A stretch of DNA of 64,000 nt from contig CM038216.1 of assembly GCA_021442155.1 (NCBI GenBank), forward strand, positions 92,677,666 to 92,741,665, read 5' to 3'. Every line of letters begins with the position of its first letter. The first letter of the stretch is position 1. Both the position numbers and the translations under genes were made by a program. Below are positions 1 through 64,000 of this stretch, one piece after another. The DNA comes from Cymbidium sinense (lineage: Eukaryota > Streptophyta > Magnoliopsida > Asparagales > Orchidaceae). The notes under the pieces were generated by a model. That model was not told the DNA's origin, did no database searches, and was given only the letters and a program-made list of their open reading frames with translations.

Positions 1-268
1 GATTTGGGGTTTAAGGTTTAGGGTTTAGGGTTTAGGGTTTAATGTTTAGTGTTTAGGGTTTAGGGCGTAGGGTCTATGATTTAGGATTTAGGGTTTAGTG
101 TCTTAGGGTTTAGGGTTTATGATTTAGCATTTAGGTAATAAGGCTTTTAGGGTATAGGGTTTAGGGTTTAAGGTTTAGGGTGTAGGCATTTTAGGGTTTA
201 TGCTTTGGGGTTTAGGGAGGTTTTAGGTCTACGATTCAAGTTTTAGTTTAGGGTTTTTGGCTTTTGGC
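1..268 (+). repeat. Degenerate TTTAGGG block at window start
   Basis: This stretch is mostly TTTAGGG and one-base variants, with the G-rich strand on +. Runs of three to four perfect units occur near 15-40, mixed with units of 6, 8 or 9 bases. It abuts the first GRP gene fragment at its right edge. No gene is visible. This is the right-hand part of a block that continues beyond the window. Confidence 0.9.
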
Positions 269-717
269 TTTTTTATTTAATAGAGAACAAATTCATATTC
301 AACATTTCTTCTTTTTGATTTCATCAACCAAGTAACACACCAAGTTTTCTAAGACACAAGTGACAACTTAGATAAAAAATGAGCACGCATACAACAAATC
401 AAAAGCTCTAGATAACTAGAACCGTCTCTACTATAAAGACATAGTTCCATATGTAGAAAATTAGATCGATCATTCATCAATTTCTCCAGTTCCCATTAGA
501 ACCACTCCAGCCTCTCGAGTAGTTGGATCCACCATCATATCTGTGATCTCTACCTCCATCACCACCATGGTTGTAACCTCCATCGCTCCTCTCGCCTCCA
601 TAACCACTTCCACCACCACCTCCCATCTAGATCCCCCACCACCATTGTATAGTTGCCGCCTTCTTGTGGATCTAGACTACTTTGATGATGATCTTACTGC
701 CAAGATTCTGCCCATTC
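269..717 (-). pseudogene. Glycine-rich RNA-binding protein 3' fragment, copy 1
   Basis: Read on the minus strand from 717 down, this is the 3' part of a plant glycine-rich RNA-binding protein gene. It starts with NGQNL, the end of an RRM domain. It passes through a Gly-rich tail (GGGGGSGYGGERSDGGYN and further GG repeats, then YDGGSNYSRG) and ends GSNGNWRN followed by a TGA stop. An AT-rich 3' UTR follows, ending near 283 in a T-rich stretch on + (A-rich on the sense strand). The RRM, promoter and start codon are absent. An in-frame stop lies between the RRM remnant and the Gly-rich part, so it is not functional. Both edges pass directly into telomere-like repeats. The family assignment rests on the Gly-rich pattern and the NGNWRN terminus. 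Six further copies occur in this array. Confidence 0.8.
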
Positions 718-3700
718 TTAGGGTTTAGGGTTAGTTTAGGGTTAAAGGTTTAGGGTTAATTTAGGGTTTAAGGTTTAGGGTTTATAGTTTGGAGTTTATG
801 GCTTAAGGTTGTAGGTTTTAGAGCTTAGGGTTTAGGGTTTAGGGTTTGGAGTTTAGGGTTTTAGGGTTTAGGTTTTAGGGTTTAGGCCTTAGGGTTTTAG
901 GGTTTTAGGGTTTAAGGCTTATGGTTTATGGTTTAGGGTTTAGGGTTTTAGGGTATAGTGTTTTGGGTTTAGGATTTAGGATTTAGGGTTTAGGGTTTAA
1001 GGATTTTTTTTCTTAAATTAAGTAAATTGGTTGGTTTAGGATTATTTAGTTTATTTATTATTTATTTGAGTTTATTTTATTTTTCATTTTTATTTAGGTT
1101 TATTTTTTACTTTTATTTATTTTAGTTTATTTATTTTAGTTTTATTTATTTTAGTTTAGGTTTTTGATTTTAGTTTTTTTAATTTAGGTTTATTTTTTAG
1201 TTGAGTTTTATTTTATATTTTATATTTTTATGTTTAAGTTTTGGTATTTATTTGATATCTTTAGGTTTATGATTTATGTTTTGTTTTAGGCTTATTTTTA
1301 GGTTCTATTTCTTTACTTTAGGTTTAGGTTTATTTTTAGTTTATTTTATTTTATTTTTGTTTAGGTTCAGGTTTAGGTTTAGGTTTTGTTTATTTTAGTT
1401 TAGGTTTAGGTTTTTGTTTATTTTATCTTATTTATTTTATTTTTAGTTTAGGCTTAGGTTTTTTTAATTTAGGGTTTGGGTTTTATTTTTTTATTTATTG
1501 TTAGGTTTATTTTTTAGGTTTAGGTTATTATTTAGTTTTTATTTTATTTTATTTTTGATTTATTTTATTTTAGGTAAAATTATTTATATTTTATGTTTAG
1601 TTTTATTTTATTTATGTTTTTTATTCTTAGGTTATTTTATTTTTTAATTTAGTTTGGGTTTTTATTTCTTTTATTTCTATTTATTTTAGTTTTTTATTTA
1701 TTAATTTTTATATTTAGCTTTAGGTTTTAGTTTAGGTTTTTATTTTATTTTAACTTTTTTATTTTATTTAGGTTGAGGTCTTTTTATTTATTTTGTTAGT
1801 ATGTTTTATTTAGTTATGTTTAGGTTTTTAGGTTTTAATGTTTAGGGTTTAGGGTTTAGGGTTTAGAATTTTGAGGGTTTAGGGATTAGGGTTTAGGGTT
1901 AGCTTAGGGTTTAAGGTTAGCTTAGAGTTTATGGTTTAGGCTTCTGGATTTAAGGTTTAGGATTAGTTTAGGGTTTACGGTTTTGGGTTTTGGGTTTAGG
2001 GTTGTAAGTTTAGGGTGTAGGGTTTAGGGTTAGGATTTAGGGTTTAGGGTTTATGGTTTAGCTTTTAGGGTTTTCTTTAATTAATTAAACTGGTAGGTTA
2101 GGTTTATTTAGTTTATAGAGTTTATTTTTTATTTATTTTAGTTTATTTTTATTTTTATTTAGTTTAGTTTTTTTATTCTTGGTTTATTTATTTTAGTTTA
2201 GGTTTTTATTTTAATTTATTTTGTAGGTTTAGGTTTAGGTTTAGGCTTATTTTTTAGTTTAGTTTTGTTTTTGTTTCATTTTTATGTTTAGGGTTTATTT
2301 TATATTTTTAGGTTTATGTTAAGGTTTATGTTTTATTTTTGTAGGTTTAGGTTTTAAGTTTTTATTTAAGGTTTTTATTTTTATTTTAAGTTTAGGTTTA
2401 CTTTTAGTTTATTTTATTTTATTTAGTTAATTTTAGGTTTAGGTTTAGGTTTTATTTATTTTAGTTTAGTTTATTTTAGTTAAGGTTCGTTTATTTTATT
2501 TTGTTTACTTTAGGTTTAGGTTTTTTTAATTTATTTTTTAGGTATTATTTTTTGGTTTTTTTTAGGTTTAGGTTTTAGTTAGTTTTATTTTATTTTATTT
2601 TAGGTTTATTTTATTCTTAATTTATGTTTTTTATTTTATTTAGGGTTTTATTTTTAGGTTTGTTTTATTCTTTTGTTCAATTTAGGGTTTTATTTATTTT
2701 ATTTTAGTTTAGCTTATATATTTTATTTTATTTTATTTTATTTTTATGTTTAAGATTATGTTTAGGTTTAGGTTTAAGTCTAGGTTTTTTTTTTCATTTT
2801 ATTTAGGTTTAGGTTTTTTATTTATTTTATTTTTATGTTTTATTTAGTTTAGGTTTAGGTTTTTAGGATTTTAGGGTTTCGAGTTATGGGTTTAGGGTTG
2901 AGAGTTTGGGGTTAAGGCTTTAGGGTTTAGGGTTATAGGATTTAGAGTTTAGGGTTTAGGATTTAGGGTTTAGGGTATAGGGTATAGGGTATAGGGTTTT
3001 AGGGTTTATGGTTTAGGGTTTAAGGTTTAGGGTTTTAAGGTTTAGGGTTTAGAGTTTAGGGTTGCATGTTTAGGGTTTAGGGTTTAGGGTTAGTTTTAAT
3101 GTTTAGGGTTTAGTGTTAGGGTGTTTTTTATTTTTTTTTTTAAATTATGTAAACTCGTAGGTTTAAGTTTATTTATTTTAGTTAATTTATTTTTTATTTA
3201 TTTTAGTTAGTTTATTTTTTATTTATTTTAGTTTATTTTACTTTTATTTTTATATAGGTTTATTTTTATTTTAATTTAGTTTAGTTTATTTTTTTAGGTT
3301 TTTATATTTTAGTTTATTTTTTAGGTTTAGGTTTAAGTTTAGGTTTATTTTTTATTTTAGTTTTATTTTTATTTAATTTTTTAGGTTTAGGTTTTAGTTT
3401 ATTACTTCTAGGTTTAAGTTTAGATTTTTATTTTATTATTTTTAGGTTTAGGTTTTAGGTTTTTATTTTATGTTTATTTTGAGGTTTTATTTTTTATTTT
3501 AGGTTTAGGTTTATTTTTAGTTTATTTTATTTTATTTAGGGTTTAGGTTAAGGTTTTATTTATTTTAGTTTAGATTATTTTAGTTTAGGTTAGGTTTATT
3601 TTATTTTTATTTTAAGTTTTGGTTTTTTTTAGTTTAGGGTTTATGTTTAATTTTTTTTATTTTTAGGTTTCATTTTTAGGTTTAAGCTTTTATTTAGTTT

Positions 3701-4189
3701 TTTATTTTATTTCATTTTATTTTTACTTTATTTTTATTTTAGGTTTAGTTTTTATTTATTTAGGTTTTTTATTTTTAGTGTAGTTTAGGTTTTTATTTAT
3801 TTTATTTTAGTTTTATTTTTTTAGGTTTAGGTTCAGGTTTAGGTTTAGATTTAGGTTTTAGTTTAGGTTTTCATTTTATTTGATTTTTTTATTTTATTTT
3901 AGTTTCAGTTTTTTTATTCATTTTATTTTTAGGTTTTATTTAGTTTAGGTCTAGATTTTTAGCTTATTAGTGTTTAGGGTATAGTGTTTAGGGTTTAGGT
4001 TTTGGGGTTCAGGTTTTAGGGTTTAAGGTTTAGGATTTAGGGTTTATGGTTTAAGTCTTAGGGTTTATGGTTTAGAGTTTAGGGTTTAGGGTTTAGGGTT
4101 TAGGGTTTTTTGGGTTTAGGATTTAGGGTTTATGGTTTAGGTTTTCAGTCTAGGGTTCAAATTTTTGTTTAGGGTTTAGGGTTTTTGGT
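718..4189 (+). repeat. Telomere-like satellite, three ~1.06-kb monomers
   Basis: TTTAGGG-rich blocks lie at about 718-1008, 1831-2074, 2869-3123 and 3969-4189. They alternate with T-rich blocks at about 1009-1830, 2075-2868 and 3124-3968. Each T-rich block opens with a variant of AATTAAGTAAACTNGTAGG (near 1013, 2077 and 3140, spacing 1064 and 1063) and closes with a variant of GTTTTATTTAGTTTAGG. C is almost absent from the + strand. No gene is visible. Confidence 0.88.
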
Positions 4190-4655
4190 TTATTTTTAAC
4201 AGAGAACAAATTCTGATTCAACATTCTTCTTTCCAATTTCATCAACCAAGTAACCCACCAAGTTTTCTAAGACAAAAATGATGACATAGATAAAAAATGA
4301 GCACACATAAAGCAAATCAAAAACCCTAGATAACTAGAACTATCTCTACTATAAAGACAAAGTTCCATAAGCGATGATGATTGGGTTCTTGATTTCTCAG
4401 GTTCCCATCGAACCACCGCCTCTCTGTGTGGCGGATCCACATCATATATCTCTCCCTCTGCCACCACCACGGTTGTAACCTCCATCATTTCTCTTGCCTC
4501 TATAAGCACCACTACTCCGACCACTACCTCCATATCCACCTGCTTCTCCAGATACCCCACCACCATAGCGATATCCTCTGCCTTCGCCTCCACTGCCAGA
4601 TCTAGATCAAGCCTGATTGATGGTGATGTTTCTGGCATCAAGGTTCTTCCTAGTC
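4190..4655 (-). pseudogene. Glycine-rich RNA-binding protein 3' fragment, copy 2
   Basis: Same fragment as at 269-717 and also on the minus strand, about 3.9 kb further on. A 124-codon open frame runs through it, but that frame is shifted from the protein's own frame. The true frame gives Gly-rich residues including GGYNRGGGGRGR and ends DGNLRN, with the expected stop lost. The 3' UTR is close in sequence to copy 1, sharing the CAAGTAACNCACCAAGTTTT stretch on +. The sense 3' end reads GTTCTCTGTTAAAAATAAACC, which could be a remnant poly(A) tail. It is not functional. Confidence 0.78.
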
Positions 4656-7600
4656 TTTGGGTTTAGGTTTATTAGGTTTTAGGGTTTAGATTTAATTTTT
4701 CATTTATTTAGTTATATTTTGTTTAGGTTTAGGGTTTGGGGTTTAGGGTTCGAGTTTAGGGTTTAAGGTTTAGGGTTTTAGGGTTTATTCTTTTAGGGTT
4801 TAGGGTTTAGGGTTAGGGTTTAGTGTTTTAGGGTTTAAGGTTTTAGGGTTTAGGGTTTAGGGTTAGGGTTTAGGGTTTAGGGTTTAGTGTTTAGGCTTTA
4901 GGGTTTAGGGTTAGTTTAGGATTTAGGGTTTTTTAGGGCTTAGGGTTTAGGGTTGTAGGTTTGGGATTTAGTGTTTAGGGTTAGTTTTAGGGTTTAGGGT
5001 TTATGGTTTAGGGTGTAGAGTTTACGGTTTAGGGCCTTTTTTAAATTAAGTAAATCGATAGGTTTAGGTTTATTTGGTTTATTTAAGTTATTTTTTATTT
5101 ATTTTAGTTTATTATATTATTTATTTATATTTATATTTATTTTTAATTTTTATTTAAATGGTTTATTTGTTTTAGGTTTATTTATTTTACTTTAGGTTTT
5201 TTATTTTAGTTTATTTTTTAGGTTTAGGTTTAGGTTCATGTCTATGTTTTAATTTAGTTTAATTTTTATTATATTTTTTAGGTTTTCATTTTATTTTTTT
5301 ATTTTTAGGTTTAGGTATAGGTTTCTTTTTGTTTTTTTTGGTTTAGGATTTAAATTTTTATTTTAGGTTTATTTTTATGTTCTATTTTTTATTTATTTTA
5401 TTTTATTTAGTTTAGGGTTTAGGTTTTAATTATTTCAAGTTTAGGTTTAGGTTTATTTTAATTTTATTTATTTTAGGTTTATATTTTTTTTTAGTTTAGG
5501 GTTTAGGTTTTATTTTTAATCTATTTTTAGGTTTAGGTTTTTATTTAGTTTGTATTATTTTTATTTTAGGTTTATTTTATTTTTATTTTCAATTTAGTTT
5601 TTATTTTATTTAGGTTTTTTTTAGGTTTATTTATTTTTTGGTGTAGTTTAGGTTTTTATTTATTTTATTTTACTTTAGTTTTTTTTAATTTTTATATTTA
5701 GGTTTAGTTTTATGTTTAGGTTTAGGTTTAGGTTTTTGTTTAGGTTTTTATTTTATTTTGTTTTTTTATTATATGTTGGTTTAAGTCTTTTTTATTTATT
5801 TTATTTATAGGTTTTATTTAGTTTAGGTATAGGTTTGTACGTTGTTAGGGTTTTGGGTTTAGGGTTTAGGGTTTAGGGTTTGGGGCATAAGATTTAGGGT
5901 TTAGGGTTGCAGGTTTTAAGGTTTAGGGTTTAGGGTTTTAGGGTTTAAAGTTTAGGGTTTAGGGTTTAAAGTGAAGGGTTTAGGGTTTAGAGTTTAGGGT
6001 TTAGGGTATAGGGTTTAGGGTTTTAAGGTTTATGTTTTAGGGTTTTGGGTTAATTTTAGGGTTTAGTGTTTAGGGTTTATGGTTTTTTTGGGTTTAGGGT
6101 TTTTTACGGTTTAGGGTTGTAAGTTTAGGGTTTAGGGTTTAGGGTTTATTTTATAGTTTATGGTTTAGGGTTTATGGTTTAGGGTTTAGGGGCTAGGGTT
6201 TATGGTTTAGGGTCTTTTGTTTTAGTTAAGTAAACCAGTAGGTTTAGGTTTATTTAGTTTGTTTAGCTTATTTTTAATTTATTATAGTTTATTATATTAT
6301 TTATTTTTATATATGTTTATTATTAATTTTTATTTAATTTAGTTTATTTATTTAGTTTAGGTTTTTATTTTAGTTTATTTTTTAGGTTTACGTTTAAGTT
6401 TATGCATATTGTTAAGCTTAGTTTTTTTTTATTTTATTTTTTAGGTTTTTGTTTTATATTTTTAGGTTTTGGTTTTGGTTTAGATTTTTATTTTATAGTT
6501 TTAGGTTTAGGTTTTAGGTTCATGTTTTAGATTTTATTTTTTGATTTAGGTTTAGGAATATTATTTGTTTATTTTAATTTATTTAGTGTAGGTTTAGGTT
6601 TAGGTTTTATTTATTTTAGTTTAGTTTATTTTAGTTTAGGATTAGGTTTACTTTACTTTATTTTGTTTATTTTAGGCTTTTTTTTTTAGTTTAGGGTTTA
6701 GGTTTTATTTTTTGTTTATTTTTTGATTTTATTTTTATGTTTATGTTTTTATTTAGTTTTTATTTTATTTTATTTTATATTTATATTTATTTTATTTTAT
6801 GTTTATTTTTATTTTATTAAGTTTTTTTTGGTTTATTTTATTTTTTAGTTTAGTTTCAATTTTTATTTATTATATTTTAGTTTACTTTATTTTATTTGTA
6901 AATTTTTTTTATATTTAGGTTTAGATTTGGGTTTAGGTTTTAGTTTAGGTTTTCATTTTATTTTCTTTTATTATTTTATTTATGTTTTGGTTTTTTTATT
7001 TATTTTATTTTTAGGATATATTTAGTTTAGGTATAGGTTTTTAGGTTTTTATAGTTTATGGTTTAGGGTTTGTGGTTTAGGGTTAAGGATTGTAGGTTGT
7101 AGGTTTAGGGTTTAGGGTTGTAGGTTTAGGGTTTAGGGTTTAGGGTTTAGAATTTATGATTTAGGATTTAGGGTTTAAGATTTAGGGTTTAAGGTTTAAG
7201 TTTTTAAGGTTTAGTGTTTAGGATTTAGGGTTTAAGATTTAGGGTTAGTTTCAGGGTTTAGGGTTTAGGGTTAGGGATTTTTTGGTTTTTATTTTTTTTT
7301 TAAATTAGGTAAACTCGTAGGTTTAGGTTTGTTTAGTTTATCTTCTATTTATTTTAGTTTATTCTATTTTGTATTTTTATTTACGTTTATTGTTATTTTT
7401 ATTTAGTTTAGTTTATATATTTTAAGTTTATTTATTTTAGTTTATTTTTTAGGTTTAGGTTTAGGTTTATTTTTTAGCTCAATTTTATTTTTATTTTATT
7501 TTATTTTTGGTTTGGTTTTATTTTTCATTTTTTGGTTTATGTTTAGTTTATTTTAGATTTAAGTTTAGATTTTATTTATTTTAGTTTAGTTTATTTTAGT

Positions 7601-8162
7601 TTGTGTTTAGGTTTATTTTTTTTATTTTAGGTTTAAGTTTTTTTTTTAATTTAGGATTGAGGTTTTATTTTATATTTATTGTTTGGTTTATTTTTTAGGT
7701 TTAGGCTTTTATTGTTTTTATTTTATTTTATTTTAGGTTTATTTTATTTTTTTAGGTTTAGTTATTATTATATTTAGGTTTTTTATTTTTTACTTAAGTT
7801 TAGATTTTTAGTTATTTATATTTTTATTTAGTTTTTATTTTTTGTTTTATTTTCTCTTGAGGTTTAGGTTTAATTTTAGGTTTTAGTTTAGTTTTTCATT
7901 TTTTTTTATTTTTTTTATTTTGGTTTAAGTTTTTTTATTTATTTAATTTTAAGGTTTTATTTAGTTTAGGCTTAGGTTTTTAGCTTTTTAGGGTTTAGGG
8001 TTTAGGGTTTAGGGTTTAAGGTTAAGGTTTTAGCGTTTATGGTTTAGGGTTTAGGGTTTTAGGGTTTAGTGTTTAGGGTTTAGGGTTTAGGGTTTTTAGA
8101 GTTTAGAGTTTAGGTTTTAGGTCTAGGGATTAAGTTTTAGTTTAGAGTTTAGGGTTTTTGGG
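4656..8162 (+). repeat. Telomere-like satellite, three monomers
   Basis: TTTAGGG-rich blocks lie at about 4656-5035, 5846-6210, 7051-7271 and 7986-8162. T-rich blocks lie at about 5036-5845, 6211-7050 and 7272-7985. The opening box is found near 5040, 6223 and 7302. The layout repeats that of 718-4189 and completes a second unit of about 4 kb ending at the next GRP fragment. No gene is visible. Confidence 0.88.
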
Positions 8163-8638
8163 TTTTTTTTAACTGAGAATAAATTCAGATTCAGCATTTC
8201 TTCTTTTCAATTTCATCAACCAAGTAACACACCAAGTTTTCTAAGAAATAAATAAAGATAAAAATGTACACATGAAATAAAAAAACCCTAGATAACTAGA
8301 ACCATCTTTAATGTAAAGACACATCTCCATTAGCAGGAGATCAGATCGCCCATTTTTCAGTTTCTCTTGTTGCCATCAGAACTACCCCCTCCTCTCGAGT
8401 AGCGGGATCCGCCATCATATCCCTGATCTATCCCTTTGCCACCACCATGGCTGTCACCTCCATCGCTCTTCCTGCCTCCATAACCACCACTTCTCCGACC
8501 ACCACCACCATATCCACCAGCACTTCCAGATCCCCCACCACCACTACGATAACCTCTGTTCTACCTTTGCCTCCACCGCCAGATCTAGACTGAGCTTGGT
8601 TGATGGTGATGTTCCTGCTGTCAAGGTTTTACCCATTC
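8163..8638 (-). pseudogene. Glycine-rich RNA-binding protein 3' fragment, copy 3
   Basis: The best preserved copy at its RRM end. The minus strand reads NLDSRNITINQAQSRSGGGG, which matches the end of a plant GRP RRM and the start of its Gly-rich tail. One single-base frameshift follows. The tail then reads SGSAGGYGGGGRRSGG and continues to SSDGNKRN and a TGA stop, so W of the usual NWRN end is replaced by K. The sense 3' end is CAGTTAAAAAAAACCC, the clearest poly(A)-like edge among the copies. It cannot encode a full protein because the first two-thirds of the gene is absent. Confidence 0.82.
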
Positions 8639-9807
8639 TTGGGGTTTATGTTTATTAGGTTTATTTTTTAATTTATTTAGTTACTTTAGGTTTAGGTTTA
8701 TTGTTTGGGGTTTAGGGTTTGGGTTTAAGGTTTAGCATTTAGGGTTTAGGTTTTAGGGTTTAGGATTTTAGGGTTTATGCTTTTATCATTTAAGGTTTAG
8801 GGTTTTAGGGTTTAGGCTTTCAAGGTTTAGGGTTTAGGGTTTAGGGTTAGAGTTTTGGATTTATGGTTTAGGGTTTACGGTTTAGTGTTTAGGCTTTAGG
8901 GTTTAAGGTTTTAAGGGTATAGGGTTTAGGGTTAGTTTAAGGTTTATGGTTCAGGGTTTTGTTATGGTTTAGGGTTTGGGTTTAGGTTAGGTTTAGAAGG
9001 TTTAGGTTTAGGGTGTAGGATTTAGGGTTTAGGGTTTAGGGGTTTTTTTTAAAATTAAGTAAACTAGTAGATTTAGGTTTATCTAGTTTATTTAATTTAT
9101 TTGATTTTTTTATTTAGGTTTGTTTTTTATTTTTAATTAGTTTAGTTTATTTATTTTATTTTAGTTTTGGTTTTTTTATTTTAGTTTAGTTTTTAGGTTT
9201 AGGTTTAGGTTTATTATTTCAGTTGAGTTTTATTTTTATTTTATTTTTTAGGTTTATGTTTTATTTTTTATTTTAGGTTTAGGTTTATTTTTATTTTATT
9301 TTTTAAGTTTAGGTTTTAGGTTTTTATTTTAGGTTTATTTTGAGGTTATATTTTTTTAGTTTAGGTTTAGCTTTATTTTTAGTTTATTTTATTTTATTTT
9401 GAGTTTAGGTTGAGGTTTAGGTTTAGTTTATTTTAGGATTAGGTTTAGGTTTTATTTATTTTAGTTTAGGTTTAGTTTTATTTTATTTTTATTTTAGGTT
9501 TAGGCTTTTTTTAGTTTAGGATTTAGGTTTTATTTTTTATTTATTTTTAGGTTTAGTTTTTTTTTTAATTTTTATTTTATTTTATTTTCGGTTTATTTTA
9601 TTTTTATTTTAGGTTTAGTTTTTATTTTATTTAGGTTTTTAATTTTTCACTTTACTTTAGGTTTTTATTTTATTTTATTTTATTATTTTATTTTGGTTTA
9701 GGTTTTTTTCATTTTATTTTTATGTTTTATTTTTATAGGATTACATTTTTAGCTTTTTAGGGTTTAGGGTCTAGTGTTTAGGGTTAGTAGAGGGTTTAGA
9801 GTTTGGG
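8639..9807 (+). repeat. Telomere-like satellite, one monomer cut by a LINE
   Basis: A TTTAGGG block (about 8639-9044), a T-rich block with the opening box near 9051 (about 9045-9745), and a short TTTAGGG block that ends in GGGGG followed by a T run where the LINE poly(A) tail begins. No gene is visible. Confidence 0.85.
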
Positions 9808-12164
9808 GGTTTTTTTTTAGGAAACCCCATGTAGGGGAATTTTATTGCCACAAAAAAGGATTATAATGTCCTTAAGAGGGGATAAACTCAGAAACTACTA
9901 CTCAAAGAGCTACAAACAGCCTAGAGAGTAAATCCCCTATCTAGTTACAATCAAAACAAACCAGAAGGAAAAGGAAAGCAATAGATAAAGATAGATAAAA
10001 ATAAAAGTCAATGGACCATCTTCATCAAAGGCTCTTAAGGATGAGAGGAGTCGATGCCTTCATTAGAGAAATAGAACAGAATCTGCAAGCATCTAGGTAA
10101 AAGAGTTAGAATAATTAAAGCAATATAGATAAAATTAAAGGTGAAATCAGAATAAAATGAGTGAATTATAGAAGATCTAGTGAGAGCAAGCTCAGGCTCA
10201 GTCACACAAATATGGGGCAGTCATAAAAATAAGCATCCAAACTTCCAATGAAGGGTTACTTCACAAGTGCTACTACCAACCAAAAGATGAGTGAAATCAT
10301 CCTAGCCTTCATAGCCTACATACCTGAGGTGGAATAGCTTCCATTTGGAGGACTTGATCGGTCTTTAATACACATACACAATGAAAAGAAGAAGACATAG
10401 ATCGAATGGTAAAGGGATGCCACCCACCCCATATAAGATATCTATCACCAAATAATGCGCACAAGGCATGAGAATGCACAATCAATCCCAGAAAATTTGA
10501 AAGTGCACATCCATATTGATAATAAGACCATAGCAATAAATATATATATTAAAGAGAGTCAAGAAAAAACATAACTAGTAAGCTGACAGAAAAATCAAGG
10601 CCATAGCTAAAGGGGTGAAATACACTACAATCATCAGAGTAAAAGGCCAGACTTGAATCCAAAAAGTAGCCATTCAGGATCAGCAATATAGATGTTAATA
10701 GTTCCCTTGATAATAGCATGATCACAACAGTAATTGCACAAGTTTAATAGATCCAAAGGCACAGATCTCATGATTATCCAATCTGCAATTAAGAGAACAA
10801 GAAACCAACCATAAGAGCAACCACAAAAGCTAGCCTGCAGCGCATAATATCCAGAAAGAACATGCTGGCAAACACCAAAATAGCAAAAAATGAATCTTGA
10901 ACAACAATGATTCTTGAAGATAGCACCAAAATTACAATGAACCAAAATGTGAATCAACCAAATAGCAGCAGAAGAAACCTCCCGATCAAGGGAAAATAGC
11001 CCAGCAGCTAAGCAACCAACCACAAGAATGATAGTAAGAGAGGGAGTCAAGAAACAAACCCAATCATAAAAGGAAAGAATAGAAATGGGTAGTAAATAAA
11101 ACACTTTGTCATTGCAGGTTGGGAAAAGGGACATCACAAAACCAAAGGGCAAATGAAAAAGGACCCAACCAAAAGCAGGAAAACCAACAGCAAACCCATA
11201 GTTGGGAGAACAAAGGTAAGAGCCTCCAATACAAGAAATCCATAAAGATGAAATAGGTAAAAGCCTCAGTAACCAATAGTTCCATAAACAAAAACCATCT
11301 TGATGAACAAAGGAAACCAAAAAGTCATACAGGAAATAAGAGAAACCCCATTCATGTCCTCCCAAATAGATATTAATAATCACCTTGATAAAAGCAAATT
11401 CACAGCAGGAATTGCACAAATCTAAATGATCCAAGAGAGTAATGAAAAGGCAGAAAGACTCATACCTCCAAATCACCGATAATCTGGCAAACCACCCCTC
11501 AAACAACCCCTCAAACAACATAAGATAAGAGTAGTCAAAAAGCCAACCATAAAAATAAGCCTGTTGAAGATAAAAACCCTTAAGACCATTCACAGAAGCG
11601 ATGAAATACGATGGAGGATATAAAATGTAGTACAATTATAGCATTGAAGCGAAAGTCAAAAGAAAAATAGACATACAATCTATTAAATCAAGGAGAAAAG
11701 ACCGAGTCTAAGTAGGCGATGTGAGAGCGGGAAGGAGAGGCAAAATTAGTCCCAATCATGCAAAGGAACCAGAGAACGATCGTCGTGCGGTAAGGCGGCA
11801 TGGATTGTAAGCAAATAATCTATCCCTTCATGTTTGGAAAAGGGCCATCTCAAGCGATTAAGGAAAAGGAAGCACACCCCTTGCAGGAAAGCGGCAAGGA
11901 CAAAATCTCAAATAAGTAGATGGACAAATAAGAGTCGAAAGGCAAGAGAGGCAATAGCTCCCAACACAGGAAATCCAGTAAATAGTTTTAGGGAAATACA
12001 TTAGAGAAACCCAAAGGGCAATAGAATAAAAATTAAGGATAGAACAAATAGGTTGGGAAAACCAATAATAGATTAAAGACCTAAAATAGAGACTAATTTC
12101 TGATATAGGGTAAACCAATATTGTCCCAATTTACTAACCCATGCAAGTGTTTAGGAAGATTAAA
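9808..12164 (-). mobile_element. LINE-1 long 3' untranslated region
   Basis: About 2.36 kb between the ORF2 stop and the poly(A) tail, long for a LINE 3' UTR. The sense strand is T-rich and reads as hydrophobic peptides in several frames. A segment near 10660-10760 is repeated near 11330-11425, about 680 bp away. The last 140 bp of the sense strand (9808-9945) are nearly identical to the LINE end at 51227-51362. This suggests a conserved 3' end recognised by the element's RT. The region is at least partly shared with LINE-2b. Confidence 0.75.
10634..11635 (-). other. 333-codon hydrophobic open frame in LINE 3' UTR
   Basis: An uninterrupted minus-strand frame of 333 codons inside the LINE-1 3' UTR. 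It is very rich in F, L, W, Y, I and C. It contains two related segments, NSCCEFAFIKVIINIYLGG and NYCCDHAIIKGTINIYIAD, which reflect an underlying DNA repeat. I recognise no protein family. The T-rich sense strand by itself favours such residues and few stops, and the matching part of LINE-2b is not open. I therefore lean to a non-coding 3' UTR, but the length without a stop is notable. Confidence 0.3.
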
Positions 12165-12605
12165 CTAATCAAAGAAGGTTATGTCATCTAGTCTAGCACC
12201 CAGATTAGCAATGTAATCAACACATGCATTACCTTCATGCCAAACATGAGTGATTTTGAAACAAACTTGAGATAGAAGAGCTCGAGTGTGATAAAGGAGG
12301 TAGAACAAATCTGTATTGCCCATCTTGGTGGAGGTCAACATATCAATCAGTAAGAGAGCATCCACCTCAATCCAGATGTTAAGCCAACCTTTTTGTAAAG
12401 AAATCTCAATAGCTTTGTTAATAGTCATTAATTCAACATAGATAACAGAACATCCAGTAAGAGGATAGGCAAAGGCACAAGAAATAGTACCTTTAAAATT
12501 TCTGAAAATGCCAGCACAGCCAAAAGCATTTTGAGAAATGGTGCCGTTAGTATTGATTTTGATAATATTATTATGAGGCTTTATCCAATAGACAATCTTA
12601 TCCTC
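12165..12605 (-). pseudogene. LINE-1 RNase H domain
   Basis: The C-terminal RNase H of plant LINE ORF2. The start reads KINTNGTISQNAFGCAGIFR. In the family the usual TDG carries a catalytic Asp; this copy has TNG, so that residue is lost. Later landmarks are IEVDALLLIDML and HTRALLSQVCFKITHVWHEG, followed by NACVDYIANLG. The open frame ends at 12165 with LDDITFFD, which I take as the natural ORF2 C-terminus. RNase H would remove RNA from RNA-DNA hybrids. Confidence 0.82.
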
Positions 12606-13749
12606 TTAACCATTAAGGAAATTAGGTAGGATAAGACCAAGTTTGTTTGTCACAAATTTACAACCTTTAAATTGAATGTTCATAATTAAACTGGCATTAA
12701 ATAAGGCACGAATTTTCTCTTTGATTCTAGAAATAATCCTTTTATGATTCATAAGAATCCCATGAAGTTTGGCATCATTTCTATCCATCCATATGAACCA
12801 TATAAGAGTGATGGTAATTACCACTTTAATGTGACCTTTAACAATTCTTTGAAAATAAACATCAAGAAGCTGATATAGGGATAAAGAGCCATTGAAATGA
12901 TCAATATTGAATAGATCATCATACCAAATCCATAATTTAGAGGCAATAGCTCCATTAACAAAGACATGGTTCACATTCTCAATATGAAAATAGTAGTAGC
13001 ATTTTGAGGGTAAATAAAACCCTTTACCCCACATTAAAGAATCAACATGGATAAATTTTTCAGAATTCTACAAGTAAGGAAAGAGTAAGAAATAGGGATA
13101 GTGTTATTCCAAAGTTTAAAAAAACACATTAGAGAAATCATGAGTTTCTCTAATATGAATTCAGACATCTTTAAGGTTAAAATCACCATTTTGAGACAAC
13201 ATAAAAAGGATTTGATCAGGATGGTTAGAAATGATGGGGATGTTAGTAAATTTATGCAAAATGGAGGTAGGAATATAATCAATAAGCTTCGTATCATTCC
13301 ATTTATTATTCCGGTAGAAAGAGTTAACTTTAATAGCAGTAGTGGAGTGAGTAGATAATAAATCATCAATGGAGCCACTGCTAGTCCAGTTGTCTTGCCA
13401 AAAGAAAGAAGATTCGGAGTTGACCCCCCAAGAAATAAAGGATTCAGCTTCCCATTTGATGGAACAAAGTATTTTCCATACATGAGAGTCACACAGCTTG
13501 TAAGGATAGGTTAGAGGATGCTTACCATGGCAATACTTGGCAGTCATGAATTTAGCCGAAAGACTATTTTTGCTCCTAAAGTTCCACCAAAGTTTATGAG
13601 AGAATACAGTAATAGCTTCACGGATTGGCTTATAGCCAAGCCCACCTTTAGCAAGGGTGCCACAGCTTTTATACCACGAAGTCCAATGCATCCTTTTAGT
13701 AGATTTGTTTGATCCCTAGAAGAATTTATTCAGGAGACGCTTAATTCTA
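12606..13749 (-). pseudogene. LINE-1 ORF2 connector and zinc-finger region
   Basis: This continues ORF2 after RT. It reads HWTSWYKSCGTLAKGGLGYK, then SFISWGVNSESSFFWQDNW, then NGDFNLKDV. These are segments seen downstream of RT in plant LINEs, in the region called zf-RVT. The end reads LPSKCYYYFHIENVNHVFVN, a degraded version of the Cys/His zinc-binding motif. LINE-2a carries RCQCCFHIETVDHVFMNG at the matching place. The reading frame changes near 13160 and 13034. Confidence 0.82.
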
Positions 13750-14943
13750 TTTAAGGTAGAATTCATAGGAACAATGGTTTGAATAAGATATAAAGGCATG
13801 GAGTTTAGGGTACTCTTAAGCAAAGTGAGCCTCCCACCAAATGAAAGTAAATGAAATTCCCAAACAAAAATTTTTTTGAGATTTTTTGGATTAACTCATC
13901 AAAGAGATGTGCTTTTTTTTTTACCTTTGTATAGAGGAGCTTTAAGATATTTAATAGGAAGGTGTTGTTGTTGAAAATTAGTGATTCTCAAGATTTGATT
14001 GATTTTACTACTAGAGATTTTAGAGGAAGGAATGAAGCAACTTTTACCTTCCTTAATAGAAAGACCACTTTCCTTCCCAAATTTAATTAAGAAATTTTTA
14101 ATGTTTTTAATGTGATGAATGGAAGCATTGCAAAAGATAATGAAATCATCAGCAAAGCTAAGATGGGAGATAGACAAACCACCCAAAGTTCTAAAAAACA
14201 TGCTAGGGTTATTGTTGAAGAGGTCATTAAGGCTCCTTAAAAGATATTACACTGAAATAAATTAAAGAGGGGAGACAAGGGATCCCCTGTCTTAGACCAT
14301 GAGCAGAAGGGAGGAAACATAAGGCCTCATGATACAGAATAACAGAGAACTAACCATTACTAATAGAATTTTTAACTAGGGAGATGAAATTATCAGAGAA
14401 GCCAAACAAATGAAGGATTTGAAAAAGGAAGGTCCGAGAGATGTTGTCAAAAGCTTTAGCTATATCCAATTTGAAAATGATGTTACCACCTCTATTAGAG
14501 GCATCCAAATCGTGAATTAGTTCTTAGGTGAGAAGAATGTTATCAAATATAGCTCTACCTCTAATGAAACCAGTTTGGTTGAGAGAATTAATTTTATGAA
14601 GTAGAGGGCTAATTCTGTTGGTGAGCAATTTAGCAATAAGTTTATGAAAAAATGTGCAAAGGCTGATAGGTCTGAAGTCACCCCAACATTCAGGATTATC
14701 AATTTTGGGTATAAGAACAATGGATGTGCTGGAGAAGTATCTAGGTAAAGATGTACCATTAAAAAAATTAGCCACTGCGTCAACTAAATCATGCTTAATA
14801 ACAGGCCAACAATGCTGGAAAAAATAAGTAGTATAGCCTTCCAGGCCAGCAGTAGAATCAACTTTCATGTTATTAAGAATTTTATCAATCTCTGCCTCCA
14901 TAGGGACCATAGTAAGCAAGTGATTATCATCACTGGTAATCAT
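13750..14943 (-). pseudogene. LINE-1 reverse transcriptase domain (partial, broken)
   Basis: Read from 14943 downward, this is the LINE ORF2 reverse transcriptase. Visible family motifs are LIPKIDNPECWGDFRPISLC, then FKLDIAKAFDNI (palm motif A with the first catalytic Asp), then a GLRQG segment. FADD follows at 14142-14156, inside SHLSFADDFIIFC (motif C, the second catalytic Asp pair). LPIKYL comes after. An in-frame stop near 14524 and a frameshift near 14240 separate the pieces. The enzyme normally copies LINE RNA at a nicked target site. Here the N-terminal RT segment and the endonuclease are missing. Confidence 0.88.
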
Positions 14944-14945
14944 TA

Positions 14946-15290
14946 ATTTTTTAATTTTTATTCTTTTTTATTTTACGGTTTTTAGGGTTTAGGGTTTAGG
15001 TTTTTTTATTTTTTTTTTATTTTTTTATTTTTTAATTTTTTTAAATTAACTAAACTAGAAGGTTTAGGATTATTTAGTTTATTTAGTTTATTTTTTATTT
15101 ATTTTAGTTTAGTTTTTATGTTTAGGTTTATGTTTAGGTTTATTTTTTTGTTTAGTTTTTTTTTATTTTATTTTTTAGGTTTAGATTTTATTTTTTATTT
15201 CTAGGTTTTGCTTTAGGTTCTTATTTTATTTTTTTTTAGGTTTAGGTTTAAGGTTTTTATATTAGGTTTATTTTTAAGTTTAAGTTTAGT
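14946..15290 (+). repeat. Telomere-like satellite resuming after LINE-1
   Basis: A low-complexity T-rich join (14946-14980), a very short TTTAGGG remnant (about 14983-15003), then the start of a T-rich block with its opening box near 15042. The block is cut short near 15290, where the next GRP fragment begins. No gene is visible. Confidence 0.8.
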
Positions 15291-15735
15291 TTTTTTTTAA
15301 TAGTGAACAAATTCAGATTTAACATTTCTTCTTTTTGATTTCATCAACCAAGTAACACAACAAGTTTTCTATGACATAAGCGATGACATAGATAAAAAAT
15401 GAGCATATAGTATGACCTAGATAGCAGAGCCATCTCAACAATAAAGACATCGTTCCATAGCGGCATCTTGGATCAACCAATCTGAGTTTTCAGTTCCCAT
15501 CGAATCACTCCCGCTAGATCCACAATCATCTCCCCAATCTCTCCCTCAACCACAACCATGGCAGTAACCTTCGTCGCTTCTCCCACCTCCATAACCACCA
15601 CTTCAATATCCAACAGCCCCTCCAGATCTCCCACCACCATTGCGGTAACCACCGCCTCCACCTTCACCTCCACCGCTAGATCTAGACTAAGCCTGGTTAA
15701 CGGTGATGTTCTTGCTGTCAAGGTTTTGTCCACTC
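15291..15735 (-). pseudogene. Glycine-rich RNA-binding protein 3' fragment, copy 4
   Basis: The minus strand reads LDSKNITVNQA, a stop, SRSSGGGEGGGGYRNGGG, then further Gly-rich sequence with stops, then SDSMGTEN where the family ends SDGNWRN. The 3' UTR matches the other copies and ends in an A-rich stretch on the sense strand (T run at 15291-15300). The flanking T-rich block is cut short compared with copies 1-3, so the neighbourhood has been rearranged. It is not functional. Confidence 0.78.
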
Positions 15736-17252
15736 TTAGGGTTTAGGTTTAGGTGTTTTAGGTGTTAGGGTTTAGGGTTAGTTTAGAGTTTAGGGATTAG
15801 GGGTTTAGTGTTTAAGGTTTAGGGTTAAGGGTTAGGGTTAGGGTTAGGGTTTTTTGTTTAGGGTTTAGAGTTAGTTTATGGTTTAGGGTTTAGGGTTTTT
15901 TATGGTTTTAGGTTTAGGGTTTAGAGTTTAGGGTTCTATGTTTAGGTTTGTAAGTTTAGGGTTTAGGGTTTAAGGTTAGTTTTAGGGTTTAGGGTTTAGG
16001 GTTTAGGGTTTAGGGTTTAGGACTAGTTTAAGGGTTTAGGGTTTAGAATTTTAGTTTTTTCATTTTTATAGTTTATTTTATTTTTATTTTTATTTAGCTT
16101 TATTTTTATGTTTATTTAGTTTAGTTGATTTATTTTAGGTTGCTTTATTTTAGTTTAATTTTAAATTTTAAGTTTCTGTTTAGGTTTATTTTTTAGTATA
16201 ATTTTATTTTTTATTTATTTTTTAAGTAAAGGTTTTTTTAAGGTTTATGTTTAGGTTTTTATTTTATTTTATTTTTTTTGTGTTTAAGATTTAGGTTTAT
16301 TTTTAGGTTTTATTTTTTAGTTTAGGTTTAGCTTTACTTTTAGTTTATTTTATATTATTTAGTTTAGGTCTAAGTTTAGGTTTAGTTTATTTTAAGTTTA
16401 GGCTTAGGTTTTATTTATTTAAGGTTTTATTAGGATTATTTTATAGCTTTAGGTTTTTATTTAGTTTTTTTTTAATTTTAGGTTTAGTTTTTATTTTATT
16501 TAAGTTTTTTATTTTTTAGTTTAGTTTAGGTTTTTATTTATTTTATTTTAATTTAGTTTTTATTAATTTTTTTAGGTTTTGGTTTAGGTTTAGGTTTTAG
16601 TTTATGTTTTTATGTTATTCTATTTTGGTTTAGGTTTTTTTATTTATTTTATTTTTTAGTTTTATTTAGTTTAGGTTTAGGTTTTAAGGTTTTTAGGGAT
16701 TATAATTTAGGGTTTAGGGTTTCGGGTTTTGGGTTTAGGGTTTAGGGTTGTAGGTTTTAGGGTTTAGGTTTTAGGGTTTAGCGTTTATGGTTTATGGTTA
16801 GTTTTAGGATTTAGGGTTTTAAGGTTTAGCGTTTACAGTTTGGGGTTTAGTGTTAGTTTTAGGGTTTAGGGTTAGGGTTTTTTTATTTATTTATTTTTTT
16901 TATATTTTTTTATTTTTTTTAAAATTAACTAAACTAGAAGGTTTATGATTATTTAGTTTTTTTTTTATTCATTTCAATTTATTTTATTTTTTATTTATTT
17001 TTAGGTTTATTTTTATTTTTATTTTTATTTAGTTTAGTTTATTTATTTTAATTTAGGTTTTTTATTTTAGTTTATTTTTTAGTTTTAGGTTTAGGTTTAG
17101 GTTTGTTTTTTTGTTTAGCTTTATTTTAATTTGATTTTTTAAGTTTAGGTTTTATTTTTTATTTTTTGGTTTAAGTTTGGGTTCTTATTTTATTTTTTTA
17201 GGTTTAGGTTTTAGGATTTTATTCTAGGTTTATTTTTTAATTTAAGTTTAGT
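15736..17252 (+). repeat. Telomere-like satellite, shortened monomers
   Basis: TTTAGGG blocks at about 15736-16044 and 16691-16875, and T-rich blocks at about 16045-16690 and 16876-17252. The first T-rich block lacks the usual opening box. The second has it near 16920 but is cut at 17252 by the next GRP fragment. Canonical 7-mers are best preserved near 15985-16020. No gene is visible. Confidence 0.85.
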
Positions 17253-17712
17253 TTTGTATTAATCAAGAACAAATTCAAATTCAACATTTCTTCTTTTCAA
17301 TTTCATCAACCAAGTAACACACCAAGTTTTCTAAGACAAAAGCAAAGACAGATAAAAAGTGAGCACACATAGAGCAAATTAAATACCCTAGATAACTAGA
17401 ACCGTCACTACTATAAGGACAGTTCCATAAGTAGCAGCTCTGATCGACCGTTCCTGAGTTTCTCCAGTTCCCATCAGAATCACCTCGGCCTTTCAAGTAG
17501 CGGGATCCACCATCATATCCCCGATCTCTCCCTCCACCACCACCACGGCTATAACCTCCATTGCTCCTCCTGCCTCCATGACCACCACCATTCTAACCAC
17601 CAACTCCAAATCCACCTCAGATCCCCACCAGCTGATAACGCCTCACCTTAGCCTCCATCATGATATCTAGATTGAGCTAGTTTGGTGATGTTCTGCTCAG
17701 GTTACGCCCATT
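17253..17712 (-). pseudogene. Glycine-rich RNA-binding protein 3' fragment, copy 5
   Basis: This copy keeps the canonical end GDSDGNWRN (about 17457-17485), but the stop codon is lost, so the frame runs on into the former 3' UTR. The Gly-rich part on the minus strand includes a GGGGGRDRGYDGG stretch near 17510-17540. The RRM-proximal part is more decayed than in copy 3. It lies about 1.96 kb from copy 4, half the spacing seen between copies 1, 2 and 3. Confidence 0.8.
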
Positions 17713-20305
17713 CTTAGGTTTAGGTTTATGTTTAGGTTTATTAGGTTTTAGGGTTAGGTTTATTTTTTAATTTATTTAGTTACTTTAGGTTTAGCTTTAG
17801 GGTTAGGGTATGGGGTTAGGGTTTAAGGTTTGGGGTTTAGGGTTTAGGGTTTAAGGTTTTAGGGTTTATGCTTTTAGGGTTTAGGGTTTATGGTGTAGTG
17901 TTTTCTATGGTTTAGGATTTAGGGTTAAGGGTTTAGGGTTAGCTTAGGGTTTAGGGTTTTTTTAATTAAGTAAACCGGTAGGTTTGGGTTAACTTAATTT
18001 ATTTAGTTTATTTTATTATTTATTTTTATTTATGATTATTTTTTTTTTAGTTTAGTTTATTTTAGTTTAGCTTTATAGTTTAGGTTTAGGATTATTTTTA
18101 GTGGGTTATTTTATTTTATTTTTTTGGTTTAGGTTTTACTTTTTTTCATTTTAGGTTTACATTTAGGTTTTTAGTTTATTTTATTAGGTTTTTATTTTAG
18201 GTTTAGTTTTAGGCTTTATTTTTTAGTTTAGGCTTAGGTTTATTTTTATTTTATTTTATTTAGTTTATGTTTAGGTTAGGTTTAGTTTACTTTAGGTTTA
18301 GGTTTAGGTTTAATTTATTTTTGTTTAGTATATTTTAGTTTAGGTTTAGTTCATTTTATTTTTCTTTTAGGTTTAAGTTTTTTTTTAAGTTTAGGGTTTA
18401 AGTTTTAATTTTTGGTTTATTTTTTAGGTTTATGATTTTATTTAGTTTTTATTTTATTATATTTTAGGTTTATTTTAGGTTAGTTTTATTTTTATTTTAA
18501 ATTTAATTTTTATTTTATATAGGTTTTTTATTCTTAGGTTTATTTTATTTTTAGTTTAGTTTTGGTTATTATATATTTTATTTTATTTTATTTTTATTAG
18601 TTTATTTTTTTTATTTTTTAGGTTTAGGTTATAGTTTATATTTTATTTTGTTATTTGTTATTTTATTTTAGGTTTATTTAGTTTAAGTTTAAGTTTTTTT
18701 TTAAGTTTTAGGGTTTAGGGTTTAGTTTAGGGTTTAGGGTTTTAGGGTTTAGTGTTTTTTGGGTTTGGGTTTTAGCGGAGGTTTAGGGTTTAGGTGTAGG
18801 GTTTAGTGTTTAGGTTTTGGTTTGATTTTTTAGGGTTTAGGGTTTAGGGTTTAGGTTTAGGCTTACTTTGGGTTTAGGGTTTTGTTTAGTTTTATGGTTT
18901 AGGTTTAGTGTTTAGGGTTAGTTTAGCATAAGGTTTAGGGTTTATAGATTTAGGTTTTAGGGTTTAGGGTTTTGGGGATTAGGGTTTAGGGTTTAAGGTT
19001 TGAAGCTAGGCTTAGGGTTTAGGATTTTGGGTTTAGCATTTATGATTTAGGGTTTAGTGTTTAGGGTTTAGGGTTTAGGGTATTTTAGGGTTTATGGTTT
19101 AAGGCTTAGGGTTTAGGGTTTTAGGGTTTAGGTTTAGGTTTATTTAGTTTAGGGTTTGGGTTTATAGTTAGGTTTTATAATTTAGGTTTAGGTTTAGGTT
19201 TAGGGTTTATTTTATTTTAGGGTTAGGGTTTAGGGTTACTTTTATTATTTTATTTTTTCTTAAATTTTTTGAATTAAAACTAGTTTGTTTAATTTTTAAT
19301 TTTTTTGTAATTTATTTTATTTTTATTTTGATTTTGCTTTATTTTTATTTCTATTTTATTTAGTTTATTTATTTTAGGTTTATTTATTTTAGTTTAGGTC
19401 TTTAATATTACTTTATTTTATATGTTTAGGTATGGATTTATGTTTATTTTTAGTTAATTTTATTTTTGTTTTATTTTTTGGGTTTAGGCTTTATATTTTA
19501 TTTTTAGGTTTTGGTTTAGGATTTTATTTTATTTTTTTAGGTTTAGGTTTCAGGTTTTTTTAAGTTTATTTTTAGGATTTTATTTTATTTTGTTTAGGTT
19601 TAGGTTTAGGTTTAGTTTAGTTTAAGTTTATGTTTAGGTTTTTTTTATTTTAGTTTAGTTCAGGTTTAGGTTTATTATATTTTTATTTTAGGTTTAGGTT
19701 TCTTTTAGTTTAGGGTTTTAGTTTGACTTTTTATTTATTTTTAGGTTTATCTTTTAGGTTTAGGATATTCCTTAGTTTTTATTTTATTTTATTTTAGGTT
19801 TATTTTATTTTTATTTTAGGTTTAGTTTTTTTTATTTAGGATTTTTATTTTTTAGTAAAGTTTATGTTTTTATTTATTTTATTTTATTTTAGTTTTTAGT
19901 TTTTTTAGTTTTTTTTATTTACGTTTAGGTTTAGGGTTTAGTCTATACTTTTATTTTATTATATATTTTTAATTTATTTTGGTTTAAGTTTTTTTATTTA
20001 TTTTATTTTTAGCTTTTATTTAGTTTAGGATTAGGTTTTTACCTTTTTAGGGTTTATGGTTTATGGTTTATGGTTTAGGGTATAGGGTTTAGAGGATTTT
20101 TTGTGTTTATGGCTTAGGATTTAGGATTTATGGTTTAGGATTAAGGGTTTAGTTTTTAAAGTTAAGGGTTTAGGGTTTAGGGTTTTAGGGTTTATGGTTT
20201 AGGGTTTTAGGTTTTAGGTTTTTTAGGGTTCAGGGTTTAGGGTTTAGGGTTTAGTTTTTAGGTTTTATGGTTCAAGTTTTAATTTAGGATTTAGAGTTCT
20301 TTGTA
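17713..20305 (+). repeat. Telomere-like satellite, two monomers
   Basis: TTTAGGG blocks at about 17713-17954, 18691-19234 and 20046-20305. T-rich blocks at about 17955-18690 (box near 17962) and 19235-20045 (a degenerate box near 19269). The 18691-19234 block is unusually long. No gene is visible. Confidence 0.86.
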
Positions 20306-20500
20306 TTTTTTTTAATAGAGAGCAAATTCAGATTCAATATTTCTTCATTTCGATTTCATAAACCAAGTAACACACTATGTTTTCTAAGACAATGATGATA
20401 AAAGCTCATATAGAACAAATCAAAAAAACCAGAATATAATCGTCTTTATTATAAAGACAGTTCCATAAGCAGTAGATCGAATTGTTCTTCCTTCAATTTT
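20306..20500 (-). pseudogene. GRP 3' fragment, copy 6, 3' UTR only
   Basis: Only the distal part of the fragment remains: the poly(A)-like edge and the 3' UTR. It runs to the point just before the stop codon region (near GATCGAATTGTTCTTCC, 20476-20492). There the sequence switches directly into the late part of a T-rich block. The coding part is gone. This looks like a deletion or unequal exchange after amplification. Confidence 0.72.
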
Positions 20501-23466
20501 TATTTTATTTAGGCTTTTTATTCTAAGGTTTATTTTCTTTTTTTAGTTTAATTTAGGTTTTTATTTAGTTTCATTTAGTTTATTTTTATTTATTTTTAAG
20601 TTTAAGTTCAATTTTTAGTTTTGGTTTTATTTTATTTTATTTTATTTAGGTTTAGGTATTTTTATATATTTTATTTTTTGGTTTTATTTAGTTTAGGTTT
20701 AGGTTTACAAATTTTTAGGGTTTAGGGCTTAGGATTTTAAGCTTTAGGGTTTTATGGTGTAGGGTTTAGGGTTAGCATTTAGGGTTTAAAGTTTAGGGTT
20801 TAAGGTTAGCTCAGGGTTTAATGTTTTTGTTTTAACTAAGTAAACTAGTAGGTTTAGGTTTTTTTAGTTCATTTAGTTTATTTTTATTTTTATTTATTAT
20901 AGTTTATTTTATTTTATAATTTTATTTATGTTTATTTTTTATTTTTATTTAGTTTACTTTAATTATTGTAGGTTTATTTATTTTAATTTAGGTTTTTTAA
21001 TTTAGTTTATTTTATAGGTTTAGGTTTATGTTTAGGTTAAGGTTTATTTTTTAGTTGAGTTTTATTTTTATTTTATTTTTTATGTTAAGGTTTCATTTTT
21101 TTTATTTTTAGGTGTAGGTTTAGGTTTTATTCTATTTTATTAGGTTATGATTTTAGGTTTTTATTTTAGGTTAATTTTTAGGTTTTATTTTTTAGTTTAG
21201 GTTTAGGTATATTTTTAGTTTATTTTATTTTATTTAGTTTTGGTTTAGGTTTAAGTTTAACTTACTTTAGGTTTAGGTTTAGGTTCTATTTATTTTAGTT
21301 TAGTTTATTTTATTTTAGGTTTAGTTTATTTTATTTTGTTTATATTTTTTTATTTTAGGTTTAGGTTTTATTTTTTTAGGGTTTAGGGTTTATGATTTAA
21401 GGTTTAGGGTTTTTTAGGGTTTAGGGTTTAGGTTTTTAGGTTAAGGGTTATAGGTTTAGTGTTTAGGGTTAGTTTTTGGGTTTAGAGTTTAGGGTTTAAG
21501 GTTTAGGTTTTTCTTTTTTAAAATTAAGTAAACTAGTAGGTTTAGGTTTATTTAGTTTATTTATTTTAAATTTATTTTATTTAGTTTAGGCTTTTTCACT
21601 TTGTTTATTTTTTATTTTTTTAGTTTAGGTTTAGGTTTATGTTTTTTTTTTAGTTTAGTTTTATTTTTATTTTATTTTTTAGATTTAGGTTTTATTTTTT
21701 ATTTACAGTTTAAGTTTTTTTTTATTATTTTAGGTTTAAGTTTTAGCTTTTCATTTTAGGTTTATTTTTATTTTTTATTTTTTAATTTAGCTATAAGTTT
21801 TCTTTAGTTTATTTTATTTTATTTAGTTTAGGGTTTAGCTTTAGTTTATTTTAGGTTTAGGTTTAGGTTTTATTTATTTTAGTTTAGGTTTAGGATTATT
21901 TTATCTTGTTTATTTCATGTTTTTATTTTTTTTAGGGTTTAGGTTTTATTTTTTATTTCATTTTTGGTTTATTTTTTAGCTTTAAGATTTTATTTGGTTT
22001 TCATTTTATTTTATTTTACTTTTATTTTATTTTTATTTTATGTTTAGTTTTTATTTTATTTAGGTTTTTTATTTTTAGGTTTATTTTATTTTTTTAGTTT
22101 AGTTTAGGTTTTAATTTATTTTACTTGAGTTTAGTTTTTTTTTATTTTCATTTATTTTTAGGTTTAGGTTTGGGTTTAGGTTTAGGTTTTGATTTTAATT
22201 TAATTTTTATTTTATTTACTTTAGGTTTATTTATTTATTTTATTTTTAGGTTTTATTTAGTTTAGGTTTAGATTTTTAGATTTTTATGGTTTAGGGTTTA
22301 GGGTTTAGGGTTTGGGGTTTAGAGTTGTAGGTTTTAGGGTTTAGGGTATAGGGTATAGGGTTTGGGGTTTAGCATTTAATATTTTATGGTTTAGGGTTTA
22401 GGGTTTAGGTTTTAGGGTTTTAAGGTTTAGGGTTTCGGGTTTAAGGTTGTAGGTTTAGGGTTTAAACATTAAGGTTTATGGTTTAAGGTTAGGGTTTTAT
22501 TTATTTATTTATTATTTTGTAAAATTAAGTAAACTCATAGGTTTTGGTTTATTTATTTGATTCTTTATTTATTTTAGTTTATTTTAATTTATTTTTATTT
22601 TTTTATTTATTAATTTGTTTAATTTAGGTTTATTTATTTTATTTTAGGTTTTTTATTTTAGTTTCTTTTTAGGTTTAGGTTTAGGTTTAGGTTTATTTTT
22701 TAGTTTAGTTATATTTTTATTTTATTTTTTAGGTTAAGGTTTCTTTTTTATTTTTTGGTTTAGGTTTAGGTTTTTATTTTATCTTTTTTAGGTTTAGGTT
22801 TAAGGTTTTTATTTTACGTTTATTTTTATGTTTTATTTTTTATTTTAGGTTTAAGTTTTGGTTTTATTTATTTTGGTTTAGTTTATTTTATTTTAGGTTT
22901 AGGTTAATTTTTTATATTTTATGTTTAGCTTTCTTTTAGTTTAGGGTTTAGGTTATGTTTTTTTATTTATTTTTAGGTTTATTCTTTAGGTTTAGGTTTT
23001 TATTTAGTTTTTATTTTATTTTATTTGAGGTTTATTTTATTTCTATTTTAGGTTTAGTTTTTATTTTATTAAGGTTTTTTATTTTTTTAGTTTAGTTTAG
23101 TTTTTTTTATTTTATTTTAGTTTAATTTTTATTTTTTATTTTACTTTTTTAAGTTTAAGTTTAATTTTTAGTTTATGTTTTTATTTTATTTTATTTTATA
23201 TTTTATGTTGGTTTAAATTTTATTTATTTATTTTAATTTTAGGTTTTATTTAGTTTAGGTTTAGGTTTTAAGGTTTTTTGGGTTTAGGGTTTAGGGTTTA
23301 GGATATGGGGTTGAGGGTTTAGGGTTCAGGGTTTAGAGTTTAGGGTTTTAGGTTATAGAGTTTAGGGTTTGTGGTTTAGGGTTTAGGGCTTTTAGGGTTT
23401 AAGGTTCAGGGTTTAGGGTTTAGGTGTTAGGTTTAGGGTTCAGGTTTAGGGTTTAGGGTTTTTGGT
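20501..23466 (+). repeat. Telomere-like satellite after truncated copy 6
   Basis: It begins in the late part of a T-rich block (20501-20708). TTTAGGG blocks follow at about 20709-20822, 21371-21512, 22271-22496 and 23273-23466. T-rich blocks lie at about 20823-21370, 21513-22270 and 22497-23272, with boxes near 20833, 21517 and 22519. No gene is visible. Confidence 0.86.
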
Positions 23467-23503
23467 TTTTTTTTAACAGAGAATAAATATAGATTCAATA
23501 TTT
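23467..23503 (-). pseudogene. GRP 3' fragment, copy 7, terminal remnant
   Basis: Only about 35 bp remain: the T run on + (A-rich sense end) followed by AACAGAGAATAAATATAGAT and TTCAATATTT. This equals the outermost 3' UTR of the other copies. It then joins the early part of a T-rich block. The breakpoint differs from that of copy 6. Confidence 0.6.
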
Positions 23504-26500
23504 TTTATTTTGTTTATTTAGTTTATTTAATTTACTTTTTATTTATTTTAGTTTATTCTATTTTTTTATTTTAATTTAGCATTATTTTTTATTTTTATTT
23601 AGTTTAGTTTACTTATTTTATGTTTTTTATTTTAGTTTAGGTATTTTATTTTCATTTATTTTTTAGGTAAAAGTTTAGGTTAAGGTTTTTTTTAGTTGAA
23701 TTTTATTTTTACTTTATTTTTTTAGTTAAGGTTTTATTTTTTATTTTTAGGTTTAGGTTTAGGTTTTTTTTTCCTTAGGTTTATGTTTTATGTTTTTATT
23801 TTAGGTTCATTTTTAAGTTTTATTTTTTAGTTTAGGTTTAGGTTTATTTTTAGTTTAGTTTATTTTATTTAGTTTAGGGTTAGGTTTAGGTTTAGGTTTA
23901 GGTTTTATTTGTTTTAGTTTAGGTTTCAGTTTAGTTTATTTTATTTTTATTCTAGGTTTTTTTTTAGTTTAGGGTTTAGGTTTTATTTTTTTAATTTATT
24001 TTTTAGGATTTATTTGAAGGTTTATTTTTAAGTTTAGGTTTTTATTTAGTTTTTATTTTATTTTATTTTAGGTTTATTATAGGTTTATTTTATTTTTATT
24101 TTATGTTTAGTTTTTCTTTTATTTAGGTTTTTTATTCTTAGGTTTAATTTATTCTTAGGTTTAATGTTTTAGGTTTTTTAGTTTAGGGTTTAGGATTTAG
24201 GGTTTAGGGATTAAGGTTCATGGTTTAGGGTGTTAGGGTTTAAGGTTTTAGGGTTTAGGGATAGGGTTTAGGGTTTAGAGTTTAGGGTTTAGTGTTTAGG
24301 TTTTAGGTTTTGATTTTAAGGTTTTGGGTTTAGGTTTAGTGTTAGGTTTAAGGTTTAAGTTTAGGGTTTAGGCTTTAGGCTTTAGGGTTTTTAGGGTTTT
24401 GGGTTTAGAGTTTAGTGTTAGGGTTAGGGTTTAGGGTTTAGGGTTTAGGGTTTAGGGTTTAGAGATTATGGTTAGTTTAGGGTTTAGGGTTTAGGGTTTT
24501 TTAGGGTTTAGGGTTTACGATTTAGCTTTTAGGGTTTAGCGTTTAGGGTTTTAGAGTTTTGGGTTGTAGATTGTAGGTTTGGGGTAAGTTTTAGGGTTTA
24601 GGTTTTAGGGTTAAGGTTTTATTTTTTTATTTTTTTATTTTTTACTTTTTTTAGATTAAATAAACTTGTAGGTTTAGGTTTATTTAGTTTATTTTTTTAT
24701 TTATTTTAGTTGATTTTATTTTTATCTTTATTTAGCTTTATTTTTATTTTTATTTAATTTAATTTATTTATTTTATATTTATTTATTTTAGTTTTGGTTT
24801 ATTTATTTTAGTTTTCTTTTTAGGTTTAGATTTAGGTTTTGGTTTATTTTTTTAGTTTAGTTTTACTTTTATTTCATTTTTTAGGTTTTAAGTTTTATTT
24901 TTTATTTTTTGGTTTAGGTTTAGGTTTTTAGTTTATTTTTTTAGGTTTAAGTTTTAGGTTTTTATTTTAGGTTTAATTTTAGGTTATATTTTTTAATTTA
25001 GGTTTACATTTATTTTTAGTTTATTTTATTTTATTTAGTTTAGGTTTAGGTTTAGGTTTAGGTTTTTTATTTCAGTTTAGTTTATTTTAATGTTAGTTTA
25101 GGTTTATTTTATTTTTATTTTAAGTTTTTATTTTATTTTTAGTTCAGGGTTTAGGTTTTATTTTTTATGTATTTTTATGTTCTATTTTTTGGTTTATTAT
25201 TTAGGTTTAGGATTTTATTTAGTTTTTATATTATTTTATTTTTTGATTCATTTTATTTTTATCTTAGGTATACTTTTTATTTTATTTAGGTTTTTTATTT
25301 TTAGTTTAGTTTAGGTTTTTATTTATTTTATTTTAGTTTAATTTTTCTTTTTTATTTCTTTTTATTTTTAGGTTTAGGTTTAGGTTCAGGGTTTAGTTTA
25401 TGTTTTTATTTTTTTATTTTATTTTTGTTTAGGTTTTCTTATTTTTTATTTTTAGGTTTTATTTAGTTTATGCTTAGGTTTTTAGCTTTTTAGGGTTTAG
25501 GGTTTAGGGTTTAGGGTTTAGGGTTTAGGGTTTAGGGTTTAGGGCTTTTTTTTGGGTTTAGTGTAAAGGGTTTAGGGTTTAGGTTTTAGGGTTGAGCATT
25601 TTATTTAGTTTAGGTTAAGGTTTTTAGCTTTTTAGAGTTTAGGGTTTAAAGTTTAGAGCTTAGGGTTTGGGGATTATGGTTTAGGTTTAGCTTTATTTTT
25701 TTGTTTTGTTTGGGATTAAGGTTTAGGGTTTATGGTTTAGGTTTTAGGGTTTAGGGTTTAGGGTTTAAGGTTTTAGGGTTTAGTGTTTTGGGTTTTGCGT
25801 TTATGGTTAAGGATTTAAAGTTTAGTGTTTAGGTTTTAGGTTTAGGGATCAAACATTAGTTTAGGGTTTAGGTTTTTGGTTTAGGGTTTACGGTTTAGGA
25901 TTAAGAATTTTATTTCAGTTTATTTTTTAGGTTTTTATTTATTTTTTTACTTTAGTTTTTTTTTTTTTTTTTTTTTAGGTTTAAGTTTTCTTTTATTTTT
26001 TTTAGGTTTAGGTTAAAGTTTTTATTTTATTTTTTTAGGTTTAGGTTTTAGAGTTTAATTTTATTTATTTTTAGGTTTTTTTAGTTTAGGATTAGGTTTT
26101 TTTTTAGTTTATTTTATTTTATTTAGTTTAAGGTTTAGGTTTAGTTTATTTTACGTTCAAGTTTTATTTTTTTTTTAGGGTTAAGTTTAGGTTTTAATTT
26201 TATTTTTTTAGGTTTAGGTTTTGGGGTTTAATTTTCTTTTACTTTTAGGTTTTATTTTTTAGTTTAAGTTTAAGTTTATTTTTAGTTTATTTTATTTTAT
26301 TTAGTTTAAGGTATAGGTTTAATTTATTTCAGGTTCAGGTTTTATTTATTTTAGTTTAGTTTATTTTATTTTGGTTTAAGTTTATTTTATTTTTATTTTA
26401 AGTTTAGGTTTTTTTAAGTTTATGGTTTAGGTTTTATTTTTTGTTTATTTTTAGGTTTTATTTTTAGGTCTTTTTCTAAGTTTATGTTTTTATTTAGTTT

Positions 26501-26575
26501 TTTTTATTTTATTTTATATTTATTTTAGGTTTATTTTATTTTTATTTTACTTTTAGGTTTTTTTTGTTCATAGGT
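23504..26575 (+). repeat. Telomere-like satellite up to the gap
   Basis: T-rich blocks at about 23504-24165, 24612-25482 (box near 24651) and 25905-26575. TTTAGGG blocks at about 24166-24611 and 25483-25904. Near 25905 the T-rich sequence lacks a clear opening box. The array runs into the N gap, so its true end is not seen. No gene is visible. Confidence 0.86.
25488..25543 (+). repeat. Longest perfect TTTAGGG run, about eight units
   Basis: About eight uninterrupted TTTAGGG units at the start of a telomere-like block, directly after the conserved end of a T-rich block. Most other runs in the array are two to five units. The motif is the usual plant telomere repeat. Confidence 0.85.
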
Positions 26576-26675
26576 NNNNNNNNNNNNNNNNNNNNNNNNN
26601 NNNNNNNNNNNNNNNNNNNNNNNNNNNNNNNNNNNNNNNNNNNNNNNNNNNNNNNNNNNNNNNNNNNNNNNNNNN
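26576..26675. other. Assembly gap (100 N)
   Basis: Exactly 100 N separate the telomere-like array from the Gypsy integrase remnant. A round 100 usually marks a gap of unknown size, so neighbours on the two sides need not be physically close. Confidence 0.98.
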
Positions 26676-27145
26676 TCTTACTCAAAGACCTGATCTTTTA
26701 ACTGAAGCTTGAATCATTTTGGCCTTATAAAACTTCAAGGTTTTGGCATGCCGTGACTCTCCTCCAAACCTTCAGCTCTTCTGATCGTAACTTTGGATTC
26801 GCTCTAGTGATGCAATGCTTATTCTTAGTGAGGGGAGTTGAACTTCAAGGTGAATGACTTTGGGCTCATACTAAGGAAAAAAATGTGGACTGAGTTGGAG
26901 TTCTAGATGTGGTAGGATAAGGCTTCAACCAAATGCTCATTCCACTGTACATTTGTCATCAAGAGTCTTCTTTATTTGGATGAGAGTTTTATTGAATGCT
27001 TTCACTAAGACATTTGCCGGGATAGTAGATGGTGGAGTATCTCCAATCTATACCATTTCTTTTGGCAAAGCGTTAATCTTGGTGCTTTTGAATTCCGGTA
27101 CCATTGCTGGGATATAATTCATTGAAGCACCCGAACCTATATGAT

Positions 27146-27398
27146 TAGGGGTGTAAAGCGAGCTTGAGCGAGCAGACTCTTGTTGGGCTTTCGTTTTGTT
27201 AGTTTCGGCTCATTTATATATCGAGCTTGAAATGTCTGTTCGTGTTCGGCTCATTTAACTAAACGAGCTAACGAGCCGAACACGAGCTGTTTATGAACAA
27301 CAAGCTTTTTTGACAGAGGGAGGATTCGAACCTGGGCCAATCTTTTGCATAACAAAGTTTTATTAAGTCACTTGCATTTGTGATATGTAAATGTGTTC

Positions 27399-27455
<57 letters not shown>

Positions 27456-27732
27456 TAATAGTAATAAAATAATAATAAATAAAATAATAGTAATACAATA
27501 ATAATAATAATAAAAGTAATAAATAATAATAATAATAATATAATATAATATAATATAATTTTTTATTTCAAACTAAATCGAGCCGAACACGATTGAACAA
27601 ATGATTGTTCATATTCTATTTATATATCGAGTTTAAAATGTCTTCATGTTGCGGCTCATTTAGTTAATGAGCCAAACACGAGCCATAGCAGAAATAAACG
27701 AGTGAACACAGCAACGAGCTTTTTTTGACTTA
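27146..27732. mobile_element. hAT-like non-autonomous insertion in the integrase
   Basis: A 587-bp piece beginning TAGGGGTGTAAAGCGAGC, a start typical of many small plant hAT elements. It is flanked by an 8-bp duplication, TATATGAT, at 27138-27145 and 27733-27740. Gypsy-2 (about 50918-50930) shows the uninterrupted site with nearly the same sequence, which fixes the boundaries. Inside are GAGCCGAACACGAGC-type repeats in both orientations and an AAT microsatellite. The far end (CTTTTTTTGACTTA) is only a weak inverted match to the start. No transposase is present. Confidence 0.65.
27404..27560. repeat. AAT/ATAAT microsatellite
   Basis: A run of AAT trinucleotides with interruptions (ATAATA, AGTAAT, ATAATATAAT), inside the hAT-like insertion. 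Confidence 0.95.
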
Positions 27733-28377
27733 TATATGATATGGTTCTAAAACTAAAGCACATTTGAGATGACCTCTCGAATGGGATTACCTCACTTGGA
27801 AAAGTAGAGTTAAGATGAACTAATGCCCTTGGAAGAAGATGATCGGACCCACAATGTCGGTACCTAACACGAATGGCCATGAGGACAATGTAGGTGTAGA
27901 ATTTTGGGTTGTTTATGGAGGACCACACCGTAGACATCGATGGTATCTCCATCTATCCATGTATCTATAATCAAGGCCAATAGTATCCTAGCAATCTTCA
28001 TCTTCATCTTCACCGGATTGATGTGCTGCATAGACCTAAATGTACCTCGACACCAATGGCTTCATGTTTATCTAAACAACGTAACCATTTGGTCATCAAA
28101 GACTAAAAGATAAATCAACAAGCATAGAGAGAGCTCTCTATTTCACTGATGGGCTTATGACTTTTCTTGAGGTGTTCAAATAGTCTATGAATGGTTGCCT
28201 CCAATCTAGCTCCTTGTCCTTTTTGGCAATGGCAACCTCCCCTTCAAGAGAAAGTCTCTTGATGAGTTCAACATTAATAAGAGATAAGACTTGTCTATTT
28301 TGGATCCTTATTGAAATGGACTCATCTTCTATGCCAATTCTTTAAGTTTACCAAAAGCATGCTATTGTGTTCTTTGC

Positions 28378-28960
28378 TCAGGGAATCTTGTAGATGATGA
28401 CTTTGAGAATTTGGGCCAATAGCTTCATGGTATACTCGTGGTAATGATGAAGCTTGGGTTTGAGAACCTTGTAGGACGCAATCGATGATGACCAACCGAG
28501 AATCTCAAGATGTTTGATGGCTAACTCTAGACCATTAATCAAAGCCTCATTCTCTTCATTTGGTAAAGATAGTATGAGAATCTCATCATCGCGGTCAGTT
28601 AAGAAACTATTCCTACCTTGCCTTTCCTGGAAGAGTAGATCGTGGTGCTTCCCTTTTATGAAAAGAAGCTGCACCATCAAAATACATCTCCCATCGGTGG
28701 TTGTTAACCTCCCCTAAGTTCATGATTTGTTCATCAGGGAGATCATCACTAAGCAAAAAATCAACAGGAAGTGGGTGTGATGCTAAGAAATTTGCTAGTG
28801 CTTATCCTTTTACCATACGAAGGGGTACAAATATGATATCAAACTGTGAGAGAATCATGGACCATCATGCCAAACATTTGGATAGTGTTGGCTATGTCAT
28901 GAGATACTGCAGTGGATTGGTTCTGGACATCAAGTTCACCTTATGAGAAATCATGTAGTG
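28378..28960 (-). pseudogene. Gypsy-1 second RNase H and tether
   Basis: Read downward, a tether ending SDDLPDEQIMNLG is followed by HRWEMYFDGAASFHKREAPR. This is the start of the second RNase H found between RNase H and integrase in Tat-like elements. A frameshift follows. The frame 28680-28378 then carries NEENEALINGLELAIKHLEI, the degraded NNEAEYEAL helix, and LLAQILKVIIYKIP leading to the integrase. Gypsy-2 49722-50200 is the counterpart. Confidence 0.8.
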
Positions 28961-29335
28961 CCATAGCTTTTGAGAGGCAAAGATCAAACCTAGGCAATAT
29001 TACTCAATAGGTGGATAGTTTGCTTCAGCAAGAATAAGATGATGGCCGAGGTACTAAAGAGCATTCTCCTTCCCTTCATCATTGGCTTAGGCCAACAGAG
29101 CACCAAGAGAGTCATCTAATGTAGCAGTGTAGAGGATGAGTGGCTTGCCCGAGATAGGGGCTGCTAGAACTGGGGGCTTCACCAAATACTGCTTGATGTC
29201 TTCAAAAGTATGCTGGCACTTGTCATCCCACTTGAAATTGGCATCCTTTTTGACAAGTGCTAAAAATGGTTTGCATCTCCCCGATAAGTTGGAAATAAAG
29301 CATGTTAGATATGCCAACCATCCTTGGAAGGATCT
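28961..29335 (-). pseudogene. Gypsy-1 first RNase H
   Basis: The region after RT. The frame 29317-29087 reads FISNLSGRCKPFLALVKKDA, then FKWDDKCQHTFEDIKQYLVK, then LILYTATLDDSLGALLA. This is the RT thumb and the beginning of the Gypsy RNase H, which degrades the RNA of the RNA-DNA hybrid. The rest (29086-28961) is broken by stops but keeps the order of Gypsy-2 49470-49600. Confidence 0.8.
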
Positions 29336-30160
29336 GAGTTAAGTTAAGGATCTGAGTTAAGTTAAACTCTTAGGAGGTGGCATTTCTAAGATAGCTTTAA
29401 TCTTTTGATCTATTTCTATTCCTCGATGTCAGACAACAAACCCAAGGAATTTCCCCTAAGCTACTCCGAATGCACACTTTAGAGGATTCATTTTAAGGTT
29501 ATATTTTCTTAACCGTTTAAAAACTACTCTCAAGTCGAAGAGATGGTCTTCATTTTCTCTAAACTTGACTACTAGATCATCAACGTAGCACTCAACCAGA
29601 TGGTGGATGAGTTTGTTAAAGATCTGAGTCATGCCCTGGTATGTAGCACATTTTAAAAAGGCATGACCCTATAATAGAAGATTCGATCATGGTTCAAAAG
29701 TAGTGTTTCTTTCATCTTTAGGAGACATTTTGATTTGGTTTTAGCGATGACCCATCCATGAAAGAAAATTACATGAGATGAGCGATGTCCACCATTAATT
29801 CGTATAGGAAGAGGAAACTCATCCTTAGGACATGCCTTATTTAAGTCTCAAATTGATGCATATGCAAATTTGGCCATTCTTCTTCTTAGGGATGAGCTAA
29901 CCGTAGGATATTTTTCTTCCCGATGAAGCCAAGCATCGATCAATTTCTTGACTTTAAATGACGTTGTTCATTTCTAGCATGTGTCTTGGAGCTTGCTTGA
30001 TAGGGGTAGCGTTAGGATCTATTGCTAGCTTGTTGACTGCTACATCAGGAGATAATCTAGGCATATCTTCATAACTCCATGTGAAGCAATCTTTAAACTC
30101 AGTCAATAGCCTAACTAAGTCATTGGTTTCTTCTTCAGAATGAACGATGTACGGCATGGA
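29336..30160 (-). pseudogene. Gypsy-1 reverse transcriptase
   Basis: The start is the frame 30157-29954: VHSEEETNDLVRLLTEFKDC, then LAIDPNATPIKQAPR, the usual entry to Gypsy RT. Downstream, in several frames, are remnants of the palm. The catalytic YVDD is at 29576-29587, inside VECYVDDLVVKF. Stops and shifts break the frame several times. The enzyme would copy the element's RNA into DNA in virus-like particles. Confidence 0.83.
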
Positions 30161-31379
30161 TTTTCTTCATCCCAGGTTGATTTCTTTAAGCTTGTCAATT
30201 ATTGAATGAATCTCCAAATTCAAATTAGTGGTGCATCTTTAATTTGGAGATCATCCGATCATCTAAGATTTCTAAACACACATTGTCATGAGAGTTGGTG
30301 TTGTGTGAAAAGAACCTATTGACTCCAAATGATTGGTAATAGCTCAAGTAATCATCATTCAGACACCGTAATGAATCCTAGTTCTGCTCTTTATTGTGCT
30401 TTCCTTCCTATATTGTTCCATAGCTTTTCAAAGTACTCTGACCTATGCCTTGACCATGTGTGAGGAACTAAACCTTTCTGTATAAGATTATGAACAAAAG
30501 GTGAGTAAAAGTCAAATGATAATTCCATTAATTCTTTAAATGAATTCTCCTCAAGTTTTACATCAACTTCAGGACTTGAGGAGGATGATCCCAAAAAGAA
30601 TCTCTTGCTTCATATCACTGGAAGACTTAGGGGCTTCCTTAACTACTAAACCTTCAAATTTTTGAGATGAAAGTGAGGATAGAGCTAAGGTTCCCAACTG
30701 CTACCAAATAGTCTCACATAAACTTAATTCAAATACTTTGCTTTGTCTGGAGGCCCAGTCTTTGTCACCATCTAGATTGAAAGTCACCTCCAATGGAACC
30801 CACTATGAGGGGTTGGCTGGTATACTAATCACATTAGACTCATCCTCCGAGCTAGATTCCAATTCTATGTGAATATTAGGAGTGCTCATATGAACTGGAA
30901 CATGACCCCAATTGGCTGATGACCAATCAGGGGGTCTTCCACCTCTGGAATTGCCTCTGCCTGGTGGAGGTTGAGTCATCCTACTCACATGTCCATATGA
31001 TGGAATGAACTATGGGTGGAATGTGATATGCAGATCTACTTATTCTTCAATTCCTCTCTTCTTGTTGGATTTTTATTTTCTTTTCTTTTGCCTTTTCTTT
31101 TCTTCTTCATTATTTTTCTTTTTTGAGTTTTATCCAAGTTCATGAGAAATGGTGTTTTGAGGAAGATAGTAGGCCGCATCCTCATAAATCTCAACCTTTC
31201 TAACAGAAAATGGCTTTTCATCTCCATTGACATGGCATTCAATCCCATCCTTTCTTAACTTGATGCAATGATGGAGGGAGGATTGAATTATCTTATTTTG
31301 ATGTATCCAAGGCCTACCAAGCAAAGTGGTGAAAGTATTCAATCAATGATGTAAAACTTTGCTTCAGCTTATCACCTAT
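30161..31379 (-). pseudogene. Gypsy-1 pol linker between protease and RT
   Basis: Degraded coding sequence with no known domain, conserved in Gypsy-2. Landmarks on the minus strand are LGSSSSSPEVD-like sequence with KELMELSFDFYSPFVHNL and VPHTWSRHRSEYFEKLWNN (30594-30391). Next is a Pro/Gly/Arg-rich piece, MTQPPPGRGNSRGGRPPDWS (30988 downward). A Lys/Glu-rich stretch lies at 31248-31036. The same three pieces occur in the same order at 47285-48120. It is probably an unstructured spacer of the polyprotein. Confidence 0.7.
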
Positions 31380-31810
31380 CTCCAAGGTAACACTATAGAA
31401 CCTAAAGCCCACACCTTGTTCATTGAATCCTCTCAACATATCATCCTCGTGAGTGTGAGATGTCAATCCTCAGGGTCTTTAGACTCATAATGTTCACCGA
31501 TGCACCTGGATCAGAACTCTAGCAAGTCTGAATCTGCCCATGTCAACTGTGATGTAGAGACGTTGTGCTCCAAGTCCCCAAAATAAGGTCTTCATCTGTG
31601 AAAGTGATCCCGGCTTCTTTATGTAATATTCCTTTCACCAATAGCTCATGAGCTAAGCATATCTCAGGATCAAGAAGAGCCTTGATTAATGATTCCCTCA
31701 TCTCTTTGGATAAGACAAGGGCATCGTATATGCTTAGCTTAGATGGCAACTTTCTTAGATGAGAGAGGACTTTGTAGTCCACCTTGGGCTGATCCTCCAC
31801 AAGCATATCT
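31380..31810 (-). pseudogene. Gypsy-1 aspartic protease region
   Basis: The frame 31806-31543 holds LVEDQPKVDYKVLSHLRKLP and KLSIYDALVLSKEMRESLIK, the segment just before the protease. Just below it, ITVDMGRFRLARVLI, a frameshift, and GASVNIMSLKTL match the Gypsy-2 protease, whose active site reads VDPGAS. The frameshift falls at the active-site Asp. The enzyme would mature the Gag-Pol polyprotein. Confidence 0.75.
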
Positions 31811-32300
31811 AAGGGTGGAGCATCCTATGGAGGGGCTTCGATCCTCTGTACTAATGACTTATTTCCCTCTCTGGGTGCCTTAGGAGGTAGAACCTGCCTG
31901 GAGGTTGACTGATCTCTAGGGTAATGGAAGGTTCTACGCACACCACCTATAGCTTCTCCTATGGGACCCTCAAAATCGATGATTCCAAGTCTATCTCAAG
32001 AGGTGAACTCATAGCATTTAGAGTAGGAAAGTCCTGGATCAAAAAAGAGGAAGATCAAATTATTATAGTTATTTTGACTTGAAGAGTTATCATTAAGAAT
32101 AGAAGTAGACAACCCATAAGGGACATAGATGTAATTCAAGCCATTTTTATTCTTCAATTTCTTAGATTTGATAGGTGGTACAGAGTAAAAAATCAAGTAA
32201 AAGTAAGTGGTAAGGGATTTGATGCCCTTATCCACCCGATAGAGTTCTACTAGAAGAAGAAGAACTAGCTAAAGTAGAGGAAGTCATGTGGTAGCTACAA
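31811..32300 (-). pseudogene. Gypsy-1 conserved segment between gag and protease
   Basis: The frame 32235-31996 reads MDKGIKSLTTYFYLIFYSVP, then a Lys/Asn-rich stretch, then a Ser/Asn-rich tail. Gypsy-2 46212-46415 has MDEGIKSLTPLILLDFYYVP at the matching place. I do not recognise a domain. Its conservation in both copies shows it belongs to the element. Confidence 0.65.
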
Positions 32301-33530
32301 AGAATAGGTTGACTCGGCTATTGGGCTATCCCATGACATACGTCAGCACCATCTCCTTTCCCTGAAGGATCGCAACATGCAAACCTTCCTTGATGTTGGA
32401 GGTTTGACCTGCACCTGCAAGGAAAGTTTCTTGATCTTCTAGACAATCTTTTTAGAAGTTTTGGATATAGAGATATCCTAACCTTTTTTATTTTTGGAAG
32501 GATCACAAGTATCCCCAAGGATTACCCTAATAGAACTGGATGGTTGTTCCATAAGGGATCCTTTTGGGATAACTACAACATTGATCTTGAAGCTATGTTC
32601 AAGCCAGTCCTTAAATGTGAATGAATCCCCCAAAACATGACTTAGGATATGGTAGAGAAAAGTTAGATCATGGCTTTTGCCCACTTCCTCCAGCTCCTAG
32701 CTCAAAAGCTAAGAGATTCTTTAAAGATCTTCCGATTACCTTCCTCTTAAATGAATAAGGTTTGTTGAGTTTATCCAAAAGAGTAGGTGGACCATAGCTA
32801 CTTGGTGTGCCATTTTGATGATATGGTGAGGCAATGGAGGCTATTGTGGAGGCTAGTAGGGCTACCCTCAATGGTGGAGAGGAAGGAAAGCTGAGGTCGT
32901 GGTCTCTGACTGATCTCTACTGTTGCTTCCCTTATCCACTGTATCGCCCCACGCTTCTCATAGACCTTCTATGACTTTGCTTTGGGAACCGGTCTTGAAA
33001 AGGCAATTGTTTGGCCTCTCCTTATAGACTACCTTGTTGATTAGCTTCTCAAAGGTTTTGATGGTGAAACCCTTATGAAGGCGACGGGCCATGGATATTT
33101 TTTAGAAGAATCTCAATGGCATCTTTTAGACATGGTACATTTTATACTCGTTATGCCATTTGAGAGTCAACAAGGGAGTCCCTGTTGTTACAACAAGATC
33201 CAACAGTAACCCTTTGCTGAGCTCCAGTAAAACTCTTGATAAAGAGTTGCTCCAACTCAACAAATATATTTATTGAACCATTGGGAAGTTCAGCATACCA
33301 ATCGAAAGCTATCCACTAGGCTACTAACAAAGAGGCAAAATAGTAAAGCATCCGCCATCACATTAACAACGCCCTAAAGTGTGTAATATGCTACTTCGGG
33401 TTTCCACTGCCATCAAAACTCTTGAAGGAAGGTGGCAAGAAACCCTTGGGATATTGGATTGCATCAAATTCCTCTTGGGGTCAACCCTTTGGAACCGATG
33501 ATCCTCCCTAAGCTTGAGCCAATGCTTCAC
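32301..33530 (-). pseudogene. Gypsy-1 gag core with zinc-knuckle-like end
   Basis: From about 33500 down: EEFDAIQY, PPSFKSFDGSGNP, then a region matching plant retrotransposon Gag (capsid). At 32871-32478 it ends with a broken form of the PYHHMLGHVLEDCFTFKD-type motif, here FLYHILSHVLGDSFTFKD. In plant Gypsy Gag this position normally has a C-x2-H-x4-H-x4-C knuckle for RNA binding; two of its metal ligands are lost here. Several stops interrupt the frame. Confidence 0.78.
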
Positions 33531-34170
33531 CACTCAACCATAGATCGATATCTTTCTCCTATATGGAGGTACTTTCACTACCTTCCTATACATGCTAGTG
33601 CTACCTTGCATGAGGTAAGGTCTGTGGGTCCAAGACATGCACTAACTCTAGCTGATTAATCTTAGTTGTAGTAGGATGAACTACGCTTGTTCAAGAATAG
33701 ATAACAAGTCCTCAAGCTACCTCACCATCTTATCTATTTGTTCATCTTTTGCTTTAATTGATATCGAGGTGTTTAAATGTGTCTTCTAACCTCATCACCT
33801 TCCATACTCTCGAGGAGGGATCCCTAGTATTTACCATGCAATCCTCAGTTGAGTCTCCTAACAAATCATCTTCATTGGGATCAAAGCTGATCTTCTCCTC
33901 ATTAGACCAGTCGTATCTTAGGATCTCCTTCTTTTCTATGAAATAGTAAGCTACTATGTCATCTAAAGACTGATATGTTGAAACTGGTACAAATGCTTTC
34001 GGTTGACTGGTAATGGGATCCACATCATGAACTGTAAGGCATCGTACCTCCCCTACTACTATAGAATCAATCTGTGATGTCACTAGAAAAAATGCACTCG
34101 CTATCATTGACTCAAATGGGTGACACTCTGAGGCTCTACTATCATGGGTTCTATCATCTCCTCTCACAAT
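33531..34170 (-). pseudogene. Gypsy-1 Gag N-terminal region
   Basis: A 137-codon frame (34167-33754) ends RVWKVMRLEDTFKHLDIN. The sequence then continues after a stop with charged residues that could form a coiled coil leading to the Gag core. It is rich in Asp, Glu and Ser. I recognise no family. Position and orientation suggest the N-terminal extension of Gag. The overlapping plus-strand frames look like shadows. Confidence 0.5.
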
Positions 34171-35300
34171 ACTACCACCATCTCTATGTTCTATTGAATG
34201 GTGTTGGTGAAGGGATGACCATTATTTGGTCCATTCCCTCCACACCACAATGGGTCGAAAGGTGGAGAGAGCTTGCCTCCATAATAGGTGGTGTAGATGG
34301 AATGGAATCCTTTGGCCGTAGCCAAATCACCAATGAGGTTCTCTTCTCCCCGGATGTGGCCTTCATGGCCTTTGGTGGAAATGGAGATGCTGCAATAAGA
34401 ACGGGGTGATGGTGCATGGGAGGTAGAGCGGTGTGGTGGAGACACCACTGACTCTCTCAGAACAGGGGCCCTCTTCCTATTATGGTTCATCCCTTTAAGC
34501 AAAATACTATCTGTGTGATCGACGCGGGTAGCTCATGGATCAGAGAAATTAATGAGTGCAGAACTGCCAACCAAACCTCGCCTCACCTAGTGATATGTCG
34601 TAGTGTGCCTCCGGCCCTCTCTCATAGATGTTTCCCCACACTATGGGGGATAATAGATCCCAAATTGAATTGAGCTCCGAACTCAGAACATCTGTAAGCT
34701 CCAACCTCGCTAGAATCAATGAGGTCGGCATATGACCTCCTCCTCTAGCTAACTACTGCTTGGTACTAAACCGTTGGTGGAGGTGAAGTGAAGATCCTCC
34801 TAGCATCCTCTCTATCAGACCTAGAGAGAGGATGGAATGGGTTCACAATAACTAGTGGAAATTAGAGTTGGAAGCTCCTCCACAACTGACCATGTAGCGG
34901 CCTCCATCTCCCAGGTAATACGTGTGTGATACTGCTTAATCATGTGCTTTTTTGTTCCGCCTTTAAGTCTTGGTAGGGTGAGTGGAGTAAGAACTAGACC
35001 CAATCTCTGGGATCAGAGGAGCCTTACCTTTAAAGGGTGCTAATGAGTGCCTGCTAGCCCTTCCTAGTGTAGCATGAGAAACCACAGGATGCACTGAGAC
35101 TAGTGGTGATGCTGGTACTTTCACTACCTTCCTGTTTAGAGAGGGGATATTAGAGACAGATCAATCAATGACCGCTGCACCACTGGTCCTACTAACACTT
35201 GTGAGGGAGTACCCTGATCCTTGCCCCTCAAACCTCTACCAAGATGAGATGGGTGTAATCAAGGGAGATGATCCAAGGCCAAGTCCATGCATAGGGAAAG
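34171..35300 (-). other. Gypsy-1 leader or N-terminal region, unrecognised
   Basis: About 1.1 kb with higher GC than the flanks and only short open frames on both strands (60-111 codons), none matching a family I know. It lies between the recognisable Gag region and the AT-rich palindrome array. It may be decayed N-terminal coding sequence or leader. Confidence 0.4.
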
Positions 35301-35442
35301 TAAACACAAATTTCTATGAAGCGCCATTATAGTCAAAAAAAACTAAACTAAACTATAGCAATTGAGATCGAGAATGTAATGTTGGAAACAAACTTGGATC
35401 AAATTTTGTATTGATTAATTTGAATTTAAAATTTGAAAATTT
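35301..35442. other. AT-rich transition into the palindrome array
   Basis: A change from mixed composition to T/A-rich sequence, including an A run near 35336. No gene, terminal repeat or primer-binding site was recognised here. Confidence 0.4.
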
Positions 35443-37286
35443 GAACCCACATCCAACATCTTGGAAGTGTTAAGTGGGTTCAAATGGATTTAGAGGATTT
35501 AGAGATTTGATTGGAAAGAGGAATTTTGAATATGAATCCAATTTCAAAAATTTGGGTATGTTGAAAATGGGTTTAAATATTTTTAGAAAGATGCTTCCAT
35601 AGGTTCATTTTGAAATTAGATTTTGATTTGAGGACCCTTTCCTTTAACAAATTTGAGTATGTTAAAGTAAGGGTCAATTGGTTTTATTTTTGATTTGATA
35701 TTTTGGAATTCACTCACTTAGCAAATTTGGGTGCTAAGTGAGGTGTTTGAAAATAATTGTTTTTTCTTTGGTTGTTTTATCTTGTGAATTATTGGTGATT
35801 TTGAAAATTGGAATTCCCACTTAGCAAATTCGGGTATGCTAAGTGAAGAACCCAAGTGTGTTTTGTATTTTGGAAAAATTTGGAAATTTTATGAAAATAG
35901 GGTTCTTAGCAAATTTGAGTATGCTAAGCAAATCCTAAACTATTTCATTTATTTTGGATATTTTGATTTTGAAAAGTAGGATCCTTAGCAAATTTATGTA
36001 TGCTAGGGGAATCCTGATGTGTTTCATTTTGATTTTGATTTATTTTTGAAAATTAGGATCCTTAGCAAACTTATGTATGCTAAGGGAATCCTAATGTGTT
36101 TCTTTTGGTTTTGATTTGTCTTTGATTGAAAGTGGAGACTTCACTTTAACAAATATGGTATACTAACAAAATGAAGTTCCACTTAATTTTGTGAAATGGA
36201 AATTTCACATAGAAAATTTGAGTATGCTAAATGAAGTTTCAAAATATGTGTTTAAAATATTTGTGTTTTGGTTTTATTTTGAAGATAAAAGCTTCACTTT
36301 AGCAAATTTGGTGTGTTAAAGAGTGAAGTTCCAAAAGTGCTTTCGGAAATTTTGTGAAGTGGAAATTTCATTTAGCAAATTTTTGTATGCTAAATGAAAT
36401 TCCAAAGGTGTTTCAAATTTTTGTTTTGGATTTTGAAAAGGGGAGACTTCATTTTAGCAAATGGGGTATGCTAAATTGAAATTCCAAATATGTTTTAAAA
36501 TTTTTATGGAATGGATATTTCACTTAGCAAATTTTGAGTATGCTAAATGAAATTTCCAAAAGTGTGTTTCAAATTTTATTTTGGGAAAAAGGGAGACTTA
36601 ATTTTATCAAATGGGATATGCTAAAATGAAGTTTCAAATGTATTTTGAAAAATTTTTTTTTGTTGATTTTTGAAAAGAGAGATTTCCATTTAACAAATTT
36701 GGGTATGTAAGATGGAAAACAATTATGTTTCATTCTCCAAAGATGTATATTTTGTGTGATTGTTGTGAAAGAGAAATCCCAACCTAATCATATGTGTAAT
36801 TTTCTAAGTGGGATTTCAAGGTGATGTCTTTTTATTTGGAGATGAAATTTTCATTCAAAAATTTGGGTATATTGAATGGAGATATTCATATGTGCTTTTG
36901 AAAATTTTAGTTTTGTTTGAAAATAAAACTTTCATTCAATAAGTATGGGTATATTGAATGGAAAGGTTCATATGTGCTTTTTTTTTAAAATTTATTTTTG
37001 ATTTTGTTTGAAAATGAGACCTCCACCCAATAAGTGTGTGTGTATATTAAATGGAGAGGTTTCATATGTGCTTTTTGAAAATATGAAAATCCCAACCTAA
37101 CACATGTGGAATGTATTTGGTGGAAGTTCAAAGTTATGATTTTTCTTGAAGAGGTAACATCCATTCAATACATTTGGATGTATTGAATGGGAAGGCCCAT
37201 CTTCAAATTTTATGCTTTTGAAAATATGATTGTTGGAATTTTATTTTTGAAAATGAGGTCTTCACCAAAAATGAATTGAGTGAAGA
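35443..37286. repeat. Array of about 22 covarying palindromes (array A)
   Basis: Short inverted repeats start near 35443, 35538, 35633, 35711, 35818, 35905, 35978, 36053, 36132, 36199, 36292, 36361, 36442, 36513, 36592, 36683, 36773, 36852, 36928, 37017, 37161 and 37260, a mean spacing of about 83 bp. Each has arms of about 7-17 bp around a loop often close to AAATTTGGGTA. The arm sequence changes from unit to unit but stays self-complementary: GAACCCAC/GTGGGTTC, CTTTAACA/TGTTAAAG, CACTTAGCA/TGCTAAGTG, GAAATCCCA/TGGGATTTC, CCATTCAATACA/TGTATTGAATGG. Spacers are T/A-rich and related (TTTGAAAATT-like). There is no coding potential. It sits just upstream of Gypsy-1 gag. Confidence 0.85.
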
Positions 37287-37836
37287 AACTCATTTGTATT
37301 TTTATAAAATGTAATTGTTGGAATCTTATTTTTGTAAAGATGATCTTACATATAACAACCATAAAGATTGTTAGATGAGGGTGATTTAGGAAAATTTTGT
37401 GCAAAATATTTTATTATGTGCATTTTGAAAGAGTCCTTTTGAAAAGCATGATTTTTATAAGGATTTATTTGTCTTTATTATTTTAGAATGAACCTTTCCT
37501 TATCATAGAAATTATAAGGAAGTCTTTAAATGTTTTCTTTTAGATCTTTTATTTTACCCATTGGAGAACCTAACAGGGTTTTAAGACCAACATGAGGTCC
37601 TAAAACCTAAAAAAAATGTTGGCTAGCTAACTTAAGGATGAAATAAGCTAAGCCAATAGAATGAAAGATAGTCATTCATGCCAAAGTACAACCCACTATC
37701 AATAGTTGGAGACAATGATCATTTACCAAAGATGGAGAGAGGAACGGTCCCAAATGGAAATGAAAAATAGAAATGTTTCTTCATCTACCATCCTTTTGAA
37801 GAGGATAAATAAAAAAAAGAAATATATGCCTTTAGT
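37287..37836. other. AT-rich sequence between array A and the 4.4-kb block
   Basis: No gene is visible. It includes AACCTAACAGGGTTTTAAGACC (37569-37590; only part of it self-complementary) and a CCAACATGAGGTCCTAAAACC stretch. A retrotransposon boundary could lie here, but I could not identify a TG..CA end or a primer-binding site. Confidence 0.4.
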
Positions 37837-40800
37837 TGGAACACCACATAGATACATGATGTTCTTATTAGGTGATTTGGTATGACATTTAGAGAGGTGT
37901 TATCAAAAAGATAGAAGTCACCACCCAATAATGGACTTAATCACCAATAAGGACTCAAGAACTATGGGACTCTTGATTACTAGATTCTTCCTCACTTTAT
38001 AAGAAAGTGTAGTTTATTTTAAATCAGTTGATAAGATAAGGAAGCCCATAGTTAATTCTATATCCTAGGAAATGAGATCCCTTGAATACTCAAAGGTAAA
38101 TGATCATTGTCTCAAAGATTTCAATAGAAGGAATAATTATTGTTATGGAAGATCAAATGATTGATCAAAGAGAGGAGTTGTTATAAGAAGAAAAGATAAA
38201 TAGGTGATGCTACATGCTAGGAAACTGAGCACTAAATCATGGGTGGCTTTATATTTTTTGAAATTGAATTATTCATTTGAGTTGACTTTTATTAGAAGTT
38301 TAATTTATAATTCCATAATACAAGATTATGGAAATACTTATAGGTGAGATTTATGCATATGGCCATAGAAGAGAAAAAAAATACCAAATCTAGGGAAAGG
38401 GGAAGCATGACCTATCTAAGGCAATAATGTATTTGGTTTGTTCACAAGAGGAGAAATACCCATGATGGACTTGGGTGGTGCCAACTAACTCTTGATTAAA
38501 TTCATGTAGGTAAGTCATATGCTTTATGCAAGATTGATGTTATTTATTTAGAAAAGATATGTCCTTAAACTCCCCTAAAGAGAAAGATCATATAAGATGC
38601 TAATGACCTAAATCAATGCAAACATATAAATTTTCAATTTGGACAATCATTTATGGCTTATAGATTCATATGCCTAATGCAGAAGCAAGATTATTGGCCA
38701 AAATTAGCAAAGGAGGATATCCCACCATGGCTCAAATCAACCAAATTTCTAAAATGCTCTAATGAGTAAAAAAAATAAGATTCATTTATGATGTTATAAA
38801 ATTTCTTCTTCTTCTTCTTTCTTCTTTTCTTTTTTTGGATGGTTGGAAGGAGGATGCTCCAAAGGCTTCACATGGTGCATAAGATGAGATCTTATGACCA
38901 ATGCTCATCCTAATCCCATAACAAACACATTCCAAAATATTAATTACAAAATACATGAAAAGGAAAAGTAAATCTAACACCTAAAATAGAGATTAGCTAA
39001 ACAAACCATACAAATCACAAGCATGTATATTGGACTTAGCACCCACATGGGTAACCAAGTCCACCTAGCCTATTGGATTATGCTTAGGGGTATGAGCACA
39101 CACAAAAAAGCGTTATATATTTTATTATAGTGCCCTTAAGCACAATCCCCAAAAAATAATGATTAGACTAAATCATCCTACCACTCATTCTATGCACATT
39201 CACCTAACATCACTAAAAAACATATATCACAAAATAAAACAAATATCAAGCCATGCACCGCTAACCTAAAGCTAGAAGTGGTGACTTAGTCTAATGTATA
39301 TGCTTAAGAAGGTTTGTATGGTATGCTTAGATTTTAAGGTTTGATTTCTAAGTGTGAAGATGTTCAACTTAGATGGGTGGTTTCATTTAAGTGTCTTGTT
39401 GGTTTGGGTTAATTTTATTTTGTATTTTTTCTTTGGTTTAAAAGAATCCTACAATAAATTACTAAGTTTTAAAGAGAGGAAAAGAGAAGAGAACTACTCT
39501 TTCCTTCCCTACCTTAAGTAATTTCTAAAGTGGATTCATGTTTAGTTTTGTTTAGTGAATGTTTTATTATGTATTTTAATTAATCCTAAGTTTAGATCAA
39601 TTCTAAACAAACCTATTTAAAAAGAAAGACATTTTAAGATTAAGTAAAGTGAACTAAATTCACAAAACACACATCACTTCATTTCTTTTGCAACATGTAT
39701 AACATGCATATGGATGCATCCTAAGCATATCTATACATACAAATGAGAATGTTTGGCACATTTTATGATGAATGCTAAGTGGTTTACTTAAGAAAATTTG
39801 AATACTCATGATGCATGATTTTCATTAAGTAGAAAAGGAGTTTCTTGTCCAAATTTCATATGCACACATAAATATATGAAAGGCATATGTGAGTATGGCA
39901 CCATTATTAACCATGGGTGTAAGGTAAAAGACCTACTTAGGGTTACTTAAAGCCTCACAACCCTGGGATTGTCCAGACTAATATATCACTTTCCTTAAAT
40001 ACAAGCATATGTACCAAAGAAATTAATGGAAAATAAAAATGCAAAATTTTGTACTTAATTATTTGTTATGTTTATGCAATTTATATGTACAAGTGTAGAT
40101 ATCCTTCTTAAGTAATAGCATAGGAATGAATAAGAAATGGAATTAGGCAAGTGTTAGGTTCTTTTCAAATGAACTAAACACTTTACCAAATCCTATTCAA
40201 AACTATACTAAAAGAGGGGAGAAGGAAAACTACACTAAGCACATCCTTATATTTTACTCACATGCAAGCTTATAAATAAAATATAAGTAACACACTTTTA
40301 GTTTTGGTAATTGATTCATATATTTTGAAAATAATTTGGATTTAATAGTGATAATAGCCACTCATATTTCTATTTTAGCCAAAACATGCAATTTGACATA
40401 AAAGAAACATTTCACTTTCATTTTTTATTTTTAAAAAGAATGAATGCATGAAATTCATATGACATAGACATTTAACATGTTGGGAAGGAACTAAAATGAT
40501 GAAAGCATATAAACACATTCACCCTAATTAATTCCTAAAGACAATCTTATGAAATAAGAAAACTTAGAGAAAATCAAATTATTTTTAAAGAAGGTTTGGT
40601 TTTCTTTTGAGTTTGATTTAATTTGAGAAGTGAGAGGTAAATTTGCTATTTCTAACCCATTCCCACATATGTTGGTTTTTTAGTTTAATTTTTTTTAGGT
40701 GATTAGATGATTTTTATATGTTTCTTAGGTTAAGGTATGAATTAAGCATATTAATTACCCCTATACCACCTTAGCATAGTTAATCAAATAATTATGAGCC

Positions 40801-42200
40801 AATGAGATGACATAAAATCTCACAAGGAATTTAAATTTGCAATGCACCTCAAGAAAAGGGCCTAATGCAATTTGGTTCATGATTAATGATTAATTAAACT
40901 AAGGGGTTTTAACTTAAGTAATTTCATAACCTCCCTCACACATGTGAGTTGAGCTTTGATTTGCTTAATGTACTTAGGCTCTTAAACACCTAAGCATATA
41001 TAAAAGATAGATTAATTACGTTCTGGAAGGTTTTAGATTTTATGAAATTAATTAAGGGGTAATTAGTGAATTAACCATTAAGGGAGAAAATGGAATATCT
41101 CAATGAAAGCATCCCAAATTTATTCCCTAAACCTCATAATCACTCAATCAAAACTTAATTGACTCAATCGAGGGTTAAACCACTATTAAGCCATTAATTA
41201 AGCCTAATTATGTTAAGGGAGTGATTAAGGAATGAACTAGCAATTCCCATAATTAATCCACCAAAAATCCCAAGAAAATTAGAGGAGGCAGGAGTCATCC
41301 CACTAATTAGGCACAAAAAGTTTGGGATTAATCAAGAAAGTAATTAAAGGGTAATTTCGAAAATTAACATTCCCAATAAAACCAAAATTTAGAGAAAATA
41401 ATTATTCAAAATCAATTAAAGTTAATTTTAAAATATTCAATGTTCAATTATCCTTCTTATGCAATTTATTTCATATTTTTATAATTTTTCTACACTTTGA
41501 TATAAATTTAGGAAAATTTGGTGATTAGTTAAAAATTAAATAATTCCTAATTATATTATTAATCCCGTCGGTGCCATGTGTGCCGCTGACGTGGCAAGCG
41601 CTTTACACGTGGTGTGATGGGAATGGGTACTTAACCCATCATATCATAGTGCCACATGGCGGTGGCGCTACGCACTTTCTCCTCAGCCATTCGATCAAGG
41701 ATAAAATGATAGAGATTAAAGCCACGGATCTGAGGGAAGAAATTATGGATGCTATGCATTTTAATCTTGGTCATCCATCCAAAATGCACGGATGGATAGC
41801 TAGAGATTCATCCCTATAATCCTCTATGAGCCATGTAGACCGTCCATGTTTGAGGCCATGATCCGAGCTCGATTGAGCTCAAATTGGAATGAAAATCAAC
41901 CCACACCATCTAAGCATGAGTACAAGAACATCTAATGGCTAGATCAACCTAGGATTGAAATTTACTTCACAAAGGACCAACATACATTGAACTTGAGCTT
42001 GAAAAAATGGCATACCTCGCAGGAGGTGATCACCGGTACTCGATTCCCTAGGAAGCTTCGTCTAGTTGAGATGAAGCTTTCTGAAGTTTGGAGGCTTTAA
42101 AATTGAGTGGATGCTTCTATGGGTCAACTCCTCCTTGCCTTGAGCTTGACCTTGATCAAATTGGATCCTCCCTTGCCTTCAGAGCTTGGGAAAGAGCTTG
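37837..42200. repeat. LTR-like block, left copy of an inverted pair
   Basis: AT-rich, non-coding, about 4.4 kb. It matches 58160-63232 in inverted orientation over most of its length. Anchors are 37837-37880 with 63190-63232, 38041-38120 with 62900-63000, 39915-39975 with 60412-60470 (the unusual GTCCAGACT / AGTCTGGAC region), and 41999-42075 with 58323-58400. Size, AT-richness and position beside gag in a Tat-like family suggest a long LTR or untranslated region. Element ends were not identified, so it is not clear to which Gypsy it belongs. Long Tat/Ogre LTRs are known. Confidence 0.7.
41565..41670. promoter_or_regulatory. GC-rich island with ACGT-core motifs in the LTR-like block
   Basis: A short GC-richer island within AT-rich sequence, containing TGACGTGGCA, ACACGTGG and GCCACATGG. 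These resemble plant G-box and ACGT-core sites bound by bZIP or bHLH factors, which occur in promoters. The inverted partner keeps GCCACATG-type words (near 58785-58830). The short open frame across it (41571-41819) has no recognisable product. Regulatory function is inferred only. Confidence 0.35.
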
Positions 42201-42650
42201 GGCAAGTTTGACTTGGTCCTCTGATGGAGCTTGGAGAAGGAATTGGGTTGATGTTGAGTGTGGAGTAAATTCAAATTTCAGTGGAGCTCCCCTATTTTTA
42301 GTTGATGAAAATCAAGAAAATCAAGTTTCAAACTCTCTCTAGGAAGCTTAGGAAGAATCTCTAAGGCTTGCTCTGAGTTCATATGCTTCAATCGACTGAG
42401 GGAGACTAAAGATTGAATTGAATTAGGGGCAGTATATCTCCCTTGAGCAAAGATGGTCAAGGATTATGCCATTTTGATGAATACACCTCATGCAATGAGT
42501 TGGTTATTTTTGAATTATGTGGTTTGATTTTGGCCAGAAAGAGTGGGTGAGGTGGCCTTGTGCTTGAATTGAGTGTAAGGATTTCCATGTGGCCATTTCA
42601 ATGGGATTGGTCGATTTGGGGCTGACCCAAACCCATCATTGGGTGCACCA
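42201..42650 (+). other. Non-coding join before palindrome array B
   Basis: Sequence with GAGCTTGG and GAAAATCAAG words and no recognisable domain. The inverted partner copy ends near the level of 42200, so this part has no second copy in the window. Confidence 0.4.
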
Positions 42651-43607
42651 CACTCCTTAGTGTTCACTTGATCCACTAAAAGAGTGCTAAGTGGTTATGG
42701 AGAGGATTTGACCAAATTCCAAATGGATTTAAAATTTACTATGGGGTAAAAAATGGTCATTTGACCTTGATTTCAGTTTGGGTATGTTTGATATGATGAG
42801 AAAATAGGTTTGGCCAAGTTTCATTGGATTTAGAGTTGGTTTGATGTGATTTGGCTCATGTTGACCCATTTAGGTAAAAATTATTCAACTTGGGTCAAGT
42901 TGATCTCAAATTGGTCAAACCAAGGGTTGAGACAAGTCCATATGACCATTTGAAATGTTTTGGTGGCTTTGGTTTGATTCAATTTGCTTTAGGTTTGAAT
43001 TTGGTTTAGATGATTTCATTTAGGTAAATGGGTCAAGTATTTGACCCATTTGACCTATTTTGGGTAGATTTAGGTTTGGTTGGTCATATGAAAGGGATTA
43101 GTATCTTTGTTTCCAATCAATTTAGGTTTGAATTTGGCTCAATCCCTTTAGTCAAGTCTTGGTCAATAGCTAGGTTGTCTAGATAGCCAATTGGAGCCTT
43201 GGTCAAGTTCAACAATCATTTTGGAATGAACTTGACCCATTGGTTTCAATTAATTTGGCTTAGATCAAGTTTTGACACATTTTAACTTTTAGGTCAAGTT
43301 GGGTCAACTTGGGTCAAGTGGCCAATAAGTTAGGCTCAAATGTTGGCTTGGATAAATTCAAATATTTATCATGAATGAACTTAGGTCATTAGTTTCAATC
43401 AATTTAGCCTATGGTGGATTTTAACTATCTTGGGTTTCATTTTGGCTAAGTGTTGACTTGGTCAACCATTAGGTTTGACTTGGTTTGACCCAATTTGAGT
43501 GATTGATCATCTCATGATGAGAGGTTTAGGTGGGCTTAGTTCAAACTAATTTGGATTAGAATTTGGCTCATAAGGGTACTTTAGGTCACTTTGGGTCAAG
43601 TGAGCCT
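42651..43607. repeat. Palindrome array B1, GGTCAA-type stems
   Basis: Inverted repeats spaced about 100-200 bp apart. Examples are CACTC..TAGTG with CACTA..GAGTG (42651-42686); TTGACCC with GGGTCAA (42861-42898); AAATGGGTCAA with TTGACCCATTT around four bases (43026-43051); GGTCAAGTTCA with TGAACTTGACC (43201-43237), inside outer arms AGCCAA and TTGGCT (43185 and 43260); GGTCAACC with GGTTTGACC (43460-43490); and AGGTCACTT with AAGTGAGCCT (43583-43607). Spacers are T/G-rich with GGTTTGAATTTGG words. There is no coding potential. It lies upstream of Gypsy-2 gag, as array A lies upstream of Gypsy-1 gag. Confidence 0.7.
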
Positions 43608-43965
43608 AACTGGGTCAAATTGGTCAAAAGCTTGATTTGTTTGATTGAACTCACATATTGACTTATGATTGAAATATAAATCCATTTGCAAGTGGTTTGA
43701 AGTCAAATGTTTTGATTCATTTAACAAGTTCAAAGGGTGAACATGAGTTTGACTTTGGTTTTATTTTTGAATTGAGTTTTGGTTAAGTGATTGAGGTTTG
43801 TATTTATATTATTTATTCATGACTAGAATTGATTGAATCATGAAGGAAAATCAAGGATTTGGCTTGATTTGAAATTGATTTGGCTAAGTTCAATATTTTG
43901 ACTTAAAAGGCTTAGATGGATTTTAATTCAATTTGAATTTAATTTGAGTTGGTTTGGTTTATATT

Positions 43966-43968
<3 letters not shown>
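43608..43968. other. T/G-rich spacer
   Basis: Continues the composition of array B1 (GATTTGAATT-like words) without a clear palindrome. No gene is visible. Confidence 0.5.

Positions 43969-44048
<80 letters not shown>
43969..44048. repeat. (TA)40 microsatellite
   Basis: Eighty bases of uninterrupted TA. It can fold on itself, and its length is likely to vary between individuals and to be unreliable in assembly. Confidence 0.98.
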
Positions 44049-44050
<2 letters not shown>

Positions 44051-44112
44051 GAGAATATAAATGGGTTAAGAGAAAATTTCATGAGTTTGAAGTGATTTGA
44101 ACATGATCTAGG

Positions 44113-44502
44113 CTAAGTCCTTGAGAGAAAATCGATGTGACTTAGGGAAGTTTTGTGATTAGAATTTGACTTTTGTCTTTTTTTTTTTATTGATTTGAAT
44201 TTATATTTTATTTATATATGTGAATATAAATGAGAATATAAATTAGTTATGAGAAAATTTATGAATTTGAATTGATTTAAATTTGATTTATTCTATGTCC
44301 ATGAAGGGAAATCGAAGGACTTAGGAAAGATTTTGAATTTGGAATTTGAATTTTGGATTTTTATTTGATTGATTTGAACTTATGTTTCATTTATATATGT
44401 GAATATAAATGATAATAAAAATGAGTTGTGAGAAATTTTATGAGTTTGAATTGATTTGAAGATGATTTAGGCTAAGTCCTCAAGAGGGAATTAAGGACTT
44501 AG
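44113..44502. repeat. Palindrome array B2, CTAAGTCC-type stems
   Basis: Three palindromes about 180 bp apart in near-identical surroundings: CTAAGTC/GACTTAG (44113-44145), CTATGTCC/GGACTTAG with one mismatch (44293-44324), and CTAAGTCCT/AGGACTTAG (44472-44502). The spacers share GAATATAAATGAGAATATAA and ATTTGAATTGATTTGAA-like words, so this is a tandem repeat of about 180 bp with a hairpin in each unit. No gene is visible. Confidence 0.72.
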
Positions 44503-44879
44503 GAAGTAATTTGGAATTTCAACTTTGGATTTCAATCATGGATTTCAATCATGGGTTTCAATCATGTGGAATTGATTTGAGTTTGGAGAAAATCAACAAT
44601 GGAATTGGTTTAGGTTTGATGTTGATTTGATTTGGAGTTTGACTTGAAGGAAGGAGGAATTTGGTTCAAGCTATGGGTAGAAAATTTTCTAACACCCAAA
44701 GCATGACCTATTCCTATGGCTAACTCTTCTAAGTCTCTAGGGTTAGAGTGTCCACCTAATCACTAGATGTGTCTTAAGACTAAGGATCCCTTAAAATCTA
44801 AGAGATAATATGTCAAAGATGGAGGTTGAGAGCTCATCCTAAAAATGAGGTCAATAATATCAAACTCATGGTTGAACAA

Positions 44880-45960
44880 CAAGTGAAGGAAGTGCTAGCG
44901 CAAACTTGAGGTGGTTCGTCAGTTCCAAAGAGTAGACCCTACCCAGAGGAATTTGATGCTATCCAATATTTTGTGCCTCCATTTTTCAAAAGTTTTGATG
45001 ATAGTGGGAACCCTCACCAACATATAGCACAATTCTGGCAATGCTGAAATGTTATTGTTTCATCTCTTGTTAGTATAGCTTTTGATTGTACATTGAACTC
45101 ACCAATAATTAAGTGAAAACTTTTGCTAAGTTGGAGCACCTCTTTGTTAAGAGGTCACAGCTCAAAGAAAGGGTAATGTGATCTCATTAGCTCAATAAAT
45201 CCCCTGAGTCCCTCATAATTATATTCTTAGATGGCACAATTTAAGCATGAAATGTGAACCATTTTTGAATAGCATGCTATTGAAATTTATTAAAGAATAT
45301 TCATGGCGTCACCTACATGCTTAAAGGTTTCACCATTAAGACATTTGAGAAGTTAATCAATAAGACGGCCAGCCTACAAGGAGAGGCCAAACTGTTGCCT
45401 TTTCAAGATCAGTCATTAAAGCCAAAGTTATAGAAAGCCTATGAAAAGAAGCCAGGGGAAGTAGCAGCATTGGATAAGGGGAAGCAAGAGATGATGAGAC
45501 CTGAGCTCAACAACCTTCGCTTCCACCTCCTTACCACCACCTCGGCCATCTTATCGGCCACCTCAGCAGCCTCCATGGCCTTCCCCACCTCCTCCTCAGC
45601 CATACTTCCAGCAGTGGTAAACATACCCACTTTATCACCCACACTCTTTTGGATAAATTAAAAAAACTTATACAAGAGGGAGGTAGTTAAAAAAATCTTT
45701 AAGAACCTCTTAAAGAAACCTAATTTTCAACTTCCCGAGCCTGGAAAGCTAGAGGAAGTGGGTAAAAGTAATGATCCTAACTTTTGCCCCTACCACCACA
45801 TGCTAGGACATGTTTTGGAGGATTGCTTTACATTTAAGGACTCGCTTGAGCATAGCTACAAGTTAGGTGCTAAAAACAACCATCCATTTAGGTAATCCTT
45901 GGGGATACATGTGATCCTCTCAAAATAAAAGAATATTGGGATATCTCTTTATCTCAAACC
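44880..45960 (+). pseudogene. Gypsy-2 gag
   Basis: Begins near PEEFDAIQYFVPPFFKSFDD and GNPHQHIAQF, the entry to the plant Gypsy capsid domain. Then come AKLEHLF and KTASLQGEAK with stops between, a Pro/Ser/Ala-rich part near 45500-45640, and PYHHMLGHVLEDCFTFKD near 45789-45842. The last is the RNA-binding knuckle with His/His/Cys ligands still visible; the first Cys is present just before it in NFCPYH. Gag would form the virus-like particle. The copy is broken by several stops. Confidence 0.78.
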
Positions 45961-46199
45961 TCTAAAAAAGATCATTTCTAAAATCAAGAAACTTTCTAGG
46001 TGCTCAAAACCTCCAATATTAAAGAAAGTTTGCAGGTTTCCAAAGACAACTTAGGGAAAGTGGGAGCTCAGTAGTAATAGCAGCAGCCCATACTTGCCCG
46101 GGATAGCCAAGTGGCATAACCACCGACTGATCTAGCCTCCATTCCATCATAACTACTTCAGCTAGCATTCCTACTTCAGCTAGTTCTTCTTCTAGTAGA

Positions 46200-46415
46200 C
46201 ATCTTGTATCGATGGATGAGGGCATCAAATCCCTCACCCCACTTATTTTACTAGATTTCTACTATGTACCTCCTTTTAAATCTAAGAAATCAAGGAATAA
46301 AGCTAGTTTGAATTACATTTGTACCACTTCTGATGGGTTATTTGATTCTACTCCTTTAGAAAACTCTTCAAGTCTTAATAATTATAGCAACTCGATCATC
46401 CTCTTTGATTCGTAG
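46200..46415 (+). pseudogene. Gypsy-2 conserved segment between gag and protease
   Basis: MDEGIKSLTPLILLDFYYVP followed by Lys/Asn-rich and Ser/Asn-rich sequence. It matches Gypsy-1 32235-31996 over most of its length. It corresponds to no domain I know. Confidence 0.65.
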
Positions 46416-46649
46416 ATGGAGTTTCCTTCTCTAAATAATAATGGGTTCACCTCTTGAGATAGACTTGGAATCATCTCGAGGGTCCTAGGAGAAGCTATAG
46501 GTGAATGATGAGCGTAGAACTTTCCATTAAACCATCTCATGAAGTCACCAAAGTCAACCTTCATAGTGGGAAAGTTATACCTCCTGGGTAGAACCTCAAG
46601 ACAAGGGGAAGCAATTCATTGGTTCTAATGATCAAGAAGCCCTCCACGG

Positions 46650-47130
46650 ATGCTCCACCCATGGATATGCTTGTAGAGGATCACCAGAGTTGACTATAAT
46701 ATCCTCGCCACCTAAGAAAGTTGCTACTAAACTAAGCATATATGATGCCCTTGTCTTATCCAAAGAGATGAGGGAATCATTAATCAAGGCCCTTCTTAAT
46801 CCAGAAATATGTTTAGCTTAGCTTATCATTATTGGAGAGGAGGCACATTATTCAAGAGAAGCCTAGGGAGTCACATTCACTGATGAAGACCTTCTTTTGG
46901 GGGACATGGAGCACAATTATCCCCTCTACATCACAGTGGATATGGGTAGATTCAGACTTTCTAGGGTATTGGTTGATCCAGGTGCATCAGTGAACATTAT
47001 GAGCCTAAAAACCCTTGCCTATTTGAAGATTGACATCTCTGAACTCCAAGGAGATCAGATGATGTTGAGAGGATTCAATGAATAGAGGGCTTTAGGCTCC
47101 ATAGTGTTACATTTGGAAATAGAACCGGAA
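46650..47130 (+). pseudogene. Gypsy-2 aspartic protease
   Basis: The frame 46897-47085 reads YPLYITVDMGRFRLSRVLVD followed by PGASVNIMSLKTLAYL. The active site is at 46972-46989 (VDPGAS), where the family usually has D-T/G/S-G; Asp is retained and a Pro follows it. Upstream, LVEDHQS and a shifted copy of the SIYDALVLSKEM segment match Gypsy-1. The frame closes at 47085 after GFNE. It would cleave Gag-Pol. Confidence 0.78.
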
Positions 47131-48410
47131 GAGAAGCCAAGTTCTATATAATTGATTTGAATGCATTGTTCATTGCTTTGCTTGGTAGGCCTTGGATATC
47201 ATAAAATAAGATGATTCCATCCTCTCTTCATCAGTGCATCAAATTTTTAAAAGATGGAATCGAATACTGTGTCAAAGGAGATGAATGCCATTCTCAGTTA
47301 GAGAGGTCGAGATATATGAGGATGTGACCTATTATCTTCCTCAAAATCAAAACACCTATTCTCCTGAACTTGACCAAAGTTCAAATGCAAAAGAAAAAGA
47401 AAGAGAAGAAAAGAAAAGAAAAAAAAAGAAAAGAAAAGAGAAAGTACAAACGAATGAGAAATCGAGGAAGAGGTAGAGCCGCATATTACATTCCACCCTT
47501 AGTTCATTCCATACAGACATATGGGTAGGATGAATCGACCTCCACCAAGTAGGTAGAGGTAGATACAGAGGCATTTCCAAAGGTGGAAGACCCCCTAGTT
47601 GGCAGTGAGCCAATAGGGGTTATGTCCTAGTTCACAGGAGTATTCCTGCTATTCACGTAGACTTGGAATCCAAATTTGGATGAGTTTCATGTGATTAGAT
47701 ACACCCAACCCCTCTCGGGTTTCATTAGAGGTGACACATGAGCCGCAGGATGAAGACCAGTGCCTCCAAGAAAGCACATGTATGTATTCAATCAAGATTA
47801 TGTAAAACCATTAGGAAGCTTGGGGAACCTTAGCTCTAACCCTACTTTTTTTCTCAAAAGTTGAGGGTTTGGTAGTTAAGGAGGCCCCTAGATCTTCCAT
47901 GGATGTCAAGCCAAAGAGATTCATGTTGGGATCATCATCGTCAAGTCCAGAAGTAGATGCAAAACTTAAGGATAATTCATATAAAGATTTAATGGAATTA
48001 CCTTTTGATTGGTACTCACCTTGTGTTTATAATCTTGCAAAGAAAGGTTTAATTCCTTACACATGGTCCTGGCATAAGTCAGAGTATTTCAAGAAGTTGT
48101 GCAACAATAAAGGCAAAAATGCACAATCAAGACCAGGGCTAGGATTTGGTATAGTGGGTTTAGTCGACAATGATGATTACTGCTTAGTTGTCACCAATCA
48201 TCTGGAATCTGATAGGATTTTCTCAAACCACACTAACTCTTATGAGGAGGTATGTTTAGAAACTTTAGATGATCCTGATGATCTTCAAATCAAAGATGCA
48301 CCTCCAGAATTTGAAGAAGGAATCAACTCAACCATTGAAAAAGCACAAAAAAATAAACATCAAGACAGAAGAAAATCCATGGCCCACATACATCAATTCT
48401 CTGTTGAATG
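47131..48410 (+). pseudogene. Gypsy-2 pol linker with Lys/Glu-rich tract
   Basis: Remnants of the protease-to-RT linker. A Lys/Glu/Arg-rich frame (47285-47476) is encoded by an almost pure purine tract (47390-47455). RPPP and GGRPP-type sequence follows near 47535-47600. The 180-codon frame 47869-48411 carries MLGSSSSSPEVDAKL, MELPFDWYSPCVYNL, IPYTWSWHKSEYFKKL, and then an acidic stretch with DDPDDLQIKDAPPEFEEG. The last frame is the longest open piece of the element. Confidence 0.7.
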
Positions 48411-49063
48411 AAGATAAAACTAATGACTTAGTTAGGCTATTGATTGAGTTTAAGGACTGCTTTGCATGGAGCTATGAAGAGATACCCAGATTATCTCCAA
48501 ATGTATCAGTCCACAAACTAGCAATAGACCCTAATGCTAACCCTATCAAGCAAGCTCCTAGATGCATGCGATTAGAAATCGAACAACAAGTCATTTCTGA
48601 AGTCAAAAAATAGATCAATGCGAATTTTATTAGTGAAGAAAAATATGCTGCATAGTTAGCCAGTGTCGTCCTAGTTAAGTAGAAGATATGCATCGATTTC
48701 AAGGACTTAAATAAGGCATGTCCTAAGGATGAATTTTCACTTCCTATACCAGAATTAATGGTGGACATCGCCTCATCTCATGCATTATTCTCCTTCATGG
48801 ATGGGTCATCTAGCTATAACCATATTAAGATAGCCTCTGAGGATGAAAGAAACACTACTTTTCAAACCCTGACCGATATCTATTATTATAAGGTCATTCC
48901 TTTCAACCTTAAAAATTCTGATGCTACATACCAGTGGGCCATGAATCAGATCTTCAATGAACTCATTCATCATCAAGTTGAATGCTATGTTGATGATCTA
49001 GTAGTCAAAAGCAAAGAAAAGGAAGACCATCTCTTTGACTTGAGAGTAGTTTCAAATGGTTAA
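48405..49063 (+). pseudogene. Gypsy-2 reverse transcriptase
   Basis: Starts with NEDKTNDLVRLLIEFKDCFA and LAIDPNANPIKQAPR. After stops it continues with ICIDFKDLNKACPKDEFSLP (palm motif A, catalytic Asp in CIDF), FMDGSSSYNHIKIA, and YYYKVIPFNLKNSDATYQWA. The catalytic box YVDD is at 48986-48997, within VECYVDDLVVKSKEKEDHL. Family elements have GLKNAGATYQ where this copy has NLKNSDATYQ. At least three stops interrupt it (for example near 48613 and 48655). Confidence 0.87.
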
Positions 49064-49610
49064 GACAATTTAAACTCAAAATGAACCCCCTGAAGTGTGC
49101 ATTCAGAGTGGCTTCAAGAAAGTTTCTTGGGTTTATTATCCAACATCAAGGAATAGAGATAAACCCAAAAAAGATCAAAGCTATCTTAGAAATGCCACCC
49201 CCTAAAAGTCTTACTCAACTCAGATCATTTCAAGGGTGGTTGGCATCTCTAAGGTGATTTATCTCCAATCTATCGGGGAGATGTAAGCCATTTTCAGCAC
49301 TTGTCAAAAAAGATGCCAAGTTTAAGTGGGATGACAAGTGCCAACATGCTTTTGAAGACATCAAACAATATTTGGTGAAGTTAGTTCTAGTCCCTACCTC
49401 TGGCAACTTATCTTCTACACCGTTGGATAACTCCCTTAGCACTTTGTTGGCACAAACCAATGATGAATGGTTGGAGAATGCTCTCTACTACCTCAGTCAT
49501 CATCTAATCCCTATTGAAGCAAACTACCCACCTATTGAGAAACATTGCCTAGCTTTAATCTTCACATCCCAAAAGCAATGGATTACATGCTCTCTCATAA
49601 GGTAAACTTG
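49064..49610 (+). pseudogene. Gypsy-2 RT thumb and first RNase H
   Basis: MNPLKCAFRVASRKFLGFII, GIEINPKKIKAILEMPPPKS, SLTQLRSFQGWLASL, FISNLSGRCKPFSALVKKDA, FKWDDKCQHAFEDIKQYLVK, then after a shift LENALYYLSHHLIPIEANYP and PIEKHCLALIFTSQK. These are the standard Gypsy RT connection and RNase H words in the correct order. The middle of RNase H (the LYL...GALLAQ segment) is shortened by a deletion compared with Gypsy-1. Confidence 0.83.
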
Positions 49611-49721
49611 ATTTCAAAAATCAATCAATAAGATCTCATGACGTGACCAATGCTATCCAGATGACTGGCACATTGGTCCATGATTCTCTCGTAGTTTAAT
49701 ATTATATTCGTACCCCTTTGC

Positions 49722-50160
49722 ATGGTAAAAGGACAGGCACTAGCAGATTTCTTAGCACCACACCCACTTCTTACTGATTCCCCGCTTAGTGATGACCTCC
49801 CTGATGAACAAATCATGAACTTAGGTGACACTAGCATTTGCCACTGGGAGATGTATTCTGATGGTGTGGCTTCCTTTCAAAGAGGAGAAGAACCACGATC
49901 TATTCTTCCAGGAAAAGCAGGGGTAGGAATCATCCTTCTAACTCTAGACCACGATGTGATGAAATTCTCATACTATCTCTCCAATCCATGCACCAACAAT
50001 GAAGCTGAATATGAGGCTCTGATTGTCAGTTTGGTTAGCTATTACAATGTGTGTCAAAAACATCAACATTTACAAGGATCTGCAACTAGTCATCAACCAA
50101 ATTGCTGGGTCCTATAAGGTTCTAAAACCTTAGCTTCCTCATACCATGAGTACACCATGA
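49722..50160 (+). pseudogene. Gypsy-2 second RNase H (Tat-type)
   Basis: MVKGQALADFLAPHPL, then SDDLPDEQIMNLG, then WEMYSDGVASFQRGEEPR, GKAGVGIILLTLDHDVMKFS, and NPCTNNEAEYEALIVSLV. The YSDG Asp and the E of NEAEYEAL are the expected metal-binding residues of this extra RNase H. A frameshift near 50030 precedes the remaining helices. Its place between RNase H and integrase is the hallmark of Tat-like elements. Confidence 0.82.
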
Positions 50161-51226
50161 AGCTGTTGGCCGAAATCCTTGAGGCCACCATCTACAAGGT
50201 TCCTCAAGGAGAGAACACAGTAGTAGATGCTTTGGACAAACTCGCTAAGGAGTTGGCATGTCCGGAAGATGAGTCCATTCCATTCAGGGTTCAAAATAGA
50301 CAATTCTTATCCCTTATTATTGCTGAACTCGTCGAGAAACTCTCTCTTGGAGGGGAGGTTGTCATTGCCAAAAAGGATGAGGAGCTAGATTGGAGGCAAC
50401 CGTTCATAGATTACTTGAACACAGGAAAACTACCTCAAGAGAAATCACAATCCCATCAATTAAAGCAGAGAGCTCTCTACTATGCTCTCATGGATGACAC
50501 CTTGTACTGACGATATTTTGATCAAATGTGGTTACGCTATTTAGACAAATACAAAGCCTGTAAAATCATGATCGAGGTATAGTCAGGTCTATGCAGAGTG
50601 CATCAATCTGGTCCAAAGATGAATGCCAAGATCAAGAGATTAGGATACTACTAGCCTTCGATAATTACAGACTGCATGGATGTAGCTAGGAGATGCCACC
50701 AATGTCAAGTACACGGTGTGGTCCTACATCAACCACCCAATATTCTACATCCTACATTGGCCTCATGGCCATTTGAGTGTTAGGGTACCGACATAGTAGG
50801 TCTGATTGATCCTCTTCTAAGGGTTCATCCTAGCCACACCACTACTTTTCTAAGGAGGCAATTCTACTTAGAGGTCACAAACGATATGCTCTAGTTCTTC
50901 AGAAACCATATCATATATAGGTTTGGAGTGCCTTGTCTAATTATATCCAATAATGGCACTGCATTCAAAAGGACCAAGATCAATAGCTTCATTAGGAGAC
51001 ACAATATAGAGTAGAGATACTCCACTATCTACTATCCCAGGGCAATTGGCCTAGCAGAAGAATTCAATAAAACTCTCATCCAGTTACTAAAGAAGATACT
51101 CGATGAAAATAAGTGACAGTGGCATGAGCAGCTAGTTGAAGCCTAGTGGGCATACCGCACCACAAACAGAAATTCAACCAAATCTAACCCGTTCTCCTTA
51201 GTACATGGGTCTGAAGCCGTTCTACC
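50157..51226 (+). pseudogene. Gypsy-2 integrase, cut short
   Basis: LLAEILEATIYKVPQGENTV leads to a broken H2C2 zinc finger with RCHQCQVHG near 50690-50715. The core shows GTDIVG (first Asp), then VPCLIISNNGTAF, then AEEFNKTLIQLLKK (Glu). At 50949-50951 the family's SDNG is SNNG, so the second catalytic Asp is lost. Stops occur near 50575, 50653, 50780, 50893 and 51012. The frame runs to NPFSLVHGSEAVLP, where the LINE 3' tail begins at 51227; the C-terminal domain is absent. Confidence 0.85.
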
Positions 51227-52858
51227 ATTTTTTTTTTGGGAACCCCATATAGGGGAATTTTATTGCCACCATAAAAGGGGTAACAAGGTCCTTAAAAGGG
51301 GATAAACTCAGAAACTACTACTCAAAGAGCTACAATCAGCCTAGAGAGTAAATCCCCTATCTAAATACAACCAAAATAAGAGAAGGAAAAGATAAAAAGG
51401 AAAAATAGCTAAAGGTACAAAAAGCACAAGAATGAGAGCCATAGGTCAGTCCTCAACAAAAACTTGTGAAATACGAGCAACATATGCCACATCCAGATAA
51501 GAACAGAAGAAAACTTGAAAAAGAAAATACAAAACCGCAAACATCCGAAAAGGAGTTAGTACTAAAGAGGTGCAAGTAAAGTAAATTGAGAAGAAAAGGA
51601 AAAGATATTTAGATAATGTGAAGGAAAGGCTTAGGCTCAATCACCCATGAAAGGGGCAACCACAAACATGAGCATCTAAACCTCCAAAGAAGGGTTGCAT
51701 CACAATTGCTGCTACTAGCTAGTTTATGAGTGAAATCATCCTAGCCATCATAGCTTACAAACCTGCATTCCATGCATAAGCTTGATGTAGAGCAGCCAAC
51801 CAAATACACCCTTCAACATAGCTTGATAAGAAACAGCCAAAAAAATATAAGCATTTAGGGAGATCAATAAGGAGATCAACAAGGCAGTAAACCCGAACCA
51901 AAGATGAGAGCTTAACCAGATCAAAAGTTAGAAGAAATATCTACCTATTAAAAGCTAGATCACTATAGTAATTATAAACCATTTGATCCAAAAATGACCT
52001 CAACCTATAGTGAAAAGCATATAGCCCAGTCACAGGGACTAAAGCTAACCAAGCAACAAACAACATAACAAACAACAATACAGAAAACCAACAGAAAGAA
52101 TCAGCCTACATAACAAAATAACCCATAATCCATTCAGTTGATAAGAAATACCACAGAACAGAAAATGGAGCCAACCGAGGTGATAGTGAACAACTCCAAA
52201 GAAGAAAACAACCATAAAATGATTCCATGAAAAAAACTACTAAAGACAGCCTTCAAGTAAAGGGTAAATTGTTAGCAGCTAAGCAAATAGCAGCAGTAGA
52301 ACCTGAAAGAAAGGAAAAGCAAAAGAGATGCCTACCTTGCAAGACAACCACAATAATCACATCCATCAATAAAGGGAAAAAAATAGTAGTCATATTCAAA
52401 GCACTAAAAATCTTTGGTTGAGTAGGAACAAAACCAGTGATCGTGAGGCAATATGGCGGTCCAATGGGATAGAGCTATCGTGAAAATAGAACCCAACAAA
52501 AGAAGGGCAAAAAAAGGGGTAAGTAGATGAGGATTAGGGACCAAATACCATCAAAACAAGATAACCAACAAATGACAAAAAAATGAGAAGGAAGTAGAAA
52601 CAGATCAAAAGAAACATAAAGCAAAAATACAATAAATAGTAAACAACATATACATATTAATTTCTTAGATAAGGTAATCATAGTTATCCATTAATCAATC
52701 AATTGTTTAGAAGACTAAAATGATCAAAAGGGTGAGCTCATCTAGTCTAGCTCCAAGATTGGCAAGATAGTCGACAAGCAATTCCTTCATGCCAGATGTG
52801 AGTGATTTTAAAGCAGACTTGAGAGAGGAGAGCTCTTGTATGGTTAATAAACATAACC
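51227..52858 (-). mobile_element. LINE-2b, 3' portion with poly(A) tail
   Basis: The minus-strand 3' end of a LINE of the same family as LINE-1. The T run at 51228-51238 is the poly(A) tail, and TTCCCCTATATGGGGTTCCC is the sense 3' end. Sequence at 51300-51362 is almost identical to LINE-1 9890-9945. The rest is 3' UTR. At 52747-52855 it has the RNase H C-terminus, HTRALLSQVCFKITHIWHEG. LINE homology of this type stops near 52855 and gives way to a different LINE's 3' UTR. Confidence 0.8.
52747..52858 (-). pseudogene. LINE-2b RNase H C-terminal piece
   Basis: It reads INHTRALLSQVCFKITHIWH and EGIACRLSCQSW, matching the last 40 residues of the LINE-1 RNase H (12165-12300). Everything upstream is missing. 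A complete RNase H of a related LINE lies 340 bp further up at 53200-53643. Confidence 0.82.
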
Positions 52859-53199
52859 AACTTTCCCGAGAAAAAGCAAACCCACAGCCTAGAAATGGGA
52901 AGCATAAAAAATGATTGCGAAAGATCTAGCGGAAAAGGACTCACAGATTGGACAAGCAGTCCCAGCACCATCTCTACAACCACCTCTACTAGCATAGTAA
53001 AGAATGCAAAATAGAAAGTAGAAGGGATAACAATAGCAAACATCATAGAAATGAAGACTAGCCCAAACCAACAGAGGATGAAAATGATAACTAATAGATC
53101 CCAAAGCTTAGGAAAAAGCCATATCTCCACAGGAAAAAGAATCATAAAAAGCTTAAAAATTTCTAACATAAAGCAATCTAGTTTTATCAAGATTCACAA

Positions 53200-53643
53200 G
53201 CCCCCTTAAAGTGAAGGAATATCATCATTAAGGAATAGATTCAAATAGGAAGACTTGGCTCCCATAATTAGCAAAAAATCAGCACAAGAATTACCTTCCT
53301 GATAAATATAAGAAATTTGATAATCTAGGTTGGCATGAAGCCTCCTACGGTTAAGTAAATAAGACACTTCAACATTTCCATGAGCTCCCGAATTTAATAG
53401 TTCAATAAGAAGGAGAGCATAAACTTCGAACCAAATCTCCTGAAATCCTTTCTATAAGCATACAAAAATCCCATAGTGCAGACCTTTAAGCTCAGCAAAT
53501 AAAACAAAATAGGGTTCTAGAGGACCATCAAACGCAAAGATAACCTGACCACTATAATCTCTTAAAATCCTCCCACAACCATAAAAGCCATTAGAAATGG
53601 AGCCATCAGTGTTAACCTTAATGACATGATAATTTGGCTTCAT
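53200..53643 (-). pseudogene. LINE-2a RNase H
   Basis: The frame 53643-53452 reads YHVIKVNTDGSISNGFYGCG and RILRDYSGQVIFAF. The TDG Asp lost in LINE-1 is kept here. After a stop come EIWFEVYALLLIELLNSGAH and YQEGNSCADFLLIMGA, completing the domain. The remaining sequence below 53200 is T-rich on the sense strand, like a LINE 3' UTR. Confidence 0.83.
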
Positions 53644-53929
53644 CTAGTATATAATTTTATGGTTAGGAGCAATACCACAAGAAGGAGGATTAATCTCAAA
53701 GTTCAAGGCCATATATTTGTATCTTTTGAAACTAAAGAAAGTAAGAAGGTCAGCTTTATAAAGAGACATAATTTTACATTTGGCTCTAACAATATGATGA
53801 TAGTTCATAGGTTTATCATGATGCTTAGCATCATTCCTTTCCAACCAAATATACCAAGAGTAGTGGCTAGAACAACTTTGACATAGCCTTTAGAGTATAA
53901 GAGAAAAACTTTCAAGAAGTTGCATAATA

Positions 53930-54789
53930 GAAAATGAAACATCAAAATGAAAACTATTAAACATACTATCATACTAGCTCCAAACCTTAACAGCAATAGG
54001 GCCATTCATAAACACATGATCCACAGTTTCAATGTGAAAGCAACATTGGCATCTAGAGGGGAGGTGGAAACCTTTTTTTAAAAGGGTAGCATCAATAGGA
54101 ATGTATTGCTTTAGAATGCGCCAAGTTAAAATAGAAAAGGAGGTAGGGATAAATATTCTAGATTTTAGTGAAAACTAAGGACTCTTAAGTTTTAAGTCTG
54201 AAAGAGTGCCAAACATCCTTAAAAATAAATTCTCCATAGGAGGAATTATTGAAGTGGATTTGGTCAGATTTATTAGGTAATGGACAAATTGTAAGGATTT
54301 TTTCAACTATCACCTTAGGGACAATGGAGATTAATTGGTCCATATCCCAATTATTCTGAGTAATGAAATGACTTACCTTAAGCCTCATAGTGGAATGAGT
54401 ATTAAGCAAAGAATCAATAGAACCTTGTCCCAGCCAATTGTCTTGCCAAAAGAAAGAGGAGCCTGAATTCACACCACAGGAGATAAGATTCTCAGCATTC
54501 CACTTGATGTTACAAAGTCTTTTCCACCGAGAGTCCCGTGTTTGAAAGTTCAAATGAGGGGTGTTTCCTTATAGTATTTAGCAAGCATAAATTGAGACCG
54601 ACTATGATTGTTTCTTAAATTCCACCACATTTTGTGTGAAAAACATTTAATGGAGTCTTTTAAAGTTTTGCAACCCAAACCACCTTCATTAAGGCCCATA
54701 ATAGTTATGCCAAAAGGCAACTTTCAGAAGAAGAGGTATAACAAAAAAATTTGTTAATAAGTCTATTTATCCTTTTAATAAGTGGACAA
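53930..54789 (-). pseudogene. LINE-2a connector and zinc-finger region
   Basis: The frame 54553-54185 reads CNIKWNAENLISCGVNSGSS, FFWQDNWLGQGSIDSLLNTH, and NSSYGEFIFKDVWHSF. Below it, LPSRCQCCFHIETVDHVFMN is a well kept zinc-binding motif of the LINE C-terminal region, with C-x2-C and a His. The order matches LINE-1 13691-12606. Confidence 0.8.
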
Positions 54790-55999
54790 TAGTGGACAAA
54801 AGATACAAAGGCAAAAGCAAAGGGTACTTTTGATTGGGATAAGTCTAGCACCAAAGGAAAGTAAGTGGAACTCCCAAGAGGAAATTTTCTTATTTATTTT
54901 CTTAATAACTTCATCAAATAAGGAAGATCTTTTTCTTACTCAATATATAGGACTGCCCAGATACTTGATAGGCAAGGTTTGATGTGCAAAGCCCATAATA
55001 TTCTTAATAGCATTAATCCTAGATAAAGAAATAGAAGAGCTAGAGATAAAACAACTTTTATCAGGATTAATCTTCAAACCACTTTCCCTACCAAAAAGAG
55101 TAAAGAACATACATAAATTTTTAATGTAGAGAATAGAACCACAACAAAATATAATGAAATCATCAGCAAAGCTAAAGTGGGAAATGGGAAAGCCACCCCA
55201 TGTTTTGTAATACATGTTAGGCATTTTACAAAACATCTGCTCAAGAATTCTAGAGAGATATGCCACAGCAATAATGAAAAAAGTAGGAGAAAGAGGATCC
55301 CCTTGCCTTAGCTCGTGAGAGGAAGAGAAAAGTCCTTGAACATCACCATTAATATGTAAAAAAAACTAAGAATTCTCAATACCATTCTTAATTAAAGTAA
55401 TAAATTGACTTGAAAATCCAAATAAAGCCAGAATTTTATATAGGAAAACCCAACCAATGTTATCATAAGCTTTGGAAATGTCCAGCTTAAAGAGCAGGTT
55501 ACCACTACAAACTTTGGCATTTAAACCACGGATCATCTCTTGAGCTAAAAGAACATTATCGAAATAGAACACTCTTTAACAAAGCCTGTTTGGTTGGGGA
55601 GATAATTTTAGGAAGGAGAATACTTAATCTTTTAGCCAGAATCTTATAGATTAGTTTATTAAAAAAAAAGGAACATAGGCTAATTGGCCTAAAATGACTC
55701 CAAAGTTTAGGATTTTCTATTTTAGAGATTAAAATAGTGGTAGTGCTAGAAAAATATCCGGGAGGATACTTCCCTTGAAAAATCAAGAACAACATTAACC
55801 AAATCTTCTTTAATGATATACCAACATTTTTGAAAAAAAATAAGGTGGTAAATCCATCAGGACCATGAGAATCTGTATTCATATTTTGCAAAATGTTAGC
55901 AATTTTGGATTCAGAGGGTAATGAAATAAGCATATTGTTATCTTCATCAGAAATGAGATTAGGAATAACTTCAAGCAAGGAAATTGCATCATAAGTCAC
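54790..55999 (-). pseudogene. LINE-2a reverse transcriptase
   Basis: In order: ISDEDNNMLISLPSESKIAN, SHGPDGFTTLFF, ILISKIENPKLWSHFRPISL (the KI-NP..RPISL motif), LLFKLDISKAYDNIGWVFLY (palm motif A), then SHFSFADDFIIFC with FADD at 55156-55170, then ESGLKINPDKSCF and LPIKYLGSPIY. Frameshifts near 55556, 55366 and 55270 break it. It is clearly homologous to LINE-1 RT but diverged. Confidence 0.88.
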
Positions 56000-56377
56000 A
56001 TTTTTATTAAGTAGCTCATTAAAGAAAGAAACGCCAGAATCAGTAAGCTCCTTATTATCAGTACACCATATATCATCATTAGTTTTAATTTTTTTTAATG
56101 TGATTTAACTCCTTTTTCTTTTTAACCATGGCATGAAAATATTTTGTATTTTGATCACCATCAGATATCCATTTTATAGACACTTTTTACAGCCAATTGG
56201 TCTCCTCCATGTCTTGGAAACATGTTAACCTATTTTTGGCATGAGTTAATAAGGAGTTTTTAGATGGATCATTAAGATCTTCAAAGCTATAACCTCATGT
56301 TCTAATTCTTTGATATTAACAAAAAGGTTTTTGAAATAGTGTTTATTCCACCAATTATGGCATTATTTAAGCCTTTT
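56000..56377 (-). pseudogene. LINE-2a ORF2 linker between endonuclease and RT
   Basis: Decayed coding sequence with stops, corresponding to the linker that precedes RT in plant LINEs. It contains basic and acidic stretches but no distinct domain that I can identify. Confidence 0.6.
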
Positions 56378-57250
56378 TTAATTTGAACTACATCTCTTCA
56401 TCCAAAATAGAATCATCGGATGGAGAGGTTCACTCCAATTGCTAGCAACATCCATAAATCTATCATCCATAAGCCATATTTTGAAATCGAATGGGATATG
56501 AGAGGAGGGTTTAGTAGCATTAACATTGATCGGTAAGGAGAATGGTTGATAGGTTCTATTGAGATGCTCAATAAGTAATAGGAAAAGGTTGATCCACATA
56601 TTGTTAAAAAGGACCCTATCTAATCTTTTCCAAAGTCTGTGATTATTCCAAGTGAAATGAGACCCAAAAAATCCAATATCAGAAGTTGACAACAAGGATC
56701 ATGTCATTAAATTCCTCCATGGAAAATAAGTTTGGAGCATTACCACCAACTCGTTCAAAAGAGGAAGATATAATGTTAAAGTCCCCACCCACAAACCAAA
56801 GAGCTCTCACAGAGGAAGAGAAACTTACAAAATCTTTGCATATAAGCCTTCTACTACTCCTATTATAAGAGGCATAGACAAAAGATCCAAAGCAACACCA
56901 ATTTTTGTAAGTGATTTTAACCTTTACAACTTGGGGTAAATCTTGCATAACTTGTAAAACAAATGGACTCTTCCAAAAAATCCAAATTTTATTGCTCAAA
57001 TTAGTAAAAAAAATTACTAAAGCCAAATTCTAGCACAGAGGCAATGTTAGAGGGAAGAATAAAGGGTTCCAAAATAGCCAAAATGGAAATGTTATGAGAG
57101 AAAACTAAATTCGATTCTATTTCTAACAGAGAGGGTACCAATCCGTCTCGCATTCTAGATAAGAAATGAGACCATTTATTTTTGGGCAGAAGAGCCAGAT
57201 CTAGTAACTATGGCAAAATTAGGATGTCTAGTTTTAGAAGTTTTATTTTT
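56378..57250 (-). pseudogene. LINE-2a AP-type endonuclease
   Basis: Visible motifs in order: RRIGTPSVRNRIEF and HNISILAILEPF (N-terminal beta strands with the catalytic Glu), WFVGGDFNIISSSFERVGG (the GDFN active-site motif), then DIGFFGSHFTWNN and RLDRVLFN (the SxFTW...RLDR motif). This enzyme nicks target DNA, often at TTTT/A, and so sets the LINE target preference. The frame is interrupted near 57026 and 56690, and the conserved final His was not identified. Confidence 0.83.
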
Positions 57251-57539
57251 CTTTCTAAAAATTGTCTAAAATTTATTGGCCATATCCGCAGCATCACCAT
57301 CTCATAAAGATTGATCAAAGAATTGCTTGGAAAAAGGAGGTACATTGAAAACAGCATTACAGGGAAGTTCACCTTCTTCCAATTCATTATTATGTTGTAA
57401 AATCAGATTAAGAATCTATTCCAAGTTAGATGAAGAAGCACAAGAAGGATTAGAGCCGGCTAAAGCACATGTACCTAAAACAAGAGTAGAAGCTTTCTCC
57501 AAATTTTGAACGCCAGCCATTCCTTCTTGAGGAATCACA

Positions 57540-58150
57540 TTTTCTTTAACTAGAGGTGGCAAAGAGGCTGAGAGTCATTTGATAGGATCAGATCCATAAG
57601 TTTTGAAAAACTATTCTTAGTTACATTATTACCTTTATTATTATGGTTCAAATGGAAAATCTCATTTGAAGGGACATCATCCTTGTTAGCTAGTGTGGCA
57701 TCATGTGAGTGAACAAGTAGAGCAACATCAATATCAAATTGATGAATAGGAAGCTCAAGGCAATGGCCCTCATATTCAGATAAGGAGATATCAGATAAAA
57801 TAATGTTTTATAGTTTAACAAAGGGAACCTTAAGAGAGGGATCTGGCTTAGGAGAAAAACTTTTCTTTAGGTGTGGATGAACCACAAAGAAATCTGAAAT
57901 CCCATGACCATGAATTTTGCAATAAGAACAAGAAATTGGGAAATTCTTGAAATCCACTTTTTGCAGATATCCGTATTTCTCTAATCTTAGCCAAATTTCC
58001 TTTGGATATTTTTTAGATATATCCAACTCAACTAGTATCCAAGCAACATATGGCATGGAGTTAGAAGCAGTTACCTGGTCCACTTAGAGAGGCTGACCGA
58101 ACAAGGGTAGATCAATCCCGAGCTTAACACATCCAATTCTCAACCAAAAT
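57540..58150 (-). pseudogene. LINE-2a ORF1 (nucleic-acid-binding), C-terminal part
   Basis: Minus-strand reading shows CVKLGIDLPLFGQPL, a stop, VDQVTASNSMPYVAWILVEL, then EIWLRLEKYGYLQKVDFKNF and CSYCKIHGHGISDF. The last is a zinc-knuckle of the C-x2-C-x4-H type with its final Cys replaced. This is the usual C-terminal arrangement of plant L1 ORF1, an RNA-binding chaperone. The first half of ORF1 is missing. The region below 57808 is Ser/Asp-rich, as expected for the ORF1 tail. Confidence 0.78.
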
Positions 58151-58159
58151 CAAATTAAC

Positions 58160-61100
58160 CTTGCACACATCATCCTTGGACCTCGTTGAGCTCAATCAGG
58201 ACATTTCCCAAGCCTCCAAACCATGAGAAGCACTACTTTGATCAAGCCCAATCACCATTGAAGGGGAGCTTGGTCAACTGAGCCATCTTCTTCAAATCAA
58301 GAGCCAATTCCTTCAACAGGGCTTCGTCTCTACTAGATGAAGCTACTTCCTCCGTTGGAAGCACCAGTGATAGCCTCCGGTGAGGTATGCCATTGAAACT
58401 GACCATAGGATAAATTTTGCTTGGTCCTTTATGAAGGAAATTATCAAGTCATGTGATCTCTACTATTATATGAATTGCTTGTGCTTGTCCGAAGGTGTGG
58501 GATGAGTTTGAGCTCCTTTTGAGGTCGAGTGAGGTCGGATCAAGTAACGATCGACCAACGGCATCTGTCTCTCGCTCAGGAGGAGATAAATCACACACCA
58601 TCTATTCCGCATTATTAGAATAAATGGTTGTGATCAGATCACATTAGATCCACTATGATTATAAGCTTAAACTGCAGGATTAATCTCGACCATCCGATGT
58701 TAGATCAAATGGCCTGTAGAGAAAGTGCATCCACCATCAGTTGACTTAGTCGACAGATATGACAACTTAAATAATCAATCCCATCATGCCACATGGAAAG
58801 CATGCCGCATTAGCCGCCACATGACCCGATGTGATTAAGGATTTAATTAGGCTTAATTAATCTAATTTTAATGGTGGAACTTCCAAAATTCATAACTAAT
58901 TGTAGAAAAATCCAAAAAATATAAATAAACACTTATTTTAAAGATAATTCAAAGGAGGATAATATAAAATTAAAATCAATTAATTTTAGGTAGTAATTTT
59001 TACTTAATTTAGGTTTTATTGAAAATGTTAAGCTAATTACTCCCTAATTACTATAGTAATTAATTCAAAATTTTTTGAGATTGATTAGTCGGATGACCTC
59101 TGCCTCTCATGATTTTCTTGGAATTTATTACTTGATTAATTAGGTGAATTTCTTATCTCATTGTTAATCACTCTCTTAATTAATTAAATGATTAATTAAC
59201 AAGTTAAATAGTGATAAATTCATTAATTAAACTTGTTAATCATCATGAAATAGTGAATGGACATAGGGAATGAGATTATGACCTCTTTTAATCTTTCCCT
59301 AAGTTTATTTCATTTGGATAAACACTTAGTCAACTTGCAATTAATTAATGACCTAATTACTTCATTAAATAGTTTAATTAATCAAATTCAAAACCGAATC
59401 ATTCTAGAACTTAATCATTCAATTCTTAGGTAGATTCTTAGGTGTTCAATAACCTAGAATTCCAAAGAAAATTATAATCAAACTACATGTAGTGGATTAT
59501 AAAAGTACTTAATCAAACCCTTTAGCTTAATTAATCAATAATTATGAGCCAATTGCATTAGACCCCCTTATTTCTTAGTGCATTACTGATTTAATTTAAA
59601 TGTGGTTGCATATCATATGTTGACTCATAATTACTTAGTTAACTATGTTAAAGTGGTATATGTAAGGGGTAATTAATGGATTTAATTCATACCTTAACCT
59701 AATCAAAATATAAAATCAACCTAATTATCCTAAAATAAACAAAATCAATTCATACATGGGAGGGGAATAGGTTAGGACCAGCAAACCTTTTTTATATTTC
59801 CTAAATGAAATCAAATTCAAAGATAGAAATCTCTTTAAAGAATTTTTGATTCATTTTAAATAATCTTATTCTATATGATTATCCTTAAGAGTTAATTAGG
59901 GTGAAGTTATGTACTTGCATCCTTTTCATTTCTTTCCAATCATGCTAAATATTGCTTGCCATATGAAATCATGCATTCATTTCTTTTAAAATTAATTAAA
60001 TGAATGTTTCCTTTCATGTCATATTGTATGTGTTGGCTAAAATTAATATGAGTGGCTATTATCACTATTAAAACCAAAAATTATTTTCAAAACCTATAAA
60101 TCAAAGATTATGAATGAAGTGATACTAATTATAAATATTTATAGGCTTGCATGTGATTATAGCATAAGATGTGTATTATGAAGTTTTCTTTCCTTCTCTT
60201 AATATTGAATTTACATAGATTTGAAAGTGTATAGTTCATTTGAAAAGAACACAACACTTGTTTAAATCTATTCCTATGCATTTTTATGTTATGACTTAAG
60301 AAGGATCTTCATATTATACATGTAAATTATACAAAACCAAACACAATCTTTTGCATGATTCATTATCCATTTGGTTCTTTTGTACATTTACATGTATCTA
60401 AGAAAAGTGGTGCATCAGTCTGGACATCCCGGGGCTGCGAGGCTTTAAGTAGGCCTAAGTAGGACTTGTACCTTATGCCCTTGGTGTAGAAAACAATGGG
60501 GTCATGCTCACTTATAACTTTTATACATGTGGATGTGCATTTAGTTCATGGATGAGAAATCCCTCTTTTCTACATAATAAAGACATGCATCAATGATCCA
60601 ATTAACACATGGAATATCCAAATTTTTAAATCACATCTCTTTGCATTCATCATCAAAGTGTGTTAAGATTTGCATTGCATGTACAGGTATGTTTAGGATT
60701 ATTCATATGCATGGTATACATGGTGGAAAGAAATGAAGGGATGTGTTATGTCATGATAATATCCACCCTAACTAATCCTAAGATGCCTTTCTATTAAATA
60801 AGACTATTTAAGGAGAACCCAAACTTAGGACCAATTAAAACACATAATAAACCATTCACTAAAGGAAATTCATTAATCAATCTACCTTTAGAATGTTTTA
60901 AGGTAGGGATGAAAGAGAACTCTCTTCTCTTTTCTTCTCTTCATCACATTTAGTCACTAAATGTCAGTTCATTCAAACTAAATCAAATCACCAACTAAAA
61001 TTGACAAGTCAACTAAATCACTTGAAAGAAAACCACCATTTAAATTGAATCTTTCACACTTAAAAAAATTCAACCCTAAAGCCTAGCTAAGACATGCCAC

Positions 61101-63232
61101 ACAAGCCTTAAAATAACATAGGCATTAGACTAAGTTACCATTTCTAGCTTTAGGTTAGGGAGATGCATGGTGTGATGAATGTTTTGTTTTGTGATGTATT
61201 ATTTTAGACTGGATGTTAGGGCGTATGTGTGTAGACTGGATGATAGGGCGAACTTAGCCTAATCATATCTTTTACAGGGGGTTGTGCTTAAGGGGCACTA
61301 TAATAAGAATATAATTACATTTTATTATGCAGGTCACTTATACCCCTAAGCATAACCCAAATTAGGATAGGTGGACTTGGTTACCCATGTGTGGGGTGCT
61401 AAGTCCAACTTATTCATATAACTGCTTGGGTTGTGTGGTATGTTTAGCTAATCTTTGTTTTACAAGTTTAGTTAGATTTACTTTTTCCATTTTGATGTAA
61501 ATTTTACAATTAAGATTTGGAACAAGTGTTATGGGGATTAAGGTGAAAATTGGTTATACGACTACATTTTATATACCACGTGAGGCCTTGGAGTAAACCA
61601 CATCACAAGCCAAACCAAAAGAAAGAAAGAAATGGAGCAAATTAAGATGAAGGAATGAAGGACAAGGAGTGAAGAATGGAGGATGAAGAATGAAGACCCC
61701 CATAACACTTGTCATTTTATAATTGTAATTATTCATTTATAGTCTAGGTTGTATAAAGGTAGAGCTTACCCACATTTCTTTTCGGGTTGTGAGGTGGAAC
61801 CCAACCACATCATCCTCTTATTCTTTTGCGCTAATTTTATGAATTGATTGATGTTATGTTTATTATTGCACAATTAGGATGGCATGATTTTCCTAGTTTC
61901 TTAATTGTTTGATGGTTGTTGAATGGCTTGGATGTGATTAGGCTCTTAGGGAAAAATAAATTTTCTATCCAATTAATCAACTCAAAATTAAATTAAATAA
62001 TTTATAATCTCACTTAAAGCCTAGGGAATAAATCAAGATAATAAAAGATTTAGCAACCCCTTAGCTGGATGTTGTATGTCTCATATCATTTATAAATCAT
62101 ATAATCTCACTCTTGCTAATGGAGGGCTTCCACCTTTGCCAGAGAAAATGACTTGACCTTTAAGAGCCATGGGGGAAACACACCTCCTTCTTTCAATTTT
62201 TGGCCCATAACTAATTTTCTCATGCATTAGGCATATAAAATCACATAGCCTGTGTCAAATAAAAATGTCCAAAAATCAAACTAAAATTTGACTAGATTTA
62301 CATTAGTTCTAGGTCATTAATCATGCCCTTCATGATCTAGTCCCTTCAAGAGTGAGTTTAAGGACTTAATCTCTTTCTAAATAAATAATAGCCTAGCCGT
62401 CTTGCAAAGCATAAGACTTACCTGCATGTTTTTTTTAAAATCGTAGGAGGAGTTAGTTAGCGACCACCCCTAGGCAGTTGTAAGCCCAACAGAAAGGTGG
62501 TTTACTCTCTCTTGTGGAGGAAAACCATATACCCATTTTTCCTTAGAGTTAGGTCATCCTCTAGCCCTTGCCAAAGCTCCCTAGATTTAGGATCTGAGGT
62601 TGTTGTTTTCCTTTGGGGACTACAAGCATAAATCCTCACCTCTTTGGCATTTCTATAATCTTGTATTATGGAATTGTAAGCCCTAGATTTCAAATGGAAA
62701 TCCAACTCAAACAGATAATTGCCTTCAACTTAAAAAATATAAAGCCCAACCATAGGATAGTTTGGGATGCTCACTAGGATTCCTAGTTTCATGAGCATTC
62801 CTTACTCATCTCCTTTGGTTTCAATAAGAACTCTTCCCTTTTGATCAATCCCACTTGATTTTTCAAAAATAACCAATTGGTTGATAGTCCTATCTTTGAA
62901 ATCTTTGGAGAAAATGATCATTTACCTTAATCAAGAGTATTTCTAAGGAATCTCATTCCTTAGGATGTAATTAACTATGGGGGCTTGCCTCCATAGGGAA
63001 CTTAATGAACTTGGCTTAAAATAAACCCTACTTTACTTTTCCATGTAAAGTAGGGAAAAGATCTTTGGTACATTCGAAGACCCATCATGCCTTAGGAGTC
63101 CTCATTTTGGTGATTAAGTCCATTATAGGATAATGACTTCTATCTCTCGAGATAGTACATTATTCTTTAATGTTATAGCTGATCACCCTAATGAGTACAT
63201 CAATAGATCTGTGTGGTGTCCCCTCACATAAA
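58160..63232. repeat. LTR-like block, right copy of an inverted pair
   Basis: About 5.1 kb, AT-rich and non-coding, matching 37837-42200 in reverse orientation. It has extra sequence absent from the left copy, notably about 61745-62085, which includes a TATAAAGG word at 61752-61759. A purine-rich stretch at 61610-61695 is shared in form with the left copy's minus strand (38790-38830). A short tandem AGACTGGATG...AGGGCG repeat lies at 61206-61254. The block is bordered at 58150-58160 by LINE-2a. No terminal TG..CA or tract for second-strand priming was pinned down. Confidence 0.7.
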
Positions 63233-63259
63233 CACACACTTAATAACAACAACATTCAA

Positions 63260-64000
63260 CACAAAATAAACACCACATGGCCATCCTTTTTTTGTTGGTT
63301 GGTTTGGTCCTCTTGTTCTTTCCTGGGATATTTTTTATGGTGCTCTATTGTGTGGCTGCTTTGTTGGCTATTTCCTTTCCTTTGGTTGGTGCCTTGGTGT
63401 TTTTGGATTGGTGTTGTTTTAGGCTCCGTTGGCTTGGTGCCTTGTTGGCTTTGGATTGGTGTTGTTGTGGCTCTGTTGGCTTTGTCTTTGAGGGCTCTTT
63501 TCTTTTTTTTTTTAAGGCCATGAGCTTCTTTTCTCCCTCTTTTTAAGAGGTGTTCATTTTTTTTTTGTTGGGATTACCCTATATTATGTTTATATGTTCT
63601 TCTCCTTTCTCTTTCTATTTCTTTAGCTTCACTTTTTCTTTGGCTAGGTGGCTATTATGATAGGTTTGTATTTTTCTTTAGTTGGGATGGCTATGATGAT
63701 ATGATGGATTTTTTCCTTGATATTTTTGTGGCTAGTGACTTTTCCTATTTGTAACCCTCCTTTGAAGTTGGATACACTTAGTATTTGATGTCCCTTTATA
63801 TTGTAATTATCCATTTTTCCTCATATTTGAGCTTGAGTTTTTTCTTTTTATGTTTTCTGATCTCCTTTTGGCTGAGATTTCTTGTAGGTTGCAGGTTCTC
63901 TTTTTCAGTTGGTCTCTTCTTCTTCTTGGAGGGAGCTGGAGTCTTACTGATGGTCTCTTTTTTCTTAGATGGCTAGAGTTGTCTTCAATTGCATGTTGCA
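63260..64000 (+). mobile_element. Probable LINE 3' UTR fragment, plus strand
   Basis: T-rich sequence with hydrophobic shadow frames, like the LINE 3' UTRs above. GGCTATGATGATATGATGGA and TTTGTAACCCTCCTTTGAAG followed by TTGGATACACTTA (63677-63781) resemble LINE-1 and LINE-2b sense words such as AACCCTTCATTGGAAGTTTG followed by GATGCTTA. The order of these words is also kept (TTTGAGCTTGAG after them). The fragment runs out of the window. The call depends on short matches. Confidence 0.45.

What the first reader, a model, noticed from the sequence alone, without database searches (positions are those of the whole stretch)
35443..37286. About 22 tandem palindromes with covarying stems upstream of a Gypsy gag
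Seen: palindromes recur every 67-107 bp (mean about 83) across 1.8 kb. From unit to unit both arms change together so that pairing is kept: CTTTAACA/TGTTAAAG, CACTTAGCA/TGCTAAGTG, CATTTAGCA/TGCTAAATG, GAACCCAC/GTGGGTTC, GAAATCCCA/TGGGATTTC, CCATTCAATACA/TGTATTGAATGG. Stems reach 16 of 17 pairs (36361-36403). The loops and spacers keep a common flavour (AAATTTGGGTA; TTTGAAAATT). Ordinary decay of a tandem repeat would destroy pairing. Compensatory change points either to selection on a folded RNA or single-stranded DNA, or to arm-to-arm copying during replication. Known: Tat/Ogre elements carry long untranslated regions, sometimes with tandem repeats. I know of no described family with covarying hairpins of this kind.
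Basis: partly seen in the sequence, partly recalled or inferred. Interest (0 to 1): 0.88.

Follow-up and report, generated by a model that had tools for sequence, protein, structure and literature searches.

The report
Tandem covarying hairpins beside plant retrotransposon
A 2.3 kb stretch of plant DNA next to a degenerate Gypsy-type retrotransposon is a row of some 25 hairpins that changed sequence from copy to copy while mostly keeping their own arms matched, which suggests that the folded shape mattered; what it did is not known.

Summary
Confirmed, and longer than claimed: 25 hairpin units at 35439-37521 plus four less regular ones out to 35399 and 37677. Units' own arms fit better than arms dealt among units (0 of 100,000, z about 10), also at sites chosen by loop motif alone (0 of 20,000) and with the inner 6 bp left out (0 of 100,000); the own arm ranks first in 14 of 25. 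In 14 central units the head is conserved (loop 75%, inner stem 79%) while the outer stem varies like the spacer (about 50%) yet pairs, as constraint on shape predicts. But G-T and A-C mismatches are equal (15, 16), so no strand-specific RNA selection shows, and close units differ mostly on one side. Arm-to-arm templating or DNA-level selection is not excluded. The array lies about 1.9 kb 5' of the gag-like start of a degenerate minus-strand Gypsy; ownership is unproven. A second element's leader is hairpin-rich too, without covariation shown. Tandem repeats in Tat elements are known; covarying hairpins did not appear in nine paper searches. The own-genome search did not complete in eight tries.

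The parts
35399..37677 (.). whole hairpin array (25 regular units plus 4 less regular hairpins at its ends)
35399..35436 (.). edge hairpin, TCAAATTTT / AAAATTTGA, left end
35439..35485 (.). unit 1
35530..35578 (.). unit 2
35633..35675 (.). unit 3, CTTTAACA/TGTTAAAG
35711..35745 (.). unit 4, CTCACTTAGCA/TGCTAAGTGAG
35808..35855 (.). unit 5
35898..35937 (.). unit 6
35978..36015 (.). unit 7
36052..36095 (.). unit 8
36134..36180 (.). unit 9 (weak)
36199..36240 (.). unit 10 (weak)
36289..36330 (.). unit 11 (weak)
36360..36404 (.). unit 12, best stem, 17 Watson-Crick pairs and one bulge
36442..36485 (.). unit 13
36512..36558 (.). unit 14
36593..36635 (.). unit 15
36683..36718 (.). unit 16
36773..36817 (.). 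unit 17
36842..36889 (.). unit 18
36926..36968 (.). unit 19
37014..37065. unit 20 (weak; extent, only 37030-37045 with the shorter arms)
37087..37128 (.). unit 21
37161..37190 (.). unit 22, CCATTCAATACA/TGTATTGAATGG
37251..37295 (.). unit 23
37340..37385 (.). unit 24
37496..37521 (.). unit 25
37577..37607 (.). edge hairpin GGTTTTAAGACC/GGTCCTAAAACC (one A-C mismatch)
   Evidence: position; pairing read by eye
37619..37656 (.). edge hairpin TTGGCTAGCT/AGCTAAGCCAA (one bulge)
   Evidence: position; pairing read by eye
37659..37677 (.). edge hairpin GAATGA/TCATTC
   Evidence: position; pairing read by eye
27728..33519 (-). element B: degenerate gag-pol-like stretch, 73% identical to element A; the array lies on its 5' side
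   Evidence: the name rests on the homology to A and on my reading
33757..35160 (-). ORF fragments between B's gag-like start and the array; no Pfam match for the three pieces tried; no relative found for the 155-aa piece
44898..51228 (+). element A: degenerate gag-pol of a second, Tat-type Gypsy, cut by a LINE-like sequence
   Evidence: Tat and LINE labels by eye
42100..44720 (+). non-coding stretch upstream of A's gag-like start, hairpin-rich but without shown covariation

Best explanation
A non-coding part of a plant Tat-lineage (Ogre/Retand-like) Gypsy element, perhaps the leader of minus-strand element B, grew head to tail from one hairpin unit. While the element was active, the copies kept their hairpins: a sequence-conserved head (inner stem TTAGCA/TGCTAA around a loop like AATTTGGGTA in the 14 central units) on an outer stem free to change as long as it paired. 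The likeliest reason is that the fold was used: a row of about 25 like hairpins would be a many-fold binding platform on the element's RNA or single-stranded cDNA, for example for Gag or another partner in packaging or reverse transcription. Shown: the array, the unit-specific pairing and the conserved head. Inferred: selection as the cause, ownership by B, which nucleic acid folds, and the partner.
For: Own-arm pairing beats dealt arms: z about 10, 0 of 100,000; motif-anchored 0 of 20,000; outer stem alone 0 of 100,000, also within the 14 central units. Head conserved (loop 0.75, inner stem 0.79) while outer stem (0.52 and 0.50) is as variable as spacer (0.49) in the 14 central units. Predicted RNA energy of own arms -14.0 (+) and -13.3 (-) kcal/mol against -7.8 and -7.2 with dealt arms, 0 of 20,000 each. 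C makes up 13% of hairpins but 4.5% of spacers on the + strand. Double-sided changes rise with unit divergence: 32 of 140, 207 of 580, 309 of 752 and 115 of 229 changed cells in four identity bins, as in stepwise compensation. B's gag-pol-like stretch reads away from the array, starting at 33.5 kb.
Against: G-T 15 and A-C 16 mismatches: no preference for wobble on either strand; in rRNA 78.5% of two-step compensations affected G-U or U-G pairs (PMC8794818, section read). The copy is degenerate, so decay after insertion may have blurred this. Only one copy was seen. Inner-stem pairing within the 14 central units is not above permutation (8342 of 100,000), since the head hardly varies; own arm is best in only 14 of 25 units; two of five alignment measures are no better than shuffles. 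Composition of the array's + strand (C 9%, G 19%, T 39%) resembles the + strand of A's leader (C 11%, G 22%, T 38%) and not B's sense strand, weak evidence against ownership by B. No Rfam match at gathering scores.
Confidence: 0.42

Rival explanations
1. Mutational, not selective: short-range template switching (by reverse transcriptase or DNA polymerase folding back on a hairpin) copies one arm onto the other and so keeps arms matched; the same stalls cause strand transfers that add and remove units.
For: Template switching is reported to create and repair hairpin stems (PMC8794818, abstract and one section). Equal G-T and A-C mismatch counts need no RNA. Outer stems drift as fast as spacers. 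[quoted passage not shown]
Against: The head is more conserved than the spacer, which copying alone does not predict. Close units (65% identity or more, 29 pairs among 21 units) differ on one side in 108 and on both in 32 cells, so instantaneous double changes do not dominate, though later decay adds single changes. No inverted loop seen among the 14 central units (read).
Confidence: 0.3
2. Selection on double-stranded DNA: each palindrome is a dyad binding site for a protein (host factor or element-encoded), or extrudes as a cruciform.
For: Strand symmetry of mismatches; conserved head sequence. DNA-binding is predicted for a Retand extra-ORF domain (PMC11963269, abstract).
Against: A binding site would conserve sequence, but the outer stem, and the head of most of units 17-25, change while pairing stays.
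Confidence: 0.15
3. On ownership rather than mechanism, so it can hold together with any of the others: the array is an independent satellite or foldback-type repeat, not part of B or any Gypsy, into or beside which elements inserted.
For: No direct repeats flanking B in 26501-64000 and no convincing primer site: one of two recalled motifs has one match with 3 mismatches at 33842-33859 on B's strand, reached by chance in 9 of 100 shuffles. A repeat shared with another locus (about 37836-42080) starts some 160 bp to the right; + strand composition unlike B's sense.
Against: A's non-coding leader is hairpin-rich too, so hairpin-rich non-coding stretches do occur in such elements. Pattern scans gave no array elsewhere, but those collections are viral and prokaryotic.
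Confidence: 0.28
4. Chance palindromes in AT-rich tandem DNA.
For: The sequence is T-rich and repetitive; some units are weak.
Against: Shuffles and permutations.
Confidence: 0.02

Closest known systems
Tandem-repeat arrays of Tat-lineage Gypsy elements (Ogre, Retand, Gmr9/GmOgre minisatellites)
   Same: Non-coding, hypervariable, head-to-tail repeats inside Tat elements (PMC11963269, PMC3305785 and PMC7004042, abstracts or passages).
   Different: The arrays in those passages lie downstream of pol; this one lies 5' of B's gag-like start. The word hairpin occurs 0 times in the main text of these three papers; 'palindrom' occurs twice in PMC11963269, seen in a cited title.
An 82-bp tandem repeat of Gypsy/TAT elements in Coffea
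   Same: Period about 82-83 bp and link to TAT elements.
   Different: Known here only from a title in the reference list of PMC11963269; sequence and folding not seen.
Template-switch hairpins (Monttinen and Loytynoja 2022, PMC8794818)
   Same: Arms kept complementary with paired changes (abstract and one section).
   Different: That work concerns RNA genes; here about 25 units lie in tandem and single-sided differences prevail between close units.
Satellite DNAs with dyad symmetry (for example Tribolium madens, PMC13081366; search listing only)
   Same: Tandem units with inverted symmetry.
   Different: Not compared: the paper was not opened, and the listing does not mention unit-to-unit covariation.

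Membership tests
Tat-lineage tandem-repeat array | head-to-tail units, three or more | tested here: met
   25 units; the closer ones align at 60-90%
Tat-lineage tandem-repeat array | lies inside a Tat element | tested here: inconclusive
   next to B's 5' side, but no LTR, convincing primer site or second copy to prove it
Tat-lineage tandem-repeat array | between pol and the 3' LTR | tested here: not met
   for B the array is upstream of the gag-like start; it could be met only if the array belongs to another, unseen element
Ogre/Retand (Tat) Gypsy, for elements A and B | reverse transcriptase, then RNase H, then a second (archaeal) RNase H before integrase | tested here: inconclusive
   Pfam RVT_1 in A, E 9.5e-16; 49695-50114 had no Pfam match; the RNase H domains are read by eye; order rule from PMC6317226 (passage); B judged by its homology to A
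Template-switch hairpins | instantaneous multi-base paired changes | tested here: inconclusive
   doubles are 32 of 140 changed cells between close units; no tree of copies
Template-switch hairpins | loop inversions | tested here: not met
   none seen by eye in 14 central units; loop inversion is only one outcome of the mechanism
Strand-specific structured RNA | wobble pairs in excess of A-C mismatches on one strand | tested here: not met
   15 against 16; later decay could hide an excess
Known Rfam RNA family | match at gathering score | tested here: not met
   0 matches in the window
Plant microRNA cluster | 21-24-nt small RNAs from the hairpins | not testable with these tools
   no small-RNA data

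The most novel reading that the evidence does not exclude
A retrotransposon carries a polyvalent array of about 25 tandem hairpins with a conserved head and structure-only outer stems, maintained by compensatory change and used as a many-fold binding platform in its RNA or cDNA: a cis-acting element that I did not meet for plant Gypsy elements in nine paper searches.
Probability: 0.3. Interest if true: 0.78.

Novelty: new variant of a known kind. Interest (0 to 1): 0.6.

Why it matters
Tandem repeats in Tat elements are common and seed satellites (PMC7004042, passages), but their origin and function are called unknown (PMC11963269, passage). Unit-specific compensatory change would give a first handle: it would say that the shape of the unit, not its whole sequence, is what is kept, and it offers about 25 parallel replicates within one locus for separating selection on a fold from arm-to-arm copying.

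Tried and rejected
Chance: rejected by shuffles and permutations. Selection bias in picking hairpins by eye: tested with loop-motif anchors; several of those sites are not unit loops and score low, and they were kept. Known RNA family: none at gathering scores. Relatives of the hairpin elsewhere in the window: covariance model R1, built from the 25 units, gave 26 matches: 21 of the 25 units (9, 13, 17 and 21 missed), four reverse-strand echoes inside the array, and one match outside it at 56950-57013 (E 0.35, not pursued); one search used those 21 rows and dropped the other five. A's leader as a sister array: hairpin-rich (4 against 0.77 expected in 43000-43950, 0 of 150; 4 against 0.87 in 44065-44720, 2 of 150; 5 against 1.5 in 42100-43950, 4 of 150), no covariation shown; the z of 12 is inflated by an (AT)n run. 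One search also gave milder excesses (summed score z 3.2 to 4.7) in other windows (26501, 33501, 41501, 48501, 57501, 62501), so palindromes are not confined to the array, only densest there. Plant copies in public collections: 0 pattern matches in viral contigs, no relative of the RT there, 3 single matches in bacterial genomes, taken as chance and not opened. Primer-site search: two recalled motifs; one match with 3 mismatches at 33842-33859, within chance, and none for the other. The 155-aa ORF beside the array: no relative at E 0.001. Whole-array folding was stopped by the time limit before its shuffles reported; the hairpin scanner replaced it. Papers other than the five opened in part were seen as search listings only, and several listings were cut (15 of 23; 12 of 15; 12 of 33; 8 of 81).

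Full report
Observation. The stretch 35399-37677 is a row of hairpins. I defined 25 units, with centres 63-103 bp apart for the first 24 (mean 83) and 145 bp for the last. Four less regular hairpins extend it on both sides. Hairpins of score 8 or more number 17 against 4.2 expected (0 of 150 shuffles). The control stretches tested reach their counts in many shuffles: gag-pol of A 106 of 150, gag-pol of B 150 of 150, the LINE-like stretch 119 of 150, the repeat to the right 47 and 17 of 150, the ORF stretch beside B 9 of 150. A coarser scan shows milder excesses in some other windows.

Covariation. I dealt the 3' arms among the 25 units. Own arms score 260 against 117.8 +- 13.1 (24-nt arms, anchored at the loop), reached by 0 of 100,000 permutations; three other settings give z 9.5 to 10.1. 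The own arm ranks first in 14 of 25 units; units 9, 10, 11 and 20 are poor. Since I had picked units partly by their pairing, I repeated the test at 25 sites chosen only by similarity to the loop motif AATTTGGGTA (26 found, the first dropped as too near the edge): 174 against 77.5 +- 12.3, 0 of 20,000. Leaving out the inner 6 bp, the outer stem alone gives z 6.9 for the 25 units and 4.2 for the 14 central ones, 0 of 100,000 each; the inner 6 bp alone in the central units do not exceed permutation (8342 of 100,000) because they hardly vary. RNA energies tell the same on both strands. The plain alignment test is weaker: three of five measures exceed the shuffles, two do not, and its shuffles ignore relatedness.

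Anatomy. In units 3-16 the loop (0.75) and inner stem (0.79) are conserved; stem positions 7-12 (0.52) and 13-18 (0.50) are as variable as the spacer (0.49). So the outer stem is kept by pairing, not by sequence. Many stems carry a bulge of 1-2 nt some 5-15 positions from the loop (read). Spacers on the + strand hold 4.5% C against 13% in hairpins. Units 17-25 mostly have other heads (ATTCAATA, CCTAA and others).

Which molecule and which cause. Mismatches inside stems are 15 G-T (9.4 expected) and 16 A-C (9.0 expected): neither strand shows the wobble excess of a selected RNA. If 78.5% of such steps ran through wobble, the figure reported for rRNA, counts this even would have a probability of 0.0002 (+) or 0.0008 (-); that yardstick is rough, and decay of an old copy would dilute any signal. 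Among 210 pairs of the 21 units aligned by the covariance model, changed cells are double-sided in 32 of 140 for the closest pairs and in 115 of 229 for the most distant. Pairs are not independent, and late decay adds single changes. This looks like stepwise compensation rather than whole-arm copying, but does not prove it. An earlier count on the inner 8 positions alone gave double-sided shares of 47% to 88% at each level of difference, which fits copying better; it groups units by those same 8 positions, not by overall relatedness.

Surroundings. To the left lies element B, on the minus strand (33519 to 27728), 73% identical to element A on the plus strand (44898 to 50922). A's reverse transcriptase matches Pfam RVT_1 and 77 proteins, of which named ones are mostly plant (Vitis, Sesamum, Lithospermum, Dendrobium) and two bear bacterial names. 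The labels gag, Tat and LINE rest on position and my reading of the translations; Pfam matched only the reverse transcriptase among ten pieces, including one from the gag-like part and one from the LINE-like part. Between B's gag-like start and the array lie ORF fragments without matches. To the right, about 37836-42080 is a repeat with a second copy at 58321-63222, perhaps A's 5' LTR, but without a recognised primer site. A's leader is also C-poor on the plus strand and hairpin-rich. The array's composition resembles that leader in the + orientation, a weak sign against B as owner. Ownership stays open.

Known and new. Tat elements are known for hypervariable tandem arrays 3' of pol. In nine answered paper searches I saw no title or start of an abstract on covarying tandem hairpins; three papers searched by term hold no hairpin. 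Subscription papers are mostly not held; the 2009 paper on Tat 3' regions, cited, was not looked up.

Limits. One copy, one genome, unnamed host, and an own-genome search that did not complete. Selection is the best guess, not shown.

Noticed in passing
1-26500: About 26 kb of degenerate TTTAGGG-like blocks alternating with TTTATTTTAG-rich blocks, roughly 1 kb apart (table cut at 150 of 339 rows); looks like telomere-type satellite.
   Followed up: no
26576-26675: A run of 100 N: an assembly gap, so the telomere-like part may not be the true neighbour.
   Followed up: no
51228-58100: A minus-strand LINE-like sequence (label by eye; one piece had no Pfam match) with a poly-T at 51228 cuts element A inside what should be its integrase.
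   Followed up: partly
37836-42080 and 58321-63222: Two inverted copies (68-71% identical pieces) of a repeat of over 4 kb, possibly an LTR, with a shared AGGTAAGT splice-donor-like motif near 38508.
   Followed up: partly
44016-44532: About three tandem copies of a 180-bp unit in A's leader, with palindromes that stay much the same rather than covary (partly by eye).
   Followed up: partly
27142-27728: An insertion of about 585 bp in B relative to A, with GAGCCGAACACGA inverted motifs and an AT-rich microsatellite, flanked by ATCATATA on both sides (read).
   Followed up: no
33757-34221: A 155-aa minus-strand open frame with no Pfam match and no relative at E 0.001 in one protein search, which sees only relatives sharing short exact words.
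   Followed up: yes
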